Position numbers and translations under genes: made by a program. Below the pieces are notes generated by a model. It saw only the letters and a list, made by a program, of their open reading frames with translations, was not told the DNA's origin and ran no database searches. From the NCBI RefSeq assembly GCF_001425835.1, contig NZ_LMDP01000003.1:504001-568000 (forward strand): a DNA stretch of 64,000 nt. Reading direction: 5' to 3'. Source of the stretch: Afipia sp. Root123D2 (lineage in GTDB: Bacteria > Pseudomonadota > Alphaproteobacteria > Rhizobiales > Xanthobacteraceae). Below are positions 1 through 64,000 of the stretch, in pieces. Positions within the stretch are counted from its first letter, which is position 1, and each line of letters starts with the position of its first letter.

Positions 1-750
1 GCGCCGTGCCATCCCCGCGACCGCATCGCCATCGGCGCGGACGGCACGCTCACCGGGAAGGTGCGCGGCGTGCCGTTCGCGAAAGAAGCGCAGCACATCG
101 CCGTTGTCGCGCAGGGCGCGACCGGCGATACGGTCGCGCTGGTCGAAACCTCGGCCTGCCGGATCGATGCTGGCCAAAACCTCGGCAGCGATGACGCCAG
201 CACTGTGACATTCAGCAATGCCAAACCGGCCGCAGCCAAGACCGCGTCCGCCGGGTTCAACACCACGTCATTGATGCTCATGGGAGCGGTCGCGCGCAGC
301 CTGCAGATGGCAGGCACGCTCGAGACCATGCTCGACATCAGCGTGCGCTACTCCAACGAACGGGTCGCCTTCGAGAAGAAGATCTCGAAATTCCAGGCAG
401 TCCAGCACAATCTGGCGAAGCTCGCCGGCGAAGTCGCTGCCGCCGTTGCGGCAGCGGGCTCGGCTGCCGACACCATCGCCAACGCGACATCGTTTGACGA
501 CGCCGTGTTCCTCGAGGCGACCGCGGCAAAAATCCGCTGCGCGGAAGCCGCGGAGAAAGGCGCCGCGATCGCCCATCAGGTCCATGGCGCCATCGGCTTC
601 TCTATGGAGCACATTCTTCATCGCTACACGCTGCGCGCGCTGGCCTGGCGTGACGATTTCGGCTCCGAAAGCTATTGGGCCGTTGAGCTTGGCAAATTCG
701 TCGCCAAACGCGGCGCCGATGAGCTGTGGCCGCTGGTCGCCTCGCGCTGA
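1..750 (+). CDS. Acyl-CoA dehydrogenase, C-terminal part (5' end outside window)
   Basis: The reading frame is open from base 1, so the gene begins upstream of the window; 249 residues are visible. They look like the middle beta region and C-terminal helical domain of an acyl-CoA dehydrogenase, an FAD enzyme that forms the 2,3-double bond of acyl-CoA. The stretch RYSNERVAFEKKISKFQAVQ corresponds to the conserved R..FG..I..FQ helix, and HGAIGFSMEHILHRY to the HG..G....LHR region near the C-terminus. The next acyl-CoA dehydrogenase gene starts 30 bp downstream in the same direction. Two such genes in tandem are typical of heteromeric enzymes of the steroid or pimeloyl-CoA kind, which is an inference here. 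The substrate cannot be read from the sequence. Confidence 0.88.
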   Translation, partial: APCHPRDRIAIGADGTLTGKVRGVPFAKEAQHIAVVAQGATGDTVALVETSACRIDAGQNLGSDDASTVTFSNAKPAAAKTASAGFNTTSLMLMGAVARSLQMAGTLETMLDISVRYSNERVAFEKKISKFQAVQHNLAKLAGEVAAAVAAAGSAADTIANATSFDDAVFLEATAAKIRCAEAAEKGAAIAHQVHGAIGFSMEHILHRYTLRALAWRDDFGSESYWAVELGKFVAKRGADELWPLVASR

Positions 751-780
751 CACGCTACACGACAATCCGGATATACGCTC

Positions 781-1941
781 ATGACTGCTGCACTCCAGTT
801 CGATCCGATCCGCCTGCCGCCGGTGTGCCAGAAACTGCGCGAGGAGGTTCGCGCCTTTCTCGCCGAACAGATCGCCGAAGGCGTGTTCAATCCGCACAAG
901 CCACAGGCCGAAGACACCGACATTCCCGAATTCAGCCGCCGCGTCGGCGAGCGCGGCTGGATCGGCATGACATGGCCGAAGAAATACGGCGGCCACGAGC
1001 GCACCTTTCTTGAACGCTATGTCGTCACCGAGGAGATGCGCGTCGCCAACGCACCGACCCGGCGGTTTTTCGTCGCCGACCGCCAGAGCGGACCGGTGCT
1101 GCTGAAATATGCCAGCGAGCGGATCAAGATGGACATCATTCCGCGCATCTGCCGCGGCGAGGTCTGTTTTTCGATCGGCATGAGCGAGCCGAACTCAGGC
1201 TCCGACTTGTTCGCGGCCAAGAGCAAGGCGACAAAAACAGACGGCGGCTGGCTGCTGAACGGCACCAAGATCTGGACCACGTCTGCCCATATCGCCGACT
1301 ACATGCTTGGCATCTTCCGCACCTCGCCGCCGACCCAGGAGAACCGTCGCCACGGCCTGACCCAGTTTCTGGTCGACATGAAAGCGCCCGGCATCACCGT
1401 CAATCCAATCGCGCAACTCAGCGGGCTGAAGGAATTCAACGAGGTTGTATTCGAGAACGTGTTCCTGCCGGATGATCATGCGCTCGGCGAAATCGACGGC
1501 GCTTGGAAGCAGGCCACCAGCGAGCTCGCTTATGAGCGCAGCGGCCCGGAGCGCTTTCTCGAAACATCTTATGTATTGACTGAACTTGTGCGTGCGCTCG
1601 GCAGTGAGCCAGATACCCGCAGCGCCGAAGGCATCGGACGCTTGGTCGCTCAGTTGCACACCATGCGGCGGATGTCGGTCTCGGTTGCGGGCATGCTGCA
1701 GGGTGGCAAGGAGCCGGTGGTCGAGGCGTCCATCGTCAAGGATATCGGCACCATCTGGGAACAGCAGTTGCCGCATCGCGTTCGCGATCTTGCCGCGTTC
1801 GTCGAACCCGACGCCACCAACCATGAAACGCTGGAAGACCAGCTCGCCTTCGCCACCAAGATTGCACCGAAACTCACGATCCAGGGCGGCACCACCGAGG
1901 TGCTGCGCGGCATCATCGCGCGCGGGCTCGGTCTGCGCTAA
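781..1941 (+). CDS. Acyl-CoA dehydrogenase
   Basis: This is a 386-residue protein of normal family length. It carries the flavin-contacting signature SIGMSEPNSGSD from about residue 131 and, a little later, LNGTKIWTTSAH. It ends in the canonical QGGTTEVLRGIIARGLGL, which lies at the adenine of FAD. The family oxidises acyl-CoA to trans-2-enoyl-CoA and passes electrons to ETF. It follows the partial acyl-CoA dehydrogenase by 30 bp and precedes a crotonase gene by 55 bp, so the three probably form one operon for beta-oxidation of an unidentified acid. The two dehydrogenases may form a heteromer. I saw no strong ribosome-binding site before the ATG. Confidence 0.92.
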   Translation: MTAALQFDPIRLPPVCQKLREEVRAFLAEQIAEGVFNPHKPQAEDTDIPEFSRRVGERGWIGMTWPKKYGGHERTFLERYVVTEEMRVANAPTRRFFVADRQSGPVLLKYASERIKMDIIPRICRGEVCFSIGMSEPNSGSDLFAAKSKATKTDGGWLLNGTKIWTTSAHIADYMLGIFRTSPPTQENRRHGLTQFLVDMKAPGITVNPIAQLSGLKEFNEVVFENVFLPDDHALGEIDGAWKQATSELAYERSGPERFLETSYVLTELVRALGSEPDTRSAEGIGRLVAQLHTMRRMSVSVAGMLQGGKEPVVEASIVKDIGTIWEQQLPHRVRDLAAFVEPDATNHETLEDQLAFATKIAPKLTIQGGTTEVLRGIIARGLGLR

Positions 1942-1996
1942 GCGCGGGCTGACCTGCGCTGAACCATTTGCATTGAGCCACTATAAAGGACCTCTC

Positions 1997-2782
1997 ATGA
2001 GCACTTTCACCGACATCGTCGTTGAGAAACACGGTCATGTCGCCCTGATCGAAATCCGCCGCCCACCGCTGAATTTTTTCGATATTTCGCTGATCGGGCA
2101 GATCGCCACCGCGCTCGACCAGATCGACGCCGATCCGGACTACCGCGCTGTGGTGCTCGCAGCGCAGGGTAAGGCATTCTGCGCCGGCGCCAACTTCGGC
2201 ACACCGGAACCGGGCGACAAGGATCCCGCCGTCCAGCTCGGAAAGATCAATCATCTCTATCAGGAAGCGGTGCGCATCTTCCGCAACAAGAAGCCGATCG
2301 TCGCCGCGGTACAGGGAGCAGCCATCGGCGGCGGGCTGGGCCTCGCGGTGTCGGCTGATTTCCGCGTAACGTGTCCGGAAGCGCGCTTCGCCGCCAACTT
2401 CACCCGGCTCGGATTCCATCCCGGTTTCGGGCTCACCGTGACGCTGCCCGAACTCATCGGCAAGAACAACGCCGAGCTGATGTTTTACACCAGCCGCCGC
2501 GTCATCGGCGAAGATGCCTTACGCATGGGGCTCGCCAACGTGCTGGTGCCGCAGGATCAAGTCCGCGCCGAGGCACTGAAGCTCGCCAGCGAGATTGCCG
2601 AGAACTCGCCGCTCGGCCTGATCTCGACCCGCGCGACCATGCGCGCCGGTCTGGCCGATCGTGTCGCGGCACAGACCGATCACGAACTCGCCGAACAGAC
2701 CACGTTGCGCGCCACCGAGGATTTCAAGGAAGGCGTCAAAGCCACCGAAGAACGCCGTGTGCCGAATTTCAAGGGACGGTGA
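1997..2782 (+). CDS. Enoyl-CoA hydratase/isomerase family protein
   Basis: The 261-residue crotonase-fold protein starts at ATG 1997, where the preceding AAAGGA gives a plausible ribosome-binding site. The oxyanion-hole region AAIGGGLGLAVSADFR is intact. The helix that normally carries the first catalytic glutamate (PE..LG..P..G in rat hydratase) reads NFTRLGFHPGFG here, so that Glu appears to be replaced. The second expected Glu is present in NAELMFY. Crotonases with such changes can be hydratases on unusual substrates, isomerases or hydrolases. The gene is the last of the + strand acyl-CoA cluster and is followed by a hairpin terminator. Confidence 0.88.
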   Translation: MSTFTDIVVEKHGHVALIEIRRPPLNFFDISLIGQIATALDQIDADPDYRAVVLAAQGKAFCAGANFGTPEPGDKDPAVQLGKINHLYQEAVRIFRNKKPIVAAVQGAAIGGGLGLAVSADFRVTCPEARFAANFTRLGFHPGFGLTVTLPELIGKNNAELMFYTSRRVIGEDALRMGLANVLVPQDQVRAEALKLASEIAENSPLGLISTRATMRAGLADRVAAQTDHELAEQTTLRATEDFKEGVKATEERRVPNFKGR

Positions 2783-2798
2783 ATACGCGGCCTAATCG

Positions 2799-2828
2799 AA
2801 ATGGCCGGGCGCTCGCCCGGCCATTTTC
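2799..2828 (+). terminator. Rho-independent terminator after the acyl-CoA dehydrogenase operon
   Basis: An inverted repeat AATGGCCGGGC / GCCCGGCCATT with a GCTC loop is followed by a T-rich run. It lies 17 bp past the stop codon of the crotonase gene and would end the + strand transcript before the convergent acyl-CoA synthetase gene. Confidence 0.7.
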
Positions 2829-2843
2829 ATTTGGCCGCTCGAT

Positions 2844-2947
2844 CCTCATGGTGAGGAGGCGCGTCAGCGCCGTCTCGAACCATGAGGCCAGAAGTCTTCC
2901 CTCATCCTTCGAGACGCAACGCTACGCGCTGCTCCTCAGGATGAGGG
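2844..2947. repeat. Two imperfect intergenic palindromes of rhizobial type
   Basis: Two neighbouring elements form hairpins: CCTCATGG (2844-2851) pairs with CCATGAGG (2880-2887), and CCCTCATCCT (2899-2908) pairs with AGGATGAGGG (2938-2947). The words CCTTCGAGACGC and GCTCCTCAGGATGAG match, from memory, a repeat spread through Bradyrhizobium and Rhodopseudomonas intergenic regions. It lies between two convergent operons. No coding potential is seen. Confidence 0.6.
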
Positions 2948-2961
2948 GAACCTATCCTCAA

Positions 2962-5091
2962 TCAGTACCTGTCCTGCGTCGCGCCAACCGGCTTGTCGCG
3001 GCCGACCACCAGCGCATCGACAATGGTGACGCCCTCGCCCACCGGATGGACAAGGACCGGGTTGACCTCGATTTCCGACACGTCATCCGCGCGCTGCGCG
3101 GCCAGTTGCGAGACCTGCGCAATCAGCTTCGCAAGCGCCGTCCGGTCGGATTTCGCGGATCCACGGAATGAATCGAGCAAAGGCGCGGCCTTGAGATCGT
3201 CCAGTATCATCGAGGCCTCCTCCGCGCTCACCGGAGCGGGACGATAGACCACATCCTTGAACAGCTCGGTGGTGACGCCGCCGAGACCCGCCATCACCAT
3301 CGGCCCGAAGGTCGGATCGTTGATGGTGCCGACGATCATTTCGACGCCCTTCTTCGCCAGCGGCCCGACCAGAACGCCCTGGATGTTGGCCGACGGGCTG
3401 AAGCGCCGGGCACTCTCGACCAGTTGCGTGTAGGCGGCCGACGCCTCGTCCGCATTCGCGATGTTGACGCGCACGCCGCCCGCTTCGCTCTTGTGCGGAA
3501 TGTCGCGCGACTGGATTTTCATCACCAGCGGGAAACCGACCTTGGCCACCGCAGCATCAAGATTTGCTTTCTGCGTCACCAGGATTTCTTCGGGCAGTGT
3601 GAAGCCGGCTGTGCGCAGCAGTTCCTTGCTTTCATGCTCGGACAAATTGCCGACGATCTTCTCCGACGGCGCGGCCGCCGAAACGACGGCCGGGGCAGTG
3701 AGCTTGAACCGGGCGCGATCCACCATGCGTCGAATCGCGCGGCCGAACGGCGCCAGCCCCGGAAATGCGACAATCCCGGATTCCGCCAGCGCTGCGCGCG
3801 CGAACTGCGACGGCAGCGTGTAGGTGTAGAACAGGATCGGCTTCTTCTGCGCGTCGATCAGCGGTTTGATCTCCGGTTGCTTCACCGAGATGCGGGTTTC
3901 GCTGGAGAACGAACTCACCACGACGATGACGTCGATCTCGTCCGCCTTCTCCAGCAGCTCGATGGTCTTCTGCAAGCCGCCGCTATGCACCGCCTGCGCG
4001 GTGATGTCGACCGGATTCCGCGGCGAGCCGTAGGACGGAATCAGTTTGCGGATCTCGGCCTGAATCGGCGCCGACAGTTCGGGCACGTTGAGGCCTTCGG
4101 CGGCCAGCGTATCCGCCATCCACGCACCGGCCCCGCCGGACACGGTGACGACGGCGACACGGTCGCCCTTCGGCGGCGGCGCACTGGTCAGCGCAGCGGC
4201 AATGGTGACAGCTTCATCGAGATCGTTCGAAACGATGAAGCCGTATTTGGCGAACACCGCATCATAGGCGGCGCTCCAGCCCGCCATGCTGGCGGTGTGC
4301 GACGCGGCCGCGCGCTCGCCGGCGCCGGAACGGCCGACCTTCGAGACAATCACCGGCTTGCCCGCCTCCGCCGCGCGCTGGGCAGCCGCGAGAAACTTGT
4401 CGCGGTCGCGGATGCCCTCGATGAAAAGCAGGATCACATCGGTGGTCTTGTCCTGCACCATGTAATCGAGGAATTCACCCGCGCCGAGATCGGATTCGTT
4501 GCCGGTGGAGACGACATAGCTGACGGCGACACCCATCGCCTTGGCACGATTGTAGATCGCAAAGCCGATGCCGCCGCTCTGCGCGACGATACCGACACGG
4601 CGCGACGTCGCCAGCAGCCGCGGTGCATCGGGCTTGACATCGACGGTCGGACTGAAAGTCGCCGCGACGCGCTTCGGTTCGTTGTAGAAACCTTCAGCGT
4701 TGGGGCCGGAAATCCGCATGCCGGTTCGTTTCGCCAGCGCGGCGATTTCCGCCTGCATGTTGGCGCTGTCGCCACCCTCCTCGGCAAAGCCTGACGAGAT
4801 GATGATCGCGTTCTTGACGCCGACCTCGGCGCACTCCTTGAGCGCGGGCAGCACCACCTTGGCCGGAATGATGACGATGGCGAGGTCGATCGGCTGGCCG
4901 ATGCTCGACACAGACGGATAACACTTCAGGCCATCGATATCGCCGTAGGATGGATTGACCGGGAAGATCTGGCCGGCAAAGCCGTTTTTGCGCAGGAACG
5001 CCAGCAACAGACCGGGAATTTTCAGCGGGTCGCGCGACGCACCGATGACAGCCACGCTGGAGGGCGAGAAGAACGAGTCGAGAGGATGCAT
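2962..5091 (-). CDS. NDP-forming acyl-CoA synthetase (acetate-CoA ligase type, fused subunits)
   Basis: The 709-residue protein has the order of fused NDP-forming acyl-CoA synthetases. An N-terminal CoA-binding Rossmann domain begins FFSPSSVAVIGASRDP. The succinyl-CoA-ligase-like domains follow, with the conserved SHTASMAG segment holding the histidine that is phosphorylated in this family. The C-terminal part, from about residue 470, is an ATP-grasp domain (VMKIQSRDIPHKSEAGGV). The family makes acyl-CoA from a free acid, CoA and ATP, or runs in reverse. It is the last gene of a - strand set behind a VOC gene (10-bp gap), so it probably activates the acid that the neighbouring crotonases and dehydrogenases process. 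The substrate is unknown. Confidence 0.9.
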   Translation of the reverse strand: MHPLDSFFSPSSVAVIGASRDPLKIPGLLLAFLRKNGFAGQIFPVNPSYGDIDGLKCYPSVSSIGQPIDLAIVIIPAKVVLPALKECAEVGVKNAIIISSGFAEEGGDSANMQAEIAALAKRTGMRISGPNAEGFYNEPKRVAATFSPTVDVKPDAPRLLATSRRVGIVAQSGGIGFAIYNRAKAMGVAVSYVVSTGNESDLGAGEFLDYMVQDKTTDVILLFIEGIRDRDKFLAAAQRAAEAGKPVIVSKVGRSGAGERAAASHTASMAGWSAAYDAVFAKYGFIVSNDLDEAVTIAAALTSAPPPKGDRVAVVTVSGGAGAWMADTLAAEGLNVPELSAPIQAEIRKLIPSYGSPRNPVDITAQAVHSGGLQKTIELLEKADEIDVIVVVSSFSSETRISVKQPEIKPLIDAQKKPILFYTYTLPSQFARAALAESGIVAFPGLAPFGRAIRRMVDRARFKLTAPAVVSAAAPSEKIVGNLSEHESKELLRTAGFTLPEEILVTQKANLDAAVAKVGFPLVMKIQSRDIPHKSEAGGVRVNIANADEASAAYTQLVESARRFSPSANIQGVLVGPLAKKGVEMIVGTINDPTFGPMVMAGLGGVTTELFKDVVYRPAPVSAEEASMILDDLKAAPLLDSFRGSAKSDRTALAKLIAQVSQLAAQRADDVSEIEVNPVLVHPVGEGVTIVDALVVGRDKPVGATQDRY

Positions 5092-5101
5092 TTTTTTGTT
5101 T

Positions 5102-5866
5102 TCATGTTTCGATTTGGAAGGTCACGCCGGCCACAACGAATGAATTCGCCGTGACGGTGTACCCTCGAGCCTGCGCGGCCGCGCCGACGCGCGCGGGATC
5201 CTTGACGCGAAATGTGAGGCCGCTCATCGCGTCGCTGGCGCCCTTCACAAACTGAAATCGGCAATTGGGAAGCGCAATGACGGGAGCGCCATCGCCGCGC
5301 TTCGACACCGGCAGGCCAATGATCCGGCTCCAGTGCTGCGCGAGATCGTCCGGGGCGGGGCTTTGCATCACGACGCCGGTCAACGCCTCGGTGACATCCT
5401 TGCGGATCGCCTTGTGCCAGTCGGGACCGGCCGGCGGATAGGGGCCGCCGATATTGTCGCTGTCATCGGTCCGATTGAACTCGATGAAAGCCGCCCGGCA
5501 ATCGCGCGGATGAAGCTGCACGCCGAGATACGGCGGCCGGTCGATGACATGCGACGTGCGCACGCCGATGGCTTCCGCATTGCGCTGGCGCTCGCGCGGA
5601 TCGTCGCAAGAGAAAATCGCCATATAGCCGCCGCGGCCGCCGGTCTTGGCAATGAAGCGTCCGGCCGCCGTGCCGTCCTGGAACGGCGCGACGACTTCAA
5701 GCAGGATGGTATCGACCGGCAGCAGCGCGTTCTCCAGACCGTAACGCGCCACGTTGGGATCGCGGTAGCAGACCTCGAGCCCCATGATGCCCGCGATGTC
5801 TCCGATCGCCGGCTCGAGATGGGGCGCGACCAGACATATCTGCCGCAATCGGACGCTGTCGGACAT
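5102..5866 (-). CDS. VOC (glyoxalase-like) family protein
   Basis: The 254-residue protein starts at ATG 5866 (MSDSVRLRQICLVAPHLEP); longer readings overlap the upstream crotonase gene. The N-terminal LRQICLVAPHLEPAIGDIAGIMGLEV is typical of the first beta-alpha unit of a vicinal-oxygen-chelate domain, and a second such unit is seen in the C-terminal half. The family includes glyoxalases, dioxygenases and epimerases, often metal dependent. The gene sits 13 bp after a crotonase gene and 10 bp before an acyl-CoA synthetase gene, which suggests a role in the same degradation route. The specific reaction cannot be assigned. Confidence 0.75.
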   Translation of the reverse strand: MSDSVRLRQICLVAPHLEPAIGDIAGIMGLEVCYRDPNVARYGLENALLPVDTILLEVVAPFQDGTAAGRFIAKTGGRGGYMAIFSCDDPRERQRNAEAIGVRTSHVIDRPPYLGVQLHPRDCRAAFIEFNRTDDSDNIGGPYPPAGPDWHKAIRKDVTEALTGVVMQSPAPDDLAQHWSRIIGLPVSKRGDGAPVIALPNCRFQFVKGASDAMSGLTFRVKDPARVGAAAQARGYTVTANSFVVAGVTFQIET

Positions 5867-5879
5867 CAACCGTGTCCTG

Positions 5880-6668
5880 TCACCGTCCCTGGAAAACCGC
5901 GGCGCGCTTTTCGACGAAAGCCTTTGCCGCTTCCTTGTGGTCCTCGGTCTCCGAACAGCGGGTGTGATGCAGCGACTCGCCGTCGAAGCAGGCCTCAAGC
6001 GACATCTGCTCGGCATTGTTGATGTTGCGCTTGATGTAGCCGTAGGTGATCGACGGTCCCTGCGCCAGCGACAGCGCGAGGTCGGTCGCGGCCTGCGCCA
6101 CGTCGGCATCGGGCACGACCTTCGTTACCATGCCGAGCGCGAGGGCTTCATCTGCCGTCAATACCGGCGACAACAGGTAAAGCTCGCGCGCCTTGGCGCT
6201 GCCGAGCATCTGGGTGAGAAAATAGGTGCCGCCGTAGTCGCCGGAGAATCCGACCTTGGCGAATGCCGTGGTGATCTTGGCGGACTTGCCCGCGACCCGC
6301 AGATCGCAGGACAACGCGATCGAGAGCCCCGCGCCGGCCGCAGCGCCGTCGATCTGGGCGACCACCGGCTTCTGCATTTCGTGAAGAATGCGCGAGACTT
6401 CCATGCCGCGGCGCAGATTCGTTCGCTTTGCTTCGAACGACAGCGGCGCACGGCCGGCTGCCATCGATTTCACATCACCGCCGACGCAAAACGTTCCACC
6501 CGCTCCGCGCAACAGAACGGCGCGCACGTCATGATCTTCAGCCGCCCGCCGTGCCGCCTCGACCAGCGCGACGGTCATCTCCGGGCTGAGCGCATTGCGT
6601 CGATCCGGCCGGTTCATGGTGATGGTGAGCAGGCCGCGATCGAGGCTTTGCTGGACGATATCGGTCAT
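5880..6668 (-). CDS. Enoyl-CoA hydratase/isomerase family protein
   Basis: This 262-residue crotonase has the oxyanion-hole region AQIDGAAAGAGLSIALSCDL and the helix AFAKVGFSGDYGGTYFL. An acidic residue (GDYGG) stands where many crotonases have a proline, and the usual first catalytic Glu position reads Phe/Ala. A glutamate is kept in AKARELYLL. It differs clearly from the + strand crotonase at 1997-2782, so the two probably catalyse different steps. It is followed at 13 bp by the VOC gene and preceded at 75 bp by a binding-protein gene, consistent with one - strand operon. Confidence 0.88.
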   Translation of the reverse strand: MTDIVQQSLDRGLLTITMNRPDRRNALSPEMTVALVEAARRAAEDHDVRAVLLRGAGGTFCVGGDVKSMAAGRAPLSFEAKRTNLRRGMEVSRILHEMQKPVVAQIDGAAAGAGLSIALSCDLRVAGKSAKITTAFAKVGFSGDYGGTYFLTQMLGSAKARELYLLSPVLTADEALALGMVTKVVPDADVAQAATDLALSLAQGPSITYGYIKRNINNAEQMSLEACFDGESLHHTRCSETEDHKEAAKAFVEKRAAVFQGR

Positions 6669-6743
6669 GATGTGATCCTTGTTGCGACTTGACGAAATTG
6701 CAGCGCGGGAGAAAGGCTGCTCGCCCTGCCCCCGCGCCTGCGT

Positions 6744-7949
6744 TTACTTTTTCACCAGCGGACAGCGGGAATCGCTCAGTTGCTGGAACGCCTCGTCACC
6801 CGGAATGGTGGCGAGAAGCTTGTAGTCGTCCCAGCGCGCCTTGGATTCCGACGGCTTCTTGACCTCGAACAGGTACATGTCATGGACCATGCGGCCGTCC
6901 TCTCGGATTTTGCCGTTCTTGGCGAACATGTCGTTGATCGGGGTTTCCTTCATCACCTTCATCACCGCCGCAGCATCGGTCGTGCCGGCCTTCTTCACCG
7001 CCTGCAGATAGTGCAGCGTGGATGAATAGATGCCCGCCTGTGCGGACGTCGGCGCATGCTTGACCTTCTCCATGAATCGCTTGGTCCAGGCGCGGGTCTC
7101 GTCGTTCAGATCCCAGTACCAAGCTTCAGCGAGAATCAGCCCCTGTGCTGTCTGCAACCCGACGCTGTCGATATCCGTCACGAAAGCCAGCAGCGGCGCA
7201 ACTCTCTGGCCGCCCTTGAGGATGCCGAATTCGGCCGCTTGCTTGATGGCATTGATGGTGTCGCCGCCGGCATTGGCGAGACCAATCACCTTGGCCTTCG
7301 AAGCCTGCGCCTGCAGCAGGAACGACGAGAAGTCAGATGTATTGATCGGGTGACGGACCGAGCCGAGCAGCTTGCCGCCCGTCTTCAGAATGACGTTGGT
7401 GGTATCCTTCTCGAGATCCTGACCGAACGCATAATCGGCGGTCAGGAAGAACCAGGTGTCGAGACCCTGCTTCACCGTTGCGAGGCCGGTAGAGTGCGCC
7501 TGCGCGAATGTGTCGTAAGCATAGTGGACAGTGTACGGACCACAAGCCTCGTTGGTGAGGCGGATCGAACCCGGGCCCGAGTACATGATGATCTTATTAC
7601 GGGCCTTCGCAACCTCGCCAGCGGCAAGCGCGGTGGCCGATGCGGCGACGTCAATGATCGCCTCGACACCCTGATTGTCGAGCATCTCGCGCGCGATATT
7701 CGCGGCGACGTCAGCCTTGTTCAGATGGTCCGCCGCGATGATCTCGATCTTGCGGCCGAGCACTTCACCGCCGGCATCCTCCGCCGCCATCTTGGCTGCG
7801 GTCTCACTGCCGACGCCGGTGATATCGGCATACAAACCCGACATATCGAGAATGGCACCAAGCTTGAGCGGCGGCTTCGTCTGCGCCGATGCCGTCCCGG
7901 CTGCAAGAACGATGGCCGAAGCGAACACGCCTGCGAAAATTTTCTTCAC
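6744..7949 (-). CDS. ABC transporter substrate-binding protein, Liv/aromatic-acid type
   Basis: The 401-residue protein begins with a Sec signal peptide (KKIFAGVFASAIVLAAG, cleavage near ASA-QT). The mature part starts LKLGAILDMSGLYADITG, characteristic of the LivK-like type I periplasmic-binding fold. The start is GTG 7949, preceded by a strong GGGAGG ribosome-binding site. The family delivers branched amino acids, aromatic acids or other carboxylates to an ABC permease. No permease or ATPase genes are beside it. It leads the set crotonase-VOC-acyl-CoA synthetase, so it probably binds the acid that this set degrades; that is inference from position. Confidence 0.88.
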   Translation of the reverse strand: MKKIFAGVFASAIVLAAGTASAQTKPPLKLGAILDMSGLYADITGVGSETAAKMAAEDAGGEVLGRKIEIIAADHLNKADVAANIAREMLDNQGVEAIIDVAASATALAAGEVAKARNKIIMYSGPGSIRLTNEACGPYTVHYAYDTFAQAHSTGLATVKQGLDTWFFLTADYAFGQDLEKDTTNVILKTGGKLLGSVRHPINTSDFSSFLLQAQASKAKVIGLANAGGDTINAIKQAAEFGILKGGQRVAPLLAFVTDIDSVGLQTAQGLILAEAWYWDLNDETRAWTKRFMEKVKHAPTSAQAGIYSSTLHYLQAVKKAGTTDAAAVMKVMKETPINDMFAKNGKIREDGRMVHDMYLFEVKKPSESKARWDDYKLLATIPGDEAFQQLSDSRCPLVKK

Positions 7950-8178
7950 TTGATCCTCCCTTGAGTGACACCGCTCTTGCCGGCGATTTTACCGTTCGAT
8001 CATGGCTCAAGCGTTCGCTTGCGGCAAGCCAAAGCCGTTCGCTCGCGCGATCGTCATGCCTCGCAAGCGCTGCGTGCATGAACCGCGACGCGCGCGGCTT
8101 GACTCACGCCGTCATTGTCTCGATTTTGCTCATCGACGCCTTTCAAACGCTTGTTTATGTTTCGCTAGATGGAATTCA

Positions 8179-9144
8179 ATGCGGGTCGCGGTCACAGGCG
8201 CGGGTGGGTTTATCGGAACCGAACTGACGCGCACCTTGTTGCGTGACGGCCGGCTGATCGATTTTCATGGACGTGAAAAGAGCATCGAGCAGCTCCTGCT
8301 GGTCGATACGCATCTGCCGCCGCAATCCGATCCGCGCATCGTTCCGTTGCGACAGGACCTGTCCGAAGCCGACGCAACGTGCGCCGTCGCCGCATGGAAA
8401 CCGGACAGCGTGTTTCATCTCGCCGCAGTCCTGACCACGGCCGCAGAGCGCGACCCGGCACGGGCGCTGTCCGTCAACGTGTCGGCCCTTGCGCAGTTGA
8501 TCGAAGCGCTCGGCGGAATGCAAACGCCGTCGAGGCTTATTTTCCCAAGCTCGATCGCTGTGTTCGGCGGCTCCCTGCCCGACATCGTCGATGACGACCT
8601 CGCGCAGCGGCCGCAGACCTCCTACGGCACCCACAAGGCCATCGCCGAATTGATGCTGGCGGATGCGACGCGCCATGGCCTGATCGACGGCCGCGCGCTG
8701 CGGCTGCCGATCGTGCTGGTCCATCCCGGACCACCGACGCAATCGGTGTCCGATCGGATCGCCGGCATCGTTCGCGACGCCGTGGCGGGTCGCGACGTCA
8801 TCGTCCCGCTCCGGCAGGATACGCGCGTGCCGGTCGCCTCGGTGCAGACCGTCGCGACAAGTCTGATCGCGCTTCACAATGCAACCAGATCGACGCTCGG
8901 CGGCCTCACGGCAATCAATCTGCCCGCGCTGACCGTCAGCATGGCCGATACGGTCGCCGCGCTGCGCCAGATCACGGGAGAGGCCGGCCGGATCCAGTTT
9001 TCACCGCAACCCGAACTCGAAACCATCGTCGCAAGCTGGCCGAAGGGTTTCGTCTCGAACCATGCGCACCGCATCGGCATCGTGCCCGACGCCAATTTCA
9101 CCCGTATCGTCGCCCACTACATCGCGGGCCTGAAGAATGTCTGA
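8179..9144 (+). CDS. SDR/NAD-dependent epimerase family oxidoreductase, D-erythronate dehydrogenase-like
   Basis: The 321-residue extended short-chain dehydrogenase starts at ATG 8179, giving MRVAVTGAGGFIGTEL with the G..GF(I)G nucleotide-binding motif at the very N-terminus. Another ATG at 8169 is out of frame. The catalytic tyrosine and lysine are in YGTHK, and SSIAVFG supplies the serine. The overall pattern resembles DenD-type D-erythronate dehydrogenases and related sugar-acid enzymes, but substrate assignment is tentative. Its 3' end overlaps the next gene by 8 bp, so it is probably translated together with the flavin monooxygenase. A weak promoter (TTGACT near 8099) is possible. Confidence 0.8.
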   Translation: MRVAVTGAGGFIGTELTRTLLRDGRLIDFHGREKSIEQLLLVDTHLPPQSDPRIVPLRQDLSEADATCAVAAWKPDSVFHLAAVLTTAAERDPARALSVNVSALAQLIEALGGMQTPSRLIFPSSIAVFGGSLPDIVDDDLAQRPQTSYGTHKAIAELMLADATRHGLIDGRALRLPIVLVHPGPPTQSVSDRIAGIVRDAVAGRDVIVPLRQDTRVPVASVQTVATSLIALHNATRSTLGGLTAINLPALTVSMADTVAALRQITGEAGRIQFSPQPELETIVASWPKGFVSNHAHRIGIVPDANFTRIVAHYIAGLKNV

Positions 9145-10453
9145 GAGCCAGCCCGGCGCCACCGCCGATATCTGCATCATCGGCGCCGGATCGTCCGGCG
9201 TCGCCGTCGGCAAGGCGCTGCGCGACAACGGATTGACTTTCGACTGCTTCGAGAAGGGTTCGAACGTCGGCGGGATGTGGCGCTACCTCAACGACAACGG
9301 CCTGTCGTGCGCCTACAAGAGTCTGCACATCGACACCAGCCGCAACAATCTCGGCTATCCCGATTTTCCGATTCCCGACGACAAGCCGGACTTCCTCGCT
9401 CATCATGAACTGCTCGGCTATCTGGAAGCCTATGCCGATCACTTCGATGTGCGGCGAAGCATCCAGTTCAACACCGAAGTAACATCGGTCGAGAAACTCG
9501 GCAACGGGCACTGGCGCGTCACCATGGATGACGGCACGGCGCGCGATTATCGCGCGGTCGTCGTCGCCAACGGTCACTTGTGGGATGCGCGCTGGCCGTC
9601 CTTTCCCGGAACGTTCACCGGCGCGGCGCTTCATTCGAGCGAGTATCGCACTGCGCAGCCGTTCGACGACAAGAACGTCCTGGTGGTCGGCATCGGCAAT
9701 TCGGCGGTCGATATCGCCGTCGACCTTTGCAAGCGCGCAAAGAGCGTGACCCTGTCGACCCGCACCGGCGCCTATGTGATGCCGAAATACATGATGGGAA
9801 TTCCGATCGACCGCTGGTCGGCGTTTTTCTCGCGCAAGCTGAAATTCCCAACCCTGCTGACACGCATGGTCATGGCCCGGCTGATCTACTTCGCGGTCGG
9901 CGACCAGCGCCGCTTCGGCGTGCCGCGCCCCAAACATCCGATGTGGCGCGAGCACGCCACGCTCAGCCAGGAATTGCTGCCGTTCGTCGGCCACGGCTGG
10001 ATTCGCATCAAGCCGAATGTCACCAAACTCGACGGCAGCGAGATCGAGTTTGCCGACGGTTCACGCGCGCCGTTCGATGCGGTGATCTATGCTACCGGCT
10101 ACAGGACGACGTTCCCATTTCTGGCGCCGGAGCTGTTTTCCGTAACCGAAGGCGAGACGGTCGATCTTTACCGCCGCATGACGCCGCCGACACAGCCCGG
10201 GTTGTTCTTCGCCGGCCTGGTGCAGCCGATCGGCGCCACCATCCCATTGGTCGAGGTGCAGGCGCGCTGGATCGCTGCTACGCTCAAAGGCAACATTGCG
10301 CTCCCTTCCGTCACCGAAATGGCGCGGGAGGTGGCGCAGCATCACGAGCGCAAACAACGCACATGGCTCAACTCGGCGCGCTACACGCTGGAAGTCGACG
10401 CCCGCAGTTACACCGCGGCACTGCGCAGGGACCTCGTTCGCGCCGGCGCCTGA
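9137..10453 (+). CDS. Flavin-containing monooxygenase
   Basis: The 438-residue protein has the FAD-binding GAGSSG at about residues 16-21 and a second Rossmann motif GIGNSAVDIA for NADPH. Between them lies FTGAALHSSEY, a full match to the FMO fingerprint F.G...H...Y/F. A GWR-type segment (GGMWRYL) follows the first Rossmann fold. Members oxygenate nitrogen, sulfur or ketone groups using NADPH and O2. The gene overlaps the upstream dehydrogenase by 8 bp, which suggests that they handle one substrate in sequence. The substrate is not evident. Confidence 0.88.
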   Translation: MSESQPGATADICIIGAGSSGVAVGKALRDNGLTFDCFEKGSNVGGMWRYLNDNGLSCAYKSLHIDTSRNNLGYPDFPIPDDKPDFLAHHELLGYLEAYADHFDVRRSIQFNTEVTSVEKLGNGHWRVTMDDGTARDYRAVVVANGHLWDARWPSFPGTFTGAALHSSEYRTAQPFDDKNVLVVGIGNSAVDIAVDLCKRAKSVTLSTRTGAYVMPKYMMGIPIDRWSAFFSRKLKFPTLLTRMVMARLIYFAVGDQRRFGVPRPKHPMWREHATLSQELLPFVGHGWIRIKPNVTKLDGSEIEFADGSRAPFDAVIYATGYRTTFPFLAPELFSVTEGETVDLYRRMTPPTQPGLFFAGLVQPIGATIPLVEVQARWIAATLKGNIALPSVTEMAREVAQHHERKQRTWLNSARYTLEVDARSYTAALRRDLVRAGA

Positions 10454-10491
10454 CCGGCCGTATCCGGTTTGCCATCGTCACGTCGGCAGCC

Positions 10492-11247
10492 ATGTTGGCG
10501 CTGATGTCACTGACGGCGACGCCCTCACGCGCCGCCTGTGAATTCGAACCACAAGGCGAAGGCCGTGTCGCCGAAATCATCGACGGGCGCACCTTTCGCA
10601 TGGATGACGGCCGCGAGGTCCGCCTGGCTGGGATCGAACCCGGCCCGGGCCTCCCATCCGCCGAAGGAGCGAAGGCCCTTGGAGCGCTGATTGCCGGCCG
10701 CGACGTGACCTTGCATGCTCTCACCGACGCACCGGACCGCTACGGTCGCCAGCCCGCTTTCGTCATGGTGACGGGTTCCCGAACTTCGGTCCAGCGCGAG
10801 CTTCTGGCTTCCGGTTTTGCGCTGGCGTCCGCCTCTGTCGCGGATCCCTGTGCCATGGAACTCGCCGCCGCCGAGGCGGGAGCCAGAGAAGGCAAACAAG
10901 GGCTGTGGGACAACCCGACCGCCATAAAAAACGCGGAAAGACCGGACGATATTTTGGCCGAGATGGGGCGATTTGCGGTGGTGGAAGGCAAGGTTCTGTC
11001 GGCAAAGCTGGCTGGAGCGACTTTTTATATCAATTTCGGCCGGCGATGGACGCGAGACTTTGCGGTGACCATTTCAAGGCGCATGATGCCGTCTTTCGAG
11101 GCTGCGGGGATTGATCTCAAGTCGCTGGCCAACAAACGGATTCGGATCCGGGGCTGGATCGTGCGACACGGCGGCCCCCCGGATCGAGGCGACCCGTGCC
11201 GGACAGATCGAACTGGTCGCGGGCAACCAAACGGCGGCAACCCATAG
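10492..11247 (+). CDS. Secreted thermonuclease (SNase-like) family protein, 3' end apparently frameshifted
   Basis: The 251-residue reading has a signal peptide ending TPSRA-ACE and an SNase-like fold region: GRVAEIIDGRTFRMDDGREV, then LIAGRDVTLHALTDAPDRYGR and a C-terminal OB-like part (FYINFGRRWTRDFAVTIS). The ATG 10492 gives a signal peptide without N-terminal charge. An upstream non-ATG start (for example CTG 10450, reading LTGRIRFAIV) would give a better one, so the start is uncertain. After RGWIVRHGGP the frame reads unlike the family. The adjacent frame from 11183 reads IEATRAGQIELV, the expected ending, up to a TAG at 11260. One extra base near the C6-GG run at 11175-11182 would explain this. 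Confidence 0.72.
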   Translation: MLALMSLTATPSRAACEFEPQGEGRVAEIIDGRTFRMDDGREVRLAGIEPGPGLPSAEGAKALGALIAGRDVTLHALTDAPDRYGRQPAFVMVTGSRTSVQRELLASGFALASASVADPCAMELAAAEAGAREGKQGLWDNPTAIKNAERPDDILAEMGRFAVVEGKVLSAKLAGATFYINFGRRWTRDFAVTISRRMMPSFEAAGIDLKSLANKRIRIRGWIVRHGGPPDRGDPCRTDRTGRGQPNGGNP

Positions 11248-11249
11248 GA

Positions 11250-12758
11250 ATGGCGAGTAGCGGCGTGACGATGGCGATGACGACCCAGCACAGGAATCCC
11301 GGAGGCCGCTTTCTGGCCGCGGCGGCGCTGTGCATCGCGTTTGGCCTCGGCGCCTGCGGCGACATGGGCCGCTTCCAGGTCGCGGGGCCGGCCAGCACCA
11401 TCGCGGCGCCAAAGCCCGCCAAGCCGGCGGTTCACACAGCGGCGACCGAACGCGAACACGAACGCATCCTGCTGTCTTACGGCGGCGCCTATGACGATCC
11501 GAAGCTCGAGGCGCTGATCACCAAGACCGTCAATCGCCTCGTTGCGGCGTCGGACCGGCCCGATCTCGCCTACAAGGTGACGATCCTGAACTCCGGCGCG
11601 GTCAATGCCTTCGCGCTGCCGACCGGTCAGTTGTACGTCACGCGCGGACTGGTTGCGCTTGCCAGCGACACTTCGGAATTGTCGAGCGTGCTGTCGCATG
11701 AAATGGCGCATGTGCTGGCGAAGCACGCTTCGATCCGCGAGGAACAGGCGCGGCAGGCCGCGATCGTGACCCGCGTCGTCAACGACATGGGCAACAACGA
11801 CGCCGACATGACGGCGCTGGCGCTGGCGAAAACCAAGCTGACGATGGCGAGCTTCTCTCGCGCGCAGGAATTCGAAGCCGACGCGATCGGAGTCGGCATC
11901 GCGGCGCACGCGCACTTCGATCCCTATGGCGCCGCGCGCTTCCTGACCGCGATGGAACGCAATGCCGCCCTGAAAGCCCCGCGCGCCTCACTCGATCCGC
12001 GCACCCAGGACTTCCTGTCCTCGCATCCGGCGACGCCCGAACGTGTGCAAAACGCGCAGGCAAACGCGCGGCAATATCGCTCGCCGGAAAGCGGCGAGCG
12101 CGACCGCGACACCTATCTCAGTGCGATCGACAATATGGTCTACGGCGAAGATCCCAGCGAAGGCTTCGTCCGCGGCCGCCGCTTCCTGCATCCCAAACTC
12201 GGCTTCACCTTCCAGGCACCGGATGGTTTCAGCCTCGACAACACCGCGCAGGCGGTTATCGGCGTCCGTGAAGGCGGAACGCAGGCGATGCGGTTCGATG
12301 TCGTTCGCGTCCCGGCCGAACAGTCGCTCGGCGACTATCTCAATTCAGGGTGGATGGAGAACGTCAACAAGGCGTCGACCGAAACCACCACGGTCAACGG
12401 CTTCCCCGCCGCAACGGCAACCGCCGGCGGCGATCAGTGGCAATTCCGGATCTACGCATTGCGTTTCGGCAGCGACGTCTATCGCTTCATCTTCGCCGCC
12501 AAACAGCAAACGCCGGAAAGCGACCGCAGCTTCCGCGCCGCGGTCAACTCGTTCCGCCGCCTGACGCTGGCGGAAATTCAGGCAGCGCGCCCGTTACGTA
12601 TCAAGATCGTCACCGTGCAGCCCGGCGATACGGTCGAGTCGCTGTCACATCGGATGCAGGGCGTCGATCATCCGACCGAGCGATTCCGTGTGCTCAACGG
12701 TCTCGACGCACACACAGCCATCAAGCCGCGTGACCGCGTCAAGATCGTGGTTGATTAG
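11250..12758 (+). CDS. M48 family metalloprotease lipoprotein with C-terminal LysM domain
   Basis: The protein has 502 residues from ATG 11250; ATG 11271 is an equally good start. An N-terminal lipoprotein signal ends FGLGAC. The peptidase domain carries zinc motif HEMAH and the third ligand in EFEADAIG, followed by SSHPATPER, as in BepA/LoiP-type M48 enzymes. The last 55 residues (VTVQPGDTVESLSHRM) form a LysM-like module. Such proteins act in the periplasm on outer-membrane protein quality control, here possibly held near peptidoglycan by LysM. Restoring the upstream nuclease frame would make the two genes overlap by about 11 bp. Confidence 0.87.
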   Translation: MASSGVTMAMTTQHRNPGGRFLAAAALCIAFGLGACGDMGRFQVAGPASTIAAPKPAKPAVHTAATEREHERILLSYGGAYDDPKLEALITKTVNRLVAASDRPDLAYKVTILNSGAVNAFALPTGQLYVTRGLVALASDTSELSSVLSHEMAHVLAKHASIREEQARQAAIVTRVVNDMGNNDADMTALALAKTKLTMASFSRAQEFEADAIGVGIAAHAHFDPYGAARFLTAMERNAALKAPRASLDPRTQDFLSSHPATPERVQNAQANARQYRSPESGERDRDTYLSAIDNMVYGEDPSEGFVRGRRFLHPKLGFTFQAPDGFSLDNTAQAVIGVREGGTQAMRFDVVRVPAEQSLGDYLNSGWMENVNKASTETTTVNGFPAATATAGGDQWQFRIYALRFGSDVYRFIFAAKQQTPESDRSFRAAVNSFRRLTLAEIQAARPLRIKIVTVQPGDTVESLSHRMQGVDHPTERFRVLNGLDAHTAIKPRDRVKIVVD

Positions 12759-12786
12759 GCACAGAACGGCCTGAACATGCGGCAAC

Positions 12787-12816
12787 AAAAAACCCGGCCT
12801 GCGAGGCCGGGTTTTT
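12787..12816. terminator. Bidirectional rho-independent terminator
   Basis: The inverted repeat ACCCGGCCT / AGGCCGGGT with a GCG loop is flanked by A6 on the left and T5 on the right. It lies between the convergent M48 protease and carD genes and can serve both strands. Confidence 0.88.
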
Positions 12817-12852
12817 CGTTTTCGTTTGATGGTACCGCAGAGGATGGCCGGA

Positions 12853-13635
12853 TCAGGCGGCTTCATCCTCGGCAACCGAATCGTCACCGTCACTGTCCTC
12901 GGCATCGTCGCTCGACGCGCCGGCTTCGGCCTCTGCCTTGGCAGCGCCACGGCGCGGGCTCTTGGCGAGATTCGATTCGATCTCCTTGACTGCTTCGGTC
13001 TCGGTGACGTGCTGAACCACCGCGATCTCGCGCGACAGCCGATCGAGCGCCGCTTCATAAAGCTGGCGTTCGCTGTACGATTGCTCGGGCTGCGACTCGG
13101 AGCGGTAGAGATCGCGCACCACTTCGGCGATGGCGACGATATCGCCGGAATTGATCTTCGCTTCGTATTCCTGCGCGCGGCGCGACCACATGGTGCGCTT
13201 GATGCGGGCACGGCCCTTGAGCGTCTCGAGCGCACGCTTGACCAGTGCCGGATCGGACAGCTTCCGCATGCCTACATTGGCAACCTTTGCGGTCGGCACG
13301 CGCAACGTCATCTTGTCCTTGGTGAAGTTGATGACGAACAGTTCCAGCTTCGCGCCCGCGATTTCCTGCTCCTCGATCGCAAGAATCTGGCCGACGCCAT
13401 GCGCCGGGTAGACGACGAACTCGTTGGTCTTGAATCCCTGACGCTGGGTCAGAACCTTTTTCGGCTCTTCCACGCGCGGCGCGGCTTTCGCCACCGGCTT
13501 CGCGGCGGGCTTGGCCGCAGCAGCCTTGGCGGGAGCTTTCGCAACGGTCTTGCTCTTGGAAACGGCAGCCTTCGAAGCAGGAGCCTTCGAACCGGCGGCC
13601 TTCACGGGAGTTTTTGCAGTTTTTTTGGTGGGCAT
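12853..13635 (-). CDS. carD: CarD/CdnL-type transcription regulator with Lys/Ala-rich N-terminal tail
   Basis: From ATG 13635 the protein has 260 residues. The first about 80 are a lysine, alanine and proline-rich tail made of repeats like KAPAKAAAAKPAAKPVAKAAP. The conserved CarD domain follows, beginning FKTNEFVVYPAHGVGQILAIEEQEIAG with the RNA-polymerase-interaction fold, then a helical DNA-binding part. CarD/CdnL proteins bind the RNA polymerase beta subunit and stabilise open promoter complexes. The C-terminus is acidic (DDAEDSDGDDS). AGAAG before ATG 13635 is a fair ribosome-binding site. The frame stays open upstream with more Lys-rich sequence, and GTG 13773 would add 46 residues, so the start is uncertain. 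Confidence 0.9.
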   Translation of the reverse strand: MPTKKTAKTPVKAAGSKAPASKAAVSKSKTVAKAPAKAAAAKPAAKPVAKAAPRVEEPKKVLTQRQGFKTNEFVVYPAHGVGQILAIEEQEIAGAKLELFVINFTKDKMTLRVPTAKVANVGMRKLSDPALVKRALETLKGRARIKRTMWSRRAQEYEAKINSGDIVAIAEVVRDLYRSESQPEQSYSERQLYEAALDRLSREIAVVQHVTETEAVKEIESNLAKSPRRGAAKAEAEAGASSDDAEDSDGDDSVAEDEAA

Positions 13636-14026
13636 TGTGCTTCTTTTGTTTTTCGAGGATTTTGCGGATGCGCGAACATCCTTCTTGGTGGCATCGCGGC
13701 TCGCCGCGGACGCCTTCTTGGTGCCCTTATCCTTGGATGCTTTGGTTTTCTTATGACGCGATTTGTCTGACACGGCGCCTATGCGTGGAACCGCCACGCC
13801 CCTGTTCGATGGTTTATCTGGAACCCGACGGGCCCAGATCACGGGGCGCAAAGGGGCTCTCTCATTACCGAATGTGCCCATAATACCACATTTTGCGGAA
13901 AAATCAATGATTTATGCCCCCAACCGGTTCCGGCAGGGGGTTGGGCGGACCAAACAGCGATTTACGGTTAAGCGGGGCTGCAATCAGGGGCCGTGAGGCA
14001 CCCGCCAAACTCAACCGAGGCGCGCA

Positions 14027-14365
14027 TCAGTCGCCGGTGCCGGGGTTCGGAGAAAAGAATTTCTCGAACTTGCCGTCCTGACCGTCGAATTCCTTGGCGT
14101 CGTCCGGAGCGTCTTTTTTCTGCGTGATGTTCGGCCACGACTTGGCGTATTCAGCATTCACCTCAAGCCACTTTTCGAGATTTGGCTCGGTGTCGGGCTT
14201 GATCGCGTCGGCGGGACATTCAGGCTCGCACACGCCGCAATCGATACATTCATCCGGATGGATCACCAGCATGTTCTCGCCCTCGTAGAAACAATCCACG
14301 GGGCATACTTCCACGCAGTCCATGTACTTGCACTTGATGCAATTCTCAGTGACGACGTAAGTCAT
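14027..14365 (-). CDS. fdxA: 7Fe ferredoxin FdxA
   Basis: The 112-residue protein has the 3Fe-4S/4Fe-4S ferredoxin pattern at its N-terminus: [18 protein letters not shown] for the first cluster region and [12 protein letters not shown] for the second. The C-terminal extension ([19 protein letters not shown]) is typical of the alphaproteobacterial FdxA family. It is a soluble electron carrier whose partners are not shown here. A weak promoter (TTGCAG at 14421-14426, 17 bp, TAACCC at 14398-14403 on the - strand) can be drawn upstream. The S4-protein gene ends 198 bp upstream, so fdxA is probably transcribed separately. Confidence 0.95.
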
Positions 14366-14563
14366 CCAAGGCTCCGGAAACGATCAGATTTGGCGTTGGG
14401 TTAGCGCAGGAACCGGAGCGCTGCAAGTGATGTCCGGGGCCCATTTCTTCTGAGACATATAGTGTTTTCCGGCCGTTTCGACATTGGCACAGCGCAATAA
14501 AAGCAGCCGGATGGCTAATAAATTGCAGGAACGATTTTCCGACCTTCGCTCGCGAACCGATCG

Positions 14564-14833
14564 CTAATCCGGGCGCGGCTGCAAATCCTCGTAGAGATGA
14601 TGGGCGACCTCGGCGTCACCACGACGCTCGGCGAAGGCGATCACCTTGAGAACCCGCACGCGGGTGTCGAGCGCGATGGTGAGGACATCGCCGGTCTTGA
14701 CGCCGTGCCCCGGTGAGGTTTCGCGCGCTCCGTTGATCCGAACCCGTCCCTTGCTCACCAGCGCGGCGGCATCGGCGCGGGTCCGAACGATCCGCGCATG
14801 CCACACCCATTTGTCGAGGCGCTGGCGATCCAA
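14564..14833 (-). CDS. S4-domain RNA-binding protein, Hsp15 (HslR) type
   Basis: The 89-residue protein is almost entirely an S4 domain: MDRQRLDKWVWHARIVRTR, then AALVSKGRVRINGARE and GDVLTIALDTRVRVLKVIAF. This matches Hsp15, which in E. coli binds free 50S subunits carrying stalled nascent chains. It starts 8 bp after the stop codon of the large helicase gene, so the two are very likely cotranscribed. That places a ribosome-associated RNA binder with an RNA helicase, suggesting a shared role in RNA or ribosome handling (inference). Confidence 0.87.
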   Translation of the reverse strand: MDRQRLDKWVWHARIVRTRADAAALVSKGRVRINGARETSPGHGVKTGDVLTIALDTRVRVLKVIAFAERRGDAEVAHHLYEDLQPRPD

Positions 14834-14841
14834 CCTGAACG

Positions 14842-17800
14842 TCAGTCCTTGCGGTTGGCGGCGAGCTGGTCCTTGAGCGCCGCGAGTTTCGCGAACGGTG
14901 AATTCGGATCGGCGGGACGATCGCGCTCACGCGGCGAGGCGCTGGTCGCGAAGGTCCGATGCGATCCGCCGCCTTCGCGTCGATTGTCGCGGCCCTTGCC
15001 TTCGAACTTGCCCTTGCCTTTGTTCGGTCCCTTGAAGCGTTCGCGTGACGGTCGCTCGCCGCGATCCTCGCGCGGCGCGCGCGCCTGCGCGCCCTCCCCC
15101 GCTCCCTCGCGGCTCGGCCGGCGATTCTCATTGCGGTCGCGGCGGTGACGGCCGTGATGTTCGCGCTTCGCCTCCTCGGCGACAGCTTCGCCTTCCGGCG
15201 CAGCCGCGGCCTGACCGGCATCGCGGCCACGATTCGCATTGCGGTGACGATGATGACGCGGACGGCGCTCGTCCGGACGGCCGCCGGGACGCCACACCTC
15301 GACCAACACCGGTTCGGCAGGCGTTGCCTCGGCTGCGGCAGGCCCGGCGTTTCCATCCACCGCGGCGGTATCCGCCGCTGCGGCAGCCTGATCAGGCGCC
15401 GATGTTTCGACGGCAGATTGTTCTGTCGCCGCACTGACCGGCTCGGATACCGGTGTCTCGGTCGTGGCGACAGCTACAACCTCAGGCGTCACAGCCGGTT
15501 CATCAGCGGCCGGAACGAAATCGATGTCCGGGAGCTTGGCGGCGCTCGTAGCTTCTTCAGCGGGCGCAGCCTCTTCTGCAACTGTGGGCGCATCCGCGAC
15601 AGCCGCGTCATCGGTGACGTCGGCAGTTATGTCGGCAATATCGCCGGTCGCTGCGGCGACTTCAGGCTCGGCCGCACCGGTCGCGGCGACATCTGTGGTC
15701 TCCGGGGCTGCGGGCGGCGGCACTTCGGCCAAAGGCGGACGGCGATCCATGCGATAGCCGAGCGCGCGCAGCACCGACGCGAAGTCCTCGCCGGCCGAAC
15801 CGGTCAGCGACGTCATCGCCTGGGTTACGGTGAACGAGCGTCCGTCGAATGCGCCGGCCGGCTTCTCGACAGCGGTGCCCGGACGCCACGACAGCGCCGG
15901 ACGAATGAGATCGGCAAGCCGCTCCAGAATATCGACACGAACCACGCGTTCGCCGCACAGTTTGTAACCGAGGGTGCGGTAGGCTTCCTGCGTCAACACC
16001 TTGTCCGCCGGGAATGACGTGCGGCCGCTCGACGCCAGATGCTGTGCGCCACCGAGCGCCGACAGATCGATGTCGTCATGCTTGAGCGCCCACAACAGCG
16101 AGGCGAGACCGCGCGCCGCCGGCTTCAGCAGCGCCGGGACATAGATGTGATAGGCGCCGAACCGCACGCCGTATTTGCGCAAGGTCGCGCGCGACGGCTG
16201 ATCGAGATCTTTCATCTCGGCGGCGATCTTGCTGCGCTCGATCACGCCGAGCGCCTCGATCAACTGGAAAGCGATGCCACGCGCGATGCCGGTGACGTCT
16301 TCCGCTTTCGACAGTTCGAACAGCGGGCCGAGAATCTTTTCGATATGCGTCTTCAGCCACAAATCGAGCCGCGCCTGCACCGCGTCACGCGGCGCGCCGG
16401 TCAGTCGCTCGTCGGCGATGATGCGCAGACGCGGCACCAGCGTGTTGTCGGCGGCGACGATCTTGGCCACCGCATAGCCGGTCCAGCGCAGGGTGCCATC
16501 GGAGGCCAGTGCGAACTGGTCGTCGGCAGCACCCGACAGCTTTTCAGCGCGCGCATCGATTTCGCCGGCCAGCGCCTTGAGCGCCGTGGCCTGCAAAGCC
16601 TTGGCGTCGGAGCCGGCTTCCGCTGTTTCCGGCGCAAACATGAATCCGTCGAGGCGGCCAATCACATGGCCCTCAACAGTCACTTCGCCGGTCTTTCCAA
16701 TCTCGGTATTCAGCATCGTGTTTTCCCGCAAGCGGCGCATCAATACACTGGTCCGGCGATCAACGAAACGCTCAGTTAGCCTTTCGTGCAGCGCATCGGA
16801 CAATTTATCCTCGACGCCACGCGAAATTGCCTGCCAATGCTCCGGATCGGCCAGCCAATCAGGGCGATTTGCCGCAAACGTCCAGGTCCGGATCTGCGCG
16901 ATCCGCCCTGACAGGGTATCGATATCGCCGTCGGTGCGGTCGGCCTGCGCGACCTGGGCGGCGAACCAGTCGTCGGGAATCCGCCCCTTTTTCATCAGGA
17001 AGCCATACAGCGTGGTCACCAGCTCAGCATGGGCCGCCGGCGCGAGCTTGCGATAGTCCGGCACCTGACAGGTATCCCACAGCCTCTCCACGGCGGCGGC
17101 GGATTTCGCCATATCGCGCACATCCTCATCGCGCGCGGCGTGATCGAGCACCCGCAGATCCTCGGCGATCGGCGCGCGGGTCAGCGCCTCGTGGTCCGGC
17201 GTCAGCGCCAGCGAGACCTGCAGCGCGCCGAGAGACGAGAAATCGAGTTTGGCGTTGCGCCACTGCAGCATCTTGACGCTGTCGAAGGTGTGGTTCTGCA
17301 GCGCATTGACCAGTTCCGGCTCGAACGGCGCGCAGCGGCCGGTGGTGCCGAAGGTGCCGTCGCGTGTGGCGCGCCCGGCGCGGCCCGCGATCTGCGCGAA
17401 TTCCGCCGGATTCAGGCGGCGAAATTGATAGCCGTCGTATTTGCGGTCGGATGCGAAGGCGACGTGATCGACGTCGAGATTGAGGCCCATGCCGACGGCG
17501 TCCGTGGCGACCAGATAGTCGACATCACCGGACTGGAACATCTCAACCTGCGCATTTCGCGTGCGCGGCGAGAGCGAGCCCAGCACCACTGCCGCACCAC
17601 CGTGCTGGCGGCGGATCAGTTCGGCGATGGCGTAAACCTCATCGGCCGAAAAGGCGACGATCGCGGTCCGCCGCGGCTGGCGCGTGATCTTGCGGTCGCC
17701 GGCGAACTCCAGCTGCGACAATCGCGGCCGCGTGACGATACTGGCGCCCGGGAGCAGCCGCTCGATGATGGGGCGCATGGTCGCAGCACCGAGCAGCAGG

Positions 17801-18201
17801 GTTTCGTCCCGTCCGCGACGATTGAGAATACGGTCGGTAAAGACGTGGCCCCGCTCGAGATCAGCGGCGATCTGGATTTCGTCGACGGCGAGAAACGACA
17901 CATCGAGATCGCGCGGCATCGCCTCGACCGTCGAGACCCAGAACCGAGCCCTTGGCGGCTTGATCTTCTCTTCGCCGGTAATCAGCGCGACGGACTCGGC
18001 GCCCGCCCGCGCGGCGATCTTGTTGTAGACCTCGCGCGCCAACAGCCGCAGCGGCAGGCCAATGATGCCCGACGAATGCGCGAGCATCCGCTCGATCGCG
18101 AGATGCGTCTTGCCGGTATTGGTCGGCCCGAGAACCGCGGTGACGCCCGCACCGGGCGCGCGTTCATGGGCAAAGGGCGAAGCTGATGGCGAAAATGGCA
18201 T
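14842..18201 (-). CDS. Suv3-like DExH RNA helicase with long low-complexity C-terminus
   Basis: The 1119-residue protein starts near its Walker A motif GPTNTGKT (residues 25-32), followed by DEIQ (motif II), LGSLSPRTRN and the motif VI sequence QIAGRAGR. This is the arrangement of Suv3, the mitochondrial degradosome helicase, and its alphaproteobacterial relatives. The helicase core and Suv3-type C-terminal domain cover about 800 residues. From about residue 820 the chain becomes an Ala/Glu/Val-rich acidic linker, then an Arg-rich tail with pieces such as RHHRHRNANRGR and REHHGRHRRDRNENRR, likely disordered and RNA binding. The S4 protein gene follows at 8 bp. The exact RNA targets are unknown. 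Confidence 0.88.
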   Translation of the reverse strand: MPFSPSASPFAHERAPGAGVTAVLGPTNTGKTHLAIERMLAHSSGIIGLPLRLLAREVYNKIAARAGAESVALITGEEKIKPPRARFWVSTVEAMPRDLDVSFLAVDEIQIAADLERGHVFTDRILNRRGRDETLLLGAATMRPIIERLLPGASIVTRPRLSQLEFAGDRKITRQPRRTAIVAFSADEVYAIAELIRRQHGGAAVVLGSLSPRTRNAQVEMFQSGDVDYLVATDAVGMGLNLDVDHVAFASDRKYDGYQFRRLNPAEFAQIAGRAGRATRDGTFGTTGRCAPFEPELVNALQNHTFDSVKMLQWRNAKLDFSSLGALQVSLALTPDHEALTRAPIAEDLRVLDHAARDEDVRDMAKSAAAVERLWDTCQVPDYRKLAPAAHAELVTTLYGFLMKKGRIPDDWFAAQVAQADRTDGDIDTLSGRIAQIRTWTFAANRPDWLADPEHWQAISRGVEDKLSDALHERLTERFVDRRTSVLMRRLRENTMLNTEIGKTGEVTVEGHVIGRLDGFMFAPETAEAGSDAKALQATALKALAGEIDARAEKLSGAADDQFALASDGTLRWTGYAVAKIVAADNTLVPRLRIIADERLTGAPRDAVQARLDLWLKTHIEKILGPLFELSKAEDVTGIARGIAFQLIEALGVIERSKIAAEMKDLDQPSRATLRKYGVRFGAYHIYVPALLKPAARGLASLLWALKHDDIDLSALGGAQHLASSGRTSFPADKVLTQEAYRTLGYKLCGERVVRVDILERLADLIRPALSWRPGTAVEKPAGAFDGRSFTVTQAMTSLTGSAGEDFASVLRALGYRMDRRPPLAEVPPPAAPETTDVAATGAAEPEVAAATGDIADITADVTDDAAVADAPTVAEEAAPAEEATSAAKLPDIDFVPAADEPAVTPEVVAVATTETPVSEPVSAATEQSAVETSAPDQAAAAADTAAVDGNAGPAAAEATPAEPVLVEVWRPGGRPDERRPRHHRHRNANRGRDAGQAAAAPEGEAVAEEAKREHHGRHRRDRNENRRPSREGAGEGAQARAPREDRGERPSRERFKGPNKGKGKFEGKGRDNRREGGGSHRTFATSASPRERDRPADPNSPFAKLAALKDQLAANRKD

Positions 18202-18499
18202 GATATCGGGGGTCCGCGTGGTGCCCGCAGCGCAGATGCCGGAGCAAGTGTCTCACAATGCGACGCTTTTCGCCTTGTGACTTAAGCATTGGAACGAGTC
18301 CGGAACGAAAGAGGCCCGAATCGCTGACTCCTGTCGTATCTGGCTTCGTTCACCGCAACATGTCGCGTGGGATGCGCAGTGCGGATACCAGATTGGGTTT
18401 TTCGCCATCCGCCGAGTGCCACGACGGAGGTCCATTTCTTAACGAGAGCGAGGACTCCGATCGCGCCGGGAGTCAACACGATTCATAGATAGGAACGAT
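18202..18499. other. Intergenic region without recognised features
   Basis: This 298-bp stretch lies between the helicase start and the DUF3108 stop. I found no open frame with coding character, no strong hairpin followed by a T-run, and no tRNA-like fold. It presumably holds the promoter of the helicase-S4 operon on the - strand. Confidence 0.5.
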
Positions 18500-19348
18500 C
18501 TAGTTGGTTTTCGCTGTGCGTGTTGCGGCAACCGAGGAAAATTCCGTGGCCTCGACCAGACCGGCACCGATCGGCGTCGGAATCTTGATCCTGAACGGTG
18601 CCAGCACCCGCGTTCCCGCGATCGGCGCGAAGGTGATCTCCATGTCGCGGCGCTCGGCGAGATACTTGATCGCAAAACGATCCGGCACATAGCCCGACAC
18701 CGGCGTGAAGAAGACACCGCAGACCACCGCCGGGCCGTGATAGCCCTTCTTCGCCGTGATGGTTTCCATGCGCCGGTATTCGAGGCGCAGATCGTACCGC
18801 ATCCGGCCATCGAAGATCGAAACCTTGTTCCGGCAAGCCTCAGGTCCGACCGGATTGCCGGTGCCGGCGACGCGCAACAGAGACCCCGTCATCGGATCGA
18901 TGACCGCCTGGCGATGGGCCTCGGTCACTGGAATCCGGTCTGGATTGACCGGCGGCTCCGGCGTGATCGACGATTCCTTGATATTGCCGTTGGCCAGAGT
19001 CATGCGGATGGTTTCGTGCTTCTTGCCGTAGAGAATGGAGGTCACATAACTGACCGGCACGAACTGCCCGGCCGTCATCCGGCCCTGTGCCGTCGCGGTG
19101 CCGCTGCCGCCACCGATGGAGGCAAGGAGGCCGGTTGTCCTGCCGTTGACTGCGGCGGAGTATGTATCCTCGGTGACCGCGACCGCCCAATTGCCCTTGC
19201 CGATCACGAGGCCGCCCAGCGACACCTCGTAGGCGGCGTTCAACTGCCCTTGCGCGCTCGCAGGGCCCGCCGCGGCGCCGGCAACCAGGATGCCGGACGC
19301 GCAAAGCACCGGCACCAGCGCCCGCCGGGGGATCGAGAAAGCGGACAT
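18500..19348 (-). CDS. DUF3108 domain protein, exported
   Basis: From ATG 19348 the protein has 282 residues and begins with a signal peptide (MSAFSIPRRALVPVLCASGILVAGAAAGPASA-Q). The mature chain starts AAYEVSLGGLVIGKGNW and contains ARRTGLL-like and RMTLANGNIKESSITPEPP segments typical of DUF3108 proteins, which are thought to be beta-rich periplasmic proteins of unknown function. It stands alone between the helicase gene (298 bp away) and the divergent rpmB. No function is proposed. Confidence 0.75.
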   Translation of the reverse strand: MSAFSIPRRALVPVLCASGILVAGAAAGPASAQGQLNAAYEVSLGGLVIGKGNWAVAVTEDTYSAAVNGRTTGLLASIGGGSGTATAQGRMTAGQFVPVSYVTSILYGKKHETIRMTLANGNIKESSITPEPPVNPDRIPVTEAHRQAVIDPMTGSLLRVAGTGNPVGPEACRNKVSIFDGRMRYDLRLEYRRMETITAKKGYHGPAVVCGVFFTPVSGYVPDRFAIKYLAERRDMEITFAPIAGTRVLAPFRIKIPTPIGAGLVEATEFSSVAATRTAKTN

Positions 19349-19350
19349 GA

Positions 19351-19724
19351 CCAAGGCGGGAATTCCTGTTGTGGGCGCATGGCGCCAGAGCGGCAAAGAG
19401 GCCAGCCAAAAATATCTCACGAGACCAATATCGCGAAATCGCGGCGTCCGCTTCGCCAAAACCCTGTTACAGCAACATTCTGGTAGCGATTACGTCGATT
19501 ATATGTTGGGAAATGCCTGCTTCCGCTGCCGAAATCACCACGGGCGGCGGCCGCGCCCCCGGCGCGCCGGGGAGCGCAAATTGCGCCAGAAGCCGCCCTG
19601 TTGCCTTGACGCTGGACGGCCCAGCCCGTATAGGTCCGCGGTTCCTGAAATGGACGGTTTCAAACCCCCACGCGAGCCCTCGACCTTATGGGGCGGGTTC
19701 CGGGGATGACAGAGGATTTTCGCC
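19351..19724. other. Divergent intergenic region of the DUF3108 gene and rpmB
   Basis: The 374 bp between the two divergent starts hold the rpmB promoter (19606-19634) and a GC-rich inverted-repeat area near 19540-19575 (GGCGGCGGCCGCGCCCCCGG). No gene is apparent. Confidence 0.5.
19606..19634 (+). promoter_or_regulatory. Sigma70-type promoter of rpmB
   Basis: TTGACG (19606-19611) and TATAGG (19629-19634) are separated by exactly 17 bp. Transcription would start near 19641 and leave a leader of about 84 nt before the rpmB ATG. This is one of the best promoter matches in the window and fits a highly expressed ribosomal gene. Confidence 0.72.
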
Positions 19725-20018
19725 ATGTCGCGGCGTTGCGAACTTACAGCCAAGGGCGTTCAGGTTGGCCACAAGGTCAGCCATTCGAACCGCAAGACGA
19801 AGCGCCGGTTCCTGCCGAACCTGTGCAACGTCACCATGATCTCCGAAACGCTGGGCCGCTCGGTGCGCCTGCGCGTCTCGACCAATGCGATCAAGAGCGT
19901 CGATCACAACGGTGGTCTCGATGCCTTCCTGATCAAGGCGCACGCCGACGATCTGTCGCCGAAGGCGGTCGATCTCAAGCGCCAGATCGTGAAGAAGAAG
20001 CTCGCTGCGGCAAGCTGA
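19725..20018 (+). CDS. rpmB: 50S ribosomal protein L28
   Basis: The 97-residue basic protein starts [20 protein letters not shown], followed by [13 protein letters not shown], the diagnostic L28 N-terminal region. The length fits the longer alphaproteobacterial form of L28. It binds 23S rRNA in the large subunit. The gene stands alone, with a strong promoter at 19606-19634 and a hairpin terminator at 20044-20070, so it is a single-gene transcription unit. Confidence 0.97.
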
Positions 20019-20043
20019 TCGCCGACGTCTGATTGAGTTTAAA

Positions 20044-20070
20044 AAGCCGGGTCGCAAGCCCGGCTTTTTT
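20044..20070 (+). terminator. Rho-independent terminator of rpmB
   Basis: The inverted repeat AGCCGGG / CCCGGCT, loop TCGCAAG-like, is followed by T6. It begins about 25 bp after the rpmB stop codon. Confidence 0.88.
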
Positions 20071-20171
20071 GTTGTCCTGAGTCTCGCGGATCCCGTGAAA
20101 CCACGTGCTTTCAAACGATGACGGGCGGCCCTTTCGGACCGCGCGCGAATACACCGGCATGACGTCGCCGA

Positions 20172-21683
20172 TCAGGCAGCCATCTTGGGCTGGTTACGCA
20201 CGCGGGCCCAGAGCTCCGAGATCCCGCCCCAGAACAGCGCGATCAATCCAAGCGCCATGATCGTACCGACCAGTCCGTTGGAGAAGAAAACGCCAAGGTG
20301 ACCGCCCGATGCGAGCAGCGACTGCCGGAATGCTTCCTCCGCCTTGTCGCCCAGCACGATGGCGAGAACCATCGGCGCCAGCGGATAGCCGGTCTTCTTC
20401 ATCACGTAGCCGACCACGCCGAACACCATCATCAGGATCACGTCGAACGCGGAGTTGTGCACCGTGTAAGCACCGATGGCACAGATCACGAGAATGACCG
20501 GCGCGATGATGCTGAACGGAACGCGCAGAATCGCGGCGAACAGCGGCACACAGGTCAGAACCAGGATCAGGCCAACGAGGTTGCCAAGATACATCGAGGC
20601 GATCAGACCCCAGACGAAGTCCGGCTGTTCGACGAACAGCAGCGGACCGGGCTGCAGACCCCAGATCAGCAGACCGCCCAACAGCACCGCCGCCGTTGGC
20701 GAGCCCGGCACGCCGAGCGCGAGCATCGGCAGCAGCGCCGAGGTGCCGGCCGCGTGTGCGGCTGTTTCCGGCGCGACGACACCTTCGATTTCACCGTTGC
20801 CGAAATTGTGGCCGCGTTTTGAAATGCGCTGGGCGATACCGTAGCTCATGAACGAGGCAGGCGTCGCACCAGCAGGCGAAATGCCCATCCAGCAGCCGAT
20901 CAGGCATGAGCGCAGCGACACCATCCAGTAGCGCGGCAGCTCCTTCCATGTCTGCCACACCACCTTCGGATTGATGCCGGCGGCCTTGCCCTTGAACGAC
21001 AGCCCTTCTTCCATCGTCAGCAGGATTTCGCCGATGCCGAACAGTCCGATGACCGCGATCAGGAAGTCGAAGCCATTGAGCAGTTCGGTAAAACCAAACG
21101 TCAGGCGCAGGCGTCCGGTCATGCTGTCGAGACCGACGGTGGCAAGCGCGAATCCGATCATCATCGACGCGAGCGTCTTGAAGGGCGGTTCCTTGCCCAT
21201 CCCGATGAAACTGCAGAACGCGAGGAAGAACACCGCGAACTTTTCGGGCGGCCCGAACTCGAGCGCAAAACTCGCCACCAGCGGCGCAACGAGAGTGATG
21301 ACGATGACCGCGAACAACGCACCGACGAACGAAGATGTGAAAGCCGCGGTCAGCGCCTCGCCGGCCTTGCCCTGCTGCGCCATCGGATAGCCGTCGAATG
21401 TCGTCGCGACCGACCACGGCTCTCCGGGTATGTTGAATAGAATCGACGTGATCGCACCGCCGAACAACGCCCCCCAATAGATGCACGACAGCATGATGAT
21501 CGCGGATGTCGGCGTCATGCTGAAGGTCAGCGGCAGCAGGATCGCGATTCCGTTCGCGCCGCCGAGGCCGGGCAACACGCCGATGATCACACCGAGCAGG
21601 ATGCCGATCACCATCAGCATGATATTATAGGGCTGCAACACGACCGCAAAACCGTGAAACAGATTGGCGATATCGGCGAGCAT
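20172..21683 (-). CDS. tctA: Tripartite tricarboxylate transporter permease, TctA family
   Basis: From ATG 21683 the protein has 503 residues and about a dozen hydrophobic segments. Conserved TctA features are visible: IIGVLPGLGGANGIAILLPL near the N-terminus, the segment YWGALFGGAITSILFNIPGE, and LALGVPGSPTAAVLLGGL in the second half. TctA is the large membrane subunit of a secondary carboxylate transporter driven by an ion gradient. It follows tctB by 53 bp and belongs to the tctCBA operon. Longer readings upstream overlap tctB and lack TctA-like sequence. Confidence 0.93.
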   Translation of the reverse strand: MLADIANLFHGFAVVLQPYNIMLMVIGILLGVIIGVLPGLGGANGIAILLPLTFSMTPTSAIIMLSCIYWGALFGGAITSILFNIPGEPWSVATTFDGYPMAQQGKAGEALTAAFTSSFVGALFAVIVITLVAPLVASFALEFGPPEKFAVFFLAFCSFIGMGKEPPFKTLASMMIGFALATVGLDSMTGRLRLTFGFTELLNGFDFLIAVIGLFGIGEILLTMEEGLSFKGKAAGINPKVVWQTWKELPRYWMVSLRSCLIGCWMGISPAGATPASFMSYGIAQRISKRGHNFGNGEIEGVVAPETAAHAAGTSALLPMLALGVPGSPTAAVLLGGLLIWGLQPGPLLFVEQPDFVWGLIASMYLGNLVGLILVLTCVPLFAAILRVPFSIIAPVILVICAIGAYTVHNSAFDVILMMVFGVVGYVMKKTGYPLAPMVLAIVLGDKAEEAFRQSLLASGGHLGVFFSNGLVGTIMALGLIALFWGGISELWARVRNQPKMAA

Positions 21684-21736
21684 TGGGTTTCCTACCGGTT
21701 TTCTTGAAGCTTCAACAATGTACGAATGTCGATGCG

Positions 21737-22240
21737 TTACAGCCCGAGCGCGTATTCGATAGGCCCCTTCGGCAGCGGCACCAGGAACCATTTCTCGAAC
21801 ATGAAATAGATTGCCACGGGCACGCCGATGCCCACCGCAAGCGCCTTGGGCCACGGATATTTACCGAGCCACATCATGAACCCGGAGATCAGAACCATCG
21901 AGGCGATGTAGATGCCGGTGTAAGGCAGCACCACCACATAGACAGTGGTCGGGATCACCACTGCCAGGACCTGCCCGAGCTGGTGCCATGTCGCGTACAG
22001 CACGACCCGATCGAGGGCCCAGGCATCCTTGAGATTCATCAGGCTCGCGCCGACGATGATGATCCCGAGGTAGAATGGGAAGAAGCCGGATTTCGGACCT
22101 TCCGCGCCCCAGCCAACGCCAGCCTGGAGACTGCCAAGAATAGCGATGATGCCGAAGACGATGCAGGCGATCGCAACGCTCATCTCGACGGTGCGATGCC
22201 TTGGACCGCCATCAGTCGCGGTTGTGCCTGAGTTGCTCAT
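21737..22240 (-). CDS. tctB: Tripartite tricarboxylate transporter small subunit, TctB family
   Basis: The 167-residue protein starts at ATG 22240 (MSNSGTTATDGG) and has four hydrophobic segments, as TctB proteins do. The first is VAIACIVFGIIAILG, and GFFPFYLGIIIVGASLMNL is the typical conserved loop and second helix. TctB is the small membrane subunit that pairs with TctA. It lies between tctC and tctA; the tctC-tctB gap holds a strong hairpin at 22269-22293. Confidence 0.88.
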   Translation of the reverse strand: MSNSGTTATDGGPRHRTVEMSVAIACIVFGIIAILGSLQAGVGWGAEGPKSGFFPFYLGIIIVGASLMNLKDAWALDRVVLYATWHQLGQVLAVVIPTTVYVVVLPYTGIYIASMVLISGFMMWLGKYPWPKALAVGIGVPVAIYFMFEKWFLVPLPKGPIEYALGL

Positions 22241-22268
22241 GAAGCTGATCCTTGCGCGGATAAACATT

Positions 22269-22293
22269 CGCCGGCGGAGTGGCTCCGCCGGCG
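22269..22293 (-). promoter_or_regulatory. Hairpin between tctC and tctB
   Basis: An 11-bp perfect inverted repeat, CGCCGGCGGAG / CTCCGCCGGCG with a 3-nt loop, sits in the tctC-tctB gap and has no T-run on the - strand. In binding-protein operons such hairpins commonly stabilise the upstream message, which would favour more TctC than permease. That role is inference. Confidence 0.6.
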
Positions 22294-22306
22294 ACGATGA
22301 AGGCGA

Positions 22307-23320
22307 TTACTGGGCGAGGAAACCCGCGTCTTTCATCAGGGTCTGGTGGGTTTTCTCCGCCGCCTCGACCCACTTGAGATACTCAGGACCGGACAGGGCG
22401 GTCTGATTGAACGCACCATCCTTCATGAGCTGCGCCCATTCCGGCGTCGCGCGCACCTTCTTCATCAAGTCCACGTAGTAGGCGACCTGATCCGGTGTGG
22501 CGCCAGGCGCCATGAAGAAGCCGCGCAGCATCAGGTATTCGACATCGATGCCTTGCGACTTGCAGGTCGGGATATCGGCCCACGTTTGATCACCAGCCAC
22601 CTTGTCCTTGTAGGCGAGCGGCTTACTGTCAAACACGCAGAGCGGACGCACCTTGCCGCCGCGCCACTGCGCAACCGCTTCGATCGGGTTGTTCACGGTG
22701 GAGTCGACGTGATTGCCGACGAGCTGCACCGCGACTTCACCACCGCCCTTGTAGGGGATGTAGGTCATCTTCTTGCCGGTCGCCTTTTCAAGCGCGGCAG
22801 TGATGATCTGATCCTCCTGCTTGGAGCCGGTGCCGCCCATCTTGAACTGGCCATCCGCGCCAGCCTTGATCGCCGCGAGATAGTCCTTCGCGGTCTTGTA
22901 TGGCTTGTCGGCGTTCACCCACAGGATGAATTCGTCGAGCGCCATCATCGTGACCGGCGTGATGTCCTTGTAGGAGAACGGGATGCCGGTCGCGAGCGGG
23001 GTCGTGAACAGATTCGACAGCGTGATGATCAGCTTGTGCGGATTGTTGCGCGCCCCTTTGACGTCGAGAAATCCTTCGCCGCCGGCGCCACCCGACTTGT
23101 TGATCACAACCATCGGCTGTTTCATCAGGTTGTGTTTGGAGACGATGCCCTGAACCACGCGGGCCATCTGATCCGCGCCGCCGCCCGTGCCTGCCGGCAC
23201 GATCAGTTCGACCGGGCGCGTTGGCTCCCACGCTGCGGTCGCCGGAATTGTCGAGAAAGCAAAAGAAGCACTCAGTACTGCCGCGAAGGCGCAGCTTGCC
23301 GTATAACGCGTAAGCATCAT
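22307..23320 (-). CDS. tctC: Tripartite tricarboxylate transporter substrate-binding protein, TctC/Bug family
   Basis: The 337-residue protein has a signal peptide (cleavage near ATA-AW) and then WEPTRPVELIVPAGTGGGADQMARV, the typical first loop of Bug proteins. KMTYIPYKGGGEVAVQLVGNHVD is the second conserved carboxylate-binding segment. It captures an organic acid in the periplasm and hands it to TctAB. Start ATG 23320 (or 23317) follows a strong GGGAGG ribosome-binding site. It is the first gene of tctCBA, and a palindrome about 110 bp upstream may be an operator. Confidence 0.93.
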   Translation of the reverse strand: MMLTRYTASCAFAAVLSASFAFSTIPATAAWEPTRPVELIVPAGTGGGADQMARVVQGIVSKHNLMKQPMVVINKSGGAGGEGFLDVKGARNNPHKLIITLSNLFTTPLATGIPFSYKDITPVTMMALDEFILWVNADKPYKTAKDYLAAIKAGADGQFKMGGTGSKQEDQIITAALEKATGKKMTYIPYKGGGEVAVQLVGNHVDSTVNNPIEAVAQWRGGKVRPLCVFDSKPLAYKDKVAGDQTWADIPTCKSQGIDVEYLMLRGFFMAPGATPDQVAYYVDLMKKVRATPEWAQLMKDGAFNQTALSGPEYLKWVEAAEKTHQTLMKDAGFLAQ

Positions 23321-23431
23321 TGATAACCTCCCAGTTGAGTTGGACCGGTCTTTTTGCCGGCTCGTCGAATTTTCATTTCATTCGACCGTAAACATTGTCC
23401 GGTCGTTCGGTTCGATGGTGCGACAAGAACA

Positions 23432-23446
23432 GGTATTTAATATACC
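23432..23446. promoter_or_regulatory. Candidate operator upstream of tctC
   Basis: The AT-rich word GGTAT-TTAAT-ATACC is an inverted repeat with 5-bp arms in a GC-rich genome, about 110 bp upstream of the tctC start. Its shape resembles sites of GntR-type regulators, but no regulator gene is adjacent. Nothing else is recognisable in the rest of the 23321-23547 gap. Confidence 0.4.
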
Positions 23447-23547
23447 AATTTTTTCGCCCCGAGGCTATCTGACGCACGTGGTCCGCTGCAATCCCTTTAT
23501 TGAAAATTAGATTCGCTGCAACGCGAAGAGCAATGATGCAACGCACA

Positions 23548-24582
23548 TCACTCTTCCACCAGCGTGAACTGCAACAGTAACGTGCGCTGAATCATGGAGA
23601 AATTATCGTCGGACACCATGGTCAGCACGATGTCGCCATTGTCCGCCGTGTGCCAGTCGATCCCCTCCATATTGTCGATCTCGTAACCGAGGTCGGCCTC
23701 GAAGATCGCCGGCCCATCGACCAATGCGCCCGGAGCGACTGCGGCGAGCGGGATTCGCCGGATGCGGATTCCGACACCCGACAGGAGTGAGAACTTTCGT
23801 TCGAGCACCAAAAGATCGCCGGATGGCAGCAGTGTCGCGTCGCTGATGTCGAAATTATTGGAGCGCGTGACGGAGAACTGTCCCGGCGTCGGGCCGCCGA
23901 TCAAAAACGCCAGGATATTGCCTTCCGCATCCAGACCTCGCTCGGAGATCGCGATCAATGTGCCGGCCAGTTTCTGGCCTTCGCCGACGGCGATCAGCGC
24001 CTCGATGCCCTTGTTGGATGGCAGGTTGCCGATCGGCGGCGGGATGATGATCGGCTCGCCGAGGGCGCGGATGCCGCCGCGGCCGAGATCGAACCGCAGA
24101 ATCCGGTGCACACGCTCAAGTCCGACATAGGCGATCGCACCATCGAGCGCGAGGGACTCACTGTCGTACCATCCGCGCGCGGTAATCCGGTTGCCGTCAC
24201 TGCCGCGCATCGGCGCGGTGCGGACATCGGCAAGACCGGTGACTTGCGTGCCGCTGTAAGTCAGCCGGCCGGTGAACCAGTTCGCCTTGTCACTGATCAT
24301 CGTAAACGCGCGGCCATCGCGCGCGATCCGAAACCCGGACAGGCCGCCGAAACCTTTGAACGGCGAGGTCAGCACCACACCGCTGCGATACTGCAGCGAG
24401 CCGAACCGCACATGTGATGCATCGCGCGGATCGAAAGATGGAATCGGCCGCGCGGACACAGCGATCGGTGCGCCAACGAGGGCGGGCTCTAGCGCGCGCG
24501 CGCCGGCGGCGCGTGCAGCAAGGAGCCCGGACGCCACCGCGGCGCCCTGTAATACGCGGCGGCGTGTGAGCCCATCGGCCAT
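23548..24582 (-). CDS. Esterase-like (phytase family) protein with twin-arginine-type signal
   Basis: The 344-residue protein starts at ATG 24582 (MADGLTRRRVLQGAAVASG). RRRVLQG followed by a hydrophobic stretch resembles a Tat signal, so export in folded form is likely. The mature part (FGGLSGFRIARDGRAFTMISD, then SNKGIEALIAVGEGQKLAGTL) fits the esterase-like activity of phytase domain (PF13449), a beta-propeller-like family whose substrates are poorly known. Its start lies 4 bp after the cobT stop, so it is translationally close to cobT although no functional link is known. Direct phosphate-ester activity is not shown. Confidence 0.78.
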   Translation of the reverse strand: MADGLTRRRVLQGAAVASGLLAARAAGARALEPALVGAPIAVSARPIPSFDPRDASHVRFGSLQYRSGVVLTSPFKGFGGLSGFRIARDGRAFTMISDKANWFTGRLTYSGTQVTGLADVRTAPMRGSDGNRITARGWYDSESLALDGAIAYVGLERVHRILRFDLGRGGIRALGEPIIIPPPIGNLPSNKGIEALIAVGEGQKLAGTLIAISERGLDAEGNILAFLIGGPTPGQFSVTRSNNFDISDATLLPSGDLLVLERKFSLLSGVGIRIRRIPLAAVAPGALVDGPAIFEADLGYEIDNMEGIDWHTADNGDIVLTMVSDDNFSMIQRTLLLQFTLVEE

Positions 24583-24586
24583 GATG

Positions 24587-26485
24587 TCAGGCGTGCAGCT
24601 TGCGCCGGCGTGACGGCTGAGCAGGCTCGCCGTGGGTTTCGCTAAACAGTTCGGCGAGTTTCTCGGTGATCGCGCCGCCCAGTTCCTCGGCATCGACGAT
24701 GGTGACGGCGCGGCGATAGTAGCGTGTCACGTCGTGACCGATGCCGATCGCGATCAGTTCGACCGGTGAGCGGGTCTCGATTTCCTCGATGATATGCCGC
24801 AGATGGCGCTCGAGATAATTGCCGGCGTTGACCGACAGCGTGGAATCGTCGACCGGCGCGCCATCGGAAATCATCATCAGGATCTTGCGCTGTTCAGAGC
24901 GGCCGAGCAGCCGCTTATGTGCCCAGTCTAGCGCTTCGCCGTCGATGTTCTCTTTCAGCAGACCCTCGCGCATCATCAGCCCGAGATTCTTGCGCGCGCG
25001 ACGCCACGGCGCGTCGGCGGATTTGTAGATGATGTGACGCAGATCGTTGAGACGGCCGGGGTTGACCGGCTTGCCGGCCGCGAGCCACGCCTCGCGCGAC
25101 TGACCACCCTTCCAAGCCCGCGTGGTGAAGCCGAGAATCTCGACCTTGACGCCGCAACGCTCCAGCGTGCGTGCCAGAATGTCGGCACAGGTTGCCGCCA
25201 CCGTGATCGGGCGGCCGCGCATCGAACCGGAATTGTCGAGCAGCAGCGTCACCACGGTGTCGCGGAACGTCGCTTCCTTCTCGTGCATGAAAGACAGCGG
25301 ATGCTGCGGGTCGGTGACGACGCGCGACAGCCGCGCCGGATCGAGGATTCCCTCCTCGAGATCGAACTCCCACGCACGGTTCTGCTGCGCCATCAGCTTT
25401 CGCTGCAGCCGATTCGCGAGCCGCGCGACGATATGCTGCAAATGGGCGAGCTGCTTGTCGAGATAACCGCGCAGACGCTCCAGTTCGTCGTGGTCGCAAA
25501 GATCCTCGGCCGAGACGACCTCGTCGAATTTCGGCGCGAAGGCGTGATACTCCGGCCCGCGCGGTTCGTTGGCGCCGCGGCCGTTCGGGCGCTGCGCCTC
25601 ACCGGGGGTTTCATCGTCGCCAAGCTCCCCGTCGTCGAAGGAATCGCTGGCGGAGGCCTGCGCGCTGTCCATCGCGCTTTCGGCCATTTCCTCGGTCGAG
25701 GACTGGGCCTGATCGGCGCTGGCTTCCTCGGAGGCATCGCTTTCGGGCGAGCCTTCCTGACCGGACTGATCCTTCTCGCCTTCGCGATTGTCGTCGTCCT
25801 GGTCGTCCTCGTCCTGATCCGCGTTGCGATCGTCGCCGAGTTCGAGAGCGGTCAGCAATTCGTGGATGACATCGCCAAAACGCGCCTGGTCTTCGGTGAA
25901 GTTGCGAAGCTCATCGAGCCGCGGACCGACCTTGTCTTCGAGGATCGGCCGCCACAGGTCGACGATCTTGCGCGCCGCGACCGGCGGCGCCTGCCCGGTC
26001 AGCCGTTCGCGCACCATCATGGCGAGCGCATCGGCCAGCGGCGCATCGGCGCGATCGGTGATCTCGTCGTATTTGCCGCGATGGAAATGATCGTCGAGCA
26101 CCGCGGTGAGGTTCTTCGCCACGCCGCTCATGCGCCGCGAACCGATCGCTTCGACCCGCGCCTGCTCGATGGCGTCAAACACGCCGCGCGCCTGCGGATT
26201 GCCGGGCACCAGCTTGCGATGGATTTTCGGATCGTGGCAGGCAATGCGCAGCGCGATGGAGTCGGCATGGCCGCGGACAATCGCGGCGTCCTTCTTGCTC
26301 ATCTTGCGCGCAGGTTCGGGCAGCCGCGCCTTGCCCGGCGACAGGCCGGGGCGCTCGGAGGCGAAAGTCACTTCAAGCTCGGGCCGTTTGGCGATGGCAC
26401 GCAAGGTGGACGTCACCGCGCGCTTGAACGGCTCGGTCGGCGATTCCTTGGACCCGGTCTTGAACTTGATGTTGGACGTTGTCAT
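24587..26485 (-). CDS. cobT: Cobaltochelatase subunit CobT
   Basis: The 632-residue protein starts at ATG 26485 ([23 protein letters not shown]). A central acidic region ([15 protein letters not shown]) separates the N-terminal domain from a C-terminal von Willebrand factor A domain with the MIDAS motif DNSGSMRG. CobT and the AAA+ protein CobS form the ATPase part of aerobic cobaltochelatase, which with CobN inserts cobalt into hydrogenobyrinic acid diamide during vitamin B12 synthesis. CobN is not in this window. An upstream in-frame ATG at 26533 is rejected because it would translate a palindromic repeat (reads GPRLRGDD). Confidence 0.93.
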
Positions 26486-26500
26486 CGCGCCTCTCCGCAG

Positions 26501-26618
26501 GTCGTCCCCGCGAAGGCGGGGACCCATAATCACCGGCGGTAATTTTTAGTCCAAGACCTCAACTCCAACCTCACCCGAAACATCCCGGCGTATGGGTCCC
26601 CGCCTTCGCGGGGACGAC
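26501..26618. repeat. Pair of inverted 28-bp palindromic repeats between cobT and cobS
   Basis: A 28-bp element at 26501-26528 (GTCGTCCCCGCGAAGGCGGG, then GACCCATA) recurs exactly as its reverse complement at 26591-26618, 62 bp away. Each copy is itself a hairpin (CCCCGC / GCGGGG). This is, from memory, a dispersed repeat very common in Bradyrhizobium-group intergenic DNA. The pair could form a large stem in the cobS-cobT message. Confidence 0.85.
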
Positions 26619-26650
26619 ATTGTGATTGCCGGGATAACGCGGATCAGTCC

Positions 26651-27649
26651 TTAGCTCAGCGCCACGTTGACAACGCTTTCCGGCAGTTCCGCGTTGAAGC
26701 AGCGCTGATAGAACTCGGCGACCAGCGGACGCTCGAGTTCGTCGCACTTGTTGAGGAAGGTGACGCGGAACGCGAAGCCGATATCGCCGAAAATCTCGGC
26801 ATTCTCCGCCCAGGTGATGACCGTACGCGGGCTCATCACCGTGGACAGGTCGCCGTTGGCGAAGGCATTACGCGTCAGGTCCGCAAGCCGAACCATCTTG
26901 TTGACGATGTCGCGGCCGGCATCGGTGCGGTAGTGCTTCGCCTTCGCGAGCACGATCTCGACTTCCTCGTCATGCGGCAGATAGTTCAGCGTGGACACAA
27001 TCGACCAGCGGTCCATCTGGCCCTGATTGATCTGCTGGGTGCCGTGATAGAGGCCCGAGGTGTCGCCGAGGCCCACGGTGTTGGCGGTCGCGAACAGGCG
27101 GAACGCCGGATGCGGCTTGATGACCTTGTTCTGGTCGAGCAGCGTCAGGCGGCCGGAGACTTCCAGCACGCGCTGGATCACGAACATCACATCGGGGCGG
27201 CCGGCGTCGTATTCGTCGAACACCAGCGCGACATTGTGCTGAAGCGCCCACGGCAGAATGCCATCGCGAAATTCAGTGATCTGCTTGCCATCCCTGATGA
27301 CGATCGAATCCTTGCCGACGAGGTCGATGCGGCTGATGTGGCTGTCGAGATTGACGCGCACGCACGGCCAGTTCAGGCGGGCAGCGACCTGCTCGATGTG
27401 GGTCGATTTTCCGGTCCCGTGATAACCGGTGATCATGACGCGGCGGTTCCTCGAAAACCCGGCGAGAATGGCGAGAGTGGTGGCGCGGTCGAAGCGGTAA
27501 TCCGAGTCGACGTCAGGGACGTGCGGATCGACATTGGAATAGGCCGGAACTTCTAGATCGCTATCGATGCCGAATACCTGCCGCACCGACACCTTCATGT
27601 CGGGCAGATTGGCGGTTTCCTGCGTAGTGGTCATGGCGGCGGCGGTCAT
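26651..27649 (-). CDS. cobS: Cobaltochelatase subunit CobS (AAA+ ATPase)
   Basis: The 332-residue protein starts at ATG 27649 with a clear GGAGG ribosome-binding site; an alternative ATG is at 27634. Walker [10 protein letters not shown] is at about residues 75-83, followed by Walker B-like [15 protein letters not shown] and sensor segment [11 protein letters not shown]. It is the MoxR-like AAA+ partner of CobT in the aerobic cobaltochelatase. The gene lies upstream of cobT on the same strand with a 165-bp gap containing repeats. A weak promoter (TTCAAA 27808-27813, 16 bp, TATCTT 27786-27791, - strand) may drive it. Confidence 0.94.
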
Positions 27650-28023
27650 TAATCCTCCGTGGTCTCGGACGCTCCCGAAACCAGACGTGCATGTTCGCGA
27701 CGGGTGGGATGCGGGCTGCAACGTAGCAGAGACACGGGCACGGCAGAAGCCTCCCGTCTCATGAAAGTTCCCGTGGAATATCATCAAGATAAGCGATGCT
27801 AGCGGGATTTGAAGGGCAGCGTTGCGATAAGTTTGGGCCCGGCCACCGGACTTTGGCGGACGGCGCGAATCGCCCAATGTCCGCTCCGGGGATAATCGCG
27901 GCCGCGCCTGACGCGCTCGAAGGATCGGAGACCTGATCAGCGCACGCGCTGCGCCACTGCATCGGCCTCGCACTGACCTACCACACGCGGCACAACGCCA
28001 AGCCAGAACATAAAACGCCCGCG
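27650..28023. other. Intergenic region between cobS and the J-domain gene
   Basis: These 374 bp contain no convincing gene. A weak - strand promoter for cobS can be drawn at 27786-27813. The words GGAGACCTG and GCCACTG near 27927-27959 recall the cobalamin riboswitch, but their order and strand are wrong for cobS. Confidence 0.45.
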
Positions 28024-28680
28024 TCAGACGTCGCGCACGACCGTCTTGAGATAATTATAGGCCTTGATGATCTCGATCAGGCGATCCTCGGTCGAGCGAT
28101 CGCCGCCATTCGCATCCGGGTGATGCTGCTTCACCAGCATCTTGTATTTCGCCTTCACGGTCTCGAGCGTCGCGTCCGGGCCGAGCCCCATCACCACCAG
28201 CGCCTTGCGCTCGGCATTGAAGATCTTGCGGGTTTCCGCCTTCGGCTCGGCGTCTGATCCCGGACCCGGGCTCCGGCGGTCGCGCCCATTCATCTCGGCG
28301 AACATGGCGAACGGGTCGAGCGCCTCATCGAGTTCGGCCTCGACGCTGCTCTTCTTGCGCTTCGGACCGCCGTTGGCGCCCATCTTCCACGTCGGGCGAT
28401 GGCCGGTTTGCGCGTCCTTCTGGTAGCGCGCGACCGCGTCATCGCTCATGCCGGTGAAGAAATTGTAGCCCTGATTGTATTCGCGGACGTGGTTGAGACA
28501 GAAATGCCAGTATTCCTTCTCATGGCCTCGGCCCTTGGGCGCGCGATGTGCGCCCCTGTTCTTGCAACCGGGCGCCTCGCACATCATCGCTTCCTCGCGC
28601 GCAGCAGCTTGCTGCTTCGCGCTTAGCTTGTTGGGCTTGATGCGGATGCTGTCGAAAAATTTGGATGAGTCGATGGCCAT
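28024..28680 (-). CDS. J-domain (DnaJ-like) protein
   Basis: The 218-residue protein has a C-terminal J domain of about 60 residues with the HPD motif in [11 protein letters not shown], needed to stimulate DnaK. The N-terminal part carries CEAPGC and [18 protein letters not shown], a cysteine-containing pattern that may bind metal, and a charged linker follows. It is not the standard DnaJ, because it lacks the Gly/Phe and CXXCXGXG regions. It may therefore be a specialised co-chaperone. It lies near cobS and is divergent from bolA. Confidence 0.85.
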
Positions 28681-28822
28681 GGCTGATTATGACGACGCCT
28701 TGTTTAAGAAGCTTCAAGTCCGGACGCGAATTTTTCACGGCCGCAGACTATACATCGCTATGACGATGAATCGCAATTGAAACGGCCATTGACCTTCGCG
28801 AATAACGCGCGATATTGCGCGG

Positions 28823-29101
28823 ATGATGACCGTCAAAGATAACATCACAAAAAAGTTGAACGAAGCTTTCGTTCCCGAAAACCTCGACGTTGCCGATGAG
28901 TCCCATTTGCATGAAGGCCACGCCGGCCACAGGCCAGGCGGCGAAACGCATTTCAGGGTCTATATCGTATCGAAAGCGTTCGAAGGAAAGAGCCGGATCG
29001 AACGCCATCGCATGATAAATTCGGTGCTGGCGCAGGATCTGGCGGATCGCGTTCACGCCCTTGCCATCAAGGCGCACGCACCCGGCGAAAACAAGGCGTA
29101 A
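28823..29101 (+). CDS. BolA family protein
   Basis: The 92-residue protein starts MMTVKDNITKKLNEAF and has the BolA-fold signature VADESHLHEGHAGH, then THFRVYIVSKAFEGKSRIERHRMI. Conserved histidines in this family bind a [2Fe-2S] cluster together with monothiol glutaredoxins. Some members influence cell shape, stress response and iron regulation. It is divergent from the J-domain gene with a 142-bp shared promoter region. The second ATG (28826) is an equally possible start. Confidence 0.92.
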   Translation: MMTVKDNITKKLNEAFVPENLDVADESHLHEGHAGHRPGGETHFRVYIVSKAFEGKSRIERHRMINSVLAQDLADRVHALAIKAHAPGENKA

Positions 29102-29169
29102 CTCCAGGCAGCGCTCTGGCGTATTTCTTCACGCGGACCGGTATCCACGTCACCCGAAAACGCGATGAT

Positions 29170-30471
29170 TCAGAACGCGGTCCCGGCGCGGCGCGGAACC
29201 GCCTCGCCATCGTCCTCGCGCGGGATCGGCACGATTCGCAACGCGGTGATGCGGTTGCGTTCCCGCCGCAGCACGCGGAAGCGAAAGCCGTGGAATGTGA
29301 AGCTCTGGCCGCGATCGGGAATCGAACGCGCTTCGTGAATCACAAGTCCGGCGACAGTGGTCGCCTCTTCATCCGGCAGATGCCAGTCCATTGCGCGGTT
29401 GAGATCGCGGATCGGCACCGACCCATCGACGATCACCGAACCGTCCGGCTGGGCGCGGACGCCGGCGACGACAATATCATGCTCGTCGGAAATATCGCCG
29501 ACGATCTCCTCGAGGATATCCTCGAGCGTCACCATGCCTTCGACCTCGCCGTACTCATCGACCACCAGCGCGAAGTGCGTCTTGCGGCGGCGGAACGCCT
29601 TGAGCTGATCGGACAGCGGCCGCATTTCCGGAACGAACCACGGCGGCAGCGCGATCGCGCTGGCATCGACCTTGGAAATATCGCCGGCGACGCGGATCGC
29701 GCGCAGCAGATCCTTGGCGTGCAACACACCGATGATGTTCTCCGGCTTCTCGCGCCATAGCGGAATGCGGGTGTATTCCGTCGCCAGCACCTCGCGCACC
29801 AGCTCTTCCGCTGGCAGGTCGGCGTTGATCATCACCATCTCGGTGCGATGGACCATGACGTCGGACACCTGCAAATCCTTGAGATCGAGCAGACCACCGA
29901 GCATGTCGCGATCCTGCTTCTCGACGCCGCCCTCGTGATGGATCAAATCGACCGCACCGCGCAGCCGCTCGGTCGGCGACAGCAGCGGCTGATTGGCGCC
30001 GAGCGGAATCCCGAGGATACGCATCAGCAGCCGCACGACGACCTCGATCACCGTCAGCACCGGCCCGAGCAGCGCCACCACCCATGTCATCGGTCGCGCC
30101 ACCAGCAACGACACGCGATCCGGCGCGTTGATCGCCACCGTCTTCGGCAGCACCTCGGCGAAGATGATGACCAGAACCGACATCACACCGGTCGCATACA
30201 GCACGCCGACGTCGCCGAACCACGCGGTCAGGACGCCGGTGGCCAGCGCCGACGCACCGATGTTGGCGAGATTGTTGCCGACCAGCAGCGCACCGATCAT
30301 GCGCTCGCGCCGTTCCAGCAGCCATGTCACGACTCCGGCCTGTGCGCTGCCCTGCTTCTGCAGCCGCATCATGCTGGCGCGTGACGATCCGGTGAGCGCG
30401 GTTTCACTGGCGGAGAAAAACGCCGAAATCAGCAGACAGCCGACGACGATCGAAAATATCATCCAGTCCAT
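29170..30471 (-). CDS. CNNM/CorC-HlyC family transporter-like membrane protein
   Basis: The 433-residue protein starts at ATG 30471 (MDWMIFSIVVGCLLISAFFSASETAL). The N-terminal DUF21/CNNM membrane domain (to about residue 190) includes SASETAL and VLPKTVAINAPDRV. Two CBS motifs (VSDVMVHRTEMVMINADLP and TRIPLWREKPENIIGVLHAKDLL) and a CorC_HlyC C-terminal domain follow. Relatives transport or sense Mg2+ or Co2+; older names call them hemolysins without evidence of lysis. The gene begins 10 bp after the aroB stop codon and probably belongs to the aroK-aroB transcript. Confidence 0.9.
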   Translation of the reverse strand: MDWMIFSIVVGCLLISAFFSASETALTGSSRASMMRLQKQGSAQAGVVTWLLERRERMIGALLVGNNLANIGASALATGVLTAWFGDVGVLYATGVMSVLVIIFAEVLPKTVAINAPDRVSLLVARPMTWVVALLGPVLTVIEVVVRLLMRILGIPLGANQPLLSPTERLRGAVDLIHHEGGVEKQDRDMLGGLLDLKDLQVSDVMVHRTEMVMINADLPAEELVREVLATEYTRIPLWREKPENIIGVLHAKDLLRAIRVAGDISKVDASAIALPPWFVPEMRPLSDQLKAFRRRKTHFALVVDEYGEVEGMVTLEDILEEIVGDISDEHDIVVAGVRAQPDGSVIVDGSVPIRDLNRAMDWHLPDEEATTVAGLVIHEARSIPDRGQSFTFHGFRFRVLRRERNRITALRIVPIPREDDGEAVPRRAGTAF

Positions 30472-30481
30472 GATCGAACCA

Positions 30482-31639
30482 TCAATCCGGTTTGCGGGCC
30501 AGTTTATCGACGAGGAAATCACGAACCGCCGTGGGCGCGACATCGTTCGCGATCACGGCCTGGCCGATCTTCTCCAGCAGGATAAATGTCAGTTTGCCGC
30601 GTTTGACCTTCTTGTCCTGCGCCATCAGCGCCATCAGCGTGTCGGCATCGGCAAGGCCTTCCTGCTGGAATCCCGCGATGTCCTGCAGATGGGTTGGCAG
30701 ACCGACTGCTGCAAGATGACGCTGCACGCGCGCCGCGTCATCACGCGAGATCATACCGAGGGCGGCAGAGAATTCCGCCGCCAGCACCATGCCGACCGAC
30801 ACGCCCTCGCCGTGGAACAGGCGGTCGGAAAATCCGGTCGCGGCTTCCAGCGCGTGGCCGAAGGTATGTCCGAGATTGAGCAGCGCCCGTTCGCCGGTCT
30901 CGCGCTCGTCGCGGGCGACGATCGCGGCCTTGGCGCGGCAGCTGGTGGCGATGGCGTGTTCACGCGCAGCCCCTCCGGAAAAAATATCGGCGTGATTGGC
31001 TTCGAGCCAGCCGAAGAACGCGGCATCGCCGAGTACGCCGTATTTGGCGACTTCGGCATAACCGGCGCGAAACTGGCGCGGCGACAGCGTGTCGAGCACC
31101 GACGTATCCGCCACCACCAGCACCGGCTGGTGAAACGAGCCGACCAGATTCTTGCCCTGCGGCGAATTGATCCCGGTCTTGCCGCCGACCGATGAATCCA
31201 CTTGCGCCAGCAGCGAGGTCGGCACCTGAACGAAATCGATGCCGCGCCGGACGATCGCGGCGGCAAATCCGGCGAGATCGCCGATCACGCCACCGCCGAG
31301 CGCCACCACCAGATCGTTGCGCTCGATCTTTGCCGCGATCAGCGCTTCGCAGACCTCCTGCAGAACACCGTAAGTCTTCGAGGCTTCGCCCTCACCGACC
31401 ACAATGGCTTTCGACTCGATGCCCGCTTCCGCAAGGATCGCCTCAACCCTGGCGAGCCAGTGTTTCGCCACTGTTCGATCGGTAACGATGGCCACGCGCG
31501 CGCCGGGACGCAGCGCCTTGATGCGCCCGCCGAGCGAACCAATCACGTCGCGGCCGATGACGATGTCATAGGCGCGCTCGCCAAGCGCAACATCGACGGT
31601 GATCGGACCGGAATTCTTCAAAGGCACTGTCATGGTCAT
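30482..31639 (-). CDS. aroB: 3-dehydroquinate synthase
   Basis: The 385-residue enzyme starts at ATG 31639, overlapping the aroK stop by 4 bp. The NAD-binding segment is GGGVIGDLAGFAA. Zinc ligands are seen in YAEVAKYG (Glu), HTFGHALE (His) and FHGEGVSVGM (His), and the substrate loop is SSVGGKTGIN. It converts DAHP to 3-dehydroquinate, the second step of the shikimate route. The 4-bp overlap with aroK implies translational coupling of two steps of the same pathway. Confidence 0.96.
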   Translation of the reverse strand: MTMTVPLKNSGPITVDVALGERAYDIVIGRDVIGSLGGRIKALRPGARVAIVTDRTVAKHWLARVEAILAEAGIESKAIVVGEGEASKTYGVLQEVCEALIAAKIERNDLVVALGGGVIGDLAGFAAAIVRRGIDFVQVPTSLLAQVDSSVGGKTGINSPQGKNLVGSFHQPVLVVADTSVLDTLSPRQFRAGYAEVAKYGVLGDAAFFGWLEANHADIFSGGAAREHAIATSCRAKAAIVARDERETGERALLNLGHTFGHALEAATGFSDRLFHGEGVSVGMVLAAEFSAALGMISRDDAARVQRHLAAVGLPTHLQDIAGFQQEGLADADTLMALMAQDKKVKRGKLTFILLEKIGQAVIANDVAPTAVRDFLVDKLARKPD

Positions 31640-32247
31640 TCGCTTGCCGGGAATTGGGGGTCGCCGCCAGTCAGGCGGGCATGGAGCGCGTCGACACATT
31701 CGTCGACGATCTTCTCGTGCGGCACGTCGCGCGAGGAAATCGCGAGGTCGGCCAGTGCATACATCGGACTGCGCTCGGCGATCAGACGATCGATCGTCGC
31801 CGCCGGATCGGCGGTCTGCAACAGCGGGCGGTCGGCGCGGCGCTTCACCCGTTTCAGAATCACATCGCCATCGGCCTTGAGCCAGAGCGATACGCCTCTC
31901 GCGGCAATGCGCTGGCGGGTGTCCTCGCGCATGAAGGCGCCGCCGCCGGTGGCCAGCACGCACGACCCGCTGTCGAGCAGGCGCGCGATCACGCGTGCCT
32001 CGCCGTCGCGGAAATACGGCTCTCCGTGAGTCGAAAAAATGTCGGCGATCGACATGCCTGCTGCCGCCTCGATTTCATGGTCGGCATCGAGGAACGGCAG
32101 ATGCAGCCGCCCAGCCAGACGCCGTCCGATGGTCGATTTGCCGGATCCCATCATGCCGACAAGCACGACAGGCCGGCCGCCCAGCGCCGAGACGATCTCG
32201 GCCTCGCGATGAGCGTGCGCATCCTGCCTGGCGACTGTATCGGACAT
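31636..32247 (-). CDS. aroK: Shikimate kinase
   Basis: From ATG 32247 (MSDTVARQDAHAH) the protein has 203 residues. It has a Walker A motif GMMGSGKSTIG, the shikimate-binding DADHEIE and the segment GGGAFMREDTR. The family phosphorylates shikimate at the 3-hydroxyl using ATP. It is the first gene of aroK-aroB-CNNM on the - strand and is divergent from the small membrane protein and xerD genes. The 190-bp divergent gap must hold both promoters. Confidence 0.95.
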   Translation of the reverse strand: MSDTVARQDAHAHREAEIVSALGGRPVVLVGMMGSGKSTIGRRLAGRLHLPFLDADHEIEAAAGMSIADIFSTHGEPYFRDGEARVIARLLDSGSCVLATGGGAFMREDTRQRIAARGVSLWLKADGDVILKRVKRRADRPLLQTADPAATIDRLIAERSPMYALADLAISSRDVPHEKIVDECVDALHARLTGGDPQFPASE

Positions 32248-32437
32248 CGTGGTGTTTTCGTTCCTCAACCGGCCGGCCGATACCTGCATGTGCCGGTGCA
32301 GCCGTGACCCTCACGTATACTACCCTCGCCGATCCTGCCGCCAGAGGCCCTTGCACCGATGGTGCGAACATGTTGGGTGTCGCTTAAGATTTGGGGTGTA
32401 TTTCACTGGTTAACACGCGACGTCGAGGCCCTGACCG

Positions 32438-32584
32438 ATGCCCAGCCTTTTCCGCTTTTTGACTGTTGTCGCGGTGATCGGCGGACTGATCTATGGCGGG
32501 CTGTTCGCGCTGGCGAATCTCGTCAACCCCAAGCCGCGCGAGATGACCATTGTCATCCCGCCGGACAAGTTCCAGAAAAAGTAA
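32438..32584 (+). CDS. Small single-span membrane protein coupled to xerD
   Basis: A 48-residue protein is encoded from ATG 32438 to TAA 32582-32584. It begins MPSLFRFLTVVAVIGG, continues with a hydrophobic segment (LIYGGLFALANLV) and ends in a polar tail with KPREMTIVIPPDKFQKK. The stop is 3 bp before the GTG start of xerD, so the two are probably translated together. Similar short proteins occur before xerD in related bacteria and are sometimes labelled histidine kinase, for which this sequence gives no support. A weak promoter (TTGGGT at 32373, 18 bp, TGTATT) lies upstream. The function is unknown. Confidence 0.8.
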   Translation: MPSLFRFLTVVAVIGGLIYGGLFALANLVNPKPREMTIVIPPDKFQKK

Positions 32585-32587
32585 CCG

Positions 32588-33559
32588 GTGCCGGAGCGCA
32601 TGAGGCCGAACAAATCCTCCGACGCACAGCTGATCAACCTGTTCCTGGACATGCTGGCCGCAGAGCAGGGCGCCGGCGACAACACGCTGGCGGCATATCG
32701 CCGCGATCTCGAGGACCTGTCGCAGTTTCTCGGCAAATCCGGAAAGAGCTTCACAGCAGCCGAAACCCAGGACTTGCGGGACTTTCTCGCCGACCTCGAC
32801 GGACGCGGCTTCAAATCGTCGAGCGTCGCGCGTCGATTGTCGTCGATGCGCCACCTGTTCCGCTTCATGCTCAATGAGCGTGTGCGCTTCGACGACCCCG
32901 CCGCCATTCTGGCGGGGCCGAAGCGCGGCCGCGGCCTGCCCAAGGTGCTGTCGATGGCCGATGTCGACAAACTACTCACCAAGGCGCGGGCCCTCGCGGA
33001 CGCGCCGGATCAGCCGGCGTTGCAGCGCTTTCGCGCGGCGCGGCTGTCGTGCCTGCTCGAAATTCTCTACGCCACCGGCTTGCGCGTATCGGAACTGGTG
33101 ACGCTGCCGCTGTCGGCGGCGCGCCGCGATGCGCGCATGATCGTGGTGCGCGGCAAGGGCAACAAGGAGCGGCTGGTTCCGCTCAACGAGACCTCGCGGC
33201 AGGCGATGGCGGATTATCTCGCCGCGATGGACACGCATCGTCAGGAGCAGAAAAAATCGGCGGCGCCGTCGAAGTGGCTGTTTCCGTCGTTCGGCGAGAG
33301 CGGCCATCTCACCCGTCAGCATTTCGCACGCGATCTGAAGGAACTTGCCGCGACCGCCGGCCTGTCGCCGCGCCTGATCAGCCCGCACGTGCTGCGCCAT
33401 GCCTTCGCCAGCCACCTGCTGCACAACGGCGCGGATTTGCGCATCGTGCAGACGTTGCTCGGGCATACCGACATCTCGACAACGCAGATTTACACGCATG
33501 TCGTCGCGGAGCGCTTGAAGAGTCTTGTGCGAGACCTTCATCCGCTTGCTGAAAACTAA
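32588..33559 (+). CDS. xerD: Tyrosine recombinase XerD
   Basis: The protein has 323 residues from GTG 32588; an ATG at 32600 is also possible. The N-terminal SAM-like domain is followed by the catalytic domain with ATGLRVSEL (first Arg), HVLRHAFASHLL (His and Arg) and LLGHTDISTTQIYTHV (His and nucleophile Tyr). With XerC it resolves chromosome dimers at dif near the terminus. The housekeeping context (aro genes, accA) supports XerD rather than an integrase. It is the second gene after a 48-residue membrane protein. Confidence 0.93.
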   Translation: MPERMRPNKSSDAQLINLFLDMLAAEQGAGDNTLAAYRRDLEDLSQFLGKSGKSFTAAETQDLRDFLADLDGRGFKSSSVARRLSSMRHLFRFMLNERVRFDDPAAILAGPKRGRGLPKVLSMADVDKLLTKARALADAPDQPALQRFRAARLSCLLEILYATGLRVSELVTLPLSAARRDARMIVVRGKGNKERLVPLNETSRQAMADYLAAMDTHRQEQKKSAAPSKWLFPSFGESGHLTRQHFARDLKELAATAGLSPRLISPHVLRHAFASHLLHNGADLRIVQTLLGHTDISTTQIYTHVVAERLKSLVRDLHPLAEN

Positions 33560-33679
33560 CAAATGGCAACGATTTCAGGGGCTTCATTGATTTACCCGCC
33601 GCGCTTGACTTGGCTCACCCCGGAGTCCAGTTTCGCGCGCCGCCAGCAATCCCCTTAATTGCTCCTATATATGCCTTCC

Positions 33680-34642
33680 ATGCCGGACCCGATGCGCAGC
33701 TATCTTGATTTTGAAAAACCCGTCGCCGAACTTGATTCGAAGGTCGACGAACTGCGCGTGTTAGCCGCATCCGGCAGCGACATCAGCGAAGAAGTCAAAC
33801 GGATAGAGGACAAGGCCAAAGAGGCGCTCGCCGAGCTCTACGCCAACCTGACGCCGTGGCAGAAGACCCAGGTCGCGCGACATCCGCAGCGGCCGCATTG
33901 CGTCAACTACATCGCCGGTCTGATCACCGAATTCACGCCGCTCGCCGGCGATCGCAAATTCGGCGACGACGAGGCGATGGTCGGCGGCTTCGGCCGGTTT
34001 CGCGGCGAAAGCGTCTGCGTGATCGGCCAGGAGAAAGGCGCGACCACAGAGAGCCGTCTCAAGCACAATTTCGGCATGGCGCGGCCCGAGGGCTACCGCA
34101 AGGCGGTGCGCCTGATGGAGATGGCCGACCGCTTCGGCATTCCGGTGCTGTCGCTGGTCGACACCGCCGGCGCCTATCCGGGCATCGGCGCCGAGGAGCG
34201 CGGCCAGGCCGAAGCCATCGCGCGCTCGACCGATGCCTGCCTCAACCTCGGCGTGCCCAATGTCGCGGTCATTCTCGGCGAAGGCGGTTCGGGCGGCGCC
34301 ATCGCGATCGCCACCGCCAGCCGCGTGCTGATGCTGGAGCATGCGGTCTACAGCGTGATTTCGCCGGAAGGGGCAGCCTCGATCCTGTGGCGCGATGCCG
34401 CTAAAGCCCAGGAAGCCGCCACCAATCTCAAGATCACCGCCCAGGATCTGGCCCGGTTCGGCGTGATCGACACCGTCCTCAAGGAACCGCCGGGTGGCGC
34501 ACACCGCGATCCCGACGCCATGATCACCCGCACCGGCGACGCCATCGCCCAGGCCTTCAACGACCTGCGCAGCCTGGACGCCGCGGCGATCCGCCAGCAG
34601 CGGCGCCAGAAGTTCCTTAATATCGGACGACGCCTCGGATAA
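33680..34642 (+). CDS. accA: Acetyl-CoA carboxylase carboxyltransferase subunit alpha
   Basis: From ATG 33680 ([19 protein letters not shown]) the protein has 320 residues, the normal AccA length. ATG 33671 is an alternative, and no strong ribosome-binding site decides between them. The crotonase-like carboxyltransferase core includes [20 protein letters not shown] and the CoA-binding loop [12 protein letters not shown]. With AccD it transfers the carboxyl group from biotin to acetyl-CoA, the first step of fatty-acid synthesis. Here accA is a single gene after xerD. Confidence 0.96.
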
Positions 34643-34809
34643 GCCGCAGTCGCACGCGACGTTGCCTGCGCGACGAGAGTTCCACCCTTCAGAAATTGTG
34701 GCTTTTTCTGGACGTGAGCGGGCGTTGCACCTGGAACCATCGGCACGAGGACCATTTAGGCCGCATTCACCATCCCTGATGCAAGCCACCGCACCGCCAC
34801 GCGGTTTGG

Positions 34810-34838
34810 TTGCGAGTGATGCTGCTTAAGGATAATAA
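34810..34838 (+). promoter_or_regulatory. Sigma70-type promoter of the L,D-transpeptidase gene
   Basis: TTGCGA (34810-34815) and TAATAA (34833-34838) are 17 bp apart. The predicted start near 34845 leaves about 73 nt before GTG 34918. The -35 box coincides with an in-frame TTG at 34810, which argues against a start codon there. Confidence 0.65.
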
Positions 34839-34917
34839 TTGTTCAACCACACTTAGAAATGTCCGCGGTATTTTTGGGGTTGCTTGGCGTGTGGGGGAGC
34901 CTGTTTTGATTGAGCGA

Positions 34918-36408
34918 GTGTCTGTGCGTGGGCTTCTGATTTCGGCTGCTCTGACGGCCAGCCTTGTGCTGTCCGGATGCAACGGCGACAGCCTTTCTCC
35001 CAGCGCGAAAGCCAGCAAGCCGATCCCCGAAAAGCTCCTCAAGGAGATCGAAGCCAAGAACATGGACAAGGGTTCGCCCATGCTTGTCCGTCTGTTCAAG
35101 CAGGAGGCTGAACTCGAGGTCTGGAAGCAGGACCGCAGCGGCCGCTTCGCGCTTCTGAAAACCTATCCGATCTGCCGCTGGTCCGGCGATCTCGGCCCTA
35201 AGATTCGCGAAGGCGACCGCCAGGCGCCCGAAGGCTTCTATTCGATCACGCCGGGACAGATGAATCCGGCATCCTCCTACTATCTGTCGTTCAACATGGG
35301 TTACCCCAACGCCTACGACAAAGCGTGGGGACGCACCGGCTCGCAGCTCATGGTGCATGGCGATTGTTCGTCGCGCGGCTGCTACGCGATGACGGACGAA
35401 CAGATTTCGGAAATCTATTCGCTCGGCCGCGAATCCTTCTTCGGCGGCCAGACCGCGTTCCAGGTGCAGGCCTATCCGTTCCGGATGACCGCGCAGAACA
35501 TGGCCAAATACCGAAGCAATCCGAACATGCCGTTCTGGCGCATGCTCAAGGAAGGCAATGACCATTTCGAGGTCTCGAAACTCGAGCCCAAGATCGACGT
35601 CTGCGAGAAGCGCTATGTCTTCGATGCCGAGCAGCCCGCCAATGCGTCGCGGCCGCTAACGTTCAACGCAGCCGGCAAGTGCCCAGTGTATGAGGTCAAT
35701 CCGGAAATCGCGCAGGCGGTTGCCGAGAAGGAACAACGCGACAACGCGAAGGTCGCCGAACTGATCTCGCACGGCGTGTCGGCGCCGAAATCGCGGGCCG
35801 GCATCGACGGCGGGATGCATCCGGTGTTCGCCAACAAGCTGCCCGATGCGCAGTCGATCGCGATTGCCGACGTCAATGACTACGCAGTGTCGGCCAACGG
35901 CGCGGCGCCAGGTACGATACCCTCGCACGTCAATCCTCCGCGCCTGCCCGAGGGTCAGGTCTCGGCATTTACGTTCGCATCGACCCCTGCCGCCGGTTCG
36001 GCCGATACGCCGCCGCCTCCGCCCGCAGCGAAGACCGAAACCGCCGACACCGGCAGCAGCGCATCCGGCGGGTTCTTCAGCCGCCTCGCCCAGAAGGTGG
36101 GCCTGCGCAAGGACGCGGAACCGAAGACCGAACCGGCCAAACCCACGACGACCGCTCGTGTGATCGGCCACAAACGCAAGGCCGAGCCGAAGTCTTCATC
36201 GGCTGCCAAATCGACCAGTGTGGCCCGTGCTGCCGAGCCGAAAGCCCCCGCCGCTCGCGTGATCTCGTTGGAGAAGCAGCAGGCGGAAGCCAGATCGACA
36301 TTCCCCGATCCGGTGATCTCCCGTCCGACGCCGCCGCAAACGATCAGTGGTGCGCGGTCGACGGTGCAGGCGAATTCATTCGACCAGCGCTGGTCGTCCT
36401 TCCGGTAA
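34918..36408 (+). CDS. L,D-transpeptidase (YkuD-type) lipoprotein
   Basis: From GTG 34918 the protein has 496 residues and begins with a lipoprotein signal (SVRGLLISAALTASLVLSGC). The catalytic region MVHGDCSSRGCYAM gives His147 and nucleophile Cys155, the YkuD pattern HG...S.GC. Such enzymes make 3-3 peptidoglycan cross-links or attach proteins to the wall. The last about 200 residues are Ala/Pro/Lys-rich (GFFSRLAQKVGLRKD, then KPTTTARVIGHKRKAEP) and look disordered and cationic. The GTG is chosen because the promoter lies at 34810-34838 and the signal sequence begins there. Confidence 0.85.
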   Translation: MSVRGLLISAALTASLVLSGCNGDSLSPSAKASKPIPEKLLKEIEAKNMDKGSPMLVRLFKQEAELEVWKQDRSGRFALLKTYPICRWSGDLGPKIREGDRQAPEGFYSITPGQMNPASSYYLSFNMGYPNAYDKAWGRTGSQLMVHGDCSSRGCYAMTDEQISEIYSLGRESFFGGQTAFQVQAYPFRMTAQNMAKYRSNPNMPFWRMLKEGNDHFEVSKLEPKIDVCEKRYVFDAEQPANASRPLTFNAAGKCPVYEVNPEIAQAVAEKEQRDNAKVAELISHGVSAPKSRAGIDGGMHPVFANKLPDAQSIAIADVNDYAVSANGAAPGTIPSHVNPPRLPEGQVSAFTFASTPAAGSADTPPPPPAAKTETADTGSSASGGFFSRLAQKVGLRKDAEPKTEPAKPTTTARVIGHKRKAEPKSSSAAKSTSVARAAEPKAPAARVISLEKQQAEARSTFPDPVISRPTPPQTISGARSTVQANSFDQRWSSFR

Positions 36409-36452
36409 GACAGCGCTCAGGCTAATAGCCCGTGCACTGCCCCGGCACCCTC

Positions 36453-36482
36453 TTGACATCAACACGGTGACTTCGCGTTACT
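36453..36482 (+). promoter_or_regulatory. Likely promoter of the MBOAT-SGNH gene pair
   Basis: A consensus -35 TTGACA (36453-36458) is followed after about 18 bp by GTTACT, a moderate -10. A start near 36489 leaves a short leader of about 20 nt before ATG 36509. Confidence 0.5.
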
Positions 36483-36508
36483 GATCTCTCGTGGCCTGAC
36501 GAGAGACC

Positions 36509-37876
36509 ATGCTTTTTCAGTCGCAGATTTTTATTCTGGTGTTTTTGCCGGCCACGCTCGCGCTTTACTATCTGTGCGCGGACAGGCTGGTTATCCGGCA
36601 AGGGGTTCTGGTCGGCGCGTCGCTGGTTTTCTACGGCTGGTGGGATGCGCGGTTTATCCCTCTGCTGGTGGGCCAGATCACGCTGACATGGCTGCTCGCC
36701 AAGGCTCACGAGCGCACCGGCAAGCGCTGGCTCCTGATCGGGGGCGTCGTTCTCAACCTGCTCTCGATCGGCACGTTCAAATATCTCGACTTCCTGATCG
36801 GCTCGGCCGAAACGATGACAGGCATTACGCTGCCTCGCGCGCACATCGTGCTGCCGATCGGCATCAGCTTCTTTTCGTTCCAGCTGATTTCCTATCTGGT
36901 CGACCGGATGCGCAACGATGCGCCGATCTATCCGTATCGTCCGTTCGCACTGTTCGTGTTGCTGTTCCCGCACCTGATCGCCGGGCCGATCGTGAGGCAC
37001 AACGAACTGGTCCCGCAGTTTGCGGAAAATCCCTTGCGCGACGGCTTGTGGCATCGCATCGGCGCGGGGCTGATCGTTTTCACCGTCGGGCTGGTGAAAA
37101 AACTCCTGCTGGCCGATCCGCTCGCGAAAGTCGCCGATCCGTTGTTCGCCAAGGCCACCTCGCACGCCATCAGCTTCGGCGAAGCCGGGACAGCCGCACT
37201 GGCATTTTCCTTTCAGCTCTTTCTCGATTTCTCGGCCTACACCGAAATGGCGATCGGGACCGCGCTACTCTTCGGCCTGATCCTGCCGGAAAATTTCAAC
37301 AGACCCTATCTCGCCGCCAATCTGAGGGATTTCTGGCAACGCTGGCACATCTCGCTGTCGCGTTTCATCCGCGACTATCTCTACATTCCGCTCGGCGGCA
37401 GCCGTCACGGCACTCCGCGCTATGTCGTCGCGACGCTTGCCAGCATGGGTATCTGCGGCCTGTGGCACGGCGCGGGATGGACTTATGTGGTGTGGGGTCT
37501 CTGGCACGGTGTCGGCCTGATCGTCTGCCGCGGCTGGCAGCAACTGGGCCGGCCGCTGCCCGCCGTGGCGGGATGGGTCATCACCATGGTGTTCGTCATT
37601 GTCGGGTGGGTGATTTTCCGCGCGGCGACATTCGGCGAAGCGCACGGCATGCTCATCGCGCTGACGGGCGGCAACGGCTTCCATGGCGCGCTTGCAAAAC
37701 CGCAGTTGCTTGCATCCGCGGCAGCAGCGTCCGTCCTGATTCCGTCCGCTCACACGATCATTCACAACCTGAAACCGGATCCCGTCATGGCTACGGTGTG
37801 CGCAGTGCTGGCTCTATTCGGGTGTCTCGAGGCCGGGACCGGTGCGGCGGTGAATTTCATTTATTTCCAGTTCTGA
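36509..37876 (+). CDS. MBOAT family O-acyltransferase (AlgI-like)
   Basis: The 455-residue protein has about ten membrane segments and starts MLFQSQIFILVFLPATLALYY, as AlgI-type proteins do. Conserved MBOAT parts are SFFSFQLISYLVD, LDFSAYTEMAIG, NFNRPYLAANLRDFWQRWHISLS and, around the catalytic histidine, GICGLWHGAGWTYVVWG. Such proteins pass acetyl groups across the cytoplasmic membrane for O-acetylation of an exported polysaccharide or peptidoglycan. The next gene starts 2 bp after this stop and encodes a membrane-anchored SGNH-like protein, the usual periplasmic partner type. The acceptor polymer is not identifiable. Confidence 0.92.
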   Translation: MLFQSQIFILVFLPATLALYYLCADRLVIRQGVLVGASLVFYGWWDARFIPLLVGQITLTWLLAKAHERTGKRWLLIGGVVLNLLSIGTFKYLDFLIGSAETMTGITLPRAHIVLPIGISFFSFQLISYLVDRMRNDAPIYPYRPFALFVLLFPHLIAGPIVRHNELVPQFAENPLRDGLWHRIGAGLIVFTVGLVKKLLLADPLAKVADPLFAKATSHAISFGEAGTAALAFSFQLFLDFSAYTEMAIGTALLFGLILPENFNRPYLAANLRDFWQRWHISLSRFIRDYLYIPLGGSRHGTPRYVVATLASMGICGLWHGAGWTYVVWGLWHGVGLIVCRGWQQLGRPLPAVAGWVITMVFVIVGWVIFRAATFGEAHGMLIALTGGNGFHGALAKPQLLASAAAASVLIPSAHTIIHNLKPDPVMATVCAVLALFGCLEAGTGAAVNFIYFQF

Positions 37877-37878
37877 AC

Positions 37879-39000
37879 ATGAACATCGACCTTCTCAAGC
37901 GTGCACGTTCGATCCTTAGCGGAGACAACCGCCAGGTCTCATGGGCGCGCTTTTCGCTGACGTTCCTGACCGTTTTTGGCGGCGGCGCCATCGCGCTTTA
38001 CGCTTTCGTGCTCTTGATGGATCCGTATCACGACGTTCCGTTCTCGCTCCCCATCGAGCGGCCGCTGATGAGCGTCAATCAGCGCTACATGTATCCTCAG
38101 GTCGCCCGCAGCAAACGCTTCGACTCATTTATCGTCGGCACATCGACATCGCGGTTGATCGATCCGCAGATTTTAAGTGCGGGACTCGCCTCACGCTTTG
38201 TGAATCTCGCGATGGATTCAGCAACGGCGTGGGAGCAAACGCAAATTGCGCAATACTTCATACGCAAATCCGGCCCGCCCAAGGTCATGATCGTCGGGGT
38301 CGATGCCGTGTGGTGCGACAAGCGCGCGGACGAGGATCGCATCACCTTTCGTGGTTTCCCCGACTTTCTCTATGACGACAACCGGTGGAACGATCTGCAG
38401 TATCTGATGAACTCTCGCGCCATCGAAATTGCCGGCCGCCTTGCTGGCTATCACCTCGGCCTCCTGCGCGAGCGAAGCCGCTACGACGGCTATCAGGTTT
38501 TCGTGCCGCCGGAGGCGAGCTACGATCTGGCGAGAGCGCAAACCCATATCTGGGGCGGACCGCCGCGCACCCTGCCTGATCCAGCGACAACCAAACCGTA
38601 CACGTTGTCCGAAAAGCAGCGCGCTGCCGCCAGGTTTCCCGCCCTGATGTGGCTCGAAGAGCTGTTCGCCGCCGCGCCGTCCGCCACCAAAGTGGTTGCC
38701 TTCATGCCGGTCCATGCCGCCGGACAGCCCCTTGCCGGCAGCATGACTGCCGCCGTCGAAGCCATGTGCAAGGATGCGATCGTCGGGATCGCGCGGCGTC
38801 ACGATGCCACCGTCATCGACTGGCGGATTCCATCCGTGCTGACCACAAACGACAGCAACTACTGGGATCCTCTTCACTACCGCGTGCCGGTGGCGCAGCG
38901 GATTTCGCAGGAACTCGCCGAGGCCGTCATCGATGGCCGTCCTTCGACGGACGGCACCTACAAAATTCTCCAGCGCCAACAAAAAACCGCCGGTCATTGA
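37879..39000 (+). CDS. Membrane-anchored SGNH-hydrolase-like protein (putative acetyltransferase partner)
   Basis: The 373-residue protein has one N-terminal membrane segment (FSLTFLTVFGGGAIALYAFVLL) and then a periplasmic domain. FIVGTSTSRLID contains a G-T-S motif in the place of the SGNH nucleophile loop. Near the C-terminus NYWDPLHYR gives the D..H pair expected of SGNH hydrolases, as in AlgX/AlgJ or PatB-type proteins. It starts 2 bp after the MBOAT gene, so the pair probably works as an O-acetylation machine. I could not match it closely to a named family. Its stop codon lies inside a bidirectional terminator. Confidence 0.75.
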   Translation: MNIDLLKRARSILSGDNRQVSWARFSLTFLTVFGGGAIALYAFVLLMDPYHDVPFSLPIERPLMSVNQRYMYPQVARSKRFDSFIVGTSTSRLIDPQILSAGLASRFVNLAMDSATAWEQTQIAQYFIRKSGPPKVMIVGVDAVWCDKRADEDRITFRGFPDFLYDDNRWNDLQYLMNSRAIEIAGRLAGYHLGLLRERSRYDGYQVFVPPEASYDLARAQTHIWGGPPRTLPDPATTKPYTLSEKQRAAARFPALMWLEELFAAAPSATKVVAFMPVHAAGQPLAGSMTAAVEAMCKDAIVGIARRHDATVIDWRIPSVLTTNDSNYWDPLHYRVPVAQRISQELAEAVIDGRPSTDGTYKILQRQQKTAGH

Positions 39001-39010
39001 CCGGCGGTTT
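38981..39010. terminator. Rho-independent terminator shared by the SGNH gene and secA
   Basis: A 13-bp inverted repeat AAACCGCCGGTCA / TGACCGGCGGTTT (38984-39010) is preceded by an A-run, which gives T6 on the - strand. It lies 22 bp past the secA stop and includes the stop codon of the + strand gene, so it mainly terminates secA and possibly both. Confidence 0.85.
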
Positions 39011-39032
39011 CGATGTTCCGATGCTGATGAGG

Positions 39033-41870
39033 TCAGGCGTAGCGGCCGTGACAGTGCTTGAACTTCTTGCCTGAGCCGCACGGGCAATCCTCGTTGCGGC
39101 CGACCTTGCCCCAGGTCGCGGGGTTGGAGGGATCGCGATCCGCGGCCGACACCGGAACCAGCGACGCGCCGGCGAAGGCCATCTCGTCCTCGCCGGTGTT
39201 CGGGTTCAGCTTGTGCGCTTCCATCTGCGGCAATTCAGGCTGCTCGTCCTCCGGCGGCACGATTTCGACGCGAACAAGCTGGGCGGTGACTGCCTCGCGC
39301 AGATGCGCGATCAGTCCCTCGAACAGGGCGAAAGCCTCGGACTTGTATTCCTGCAACGGATCGCGCTGGCCGTAGCCGCGCAGGCCGATCACCTGCCGCA
39401 AATGATCGAGCATGATCAGATGTTCGCGCCACAGGTGGTCGAGGGTCTGGAGCAGGATCGACTTCTCGACGTAGCGCATGACGTCGGGGCCCCACTGCGC
39501 CGACTTCGCCGCCATGTGCTCATCGACACGCTGCTCGATACGGGCGAGCAATTCCTCGTCGGCAATGCCCTCTTCCTTGGCCCATTCATCGACCGGCAGG
39601 TCGAGATCGAGCACGCGCTTGAGTTCTTCCTTCAGGCCGGCCGTGTCCCATTGCTCGGCGTAGACATGTTCCGGGATGTGCTTGGTGACCAGATCGTCGA
39701 CCAGCGCGTGACGCATGTCGGCGACAGTTTCGGCGACGTTCTGATCCCGCATCAGGTCGATACGCTGATCGAAGATCACCTTGCGCTGGTCGTTCTGCAC
39801 GTCGTCAAACTTGAGCAAATTCTTGCGGATGTCGAAGTTGCGTGCCTCGACCTTCTGCTGCGCCTTCTCCAGCGCCTTGTTGATCCACGGATGGATGATC
39901 GCCTCGCCTTCCTTGAGGCCGAGGCGCTGCAGCATGGTGTCGAGCCGGTCGGACCCGAAAATGCGCATCAGGTCGTCTTCCAGCGACAGGAAGAACTTGG
40001 TGCGGCCGGGATCGCCCTGACGGCCGGCGCGGCCGCGCAGCTGGTTGTCGATGCGGCGGGATTCATGGCGCTCGGAACCCATGATGTAGAGACCGCCGGG
40101 CTTGGTGACGGTCTTCGCAGGTTTGCTGCCCTTCGCGGGCTCGATCTCGATGGTCTCCTCGGCCTTCAGCACCGCTTCGCGGAAGCGCACGATATCGGCC
40201 TTGATCCCGTCGGTGATGCGCTGCTTCTCGGCCTCGTCCTCGATGCCGGCGGTGGCCGCGGCCGCGCGCATTTCGAGCGAGCCGCCGAGTTTGATGTCGG
40301 TGCCGCGACCGGCCATGTTGGTCGCGATCGTGATCGCGCCCGGCACGCCGGCCTCGGCGACGATGTAGGCTTCCTGCTCGTGGAAGCGCGCGTTCAGCAC
40401 CGCGAACAGCTTCGACGGTTTGCCGGAGCGCGCCGCGTCATACAGCTTTTCCATCGACTTCGGATTGGCGAAATCGATCTGCTTGTAACCGTGCTTCTTC
40501 AGATACTCGGCCAGCAGTTCCGATTTCTCGATCGACGCGGTGCCGACCAGAACCGGCTGCATCCTGCCATTGGCGCGTTCGATCTCGCCGAGGATCGCGG
40601 CGTATTTTTCCTCGGCCGTGCGATAGACCTCGTCGTCCTCGTCGAGACGCGCCACCGGCACGTTGGTCGGCACCTCGATGACTTCGAGCTTGTAGATGTC
40701 GAACAATTCGTCCGCTTCGGTCGCCGCCGTACCGGTCATGCCGGCGAGCTTGTCGTACATGCGGAAATAGTTCTGGAAGGTGATCGAGGCCAGCGTCTGG
40801 TTTTCCGGCTGCACCGTCTGGTGCTCCTTGGCCTCCAGCGCCTGATGCAGGCCTTCCGAATAGCGCCGGCCCGGCATCATGCGGCCGGAGAATTCATCGA
40901 TGATGATGACCTCGTCGTCGCGCACGATGTAGTCCTTGTCGCGCGTAAACAGCGAATGGGCACGCAGCGCCTGATTGATGTGATGCACGACGGAGACGTT
41001 CTCGACGTCGTAGAGCGAGTCGCCCTTGAGCTGGCCGGCGTCGCGCAGCAGCGTTTCGATCTTCTCCATGCCGGCTTCGGTGAGCGTTACCGTGCGCTGC
41101 TTCTCGTCGACCTCGAAGTCCGTGACCTTCTCGAGGTTCGGCATGAAGGTGTCGATGGTGTTGTAGAACTCCGAACGGTCGTCGAGCGGACCGGAGATGA
41201 TCAACGGCGTCCGCGCTTCGTCGATCAGGATCGAGTCGACTTCGTCGACGATGGCGAAGGAGTGACCGCGCTGGACCATGTCCTCGAGGCGGTACTTCAT
41301 GTTGTCGCGCAGATAATCGAAACCGTATTCGTTATTGGTGCCGTAAGTGATGTCGCAGCCGTACGCCGCCTGGCGCTCGGCATCGTCGAGACCGTGAACA
41401 ATGACGCCCGTGGTCATACCGAGGAAGGAATAGATCTCGCCCATCCAGCCGGCGTCGCGCCGGGCGAGGTAGTCGTTGACGGTGACGACATGCACGCCCT
41501 TGCCGGCGAGCGCATTGAGATACACCGCGAGGGTCGCGACCAGCGTCTTGCCTTCGCCGGTTTTCATCTCGGCGATGTCGCCTTCGTGCAGCACCATGCC
41601 GCCGATCAGCTGCACATCGAAATGGCGCTGGCCGAGCGTGCGCTTGGCGGCCTCGCGCACGGTCGCGAAAGCCGGGACGAGAAGATCGTCGAGAGTCTTG
41701 CCGTCAGCGATCTGCTGGCGGAATTCGGCGGTACGCGCCTTCAGCGCCTCATCCGACAGCGCGGCGATTTCCGGCTCGAGGGCGTTGATGGCATTGACGC
41801 GCGATTGATAACCTTTGACCCGTCGGTCGTTGGCGGAACCGAAAAGCTTGCGGGCGAGCGCGCCGATCAT
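39033..41870 (-). CDS. secA: Preprotein translocase ATPase SecA
   Basis: From ATG 41870 ([22 protein letters not shown]) the protein has 945 residues. It contains Walker A MKTGEGKT (102-109), [15 protein letters not shown] (motif II), the helicase segment [10 protein letters not shown] and the C-terminal zinc motif [14 protein letters not shown] that binds SecB and lipids. SecA drives protein export through SecYEG. An upstream in-frame extension is rejected because the promoter lies at 42067-42095 and homologous SecA begins at this methionine. The gene stands alone with its own promoter and terminator. Confidence 0.98.
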
Positions 41871-42066
41871 CGGAAATTCCTGTCTTGCAGTTGGTCTTGC
41901 AGTTGGGCCTTGCAGCCGCGGAATCGACCCATCCGGAAAAACCCCATCCGCAGCAAAAATCCTCGCGGAGACAGTCCCTTGGATGGGTGAAGGAAACGAG
42001 GCCCGAGGTTCAAGGCAAGGGCGCGGCAACAAGCGCGTCCCGGCCACCAAAGCCCGGCTGCGGAGA

Positions 42067-42095
42067 CAGATATGGGCGGCTCCAGGCCTTGTCAA
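42067..42095 (-). promoter_or_regulatory. Sigma70-type promoter of secA
   Basis: On the - strand TTGACA (42095-42090) and TATCTG (42072-42067) are separated by exactly 17 bp. Transcription would start near 42060, leaving an unusually long leader of about 190 nt before the secA ATG. Confidence 0.72.
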
Positions 42096-42211
42096 CGCGC
42101 TAACCTGACAGCGATTTCATGATTTTGACTGGTTTTCGCGTTGCCATCGGCAGGCGATTGGGCGAGTGTCCCGCGACCTCGCACCAGCGATTTCACAGAA
42201 AAGGATTATCC

Positions 42212-43135
42212 ATGATCGCCTCTCCGACCCGCACGACCGCTGCCGTGCGTTTTAGCCTGTTCTCGACCGTCGCGACCGGGTGCCTCGCGATCGTCCTGAT
42301 GGCGGCCCAGCCCGTTTTCGCGCAGGACGCGAATCCGGTTGTCGCCAAGGTTAACGGCGCTGAGATCCGGCAGAGCGACGTGACCATGGCCGAGACCGAA
42401 CTCGCCCCCAGCCTCCAGCAAATGGATCCGGCGACGCGGCACGAAAACATCATCGCCTTTCTGATCGACATGAAAATCGTCTCGAAGGCGGCCGAAGACA
42501 AGAAAATCGGCGACAAGCCGGAGTTCAAGCAGAAGCTGGCGTTCACTCGCAACCGGCTGCTGATGGACGATCTCCTCGAACAGCAGGGCAAGGCCGGCGT
42601 CACCGACGAGGCGATGAAGAAGGTCTATGACGACGCCGCCAAGCAGATTTCCGGCCAGGAAGAAGTCCACGCCCGTCACATTCTCGTGCCGACCGAGGAA
42701 GAAGCCAAGAAAATCGAAGAGCAGTTGAAGAAGGGCGCCGATTTCGCCGAACTGGCCAAGAAGGAGTCGAAGGACCCCGGCGCCTCCGATGGCGGCGATC
42801 TCGGCTTCTTCACCAAGGACCAGATGGTGCCGGAATTCTCCGCTGCCGCGTTCGCTCTGGAACCGGGCAAGATCTCGGCGCCGGTGAAGTCGCAGTTCGG
42901 CTGGCACGTTATCAAGGTTGAGGAAAAGCGCCCGCGCAAGCCGCCGGAGTTCGTGCAGGTCAAGCCGCAGATCGAGAGCTTTGTCACCCGCAAGGCACAG
43001 GCCGATTATGTCGCCAAGCTGCGGGCCGAGGCCAAGATCGAGCGCCTCGACAAGAAGGACGAGCCGGCCAAGACCGATGCGAAGCCGGACGCCAAGCCGG
43101 ATACCAAGGCCGCTCCGGCTCCCGCGAAGAAGTAA
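42212..43135 (+). CDS. Exported peptidylprolyl isomerase, parvulin/PpiC-SurA type
   Basis: From ATG 42212 (AAGGA ribosome-binding site) the protein has 307 residues. A signal peptide ends PVFA-QDANP. A SurA-like N-terminal helical region (VVAKVNGAEIRQSDV) is followed by one parvulin domain: VHARHILVPTEEEAKKI, GGDLGFFTKDQMVPEF and SQFGWHVIKVEEKRP. The C-terminal 25 residues are a Lys/Asp/Ala/Pro repeat tail (KTDAKPDAKPDTKAAP). It probably helps fold outer-membrane proteins in the periplasm, fitting its position divergent from secA. The downstream gap contains dispersed palindromes. Confidence 0.92.
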   Translation: MIASPTRTTAAVRFSLFSTVATGCLAIVLMAAQPVFAQDANPVVAKVNGAEIRQSDVTMAETELAPSLQQMDPATRHENIIAFLIDMKIVSKAAEDKKIGDKPEFKQKLAFTRNRLLMDDLLEQQGKAGVTDEAMKKVYDDAAKQISGQEEVHARHILVPTEEEAKKIEEQLKKGADFAELAKKESKDPGASDGGDLGFFTKDQMVPEFSAAAFALEPGKISAPVKSQFGWHVIKVEEKRPRKPPEFVQVKPQIESFVTRKAQADYVAKLRAEAKIERLDKKDEPAKTDAKPDAKPDTKAAPAPAKK

Positions 43136-43165
43136 ATCGACTTCGCCAGCAGAACTGATTAGTTT

Positions 43166-43264
43166 GACGTCATGCCCGGCCTTGTGCCGGGCATCCACGT
43201 CTTAAGGCCTTCATCTCTCCGAAAGTAAAAGGCGTGGATGGCCGGGACGAGCCCGGCCATGACG
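43166..43264. repeat. Two convergent palindromic repeats between the parvulin gene and argJ
   Basis: Element one, 43166-43203, contains ATGCCCGGCCTTGTGCCGGGCAT, a hairpin of ATGCCCGGC and GCCGGGCAT. Element two, 43229-43264, contains GGCCGGGACGAGCCCGGCC with CGTGGATG in front, so the outer words GGCATCCACG and CGTGGATGGC face each other. This is a known type of dispersed repeat in this bacterial group. Confidence 0.75.
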
Positions 43265-43295
43265 ACTTTTGATTGACCGAGACAAGGCGCTATTC

Positions 43296-44537
43296 ATGTC
43301 CACTGCCGTTTCCCCCCTCGCCCCGACCAACGTCCCCGACCTGCCGCCGATCGACGGCGTGCGGCTGGCAACGGCTGCCGCCGGCATCCGCTACAAGGGC
43401 CGCACCGACGTGCTGCTGGCGCTGTTCGACAAGGGCACCACGGTCGCGGGCGTCTTCACTAAATCGAAATGCCCGAGCGCCGCGGTGGACTGGTGCCGCG
43501 ACAAGCTCAAGGGTGGTGAAGCGCGCGCGCTGGTGGTGAATTCCGGCAACGCCAACGCCTTCACCGGCAAGACCGGCAAGCAGGCGACGACGCTGACAGC
43601 GACGATCGCCGCCAAGGCCGCTGCCACCACGCCAAACAAGATTTTTCTCGCCTCGACCGGCGTGATCGGCGAACCGCTCGACGCCACCAAATTCAACGGT
43701 GTGCTCGATGATCTCGCCGATGCGGCCACGCCCGGCCACTGGGACGCCGCCGCACGCGCCATCATGACCACCGACACCTTTCCGAAGGTCGCGACCGCCA
43801 CGGTGAAACTCGGCAAGACCAAGGTGACGATCAACGGCATGGCCAAGGGCGCCGGAATGATCGCGCCGGACATGGCGACGATGCTCGCTTTCATTTTCAC
43901 CGACGCGCCGCTGTCTGCCGCTGCATTACAGGGGTTGCTCAAGAGCGGCGTCGAGGACACGTTCAACGCGGTGACCATCGACGGCGACACCTCGACCTCG
44001 GATACGCTGCTGGCCTTCGCGACCGGCACTGCGGCCGCAAAGGGCGCGCCGAAAATCAGCCGCTCTGGCGATCCCCGGCTGAAGGCCTTCAAGAAGGCCT
44101 TCGACGCCGTGCTCGCCGATCTCGCCGAACAGGTCGCGCGTGATGGCGAAGGCGCACGCAAGCTGGTCGAGATCATCGTCGACGGCGCAACCTCGAAAGC
44201 CTCGGCGCGCAGAATCGCGATGTCGATCGCCAACTCGCCGCTGGTGAAGACCGCGATCGCGGGCGAGGACGCCAATTGGGGCCGCGTCGTCATGGCGGTC
44301 GGCAAGGCGGGCGAACCCGCGAACCGCGACAAACTTGCGATCTCCTTCAACGGCGTCCGCGTCGCCCACAAGGGCGCGCGCGATCCGTCCTACGACGAGG
44401 CGGAAGTCTCGGCGCTGATGAAGCAGCCCAAGATCCAGATCAAGGTCGGCCTCGGCCTTGGCAAGGGCCGCGACCGCGTGCTGACCTGCGACCTCACCAA
44501 GGAATACGTCGCGATCAACGGCGACTACCGCTCGTGA
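43296..44537 (+). CDS. argJ: Bifunctional ornithine acetyltransferase/N-acetylglutamate synthase
   Basis: From ATG 43296 ([21 protein letters not shown]) the protein has 413 residues, the normal ArgJ length. [16 protein letters not shown] holds the autocleavage site, with nucleophile Thr195 in MATML, so the precursor splits into alpha and beta chains. GNANAFTG and GEDANWGR are further family motifs. It moves the acetyl group from N-acetylornithine to glutamate and may also use acetyl-CoA, in arginine synthesis. An upstream TTG (43269) is less likely. The stop codon overlaps the next start by 1 base (TGATG). Confidence 0.96.
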
Positions 44538-44938
44538 TGAAACTCACCCTCGTCGTCGCCTGCGCGCTGATCGATGCGGACAACCGCGTCCTGATCGCGC
44601 AGCGCCCCCAGGGCAAGACGCTCGCGGGCCTGTGGGAATTTCCCGGCGGCAAGCTGGAGCCCGGTGAGCGCCCGGAACCGGCGCTGATCCGCGAACTGCA
44701 AGAAGAACTCGGCATCATCACGCAGGAAGCGTGCCTTGCACCGCTGACGTTCGCCAGCCACGCCTATGACGACTTCCATCTGCTGATGCCGCTCTACATC
44801 TGCCGCCGCTGGCAGGGCGATGTCGCTGCGCGCGAAGGCCAGAAGCTCGCCTGGGTCCGCGCCAACAAGCTGCGCGATTATCCGATGCCACCGGCGGACA
44901 TTCCGCTGATCGCGCACCTGACGGATTTGCTGCTGTAG
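44537..44938 (+). CDS. mutT: 8-oxo-dGTP diphosphatase, MutT type
   Basis: The 133-residue protein has a full Nudix box, G(x5)E(x7)REUxEExGU, read as GGKLEPGERPEP followed by ALIRELQEELGI, and the N-terminal strand LTLVVACALIDADNRVLIAQRP. MutT removes oxidised dGTP before it is built into DNA. The ATG overlaps the argJ stop by one base, so translation is probably coupled. GTG 44534 is an alternative start. The link between argJ and mutT appears to be one of position rather than pathway. Confidence 0.9.
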   Translation: MKLTLVVACALIDADNRVLIAQRPQGKTLAGLWEFPGGKLEPGERPEPALIRELQEELGIITQEACLAPLTFASHAYDDFHLLMPLYICRRWQGDVAAREGQKLAWVRANKLRDYPMPPADIPLIAHLTDLLL

Positions 44939-44974
44939 GCTTTCTGGAAACGAAAGCAGTCATCACACTTGAGT

Positions 44975-45003
44975 TGTCATGGCCGGGCCTGACCCGGGCA
45001 TGA
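44975..45003. repeat. Intergenic palindrome GTCATGGCCGGG...CCCGGGCATGAC
   Basis: The hairpin GTCATGGCCGGG / CCCGGGCATGAC lies between mutT and the convergent methyltransferase gene. It belongs to the same family as the elements at 43166-43264 and may also act as a terminator of both strands, although the T-run is weak. Confidence 0.65.
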
Positions 45004-45020
45004 CAAAAGAAACGTCGGCG

Positions 45021-45872
45021 CTATTCCGCCCTTCGCCCCTTCACCGCTTCTTCCAAACTCATCTTCGCAGAGCCAGGCTTGAGCGGCTTCTGTTGGCTCT
45101 CATGCGGCGCCCAGCCCGACATCCAGACGATATCGAAGGTGGCGCGGATGCGACCATCGGCATCCGCGAAGCGCTCGCTGTAGATCGCCGCCATGCGCAG
45201 CAACGTCGCACGCCGCAGCGGCACGCGGCGGCGCTCGACCAGCACGTTGGTCGCACCCATCCGCCGCAAATCCTGCATCAGCGCGAACGCGTTGTCGTAA
45301 CGCACCACGATCCGGTCGACATCGGTCACCGGCAACGCGAACCCGGCGCGCTGCAACAGCGCTCCGGCGTCACGCAAATCGGCGAACGGCGCGACGCGCG
45401 GAGAAATTCCACCCTCGACCTCGGTTTCGGCAGCCGCGAACGCCTGCCGCAATTCTGTCAACGTATCGCCACCGGTCATTGCGGCCAGAAAAAGCCCGTC
45501 CGGTTTCAGGGCGCGGCGAATTTGCGCCAGCACGCCGGGCAGGTCATTGACAGTGTGCAGAGCCAGCGCCGACACGACAAGATCGACCGAGCTGGCCGCC
45601 AGCGGCAGCGCGTCATCGTCGCCGTCCGGTAACGCGATGTTCTTCAGCTCGGTTTGCCCGGCCAGCGCACGGCGCACCTGATCGCCGGGCGTCCCGAGAT
45701 CGGCACCGTGAGAGAATTGCCGCGTCACGGCTTGCAGGCGCTCTGCAAGGTCGGCTGAAACGCGCTCGAGCAGGAACGGCTCGGCGCCGGCGCGACGCGC
45801 GCGATCCTGCCGCGCGCGTAACAGAGCGCGGTCGAACAGGCGCGGCGTGGTGTCGTTCGAAGGGGTAGCCAT
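45021..45872 (-). CDS. SAM-dependent methyltransferase, BioC/NDUFAF5-like
   Basis: The protein has 283 residues from ATG 45872 (MATPSNDTTPRLFDRALLRARQDR). The N-terminal phrase PRLFDRALLR is characteristic of the NDUFAF5-like group, and the methyltransferase core has VDLVVSALALHTVNDLPGVLAQIRRALKPDGLFLAAMTGG. The usual Gly-rich motif I is degenerate (GADLGTPGDQV). Mitochondrial NDUFAF5 hydroxylates a complex I subunit, so this protein need not be a methylase. It is divergent from comF. Exact function uncertain. Confidence 0.82.
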   Translation of the reverse strand: MATPSNDTTPRLFDRALLRARQDRARRAGAEPFLLERVSADLAERLQAVTRQFSHGADLGTPGDQVRRALAGQTELKNIALPDGDDDALPLAASSVDLVVSALALHTVNDLPGVLAQIRRALKPDGLFLAAMTGGDTLTELRQAFAAAETEVEGGISPRVAPFADLRDAGALLQRAGFALPVTDVDRIVVRYDNAFALMQDLRRMGATNVLVERRRVPLRRATLLRMAAIYSERFADADGRIRATFDIVWMSGWAPHESQQKPLKPGSAKMSLEEAVKGRRAE

Positions 45873-45958
45873 AGCCGTTGTTACGCCGACCTCCGCCGCT
45901 CTGGCAATCCGCCATGCAGCCGCTTGAGCGGCAAGATCGTCAGCGCTAGCCTTAACGG

Positions 45959-46789
45959 ATGGACACCGGGGCCGGGGCGTCATCGCGTTCATCGGGGAGC
46001 AGGCTTGCATGGAAAGGCAGGCTTGGTGCCGCTTGGGCGGCTTGCCACTCCGGTTTGACGGCCACAGTGCGGACTGCACTCGACATCGCTTTGCCGACGC
46101 TGCGCGTCTCGTGCCGTGAGCCGGTGTCCGGTGAAGGCGTCTGCGCGGCATGCTGGTCGCAACTGTCATTCATCGCCCCACCCTATTGTGCGCGGCTCGG
46201 CATCCCCTTCGTTTACGATCCCGGACCCGGACTGCTGTCGATGGAAGCCATCGCCAGTCCACCGGCCTACCAGCGGGCCCGCGCCGCAGTGCGTTATGAC
46301 GACGTCGCCCGTGCACTGGTCCATGCACTGAAATATCAGGACCGCACCGATCTCGCTCCGACCATGGGGCGCTGGATGGCGCGGGCCGGTCACGAGCTGT
46401 TGACCGGTGCCGACGCCCTGATTCCGGTTCCGTTGCACTGGAAACGAAGCTGGAGCCGCCGTTACAACCAGTCCGGAGCGCTGGCCCGTGCCATTGCACT
46501 CAACTCCGGCGTTCCGGTGTGGACCGATGCGTTGCGGCGCATCCGCCAGACCCAACAACAGATCGGATTGTCCCGGTCCGAGCGCGCGCGCAACGTGCAG
46601 GGCGCATTCAAGGTCGCCACGGAAAAAAAGGCAACCGTCAAGGGCCGCCGACTCGTCCTGATCGACGATGTCCTGACCTCCGGTGCGACATCCGATACCT
46701 GCGCCCGCGCACTGCTGCGGGCCGGAGCTGCATCGGTGGATGTGCTGGTCTTTGCGCGGGTTGTGGACCCCTTCAAAACTCCCATATAA
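45959..46789 (+). CDS. comF: ComF family phosphoribosyltransferase-like protein
   Basis: The 276-residue protein has an N-terminal cysteine-rich part (SCREPVSGEGVCAACW, then PPYCARLGIPF) that resembles the ComF zinc-ribbon. The C-terminal phosphoribosyltransferase domain contains ALIPVPLHWKRSWSRRYNQ and the PRPP loop LVLIDDVLTSGAT. ComF proteins take part in DNA uptake in competent bacteria and occur widely in non-competent ones, where their role is unclear. It is divergent from the methyltransferase gene and precedes grxC by 31 bp. Confidence 0.9.
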   Translation: MDTGAGASSRSSGSRLAWKGRLGAAWAACHSGLTATVRTALDIALPTLRVSCREPVSGEGVCAACWSQLSFIAPPYCARLGIPFVYDPGPGLLSMEAIASPPAYQRARAAVRYDDVARALVHALKYQDRTDLAPTMGRWMARAGHELLTGADALIPVPLHWKRSWSRRYNQSGALARAIALNSGVPVWTDALRRIRQTQQQIGLSRSERARNVQGAFKVATEKKATVKGRRLVLIDDVLTSGATSDTCARALLRAGAASVDVLVFARVVDPFKTPI

Positions 46790-46820
46790 TCGGCAACGAA
46801 ACGATTTTTCCGGGATTCAC

Positions 46821-47096
46821 ATGACCGCCGTCATCGAAATCTACACGCGGCCCGGCTGCGGCTATTGCAGCGCGGCCAAGTCGCTCCTTGCACGCAAGAA
46901 CGCGGCCTTCACCGAGTTCGACGTCAGCACCGATCCATCGCTGCGCGGCAAGATGATCGAGCGCGCCAACGGCGGCGCTACCTTCCCGCAGATTTTCATC
47001 GACGGCGCGCATGTCGGCGGCTGCGACGACCTCTATGCGCTCGACCGCGCCGGCAAACTCGACGCCCTGCTCGCAGGTGAAAAGGAAACCACATGA
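46821..47096 (+). CDS. grxC: Glutaredoxin 3
   Basis: The 91-residue protein starts MTAVIEIYTRPGCGYCSAAK, with the dithiol active site C13-G-Y-C16. TFPQIFIDGAHVGGCDDLYAL is the conserved glutathione-binding TVP-type loop and following strand. It reduces disulfides and mixed glutathione disulfides. Its stop overlaps the start of the amidase gene by 4 bp (ATGA), making a tight cluster grxC-amidase-DUF1178. Confidence 0.95.
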   Translation: MTAVIEIYTRPGCGYCSAAKSLLARKNAAFTEFDVSTDPSLRGKMIERANGGATFPQIFIDGAHVGGCDDLYALDRAGKLDALLAGEKETT

Positions 47097-47983
47097 GCGA
47101 GATCAACAGCGGCGCACCGTTCACCGCAGCGATGATCCAGATGCGCAGCACCCTGCTGCCGCAGGATTCGCTTGCGCAGGCGACGCAACTGATCCGCGAA
47201 GCCAGGGACAAGGGTGCCGACTACATCCAGACGCCCGAAGTCAGCAACATGATGCAGGTGAACCGCAAGGGCCTGTTCGAACTGCTGGCGTCGGAGGACG
47301 ACGACGCATCGCTCAAGGCCTATCGTGACCTTGCGAGCGAACTGAAGGTTCATCTGCACGTTGGATCGCTTGCGCTGCGGGCAACGCCTGAGCGCGCCGC
47401 CAACCGTTCGTTCCTGATCGGACCGGCAGGCGAGATCGTGGCTCGCTACGACAAGATCCACATGTTCGACATCGATCTCGGCAACGGCGAGAGCTACCAC
47501 GAATCCGCGAACTATCAGCCCGGCGACACCGCCGAGATCGCCGACCTGCCGTGGGGCCGCCTCGGCCTGACCATCTGTTACGACGTGCGCTTCCCCGCGC
47601 TTTATCGCGCGCTGGCGGAGGCCGGTGCATCATTTCTCTCCGTACCGTCCGCCTTTACGCGCAAGACCGGCGAAGCACACTGGCACACGCTGCTGCGCGC
47701 CCGCGCCATCGAGAACGGCTGCTACGTCTTCGCCGCGGCGCAGGGCGGCACGCACGAAAACAAGCGCGAGACTTACGGCCATTCGCTGATCGTCGATCCG
47801 TGGGGCACCGTGATTGCCGACTCGGGCAACGATGAACCCGGCGTCGTGCTGGCCAGGATCGATCCGGCACAGGTGGCGAAAGTCCGCAAGAACATTCCGT
47901 CGTTGCAGCATGGCCGGCGCTTCAGCGTCAGCGACCCGAAGGCGGGGCCGGACCACCTGCATCTGGTGCGGGGATCGGCATGA
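47093..47983 (+). CDS. Carbon-nitrogen hydrolase (Nit1/Nit2-like amidase)
   Basis: The 296-residue protein carries the Glu-Lys-Cys triad of the nitrilase superfamily: Glu49 (TPEV), Lys121 (YDKIHMFDI) and Cys162 (LTICYDVRFPAL). It resembles Nit proteins, which hydrolyse deaminated glutathione or omega-amides as metabolite repair. Neighbouring glutaredoxin (4-bp overlap) fits a link to glutathione, which is an inference. The next gene also overlaps by 4 bp. Confidence 0.9.
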   Translation: MSEINSGAPFTAAMIQMRSTLLPQDSLAQATQLIREARDKGADYIQTPEVSNMMQVNRKGLFELLASEDDDASLKAYRDLASELKVHLHVGSLALRATPERAANRSFLIGPAGEIVARYDKIHMFDIDLGNGESYHESANYQPGDTAEIADLPWGRLGLTICYDVRFPALYRALAEAGASFLSVPSAFTRKTGEAHWHTLLRARAIENGCYVFAAAQGGTHENKRETYGHSLIVDPWGTVIADSGNDEPGVVLARIDPAQVAKVRKNIPSLQHGRRFSVSDPKAGPDHLHLVRGSA

Positions 47984-48447
47984 TCCGCTACGCGCTACGT
48001 TGTGACCGCGGCCATGCGTTCGAAAGCTGGTTTCAAAGTTCCGCCGTCTACGAAAGCCAGCGCAAGCGCAAGCTCGTCACCTGCCCGGTGTGCGATTCCG
48101 CCAAGGTCGAAAAGGCCATCATGGCTCCGCAAATCACCCGCAAAGGCCGCGGCAAGACCGTTGAGCCTGATGCGGCGCCAGCAACGCAGACGCCCGAGCC
48201 CGCCCAACTGGTGATGGCGCCGCAGGAGCGCGAGCTTCTCTCCAAGCTGCGGGAGTTGCGCGACCACGTGACCAAGAACGCCGACAATGTCGGCCAGAAA
48301 TTTCCCGAAGAAGCACGCAAGATGCACTACGGCGACATCGAGCATCGCGCGATCTATGGCGAAGCGTCTCCCGACGAGGCGCGCTCGCTGATCGAGGAAG
48401 GCGTCGAGGTGTTGCCGCTTCCGATTTTGCCGGAAGATCGCAACTAG
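47980..48447 (+). CDS. DUF1178 family protein
   Basis: The 155-residue protein begins MIRYALRCDRGHAFESWFQSS and has an N-terminal region with two cysteine sites (LRCDRGH and VTCPVCDSAKVEKAIMAP) that could form a zinc ribbon. The C-terminal helical part is acidic (YGEASPDEARSLIEEGVEV). DUF1178 has no known function. The gene overlaps the amidase stop by 4 bp, and its own stop overlaps the stop of the convergent EamA gene. Confidence 0.85.
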   Translation: MIRYALRCDRGHAFESWFQSSAVYESQRKRKLVTCPVCDSAKVEKAIMAPQITRKGRGKTVEPDAAPATQTPEPAQLVMAPQERELLSKLRELRDHVTKNADNVGQKFPEEARKMHYGDIEHRAIYGEASPDEARSLIEEGVEVLPLPILPEDRN

Positions 48448-49343
48448 CCCGCCACCAGCAGTCCGACGCCAATCAGGATCAAGGCAATGCCGCCGATTTC
48501 GCGCAGCGACAGCGGCTGCTTCATCGCATAGTACGCCACCGCCTGGGCGAACAGCACCTCGACCAGCGCAAGCGTGCGCACATTGGCGGCCGCGGTCAGC
48601 GCGAAGGCCAGAAACCAGAACAGCGACGCGAACGAGCCCATGAAGCCGGCGAACATCGACGGCTTCCACAAACCGAAGATCGCTTTCAGCACGTCGGGCG
48701 CGCGCACCAGCAGATAGACCGTCAGGATCAGGGTCTGCACGAACAGCCCAAACACCAGCGTGTAGGACGCCGCCGTAACAAACGATACGCCGGGCACCAC
48801 CAGAATCGCGCCGCGAAACCCGACCGCCGACAGCGCAAAGAATGCCGCGGCGACAAGGCCGAGCATGGTCGGCTTCAGGCTGCCGAATCCCTTGGTGCCG
48901 CCGGGCCGTACCGCGGTGACGACAACGCCGACCGTCGCGATCAGGATCGCGATCACCTTCATCGCCGTCAGCCGGTCGCCGAGAAAGACGAAACCGAAGA
49001 CCGCGGTCTGGATCGCTTCGGTCTTGAGATAAGCCGTCGTCACCACGAACGAGCGGTCGTTCATCGCCGCCAGCATCAGCCCGGTGGCGACGATCTGCGA
49101 CAGCGCACCGAGCAGCAGCCATGGCCAAAACGCAACGCCCGGCCACGGCACGCGATCGCCGATGACCGCGATCACGATGGCGAAAAACACCAGCGAAAAC
49201 GGAAACCCGAACAGGAAGCGGATGTTGGTCGCGCCCCATGTGCCGAGCGGGCCGGTCAGCTGACGCTGCATCGCATTGCGCGCAACCTGCCCGAGCGCAG
49301 CCACGATGGTGAAGGGAATCCAGAGCCAGACGACGTAGGTCAT
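48444..49343 (-). CDS. EamA/DMT-family transporter
   Basis: From ATG 49343 the 299-residue protein has about ten hydrophobic segments in two halves: WLWIPFTIVAALGQVARNAMQ at the start, VIAILIATVGVVVTAV in the middle and EIGGIALILIGVGLLVAG at the end. This is the usual DMT/EamA pattern of metabolite exporters. No substrate can be read. It converges with the DUF1178 gene, and the two stop codons overlap. Confidence 0.85.
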   Translation of the reverse strand: MTYVVWLWIPFTIVAALGQVARNAMQRQLTGPLGTWGATNIRFLFGFPFSLVFFAIVIAVIGDRVPWPGVAFWPWLLLGALSQIVATGLMLAAMNDRSFVVTTAYLKTEAIQTAVFGFVFLGDRLTAMKVIAILIATVGVVVTAVRPGGTKGFGSLKPTMLGLVAAAFFALSAVGFRGAILVVPGVSFVTAASYTLVFGLFVQTLILTVYLLVRAPDVLKAIFGLWKPSMFAGFMGSFASLFWFLAFALTAAANVRTLALVEVLFAQAVAYYAMKQPLSLREIGGIALILIGVGLLVAG

Positions 49344-49442
49344 GGGAAACTTGCAGCGAGGGGAAACAACGGCCTCACTGCACAAGCCACGGCGATTGCC
49401 CCCGCGTCAACGGGCAAGCCTTCATGTCAGGCCTGCGCGGTC

Positions 49443-50192
49443 CTAAATCGATTCCGCCACGACCATGTAGTTCACATCCATGTCGGACGACAGGCTCCAG
49501 CGGTCGCCGAGCGGGCTGTAGACCACGCCGGCCTGATCCGAGATCGCCAGGCTGTTGCGCGCCAGATGGTGCGTCAGTTCATCGGGCGTGACGAACTTGT
49601 CCCATTGGTGGGTGCCGCGCGGCAGCCAGCGCAGCACATATTCGGCGCCGACGATGGCCAGCGCGAAGCTCTTCCAGGTCCGGTTCAGCGTCGACACCAC
49701 CATCAGGCCCGACGGCTTTTTCAAAGCCGCGCACTGATCGAGAAACGCGCCGACATTGGTGACATGCTCGACCACTTCCATCGCCAGCACGATGTCAAAC
49801 CGTTCGCGCGGGTTCATCTCCTCGATCGTGGTGCAGCGATAGTCGATGGTGAGCTGCGATTTCTCCGCATGCATCCGCGCCACGGCGATATTGGTTTCCG
49901 ACGGATCGACGCCGACGACCTCGGCGCCAAGCCGGGTCAGCGGCTCGCAGAGCAGGCCGGCGCCGCAGCCGATGTCGAGAATGCGCAACCCGTAGAGGCA
50001 GTTCAGGCTTTTGGGATTGCGGTCGAACTTCCGGCAGGCGACATCGCGAATGTAAGTCAGCCGCAGCGGGTTGATCTTGTGCAGGGGCGCCATTTTGCCC
50101 TTGGGATCCCACCACTGTTCGGACAGCTGGGAAAACCGCGCAACTTCGGCGGGATCGACCGTGGACGGCACTGTGTTGGTCTCGGTGTTCAT
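49443..50192 (-). CDS. ubiG: Ubiquinone biosynthesis O-methyltransferase
   Basis: The 249-residue protein starts MNTETNTVPSTVDPAEVARF and has the class I SAM motif DIGCGAG (73-79). UbiG hallmarks include SEQWWDPKGKMAPLHKINPLR and the membrane-lipid-binding segment with WKSFALAIVGAEYVLRWLPRGTH. It catalyses both O-methylations of ubiquinone synthesis. The PH-domain gene ends 30 bp upstream on the same strand, so the two may be cotranscribed. Confidence 0.96.
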   Translation of the reverse strand: MNTETNTVPSTVDPAEVARFSQLSEQWWDPKGKMAPLHKINPLRLTYIRDVACRKFDRNPKSLNCLYGLRILDIGCGAGLLCEPLTRLGAEVVGVDPSETNIAVARMHAEKSQLTIDYRCTTIEEMNPRERFDIVLAMEVVEHVTNVGAFLDQCAALKKPSGLMVVSTLNRTWKSFALAIVGAEYVLRWLPRGTHQWDKFVTPDELTHHLARNSLAISDQAGVVYSPLGDRWSLSSDMDVNYMVVAESI

Positions 50193-50222
50193 CTTTTTCT
50201 TGTTCGTTTCAATGAGGCGTTG

Positions 50223-50690
50223 TCAGTGCGCCGTGATGTGGTTCCGGAATTCGAGCGGCGAGCCGATCATTCTGATGCGTTCCTCGCCCTCACCAACGCC
50301 GCGGATCGTAACATCGCCCCATCCGAAAATGCGACCGGCGATGCTTTGGTCCACATCGACACTTTCCACTTTATCCAGATTCATTTCAAAGGTTCGTCGC
50401 TTGATAAATCCTTCCTTGTGAACAACTCGCATGGTGGTCACGTCGGTTTCGACGGTCCAGCGCCAGAACCACGCCCGCAGGACCAGAATAGCGCCGATCG
50501 CAGCGAGCACGGCACTCCCGCCCAGCAGCAGCAAGGTCAGGCCATCGCCCTGGAAAGAGCGCGACGCGACGAACGCCGCAACGGCCAGAGCCAAACACAC
50601 CACGCCGGGAACATAGATAATCCCGTGAATCGTGGTCGAGTAGCGGACCCGCTCGCCGGGCTGAAGAACTTCGTCGATATAACGCCCCAA
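50223..50690 (-). CDS. Bacterial PH domain membrane protein (YdbS-like)
   Basis: From TTG 50690 the protein has 155 residues and begins LGRYIDEVLQPGERVRYSTTIHG. A GGAGG ribosome-binding site is 9 bp before the TTG, and upstream residues lack family character, so TTG is preferred over the ATG at 50792. Two membrane segments (VVCLALAVAAFVA and LLLLGGSAVLAAIGAILVL) precede a bPH2-like domain (RRTFEMNLDKVESVDVDQSI). Function is not known. It is divergent from lysC and upstream of ubiG. Confidence 0.82.
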   Translation of the reverse strand: MGRYIDEVLQPGERVRYSTTIHGIIYVPGVVCLALAVAAFVASRSFQGDGLTLLLLGGSAVLAAIGAILVLRAWFWRWTVETDVTTMRVVHKEGFIKRRTFEMNLDKVESVDVDQSIAGRIFGWGDVTIRGVGEGEERIRMIGSPLEFRNHITAH

Positions 50691-50730
50691 AACCTCAATC
50701 CTCCCCGATCCGGGCGTGGAACTGAATTGC

Positions 50731-50759
50731 TTGCCCGCAACCGTCTGGCTATGTATAGC
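50731..50759 (+). promoter_or_regulatory. Sigma70-type promoter of lysC
   Basis: TTGCCC (50731-50736) and TATAGC (50754-50759) are separated by 17 bp. Transcription would start near 50766, with a leader of about 73 nt. The elements lie inside the upstream extension of the divergent PH-domain frame, which supports its TTG start at 50690. Confidence 0.62.
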
Positions 50760-50838
50760 CGCCTTTTCGGGGAGGGGGCTGCCGTTTTGCACGGAACCGC
50801 CTGCCCACCTGCGAACTCAAACGGGATAGTGCTGCTCC

Positions 50839-52092
50839 ATGGGCCGCCTCGTGATGAAATTCGGCGGCACTTCGGTCGCCAATATCGAACGCATCCACAA
50901 CGTCGCGCGTCATGTGAAGCGCGAGGTCGATGCCGGGCATGACGTTGCCGTGGTGGTTTCCGCCATGTCGGGCAAGACCAATGAACTGGTCGCCTGGGCA
51001 TCGGCGGCGTCGCCCATGCATGACGCGCGGGAATACGACGCCGTGGTCGCCTCGGGCGAGCAGATCACGTCCGGCCTGCTGGCGATCGCCTTGCAGTCGC
51101 TCGGCGTCCAGGCCCGCTCATGGCAGGGCTGGCAGATTCCGATCCAGACCAGCGATGCCCATGCCTCGGCCCGGATTCTCGGAATCGACGGGGCGGAACT
51201 GATCAAGCGTTTCAAGGAGCGCAAGGAAGTCGCCGTCGTCGCCGGCTTCCAGGGCATCCATGAGGCGACCGGCCGGATCACCACGCTGGGCCGCGGCGGT
51301 TCGGATACCTCAGCGGTTGCGATCGCCGCCGCGATCCATGCCGACCGCTGCGACATCTACACCGACGTCGATGGCGTCTACACCACCGATCCCCGCGTGG
51401 TGCCGAAGGCCAAGCGGCTGGACAAGGTTGCGTTCGAGGAAATGCTGGAACTCGCCTCGCAGGGCGCCAAGGTCCTGCAAGTGCGCTCGGTCGAACTCGG
51501 CATGGTGCATAACGTGCGCGTGTTCGTCCGCTCCAGCTTCGAAAAGCCAGAAGATATCGATCCACACGGCACGCCGCCGGGAACGCTGATCTGCAGCGAG
51601 GAGGAAATCGTGGAAAGCCAAGTCGTCACCGGCATCGCCTTCTCCAAGGACGAGGCCCAGATTTCCGTCCGGCACATCGAGGACAAGCCGGGCGTTGCCG
51701 CCGCGATCTTCGGACCGCTGGCAGACGCCAGCATCAACGTCGACATGATCGTTCAGAACATCTCGCCTGACGGCAAGACGACCGATCTCACCTTCACCGT
51801 TCCGGCATCGGACTACAACCGCGCCAGGGACACCATCGAAAAGGCCCGTGACAAGATCGGCTACAAGACGATGGACAGTGCGACCGATGTCGCCAAGGTG
51901 TCGGTGATCGGCATCGGCATGCGCAGCCATGCCGGTGTTGCGGCGCAGGCATTCAAGGCCCTGTCGGAACGCAACATCAACATCCGGGCGATCACGACCT
52001 CGGAGATCAAGTTCTCGCTTCTGATCGACGCCGCTTATACCGAACTCGCGGTGCGAACGCTGCACACACTATACGGGCTCGACCAAGCCTAG
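50839..52092 (+). CDS. lysC: Aspartate kinase
   Basis: The 417-residue protein starts MGRLVMKFGGTSVANIERI with the kinase signature KFGGTSV. GRGGSDTSAVAIAAA and YTDVDGVYTTDPR are active-site segments. The C-terminal part has two ACT-type regulatory domains (from about residue 265: ISVRHIEDKPGVAAAIF and VSVIGIGMRSHAGVA). It makes aspartyl phosphate for lysine, threonine and methionine synthesis and is usually feedback inhibited through the ACT domains. A strong promoter lies upstream; marC follows after 26 bp. Confidence 0.97.
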   Translation: MGRLVMKFGGTSVANIERIHNVARHVKREVDAGHDVAVVVSAMSGKTNELVAWASAASPMHDAREYDAVVASGEQITSGLLAIALQSLGVQARSWQGWQIPIQTSDAHASARILGIDGAELIKRFKERKEVAVVAGFQGIHEATGRITTLGRGGSDTSAVAIAAAIHADRCDIYTDVDGVYTTDPRVVPKAKRLDKVAFEEMLELASQGAKVLQVRSVELGMVHNVRVFVRSSFEKPEDIDPHGTPPGTLICSEEEIVESQVVTGIAFSKDEAQISVRHIEDKPGVAAAIFGPLADASINVDMIVQNISPDGKTTDLTFTVPASDYNRARDTIEKARDKIGYKTMDSATDVAKVSVIGIGMRSHAGVAAQAFKALSERNINIRAITTSEIKFSLLIDAAYTELAVRTLHTLYGLDQA

Positions 52093-52118
52093 ACGAACAA
52101 CCACACACGGGGACGGCA

Positions 52119-52784
52119 TTGAACAACATCGCAAATGTCGCCAATGCCTTCCTGCTGGTCTATGCGGCCCTGTTTCCCATCGTCAATCCGGTCGGCAGCG
52201 CCGCGCTGTTCCTGCGCCTGACCCAGTTCGTCAGCCAGCCGGCGCGGGAGACGCTGGCACGCGGCGTTGCCGTGAACAGTTTCATGCTGCTGCTCGGTTC
52301 GCTGCTGATCGGCTCTCACGTCCTGGTCTTTTTCGGCATCACACTGCCGATCGTCCGCATCGCCGGCGGCCTCGTGGTGGCGGCGTTCGGCTGGAAGTTG
52401 CTGCATGCCGGCGAGGAGCCCGACGACCGGCGCAGCGCCGCGGACAACACCCCGGGCGCATCGGTCGATGCATTCTATCCGCTGACGATGCCGCTCACGG
52501 TCGGCCCGGGCTCGATCTCGGTGGCGGTCACGCTCGGCAGCCAGCGGCCGTCCTCGGCAGTCGATCTGTCCCAGCTGGCGATGTTCGGCGGCGGCGCCAT
52601 CGCGGGCCTCGCCGCGATCGCAGCGACGGTCTACGTCTGCTACCGCTACGCCGGGAGCATCGTGGCCGGGCTCGGCGACCGCGGATCCCGCGTGGTGATG
52701 CGGCTGTCCGCCTTCATCCTGTTCTGTATCGGCATCCAGATCATCTGGAACGGCTATATGTCCCTGATCCCGGCGACGCATTGA
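52119..52784 (+). CDS. MarC family membrane protein
   Basis: The 221-residue protein starts at TTG 52119 (GGGGACGG is a fair ribosome-binding site) and has six hydrophobic segments. The N-terminal YAALFPIVNPVGSAALFLRL and the segment FYPLTMPLTVGPGSISVAV are typical of MarC/UPF0056 proteins. The family was once linked with multidrug resistance, but that role was not supported and its function is unknown. It lies 26 bp after lysC and so may share its transcript. Confidence 0.88.
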   Translation: MNNIANVANAFLLVYAALFPIVNPVGSAALFLRLTQFVSQPARETLARGVAVNSFMLLLGSLLIGSHVLVFFGITLPIVRIAGGLVVAAFGWKLLHAGEEPDDRRSAADNTPGASVDAFYPLTMPLTVGPGSISVAVTLGSQRPSSAVDLSQLAMFGGGAIAGLAAIAATVYVCYRYAGSIVAGLGDRGSRVVMRLSAFILFCIGIQIIWNGYMSLIPATH

Positions 52785-52864
52785 CGCCGGGTTCGCCTGG
52801 CACTGCGCTACTCTGTCACGGCTTTTTCGGTGGGATGACCGCCCGGAAATGGCAGGTGTTTTGC

Positions 52865-52894
52865 TTGGCAACATGAGCTTCAATTCGCTATAGC
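52865..52894 (+). promoter_or_regulatory. Likely promoter of ptsP
   Basis: TTGGCA (52865-52870) is followed after 17 to 18 bp by CTATAG/TATAGC (52888-52894). The predicted leader before ptsP is about 160 nt. The 278-bp gap after marC shows no other feature. Confidence 0.58.
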
Positions 52895-53062
52895 CTCATT
52901 CAGGGGCAACTGAGGCGCGTGCCGGATACTGCGACGCAACAGACAATGCCCGTAACGGTGAGCGGCGCCAGACAAGCGCTAAAAACCGTTTTTTGATAAT
53001 GAGTTACCCCGACGCGCCGATTCACGCGCCGCGCCGGACTTGCAAGCGAGGGTGACAACAAC

Positions 53063-55330
53063 ATGCGGAGCGCGCTGGGAGGCCCCCGCGTCCTGTTGAG
53101 ACGGCTCCGCGAGGTGATGGCCGAGAAGGTCAGCGCGCAAGACCGGCTCGACAAGATTGTGGTGCTGATCGCCGCCAACATGGTGGCGGAGGTCTGCTCG
53201 ACCTACGTGCTGCGCGTCGACAACACCCTCGAGCTCTACGCCACCGAAGGTCTGAACCGCGACGCCGTCCACCAGACCGTGCTGAGCGCGCATGAAGGCC
53301 TCGTCGGCCTCGTCGCCAGCGAAGCGACGCCGCTCAACCTGTCCAACGCGCAAACCCATCCGGCGTATTCGTATCGCCCGGAAACCGGCGAAGAAATCTA
53401 CCACTCCTTCCTCGGCGTGCCGATCCTGCGCGCCGGCAACACGCTCGGCGTGCTCGTGGTGCAAAATCGCGCCCACCGCACCTATGTCGAGGAGGAAGTC
53501 GAGGCCCTGCAGACCACCGCCATGGTGGTGGCGGAAATGATCGCCTCGGGCGAGCTGTCGGCGCTGGCGAAACCCGGCGCCGAACCCGCAGCCCGGCACT
53601 CCCTGCACAAGACCGGCTCGATCCTGGCGGACGGCATTGCGCTCGGCCACGTCGTGCTGCACGAGCCGCGCGTCGTCATCACCAACTACATCGCCGAGGA
53701 CGTGCCGAAAGAGGTGAAGCGGCTCGAAACGGCGATCATCCAGTTGCGGGCGGATCTCGACCGCATGCTGGAGCGCGGTGACGTCGCCGATGGCGGCGAG
53801 CATCGCGACGTGCTGGAAGCCTATCGGATGTTCGCCAACGACCAGGGCTGGCAGCACAAGCTTCTTGAGGCCGTCGCCACCGGCCTCACCGCGGAAGCCG
53901 CGGTGGAGCGCGTCCAATCCGACACCCGTGCGCGGATGCTGCGCTCCACCGACCCCTATCTGCGCGATCGGCTGCACGATCTTGAAGACCTCGGTCACCG
54001 GCTGATGCGCCAACTGGTCGGGCGCGATCACGCGCCGTCACGCGAACATCTGCCCGACAACGCCATCCTGATCGCGCGTTCGATGGGCCCGGCAGCGCTG
54101 CTCGATTACGACCGCAAGCGGCTGCGCGGCCTCGTGCTCGAGGAAGGCACCGCCAATTCCCATGTCTCGATCGTGGCGCGGGCGCTCGGCATCGCCGCCA
54201 TCGGCGAGGTTCCGAACGCAGCAGGTATCGCCGAGTCCGGCGACGCGATCATCGTCGACGGCACGTCGGGCTCGATCTACGTCCGGCCGTCGCAGGAAAT
54301 TCAGTCGGCATATGCCGAACGCGTGCGCTTCCGCGCGCGGCGGCAGGAGCAGTATCGCGAGCTGCGCGACAAGCCCTGCGTCACCAAGGACGGCCAGCCT
54401 GTCGAGCTGATGATCAACGCCGGCCTCGTCATCGACCTGCCGCATATCGAAGACACCGGCTCGTCCGGCATCGGACTGTTCCGGACCGAACTCCAATTCA
54501 TGGTGAGCCCGAGCCTGCCGCGCACCAGCGAACAGCTTGCGCTCTACCGCACCGTACTCGATGCGGCCGGCATCAAGCCGGTCACCTTCCGCACCCTCGA
54601 CATCGGCGGCGACAAGGCGCTGCCTTACATGGACACGGTGGTCGAGGAAAATCCCGCGCTCGGCTGGCGCGCGATCCGGCTCGGCCTTGACCGTCCGGGG
54701 CTGCTGCGTGGCCAGATTCGCGCACTGCTGCGGGCCGCCAGCGGCCGCTCGCTGCGCATCATGTTCCCGATGATCTCGCAGGTCGATGAGTTCGATCAGG
54801 CAAAGGCCATCATCGAACGCGAACTGACCTATCTGCGCCAGCACGGCCACACCCTCCCCGAGCGTGTCGACGTCGGCACCATGGTCGAGGTCCCGGCCCT
54901 GCTCTATCAGCTCGACGAATTGCTGGAGCGGGTCGATTTCGTCTCCGTCGGCTCCAACGATCTGTTCCAGTTCCTGTTCGCCGTCGATCGCGGCAACGCC
55001 CGCGTGACCGACCGTTTCGACACGCTGTCGGCGCCGATCCTGCGCGCACTGCGCGATATCGTTTGCAAGGCGAAGGCGGCAGGAAAATCGGCATCGCTGT
55101 GCGGCGAGATGGCGTCGCAACCGCTTGGCGCGCTCGCATTGATCGCGCTCGGTTATCGCTCGCTGTCGCTGTCGGCTACCGCGCACGGCCCGGTCAAAGC
55201 ACTGATTCTCGACCTCGACGCCAAAAAAGCGGCGGCGATGATTGCGCCGCTGCTCGATGCGCCGACCAGCAGCGTCTCGATCCGCAAGAAGCTGATCGAG
55301 TTCGCCGAGGCCGAGGGGCTGCCGTTGTAG
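53063..55330 (+). CDS. ptsP: Phosphoenolpyruvate-protein phosphotransferase PtsP (nitrogen PTS enzyme I)
   Basis: The 755-residue protein has a GAF domain in the first about 160 residues (VLIAANMVAEVCSTYVLRVD), then the EI-type domains. The phosphorylated His is in TANSHVSIVARALG, and the PEP-binding barrel includes RTLDIGGDKALPYM, FRTELQFM and SVGSNDLFQF. A GAF domain marks the regulatory nitrogen PTS rather than the sugar PTS. It would pass phosphate to NPr and EIIANtr, which influence potassium, nitrogen and PHB metabolism in related bacteria. A role here is inferred from the family. Confidence 0.95.
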   Translation: MRSALGGPRVLLRRLREVMAEKVSAQDRLDKIVVLIAANMVAEVCSTYVLRVDNTLELYATEGLNRDAVHQTVLSAHEGLVGLVASEATPLNLSNAQTHPAYSYRPETGEEIYHSFLGVPILRAGNTLGVLVVQNRAHRTYVEEEVEALQTTAMVVAEMIASGELSALAKPGAEPAARHSLHKTGSILADGIALGHVVLHEPRVVITNYIAEDVPKEVKRLETAIIQLRADLDRMLERGDVADGGEHRDVLEAYRMFANDQGWQHKLLEAVATGLTAEAAVERVQSDTRARMLRSTDPYLRDRLHDLEDLGHRLMRQLVGRDHAPSREHLPDNAILIARSMGPAALLDYDRKRLRGLVLEEGTANSHVSIVARALGIAAIGEVPNAAGIAESGDAIIVDGTSGSIYVRPSQEIQSAYAERVRFRARRQEQYRELRDKPCVTKDGQPVELMINAGLVIDLPHIEDTGSSGIGLFRTELQFMVSPSLPRTSEQLALYRTVLDAAGIKPVTFRTLDIGGDKALPYMDTVVEENPALGWRAIRLGLDRPGLLRGQIRALLRAASGRSLRIMFPMISQVDEFDQAKAIIERELTYLRQHGHTLPERVDVGTMVEVPALLYQLDELLERVDFVSVGSNDLFQFLFAVDRGNARVTDRFDTLSAPILRALRDIVCKAKAAGKSASLCGEMASQPLGALALIALGYRSLSLSATAHGPVKALILDLDAKKAAAMIAPLLDAPTSSVSIRKKLIEFAEAEGLPL

Positions 55331-55388
55331 CGAGGCTTCTCGCGACAACCGCACGTCTTCCCTTTCTGTTTGATGCCTGAGACTTCCG

Positions 55389-56465
55389 ATGCTTCCTGAA
55401 GCCAAACTCGATGTTCTGCTGGCCCGACACGCCGCGCTCGAAGCCGAACTGCTCGGCCAGGTCAATTCGGAAACCTATGTCCGCCTCACCCGCGAGCTGA
55501 GCGAACTCACGCCCGTGGTGGACGCCGTCAAGGCTTATCGCTCTGTCGTGACGGAGCTCGCCGATCTCGACGCCATGATCGCGGACGCAGCCACCGAACC
55601 TGACATGCGCGCGATGGCAGAAAGCGAGCGGCCCCAACTGGAAGCCAGGCGCACCGAGCTCGAGCAAACGATTCGTGTCGCGCTGTTGCCCAAGGACGCG
55701 ATGGACGAGCGCAGCGTGATGCTCGAAATCCGCGCCGGAACCGGCGGCGATGAAGCCTCGCTATTCGCCGGCGACCTGTTCCGGATGTACGAGCGCTTCG
55801 CCGCGTTGCAGGGCTGGAAGGTCGAGGTCGTCTCGGCGAGCGACGGCACCATGGGCGGCTACAAGGAAATCGTCGCCGACGTGCAGGGGCGCGGTGCGTT
55901 CGCCAAACTGAAATTCGAATCCGGTGTCCACCGCGTCCAGCGCGTGCCGGATACCGAAGCCTCCGGCCGCATTCACACCTCGGCGGCGACCGTCGCGGTG
56001 CTGCCGGAAGTCAAGGATGTCGATGTCGATATCAAGGATACCGATCTTCGCATCGAAACCATGCGCGCACAGGGCGCCGGCGGCCAGCACGTCAACAAGA
56101 CCGAGTCGGCGATCCGGATCACCCACATTCCAACCGGCATCGTGGTGATGATGCAGGACAGCCGTTCGCAGCATAAAAATCGCGCCAGCGCGATGAACAT
56201 CCTGCGCGCCCGCATCTACGACGCCGAACAGCAGCGGATCGATGCCGAGCGCTCTGCGGATCGCCGCGGTCAGGTTGGCTCGGGCGATCGTTCCGAACGA
56301 ATCCGGACCTACAACTTTCCGCAAGGGCGCGTGACCGATCACCGCATCAACCTCACGCTCTACAAGCTGCCTCAGGTGATCGCCGGCGAAGCGCTCGGCG
56401 AACTGGTCGAGGCGCTGACCACCGAACATCAGGCCGCACAACTCGCGGCGCAGGGCGGCGTGTGA
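55389..56465 (+). CDS. prfA: Peptide chain release factor 1
   Basis: The 358-residue protein contains the GGQ loop in [15 protein letters not shown] (Gln233 is the methylation site) and the stop-codon-reading region [16 protein letters not shown], with PDT in place of the PxT motif. RF1 recognises UAA and UAG. Its stop codon overlaps the start of prmC by 4 bp, so the release factor and the enzyme that modifies it are made together. Confidence 0.97.
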
Positions 56466-57349
56466 GCGCCCTCCCCGCGCTTGGCGGCGTGAGCGTCGAC
56501 GCGGCGCGGCGCGCGCTCGCAGCAACATTCAAGACGCACGCCATCGACAATCCCGAGCTGGATGCACGGCTGCTGCTCGGCGCAGCGCTCGATCTCGATC
56601 TGACCGGATTGATCACCGCCGCCAACCAGACGCTGACCGCGGAGCAGGCGCAGCGCATTGATGAATGGGTCGCGCGCCGCGCGGCGGGCGAGCCGGTGGC
56701 GCGCATTCTCGGCCACAAGGAATTCTGGAGCCTGTCTTTCGAATTGTCGCCGGCGACACTGGTCCCGCGTCCCGATACCGAAACCGCGGTCCAGACCGCG
56801 CTCGACATCCTGCGCGATAGCGGCCTTTCGGGCGAACCAATTCGCATCGCCGATATCGGCACCGGCACCGGCGCAATCCTGCTCGCGCTGCTATCGGAGC
56901 TGCCGAAGGCGACGGGTCTTGGCACCGACATCAGCCGCGAGGCGCTCGAGACCGCGACGCGCAATGCGCAGCGCCTCGGCCTCGCCGATCGCGCAGTCTT
57001 TGTCGAAAGCGATTATGCAGCGGCGCTGACCGGCCCGTTCGATCTGATGATCTCGAACCCGCCCTATATCCGGTCGCGCGATATTGAGGGGCTGCCGCTT
57101 GATGTTCGCGCCCACGATCCCCATTTAGCCCTTGATGGCGGCGACGATGGCCTTGAGGCCTATCGCGTGATCGCACCGCAAGCCGCCGCCTTGCTGGACC
57201 GAGGTGCGGCATTGGTTCTCGAAATCGGACAAGGTCAGACGGGCGATGTCGCCCGGATTCTGATGTCAGCGGGGTTAACGCTGCACGGCCCGCCCAGGAC
57301 CGATCTGGGGGGCATTCAAAGGGTCATCACGGCCCGGAAAACCGCCTGA
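56462..57349 (+). CDS. prmC: Peptide chain release factor N5-glutamine methyltransferase
   Basis: The 295-residue protein starts at GTG 56462 (GTGA overlap with the prfA stop). It has an N-terminal helical domain ([14 protein letters not shown]), the SAM motif [13 protein letters not shown] and the substrate-glutamine motif NPPYI. PrmC methylates the GGQ glutamine of RF1 and RF2. An unusually long 482-bp gap follows before the DUF4167 gene. Confidence 0.96.
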
Positions 57350-57831
57350 CTAGCTGGTCTGACAAGCGAAAAAACCTCTTGGAATATCGCTCCGGAGCGA
57401 TTAGGTTCCGGCCACAACATCGGTTCAGGGCCATTGGCTACCGTCACGGACGACGGCGAAAGTCAGACCTCTCCAGAGACAATTCTCAGAGATGGGGCGC
57501 CCGCCGAGTGAAAGGTTCCTGAAAGGCGGATGTTTTCGAGCGTGTCGTCGGCTGAGGCCACGCTGCTTGGAACCGCAAAGCGAACGAAAGCCTGATTTTG
57601 CACTCGAACACTCAACGATGAAAACTCACGCTTGTGCAGACAGGCTGATTTGATCAGCCCGGGGAACCAGTTGTTGTCCCATGGGCACTCGGGGAACGCG
57701 TCTTTGCTGAACGCGAACGACAAGCTTTATTCGACGTTGAACGGCGTTGTGCCTTGCGCGCAAGCGCGCGGCATCGCGCGGAATGATCTTCAAGCGACCA
57801 CCACCATGCAGGACTGGTACAAAGGCACGAT
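57350..57831 (+). other. Long leader/intergenic region with palindromes before the DUF4167 gene
   Basis: No convincing gene was found. A possible promoter is TTGGAA (57379-57384), 17 bp, TAGGTT (57402-57407). It spans a perfect 16-bp palindrome ATCGCTCCGGAGCGAT (57386-57401). Further inverted repeats are GGCTGAT-TTG-ATCAGCC (57643-57659) and CTTGCGCGCAAG (57753-57764). The region could be a structured 5' leader or a small RNA gene. None of these roles is shown. Confidence 0.45.
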
Positions 57832-58545
57832 ATGAGAAACGGGCAGAACAACAAGCGCATGCGTAGCCGCAACAACAATACCAGTGGCGGCGGCGGAGGC
57901 CACAACAATAACAGGCGTGGCCAGAACCCGATGACCCGGGTTTACGAATCCAACGGACCCGACATCAAGATTCGTGGCACCGCCTCGCATGTCGCAGAGA
58001 AATACGTTCAACTCGCTCGCGATGCGCGCAGCTCCGGCGATCCCGTTGCCGCCGAGAATTACTACCAGCACGCCGAGCATTATTTCCGGCTGATTGCCGC
58101 CGCGCAGGAACAGTTTCGCCAGAGCCAGCCTCAGCCGCAGCTGCGCTCCGAAAGCGATATTTCAGACGAAGGCGGCGACGACAGCGAAAGCTATTCGAAC
58201 TTCGGCGCCGAGCCGGGCTTTGTGCCCCAGCCCCACCAGCCTCAACCCCAAGCCCAGCCCTACCCCCGCGAACAGCAGCAGCCACAGCTTCGCGAGCAAC
58301 GCGAAAGCCGCTCGCAGCAGCCTCCGGCACAGGCTGGCGACAACGTTGACCGGTTGCCTTCGTTCATCACCGGCGGCGCGCAGCCGCAGCCTGCTGGCAG
58401 CAGCACAGAGGCGAACGGCAATGGTGAAGGCGGCGGCCGTTTCGGCCATCGCCGCCGCCGTCGTCCGCGCCCCGAAGGCTCGTTCGCACAAGGCACGCAA
58501 GACCAGCCAGCCGCCAGCGACGACGCCAACCGAGGCAACGAATAA
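57832..58545 (+). CDS. DUF4167 domain protein, Asn/Arg/Gln-rich
   Basis: The 237-residue protein has a basic, low-complexity N-terminus (MRNGQNNKRMRSRNNNTSGG, then GGGHNNNRRGQNP). A helical DUF4167 core of about 65 residues follows: VYESNGPDIKIRGTASHVAEKY, then YVQLARDARSSGDPVAAENYYQHAEHYFR, which resembles a TPR-like helix pair. The rest is Gln/Pro-rich (PQPQLRSESD and PHQPQPQAQP) and ends with an Arg-rich GHRRRRRPRPEG. This composition suggests RNA binding, possibly with condensate-like behaviour. No function is established. Confidence 0.85.
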   Translation: MRNGQNNKRMRSRNNNTSGGGGGHNNNRRGQNPMTRVYESNGPDIKIRGTASHVAEKYVQLARDARSSGDPVAAENYYQHAEHYFRLIAAAQEQFRQSQPQPQLRSESDISDEGGDDSESYSNFGAEPGFVPQPHQPQPQAQPYPREQQQPQLREQRESRSQQPPAQAGDNVDRLPSFITGGAQPQPAGSSTEANGNGEGGGRFGHRRRRRPRPEGSFAQGTQDQPAASDDANRGNE

Positions 58546-58566
58546 GATCAATCGGCGTATCCAGCT

Positions 58567-59334
58567 TCAGCTTCGGTCCTGAATGACGTGTCGCGGCGGC
58601 TGATCCCGCCGCGATGTCGACGGCACCAGCACGGGCATTGCAGGAATGAGGCGGGTGCGCTCGCGATGTGCGGGAATCGCGCGATAGACCTGCTTCGACG
58701 CCTCGACGATGTGCACACCGGCGAACGGCATCGACAGCGCCGCGCCGATTCGCTCCCACGCCATCGCGGAACGCAGAAACCAGCCATTCGCAAGCGGCGG
58801 CACAAACAGGGCTTCCCCCCATGCCGTCGGCGTGAACCAGGTCTGCCGCAGCAACTGCGTAATCTGTAGCCGTGAATAAGGCCGGCCGTGGCCGAACGGC
58901 GTGCTGTCAGTCCGCGTCCAGACGCCGCGGCGATTAGGGATGATCGCCATCATTCGTCCGGTCGGCGCCAGCACCCGCCAGACTTCGCGCAGCAATCCTT
59001 CCGGGTCGTCCGACATCTCCAGCGCATGCACCAGCAGGATGCGGTCGACCGCCGCATCGGGCAGCGGGAGCGAAAATTCATCGACCAGCGTCGCCAGTGT
59101 CGGCCGTGCCGTCGGCCATTTCAGCACACCCTGCGCCGCCGGCATCATCGCGATACAGCGTTCGGAATCCTCGCGGAACAGTCCGAGATATGGCGTTGGA
59201 TAGCCGAGGCCGAGAACCCGCATGCCTTCGGCATGCGGCCAGCGCGCATGGATGCCGCGATTGATGAGGCGCCGCGCCACGATGCCGATGCGCTGGGAAT
59301 AGAAATTGCGAAGGTCGATTACATCGATTGTCAT
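58567..59334 (-). CDS. Class I SAM-dependent methyltransferase
   Basis: The 255-residue protein starts MTIDVIDLRNFYSQRIGIVARR. The methyltransferase core has MRVLGLGYPTPYLGLF for motif I, LPLPDAAVDRILLVHALEMSDD and RVLAPTGRMMAIIPNRRGVW for later motifs. The N-terminal phrase DVIDLRNFYSQRIG is typical of a rhizobial family next to gloB, whose substrate is unknown. It is divergent from gloB and converges with the DUF4167 gene at 21 bp. Confidence 0.85.
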   Translation of the reverse strand: MTIDVIDLRNFYSQRIGIVARRLINRGIHARWPHAEGMRVLGLGYPTPYLGLFREDSERCIAMMPAAQGVLKWPTARPTLATLVDEFSLPLPDAAVDRILLVHALEMSDDPEGLLREVWRVLAPTGRMMAIIPNRRGVWTRTDSTPFGHGRPYSRLQITQLLRQTWFTPTAWGEALFVPPLANGWFLRSAMAWERIGAALSMPFAGVHIVEASKQVYRAIPAHRERTRLIPAMPVLVPSTSRRDQPPRHVIQDRS

Positions 59335-59481
59335 CGCGGCAAGCTACCACGGCGGCGACGCCAGCGCAGCCCGCGGCGTCAAACATCGTGACGCGATTGC
59401 TAAGATCCGGCGTCAACGCGGACTTTCACCCGATTGCGACACCGTGCTAGCATCGAGGTACATCTCAACATCGGAGATATC

Positions 59482-60249
59482 ATGGCTGCCGAGATTCGAC
59501 TGTTTCCATGCCTGTCCGATAACTTCGGTTATCTGATCCACGATCCCATGACCAAGGCGACGGCGTCCATCGACGCGCCCGAGGCCGGACCGATCGTCAA
59601 GGCGTTGCAGCGCGAAGGCTGGACGCTGACCGACATTCTCGTCACCCATCATCACGAGGATCACGTCGGCGGCATTGCCGAACTCAAGGCCAAGTACAAT
59701 TGCCGGGTGATTGCGCCTCACGACAAGGGGGCCGAGATTCATCAGGTCGACGAGCGCGTCAAGGAAGGCGACACCGTCAAGGTCGGGAATCTCACCGCGC
59801 GCGTGCTGGAAACACCAGGCCATACACTCGACCACATCAGCTACATGTTCGACCATGAACACGCGCTGTTCTGCGCCGATACGCTGTTTTCGATCGGCTG
59901 CGGCCGCGTCTTTGAGGGCACCTATCCGATGATGTGGGACTCGCTGCTGAAACTGCGTGCCCTGCCGAACAATACACGGGTCTATTGCGGCCACGAATAC
60001 ACGGCATCCAACGTCAAGTTCGCCCTTGGAATCGAGCCCAACAATCCGGCCCTGAAAGCCCGCGCCGAGGAAGTCGCCCAATTGCGGGCTGCCAACAAGC
60101 CGACGGTGCCGACACTGATCCGCGACGAGAAGGAAGCCAACGTGTTTCTGCGCGCCGACGTCCCGACAGTCGCCGCCGCGCTCGGCATGACCGGCAAGAG
60201 TCCCTCCGACGTGTTCGGCGAATTGCGCGAGCGCAAGAACAAGGGATGA
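59482..60249 (+). CDS. gloB: Hydroxyacylglutathione hydrolase (glyoxalase II)
   Basis: From ATG 59482, with GGAG 6 bp before it, the 255-residue protein has the metallo-beta-lactamase motif THHHEDHVGG (from residue 55) and further ligands in TPGHTLDHI, FCADTLF and YCGHEYT. It hydrolyses S-D-lactoylglutathione to D-lactate and glutathione, the second step of methylglyoxal removal. The next gene overlaps it by 4 bp. Confidence 0.95.
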   Translation: MAAEIRLFPCLSDNFGYLIHDPMTKATASIDAPEAGPIVKALQREGWTLTDILVTHHHEDHVGGIAELKAKYNCRVIAPHDKGAEIHQVDERVKEGDTVKVGNLTARVLETPGHTLDHISYMFDHEHALFCADTLFSIGCGRVFEGTYPMMWDSLLKLRALPNNTRVYCGHEYTASNVKFALGIEPNNPALKARAEEVAQLRAANKPTVPTLIRDEKEANVFLRADVPTVAAALGMTGKSPSDVFGELRERKNKG

Positions 60250-60677
60250 CGGACACGCCGTCTCTGACCGCGGCGCAGGTCATCGCACAGCTCGATCTCA
60301 AGCCTCATCCCGAGGGCGGGCATTATCGCGAAACATTTCGCGACGCCCGTCTCATCGACGGCCGCGCCGCCTCGACGACGATCTATTTTCTGCTGGCGCG
60401 CGGCGAGCGCTCGCACTGGCATCGCATCGACGCCGTCGAGATCTGGCACTATTACGCAGGGCATCCACTGGTGCTGCAGATCGCCGACGACAGCGGCCGG
60501 CGCGAGGTGCGCCTCGGCCCCGATCTCGCTGCCGGTCAACAGCCGCAAGCCATCGTGCCCGCCCATGCGTGGCAGGCTGCGGAAACGACCGGCGACTGGA
60601 CGCTGGTGGGCTGCACCGTCGCGCCCGGCTTCGAGTTCACGCACTTCGAGCTTGCTGCGCCGAGATGGTCACCATAG
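60246..60677 (+). CDS. Cupin domain protein, DUF985 family
   Basis: The 143-residue protein starts at ATG 60246, overlapping the gloB stop (ATGA). It begins ITAAQ-type helix LTAAQVIAQLDLKPHPEGG, then HYRETFRD, and has cupin motifs SHWHRIDAVEIWHYYAG and VPAHAWQAAETTGDWTLVGCTVAPGFEF. DUF985 cupins have unknown enzymatic function. Coupling to gloB suggests a role in the same stress or detoxification transcript. Confidence 0.9.
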   Translation: MTDTPSLTAAQVIAQLDLKPHPEGGHYRETFRDARLIDGRAASTTIYFLLARGERSHWHRIDAVEIWHYYAGHPLVLQIADDSGRREVRLGPDLAAGQQPQAIVPAHAWQAAETTGDWTLVGCTVAPGFEFTHFELAAPRWSP

Positions 60678-60741
60678 CGCTAAGGCTTCGTGAAATTCGT
60701 TGCGAACCGGCACCCGCTTCGCCTGAAAGCGCTATCGACGC

Positions 60742-61619
60742 TCAGCGGCTACGCTTGGCAAACATGTCTTTTGCAGCGATCAGGCCGCCGCTCGCGATCA
60801 GCAGCGCGGCGAGCGCCAGCGTCGCGGTCGGTTGCGCGAATCCGCACACGATCAAGAACAACGTAGACAGCAGCGGCGTCGCGTAGGACGCAGCGCCCAG
60901 CACCCGGATGTCGCCGCGCTTCATGCCGATGTCCCAGGCATAGAACGCAAGGCCCACCGGACCAATGCCAAGCGCGACGATCGCACTCCATTGCAGCGCC
61001 GTTTCCGGCCACACCGTCGGCTCCACCGCAAGATGGATCGCCGCCGCGAGTCCCGCGGTGGCGAGACAGAAGCCGGCGACGGCATCGGTCGGCACCGCGG
61101 CAAGCTTGCGCGACATCACCGAGTATCCGGCCCAGACAAAGGCTGCGATGAACGCGGCAACGAAACCCGGAATGTGGGAAAGTTCGAACTGTCCGCCACT
61201 ATTGCCGGCAAACAGCAGCACGGTGCCGGCAAGGCCAAGCACTGCGCCGATGACATGATGTGCAGCAGCCGCTCGCCCGGCAGCAACGACGACAGCAGCA
61301 CGATCAGCAGCGGCCAGAGATAATTGACCACCCCGGCTTCGGCCGGTGGCGCCAGACGCAGCGCGATGAAAAACAGGGCGTGATAACCGAACAGCCCGCC
61401 GACGCCGACAAGCCACACCAGCGTCGGCTGGCGCAGTGCCCGCATCGCGCCGGGACGAAACAGCCACATGAGCGGGCCAATGCAGGCGCCGATCGCGAAC
61501 GTCATCGCCAGCAACTGAAAGGCCGGAACGCGACCGGTCGCGACCGTGAGGGCTGCAAGCAGCGACCACATCAGAATGGCGGTCGGACCGATGAGAGTAG
61601 CGGCGCGCGATTCGATCAT
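60742..61619 (-). pseudogene. DMT/EamA-family transporter gene with a one-base frameshift
   Basis: The N-terminal half (from ATG 61619, MIESRAATLIGPTAILMWSL) and the C-terminal half (ending 60742, GGLIAAKDMFAKRSR) of a ten-helix DMT transporter lie in two different - strand frames. The first frame is family-like up to LLPGERLL. The second becomes family-like from HHVIGAVLGLAGTVLLF. The switch is near 61255-61270 and is explained by one missing base. Restored, the gene would encode 292 residues, the normal EamA length. The region has no long homopolymer, so real gene decay is possible, but a sequencing error cannot be excluded. Confidence 0.82.
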
Positions 61620-61715
61620 CACACCGTCATGGCGAGCCTGCTCGCATCCGTCAACGGCCGCTCGTATGTAGGCGCACCGCATGCCGTGTCGGACACCCGG
61701 CATGCAGCGTCTGCA

Positions 61716-62441
61716 TCAGTGCAGGAATTGCCCGCCGTTGATGCTCAGCGTCGAACCGGTGATGAACGCGGAATCATCCGCAGCAAGGAAGACCACGCCC
61801 CGCGCGATCTCTTCCGGTTCGCCGAGCCGGTTGACTGGGATCAGCGGAATGACGTTTTTCTCCAGCACGTCCTTCGGCACTGCCTGAACCATCTCGGTAT
61901 TGATGTAGCCGGGGCAGATCGCGTTGACGGTGATGCCGCCGCGAGCATTCTCCAGCGCAAGCGCCTTGGTGAACCCGATGTCGCCGGCTTTCGCCGCCGA
62001 ATAATTCACCTGGCCGAACTGGCCCTTCTGACCGTTAATCGATGAAATGTTGATAATCCGGCCGAACTTGCGCGCGCGCATCCCTTCGATCACCTGCCGC
62101 GTCATGTTGAACAGTGAACCGAGATTGGTATTCATCACGGCATTCCACTGATCGAGCGACATCTTGTGAAACGGTACGTCACGGGTGATGCCGGCATTGT
62201 TGACCAGGACATCGATCGGTCCGAGATCAGCCTCGACCTTCTTGACACCCTCGACACAGGCGTCGAAAGCGCCGACATCCCATTTGTAAACCGGAATGCC
62301 GGTCTCCGCCTTGAACTTCGCAGCGGCTTCGTCGTTGCCCGCATAGCTCGCCGCGACGTTGTAGCCTGCCGCTTTCAGAGCCTTGCTGATTGCCGCGCCG
62401 ATGCCGCGCGTGCCGCCCGTAACCAATGCCACCCGTGCCAT
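61716..62441 (-). CDS. phaB: Acetoacetyl-CoA reductase
   Basis: The 241-residue SDR enzyme starts at ATG 62441 (MARVALVTGGTRGIGAAISK) with NADPH motif TGGTRGIG. The catalytic Ser is in NISSINGQ, the Tyr and Lys in YSAAKAG, and the structural NNAGITRD segment is present. It reduces acetoacetyl-CoA to R-3-hydroxybutyryl-CoA for poly-3-hydroxybutyrate. It lies 154 bp after phaA on the same strand; the gap contains a hairpin. Confidence 0.96.
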   Translation of the reverse strand: MARVALVTGGTRGIGAAISKALKAAGYNVAASYAGNDEAAAKFKAETGIPVYKWDVGAFDACVEGVKKVEADLGPIDVLVNNAGITRDVPFHKMSLDQWNAVMNTNLGSLFNMTRQVIEGMRARKFGRIINISSINGQKGQFGQVNYSAAKAGDIGFTKALALENARGGITVNAICPGYINTEMVQAVPKDVLEKNVIPLIPVNRLGEPEEIARGVVFLAADDSAFITGSTLSINGGQFLH

Positions 62442-62514
62442 GATAAATTCTCCTCCAAAACAATATCGTTTTGGAAGAGAAGTATTTCGAGCAAATTTGC
62501 CGACGGCAAGAAGA

Positions 62515-62539
62515 AATGCCCGGCAAGCTGCCGGGCATT
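62515..62539 (-). promoter_or_regulatory. Hairpin between phaA and phaB
   Basis: A 10-bp perfect inverted repeat AATGCCCGGC / GCCGGGCATT with a 5-nt loop lies in the phaA-phaB gap. No T-run follows on the - strand, so it is not a standard terminator; it may be a message-stabilising or attenuating structure. Confidence 0.6.
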
Positions 62540-62595
62540 CTGTATTTGTATTGTGCAGTGCGCTGCGGTTACGCGTCTGCCAATTGTAAAACTGT

Positions 62596-63777
62596 CTATC
62601 GTTCGACGCAGAGCGCGATGCCCATGCCGCCACCGATACAAAGTGTCGCAAGGCCCTTCTTGGCGTCACGCTTCTGCATTTCATGAAGCAGCGTCACCAG
62701 CACGCGTGCACCCGACGCACCGATCGGGTGGCCGATGGCGATAGCGCCGCCATTGACGTTGACCTTCGCAGGATCCCAGCCGATCTCCTTGTTGACGGCG
62801 GAAGCCTGCGCGGCAAACGCCTCGTTGGCTTCGATCAGATCGAGATCGCCTGGCTTCCAGCCCGCCTTCTTCAACGCCGCACGCGATGCCGGAATGGGAC
62901 CAGTGCCCATGATCGACGGATCGACACCGGCCTGGGCCCACGACACGATCCGCGCAAGCGGCGTCTTGCCTTCCTTGGCCGCCTGCTTCGCGGTCATCAG
63001 CACCAGCGCAGCAGCACCGTCATTGATGGTGGACGCGTTGCCGGCAGTCACGGTGCCTTCCTTCTCGAAAGCAGGCCGCAACTTGGCCATTGCGTCAACC
63101 GACGCGCCGTGGCGAGGACCTTCATCGGCGTCAACGACGACCTCGCCCTTGCGGGTCTTGACCGTGAACGGCACGATCTCGTCCTTGAACTTTCCGGCCT
63201 TCTGCGCCGCTTCCGCTTTGTTCTGCGACTTGACCGCGAACTCGTCTTGCTGCTGACGCGTGATCTGGAACTGACGCGCAACGTTCTCTGCGGTGTTGCC
63301 CATGTGGTAGCCGTTGAACGCATCCCACAGGCCGTCCTTGATCATGGTGTCGACCAGGTCGAAGGCGCCCATCTTCACGCCGCCGCGCAAATGCTGCGCA
63401 TGAGGCGCCATGCTCATGGATTCCTGGCCACCAGCGACAACGATCTCGGAATCGCCATTCATCAACGCCTGGTAGCCCAGCGCGACGGTGCGCAACCCGG
63501 AACCGCAAAGCTGGTTGATGCCCCATGCCGGGCTTTCCACCGGGATGCCGGCTTTCATGGCCGCCTGACGGGCCGGGTTCTGGCCCTGGGCGGCCGTGAG
63601 GATTTGGCCCATGATGATTTCGGACACGCGTGCCGGTTCGATGCCGGCACGTTCCAGCGCCGCCTTGATCGCAACAGCGCCGAGTTCATGGGCGGGTGTA
63701 TTTGCAAACGCACCATTGAACGAACCGACGGCGGTACGAGCGGCGCTGACGATGACGACATCGTCGGACATGGGCAT
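62596..63777 (-). CDS. phaA: Acetyl-CoA acetyltransferase (beta-ketothiolase)
   Basis: The 393-residue thiolase starts [20 protein letters not shown]; the second Met (63771) may also be used. The acyl-accepting Cys91 is in NQLCGSGLR, the catalytic His in [14 protein letters not shown], and the second Cys in [10 protein letters not shown]. It condenses two acetyl-CoA to acetoacetyl-CoA. With phaB it supplies monomers for polyhydroxybutyrate. The synthase gene phaC is not in the window. Confidence 0.97.
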
Positions 63778-63981
63778 CTCCTGGTCTTTAAAGGCTAAGG
63801 CCGCCCGCCGGGATAGCGGGGCCTGTGCACTGCACTATCCTGTTAACCTCAGCCTTGCGTGTCAACCAAACTTCCTGTCCAGCGCCGAAACGGCTGATCT
63901 TGCAGTGACCGGGATACCGCCCCATGTTAACCGTGCCGCACAAAACGGTAGCCGAGCCGAACCTAAAATGCTTAGTTTGTG

Positions 63982-64000
63982 CAATGCGTTGTTTGCATTG
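63982..64000. promoter_or_regulatory. Candidate operator upstream of phaA
   Basis: A perfect inverted repeat CAATGC-N7-GCATTG ends exactly at the window edge, 205 bp upstream of the phaA start. TGC-rich words of this kind are bound by PhaR in alphaproteobacteria, and phaR is often divergent from phaAB in this group, so it may lie just beyond the window. The rest of 63778-64000 shows no gene. Confidence 0.4.

Follow-up and report, generated by a model that had tools for sequence, protein, structure and literature searches.

Two adjacent genes on a 64,000-nucleotide stretch of Afipia sp. Root123D2 (contig NZ_LMDP01000003.1, positions 504,001 to 568,000; referred to here as the window) very probably specify a PatA/PatB-like acyl relay in the inner membrane, in which an acyl group would pass from acyl-CoA to Tyr452 of an MBOAT protein, then to Ser89 of an SGNH-like protein, here referred to as SGNH-A, and finally to an acceptor in the envelope. 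Cytoplasmic acyl-CoA would supply the group (probably acetyl) to the MBOAT, where an invariant histidine would help to place it on Tyr452 within the FIYFQF C-terminus. This peptide would present the acyl group to SGNH-A at the periplasmic face, where Ser89, with His333 and Asp330, would accept it and hand it on to an envelope molecule, at one of its hydroxyls. We infer the chemistry, the topology and the way the acyl group travels, as well as the role of SGNH-A as a transferase rather than an esterase. Systems of this kind are already known (PatA/PatB, AlgI/J/X), and the window pair is an unnamed, partner-swapping variant of them. The features are listed in Table 1.

Table 1. Features of the MBOAT/SGNH-A pair and its surroundings, in window coordinates.
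Feature	Position	Strand	Basis
YafK/DpaA-like YkuD-domain protein (context, not part of the pair)	34810..36408	+	NF040599 and YkuD; adjoins secA in most genus-mate loci
MBOAT O-acyltransferase, 455 aa	36509..37876	+	Pfam MBOAT and DltB matches, invariant His
C-terminal hexapeptide FIYFQF, residues 450-455, predicted acyl-Tyr452 shuttle	37856..37873	+	motif match and conservation
SGNH-A, 373 aa, predicted membrane-anchored SGNH-like acyltransferase of an unnamed family	37879..39000	+	model and fold matches
N-terminal helix, residues 22-47, presumed membrane anchor	37942..38019	+	helix in model, hydrophobic sequence
Block I G-T-S, residues 87-89, predicted nucleophile Ser89	38137..38145	+	G87 and S89 in 81/81
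Block V D-P-L-H, residues 330-333, predicted catalytic Asp330 and His333	38866..38877	+	80/81 each
Hairpin overlapping the last codons of SGNH-A	38984..39010	.	perfect 13-bp arms
secA (context, not part of the pair)	39033..42095	-	neighbour scan

Sequence, alignment and predicted models together show the family and C-terminal motif of the MBOAT, the conserved Ser/Asp/His residues, the SGNH fold and the co-inheritance of the two genes. The MBOAT protein scored 108.2 bits against Pfam MBOAT, over the curated cut-off of 27, and matched DltB among PDB sequences (3.4e-32). DltB (6bug) was also the top Foldseek match of its predicted model (pLDDT 89.4, E 3.6e-13), and the score against the DltB equivalog TIGR04091 was 175.1 bits, below the 375-bit cut-off. 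H280, H320 and the FIYFQF C-terminus were invariant in 24/24 rows of the MBOAT alignment (A4), and the same hexapeptide ended all 30 of the MBOATs fetched from genomes in which SGNH-A is unlinked; residues 452-455 were modelled with a pLDDT below 50. A C-terminus of the FXYXXF form was also present on 21/21 other-clade MBOATs among those listed, and is thus a mark of the kind and not of the clade of the window MBOAT (the MBOAT tree had 83 rows and excluded L053, a partial sequence, and L055, taken as a duplicate of L005 because their contigs are equally long). In PatA, the FXYXXF motif has been shown to be acetylated, forming an acyl-tyrosine shuttle (PMC12148441). The window MBOAT is predicted to charge its own Tyr452 with an acyl group drawn from acyl-CoA, and O-acetylation by the pair is, by analogy, a reasonable guess.

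For the second protein, the first-pass annotation had proposed an SGNH fold with the serine in GTSTS and the aspartate and histidine in DPLHY, and both the predicted model and the conservation of these residues support a membrane-anchored SGNH partner. The model (pLDDT 94.8, pTM 0.90) shows one long N-terminal helix followed by a globular domain, its Foldseek and VIA-align matches were mostly SGNH/GDSL enzymes (VIA-align Z 11.4-13.1; PatB 8tlb, Z 11.6), and an SGNH alpha/beta fold is predicted with confidence. G87 and S89 were identical in 25/25 MBOAT-linked and 56/56 unlinked sequences, and D330 and H333 in 25/25 and 55/56, the single miss being a gap (L004 and L045, identical to each other, enter as two rows). 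Judged by this alignment, the G-T-S and D..H motifs are not chance occurrences, and the candidate triad stands in the canonical order, with Ser89 followed by DxxH. The earlier statement that the protein matches no named family held in profile searches of Pfam, NCBIfam and PHROGs; against PDB sequences, phmmer gave two chance-level matches (E 1 and 1.4) and a profile search none.

Relations of SGNH-A to individual named SGNH families were mixed. DltD (PF04914) did not match SGNH-A up to E = 1 and was not listed among the 53 rows searched; the top Foldseek match of the SGNH-A model was nevertheless DltD (E 3.4e-4). AlgX, AlgJ and PatB1 were absent from the fold-search matches listed. The ALGX domain (PF16822) matched one of 53 relatives, weakly (E 0.058), and had no match in the own genome, where the control for the same search was equally silent. 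By eye in the alignment, the position of the block III Asn is occupied by Asp142 (81/81), and the block II position by Asp113 in the window protein and by Asn in most relatives (blocks as defined in the part of PMC9487903 consulted). Because of these two aspartates the oxyanion hole of SGNH-A may be atypical; in PatB, too, the Gly of block II is missing (PMC12148441).

The closest likeness is to PatA/PatB of Neisseria and Campylobacter, likewise an MBOAT ending in FXYXXF with an SGNH partner tethered by a single helix. PatB and SGNH-A share the order of catalytic residues, Ser first and DxxH last, and the predicted fold of SGNH-A matches PatB, although there was no sequence match to PatB in the PDB set and SGNH-A has, judged by eye, Asp where the block III Asn is expected. 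A further difference is a second SGNH family, B, which swaps with or coexists beside SGNH-A in window-type systems. In having an MBOAT with more than one SGNH protein, the A/B system resembles AlgI/AlgJ/AlgX, and block I of AlgJ, GTSYS in the part of PMC4148444 consulted, is close to the GTSTS of SGNH-A; however, AlgJ and AlgX are circularly permuted, with DxH before Ser, whereas the order in SGNH-A is Ser89, then Asp330-x-x-His333. The best solved-structure relatives come from DltB/DltX/DltD (by Foldseek, DltB for the MBOAT and DltD for SGNH-A), but in Dlt teichoic acid D-alanylation the hexapeptide is carried by the microprotein DltX, and in the window by the MBOAT itself. Cellulose acetylation by WssH/WssI/WssF also uses an MBOAT with two SGNH proteins, related to AlgI/J/X and encoded in the cellulose operon (in the part of PMC10302187 consulted), unlike the window pair, which has no polymer gene among the ten neighbours scanned. 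Within the literature searched, which left most subscription journals and preprints outside, no paper title dealt with this pair in Alphaproteobacteria.

The two genes lie 2 bp apart as first described (MBOAT stop at 37876, SGNH-A ATG at 37879). Across 80 loci with SGNH-A homologues, an MBOAT adjoined the homologue in 24, before it in 23 and after it in one (L065); a tally by labels gives 22 and 2, the open frame of L047 beginning far upstream. The first-pass annotation had set against its pairing the possibility that the second gene is conserved in place beside unrelated partners, and this was looked for: 56/80 loci had no MBOAT within the fetched stretch. Yet a related MBOAT was encoded elsewhere in 40/40 genomes with unlinked SGNH-A (40 of the 56 were searched), in 25 as the only MBOAT match. 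Unlinked placement of SGNH-A thus exists without loss of the presumed partner. Many of the unlinked loci share housekeeping surroundings.

Genome surveys gave a similar association. In the order survey (397 genomes), strong SGNH-A was present in 23, and exactly these 23 have an MBOAT of at least 557 bits, the next MBOAT (514 bits) being in a genome without SGNH-A, and in the class survey the 12 of 240 genomes with SGNH-A of at least 292 bits were the same 12 with an MBOAT of at least 577 bits, the next reaching 496 bits; strong SGNH-A occurred in none of the other 374 and 228 genomes. In these counts the bit cut was chosen after the gap was seen, scoring was limited to each genome's best 4 to 8 first-look candidates, genomes within one family are not independent, and at least the own genome is in both surveys. 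The order-survey count omits five weak SGNH-A matches (G326, G435, G448, G494, G076), two of them, G435 and G448, scoring better against the SGNH-B profile than against that of SGNH-A, and the class-survey count omits G535 (70 bits, beside a 490-bit MBOAT) and G610 (30 bits). Within the 23 order-survey genomes, SGNH-A adjoins the MBOAT in 15 and the genes are unlinked in 8; the MBOAT profile was built from the SGNH-A-linked sequences of A4, and the eight unlinked MBOATs lie outside it. By these sequence scores, SGNH-A and this kind of MBOAT are co-inherited in the surveyed genomes even when the genes are far apart. Exceptions were G032, G042 and G069, which have an MBOAT 67-70% identical and SGNH-B but no SGNH-A. 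Presence is patchy, with matches in 10 of 121 relatives, including SGNH-B and one weak match.

The upstream gene had been read as an L,D-transpeptidase lipoprotein that hints at a cell-wall substrate. Its YkuD domain was matched (Pfam, 28.7 against a cut-off of 23.4), but the protein is best described as YafK/DpaA-like (NF040599, E 2.5e-63, 213 bits, below the 365-bit cut-off). The cell-wall context was rejected as a clue to the substrate: in 21/24 genus-mate loci accA, yafK and secA stand together and the pair is absent (loci were fetched for 24 of 28 genus-mates; secA was not in the fetched stretch of L226, L227, which lies near a contig end, and L234), so that this wall gene is native to the site. 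No yafK match at E <= 1e-15 was found in any of the 80 homologue loci; L200, a further stretch whose genome has the two genes unlinked, contains three yafK matches about 7-9 kb from SGNH-A. A hairpin of the same kind as that at the end of SGNH-A was found in the yafK-secA gap of 7/8 empty genus-mate sites among those listed, and the repeats listed for 36300-39150 included none resembling integration ends at the borders of the pair. The pair probably entered the window genome as a small cassette of two genes. Carriage by phages or plasmids was not confirmed: none of 70 pattern matches in viral_contigs encoded a relative, and the plasmids set gave no match.

Nor was a substrate operon apparent. 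As the first-pass annotation had stated for polysaccharide synthesis, no glycan-synthesis gene was found among ten scanned neighbours within about 10 kb of the pair (aroB, aroK, xerD, accA, secA, argJ, CorC-like, peptidyl-prolyl isomerase, glutaredoxin and amidase). Clustering of 4,897 ORFs from the 80 loci gave no conserved substrate operon in the 40 largest families viewed, where an ABC-type ATPase was the best-represented other family in MBOAT-linked loci (4/24, with the MBOAT, SGNH-A and apparent opposite-strand shadows set aside) and the remaining large families belong to unlinked SGNH-A loci. By eye, 20 further stretches, listed by crude gene calling in which some SGNH-A genes were overlooked, had no recurring glycan gene, parts of L190-L193 excepted.

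Two sister SGNH families, A and B, occur beside this kind of MBOAT, and SGNH-A is a member of the first (SGNH tree of 69 rows, with 16 of the 56 unlinked sequences and 21 of the 22 SGNH-B neighbours; L005-L007 were left out and L133, which is short, was dropped). Three family-mates have this MBOAT kind paired with SGNH-B and no SGNH-A, and a single chromosomal site carries MBOAT and A in two genomes and MBOAT and B in another. In Bosea/Methylobacterium-type genomes SGNH-B often adjoins the MBOAT (22/30 loci), with SGNH-A elsewhere. We tentatively suggest that one MBOAT may serve two exchangeable SGNH heads docking on the same acyl-Tyr shuttle, with a substrate made outside a polymer operon. 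The heads might then act alone, A and B taking each other's place at one site, or be present together in a cell, as happens in Bosea and Methylobacterium, where A is unlinked; a single acyl supply could feed two acceptors, or the two could work in series as proposed for AlgJ/AlgX.

The Bosea/Methylobacterium arrangement would also suit a different role, in which SGNH-A is an esterase that removes groups added by another SGNH protein such as SGNH-B, the MBOAT being a mere operon neighbour. The fold matches of SGNH-A, mostly esterases and thioesterases, and its possibly atypical oxyanion positions point the same way, but we consider this role improbable, as SGNH-A adjoins the MBOAT in most of the order-survey genomes that have it, the SGNH-B profile finds only SGNH-A itself in the window genome, and an MBOAT with an esterase alone would leave a system without a transferase. 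It is more improbable still that SGNH-A works with another acyl carrier and that its adjacency to the MBOAT is historical: the MBOAT-free stretches would agree with this, but not the related MBOAT in every genome searched, often as the only match, nor the lack of strong SGNH-A in the remaining survey genomes.

If the pair is an acyl relay of the PatA/PatB kind, its acceptor is a separate matter. There is a real possibility, short of a probable one, that it acylates a glycan (exopolysaccharide, O-antigen or periplasmic glucan) whose genes lie elsewhere in the genome, since known MBOAT-SGNH pairs also act on alginate and cellulose (PMC12148441). The patchy presence is in line with such an acceptor, and so are the MBOAT and SGNH-B loci L182 and L183, which adjoin a gene for a carbamoyltransferase, a family also used in glycan decoration; against it, no glycan-synthesis gene recurs beside the pair among the 40 largest families and the stretches viewed. 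Peptidoglycan, the acceptor of PatA/PatB, appears rather unlikely. The shared architecture and the PatB fold match favor it, and the housekeeping surroundings of unlinked SGNH-A are more in keeping with a core polymer than with a variable capsule, but the neighbouring wall gene belongs to the site itself and is unmatched in the homologue loci, and acceptors are not told apart by sequence.

Envelope O-acylation pairs are usually recognised by their polymer operon, and the window pair has none in sight among the neighbours scanned. SGNH-A is unrecognised by Pfam and NCBIfam and is therefore likely annotated as hypothetical. The natural partner swaps, together with genomes that have one MBOAT and two SGNH proteins, offer a route to separating the SGNH surfaces that read the acyl-tyrosine from those that choose the acceptor. 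Should the acceptor be a core polymer of the envelope, this would be a modification so far unrecognised in Alphaproteobacteria.

The two reading frames, both on the forward strand, lie 2 bp apart, as the first-pass annotation had described, and its reading of them proved right in kind: the first product carries an MBOAT domain (Pfam PF03062, 108 bits against a cut-off of 27) and the second, here called SGNH-A, has a predicted SGNH fold. Among sequences of solved structure DltB was closest to the MBOAT (3.4e-32), and it also headed the Foldseek matches of the predicted MBOAT model (pLDDT 89.4), followed by HHAT and other MBOATs. By analogy with other MBOATs, H320, in GLWHG, would be the catalytic histidine. 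The protein ends in FIYFQF. This hexapeptide is unchanged in all 24 MBOATs that make up alignment A4, and likewise in 30 of 30 retrieved from genomes whose SGNH-A is unlinked. Since all 21 listed MBOATs of other clades carry a motif of this form as well, it tells the kind of enzyme and not what the enzyme acts on.

Coordinates of the gene pair and of other features discussed in the text
Feature	Sequence	Coordinates	Strand	Length
MBOAT ORF	window	36509-37876	+	455 aa
SGNH-A ORF (includes C146 and C297)	window	37879-39000	+	373 aa
Hairpin at the end of the pair	window	38984-39010
secA to amidase run	window	39033-47983
Degenerate-looking second pair	L002 (G000:C1:191495-194776)	1655-3232
Tandem SGNH-A copies behind partial MBOAT	G589	G589:C259:13-3206
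Carbamoyltransferase locus	L182	6656-8389
Carbamoyltransferase locus	L183	10522-12243

No match to the window's SGNH-A was found in Pfam, NCBIfam or PHROGs up to E = 1, in agreement with the earlier remark that it fits no obvious named family. When the window protein and 52 relatives were scanned row by row, the commonest Pfam match was a weak one to Lipase_GDSL_2 (15 of 53 rows, best E 0.0011), a single row matched ALGX (E 0.058), and NCBIfam gave scattered weak matches only. An AlphaFold2 model from the 53-sequence alignment (pLDDT 94.8, pTM 0.90) predicts a single long N-terminal helix (22-47) followed by an alpha/beta domain. Its top solved Foldseek match was DltD (3.4e-4), then mostly GDSL/SGNH esterases; the 50 VIA-align matches listed (Z 11.4-13.1) were mostly SGNH/GDSL enzymes with a few designed scaffolds, and PatB was among the VIA-align matches (Z 11.5-11.6). 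The structural check proposed in the first-pass annotation thus returned an SGNH-like model.

Alignment of the window protein with 80 homologues showed G87, S89, D142, W145, C146, C297 and D314 to be identical in all 81 sequences and D330 and H333 in 80, the sole miss being a gap, so the serine of GTSTS and the Asp/His of DPLHY nominated from the sequence are indeed conserved. In the model, Ser89 lies directly past the first strand and Asp330-x-x-His333 directly ahead of helix 336-352. This order, with Ser first and DxxH late, is shared with PatB, whereas AlgJ/AlgX have a permuted order (PMC4148444). Mapped by eye, Asp142 seems to occupy the usual place of the block III Asn, and the block II place seems to be held by Asp113 in the window protein and by Asn in most relatives. 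Like the invariant C146 and C297, two cysteines (C142 and C275) are invariant in the 12 rows of the sister family SGNH-B in alignment A5; each pair possibly forms a disulfide.

A GTDB contig scan gave 195 stretches encoding relatives, of which 80 were kept, nearly all from Alphaproteobacteria going by their titles, with one MAG labelled Gammaproteobacteria. An MBOAT adjoins SGNH-A in 24 of these loci (23 upstream, 1 downstream); the other 56 have none within the stretch. Genomes of 40 of these 56 were searched and all 40 had an MBOAT match. In 38 of them it runs unbroken from residue 1 or 2 to residue 455, and 25 of the 40 had no further MBOAT match. In an order-level survey of 397 genomes, the 23 with strong SGNH-A (at least 233 bits) were the same 23 with an MBOAT of at least 557 bits on the A4 profile; the next MBOAT (514 bits) was in a genome without SGNH-A. 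A class-level survey of 240 genomes, sharing at least the window's own genome with the first, found 12 with SGNH-A of at least 292 bits, the same 12 with an MBOAT of at least 577 bits (next best 496); both surveys used a cut chosen once the score gap was visible and the A4 profile, built from MBOATs linked to SGNH-A, and scored only the 4 to 8 best candidates per genome. The genes were side by side in 15 of the 23 (SGNH-A first in genome G250) and in 11 of the 12, the exception, G581, having them on two contigs. The 8 unlinked genomes of the order survey (seven of family f42, one of f2), whose MBOATs are absent from A4, had the genes on different contigs except in G381 (43 kb apart).

Among 30 MBOAT loci fetched from genomes with unlinked SGNH-A, SGNH-B adjoined the MBOAT in 22 (in one, L133, as a shorter frame of 215 aa) and was not found within about 1.5 kb either side in 8; in one of these, G496, matched by identical contig coordinates, it lies 8.5 kb away. 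Thirteen genomes have a single MBOAT match; its neighbour there is SGNH-B, and SGNH-A lies at another place. SGNH-B, with block I mostly GNSH, was aligned by hhalign to SGNH-A at probability 100 and 26% identity across 326 columns, and the two were split with full branch support (100/100) in the SGNH tree. Alsobacter soli (L061) has SGNH-B and SGNH-A head to tail, with no MBOAT in the 21-kb stretch. In G589 a contig begins with an incomplete MBOAT, which is followed by two tandem SGNH-A copies. Directly after the MBOAT and SGNH-B pair in two family-mates (L182, L183) is a carbamoyltransferase gene, identified by a Pfam scan of the L183 protein, to which the L182 protein is 69% identical.

Three genomes (G032, G042 and G069), in which SGNH-A was looked for and not found, count against strict pairing: their MBOATs are 67-70% identical to that of the window and neighbour SGNH-B. 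In the MBOAT tree they share with the window MBOAT one seven-row clade (100/99), of which four rows accompany SGNH-A (two being the same sequence) and three SGNH-B, and their partners group with other SGNH-B proteins in the SGNH tree. The same two flanking genes, presumably citramalate synthase and a LOG-family gene, border the MBOAT and SGNH-B in G069 and the MBOAT and SGNH-A in loci L045 (fetched again as L185) and L046 (identity 79-80% and 60-61%), which indicates one site with two SGNH families. The pattern could stem equally from replacement or from an ancestor with both partners, one of which was later lost.

No SGNH-A match was found in any of 28 genus-mates. Of the 24 genus-mate loci fetched, 21 have accA, yafK and secA side by side, without any MBOAT or SGNH-A match separating them; most of the gaps from yafK to secA are shorter than 400 bases, and the one in L228 measures 960. 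In seven of eight empty sites listed, this gap contains a short hairpin with runs of A and T, whose equivalent in the window overlaps the final codons of SGNH-A; the GC content of the pair (60.8 and 60.3%) is slightly under that of six measured neighbours (61.4-66.0%). Given this absence, the native gene order, the hairpin and the GC content, arrival of the two genes together, as a cassette inserted ahead of a shared terminator and with no visible mobile parts, is the likeliest history; loss of the pair in all genus-mates is the less simple alternative. Elsewhere, G330 (L200) seems, by eye, to have preserved at least part of the window's run of secA, peptidyl-prolyl isomerase, argJ, glutaredoxin and amidase genes, and its unlinked SGNH-A adjoins the amidase-like gene at the far end of that run. 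The window's own genome also holds a second, degenerate-looking MBOAT-SGNH pair (L002), its MBOAT shortened, with an in-frame stop, and still ending in FIYMQF; the SGNH-like reading after it is split over two ORFs with weak DltD and GDSL matches.

PMC12148441 describes acetylation by PatA of the Tyr in its C-terminal FXYXXF peptide, from which PatB passes the acetyl to a peptidoglycan mimic. By analogy, in both chemistry and direction, an acyl group, likeliest acetyl, would move from acyl-CoA to Tyr452 of the MBOAT, then to Ser89 of SGNH-A and finally to a hydroxyl of an envelope molecule. Because gene context points clearly to neither class of acceptor, an exopolysaccharide (EPS), O-antigen or periplasmic glucan is a tentative suggestion at somewhat less than even odds, and peptidoglycan, the wall substrate hinted at earlier, is rather unlikely. 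The pair itself is real. It is a variant of the known MBOAT-SGNH pairing, nothing making the system categorically new; what is new is an unnamed SGNH family, its inheritance together with the MBOAT even where the genes are unlinked, and, at a single site, the swapping of one SGNH partner for another.
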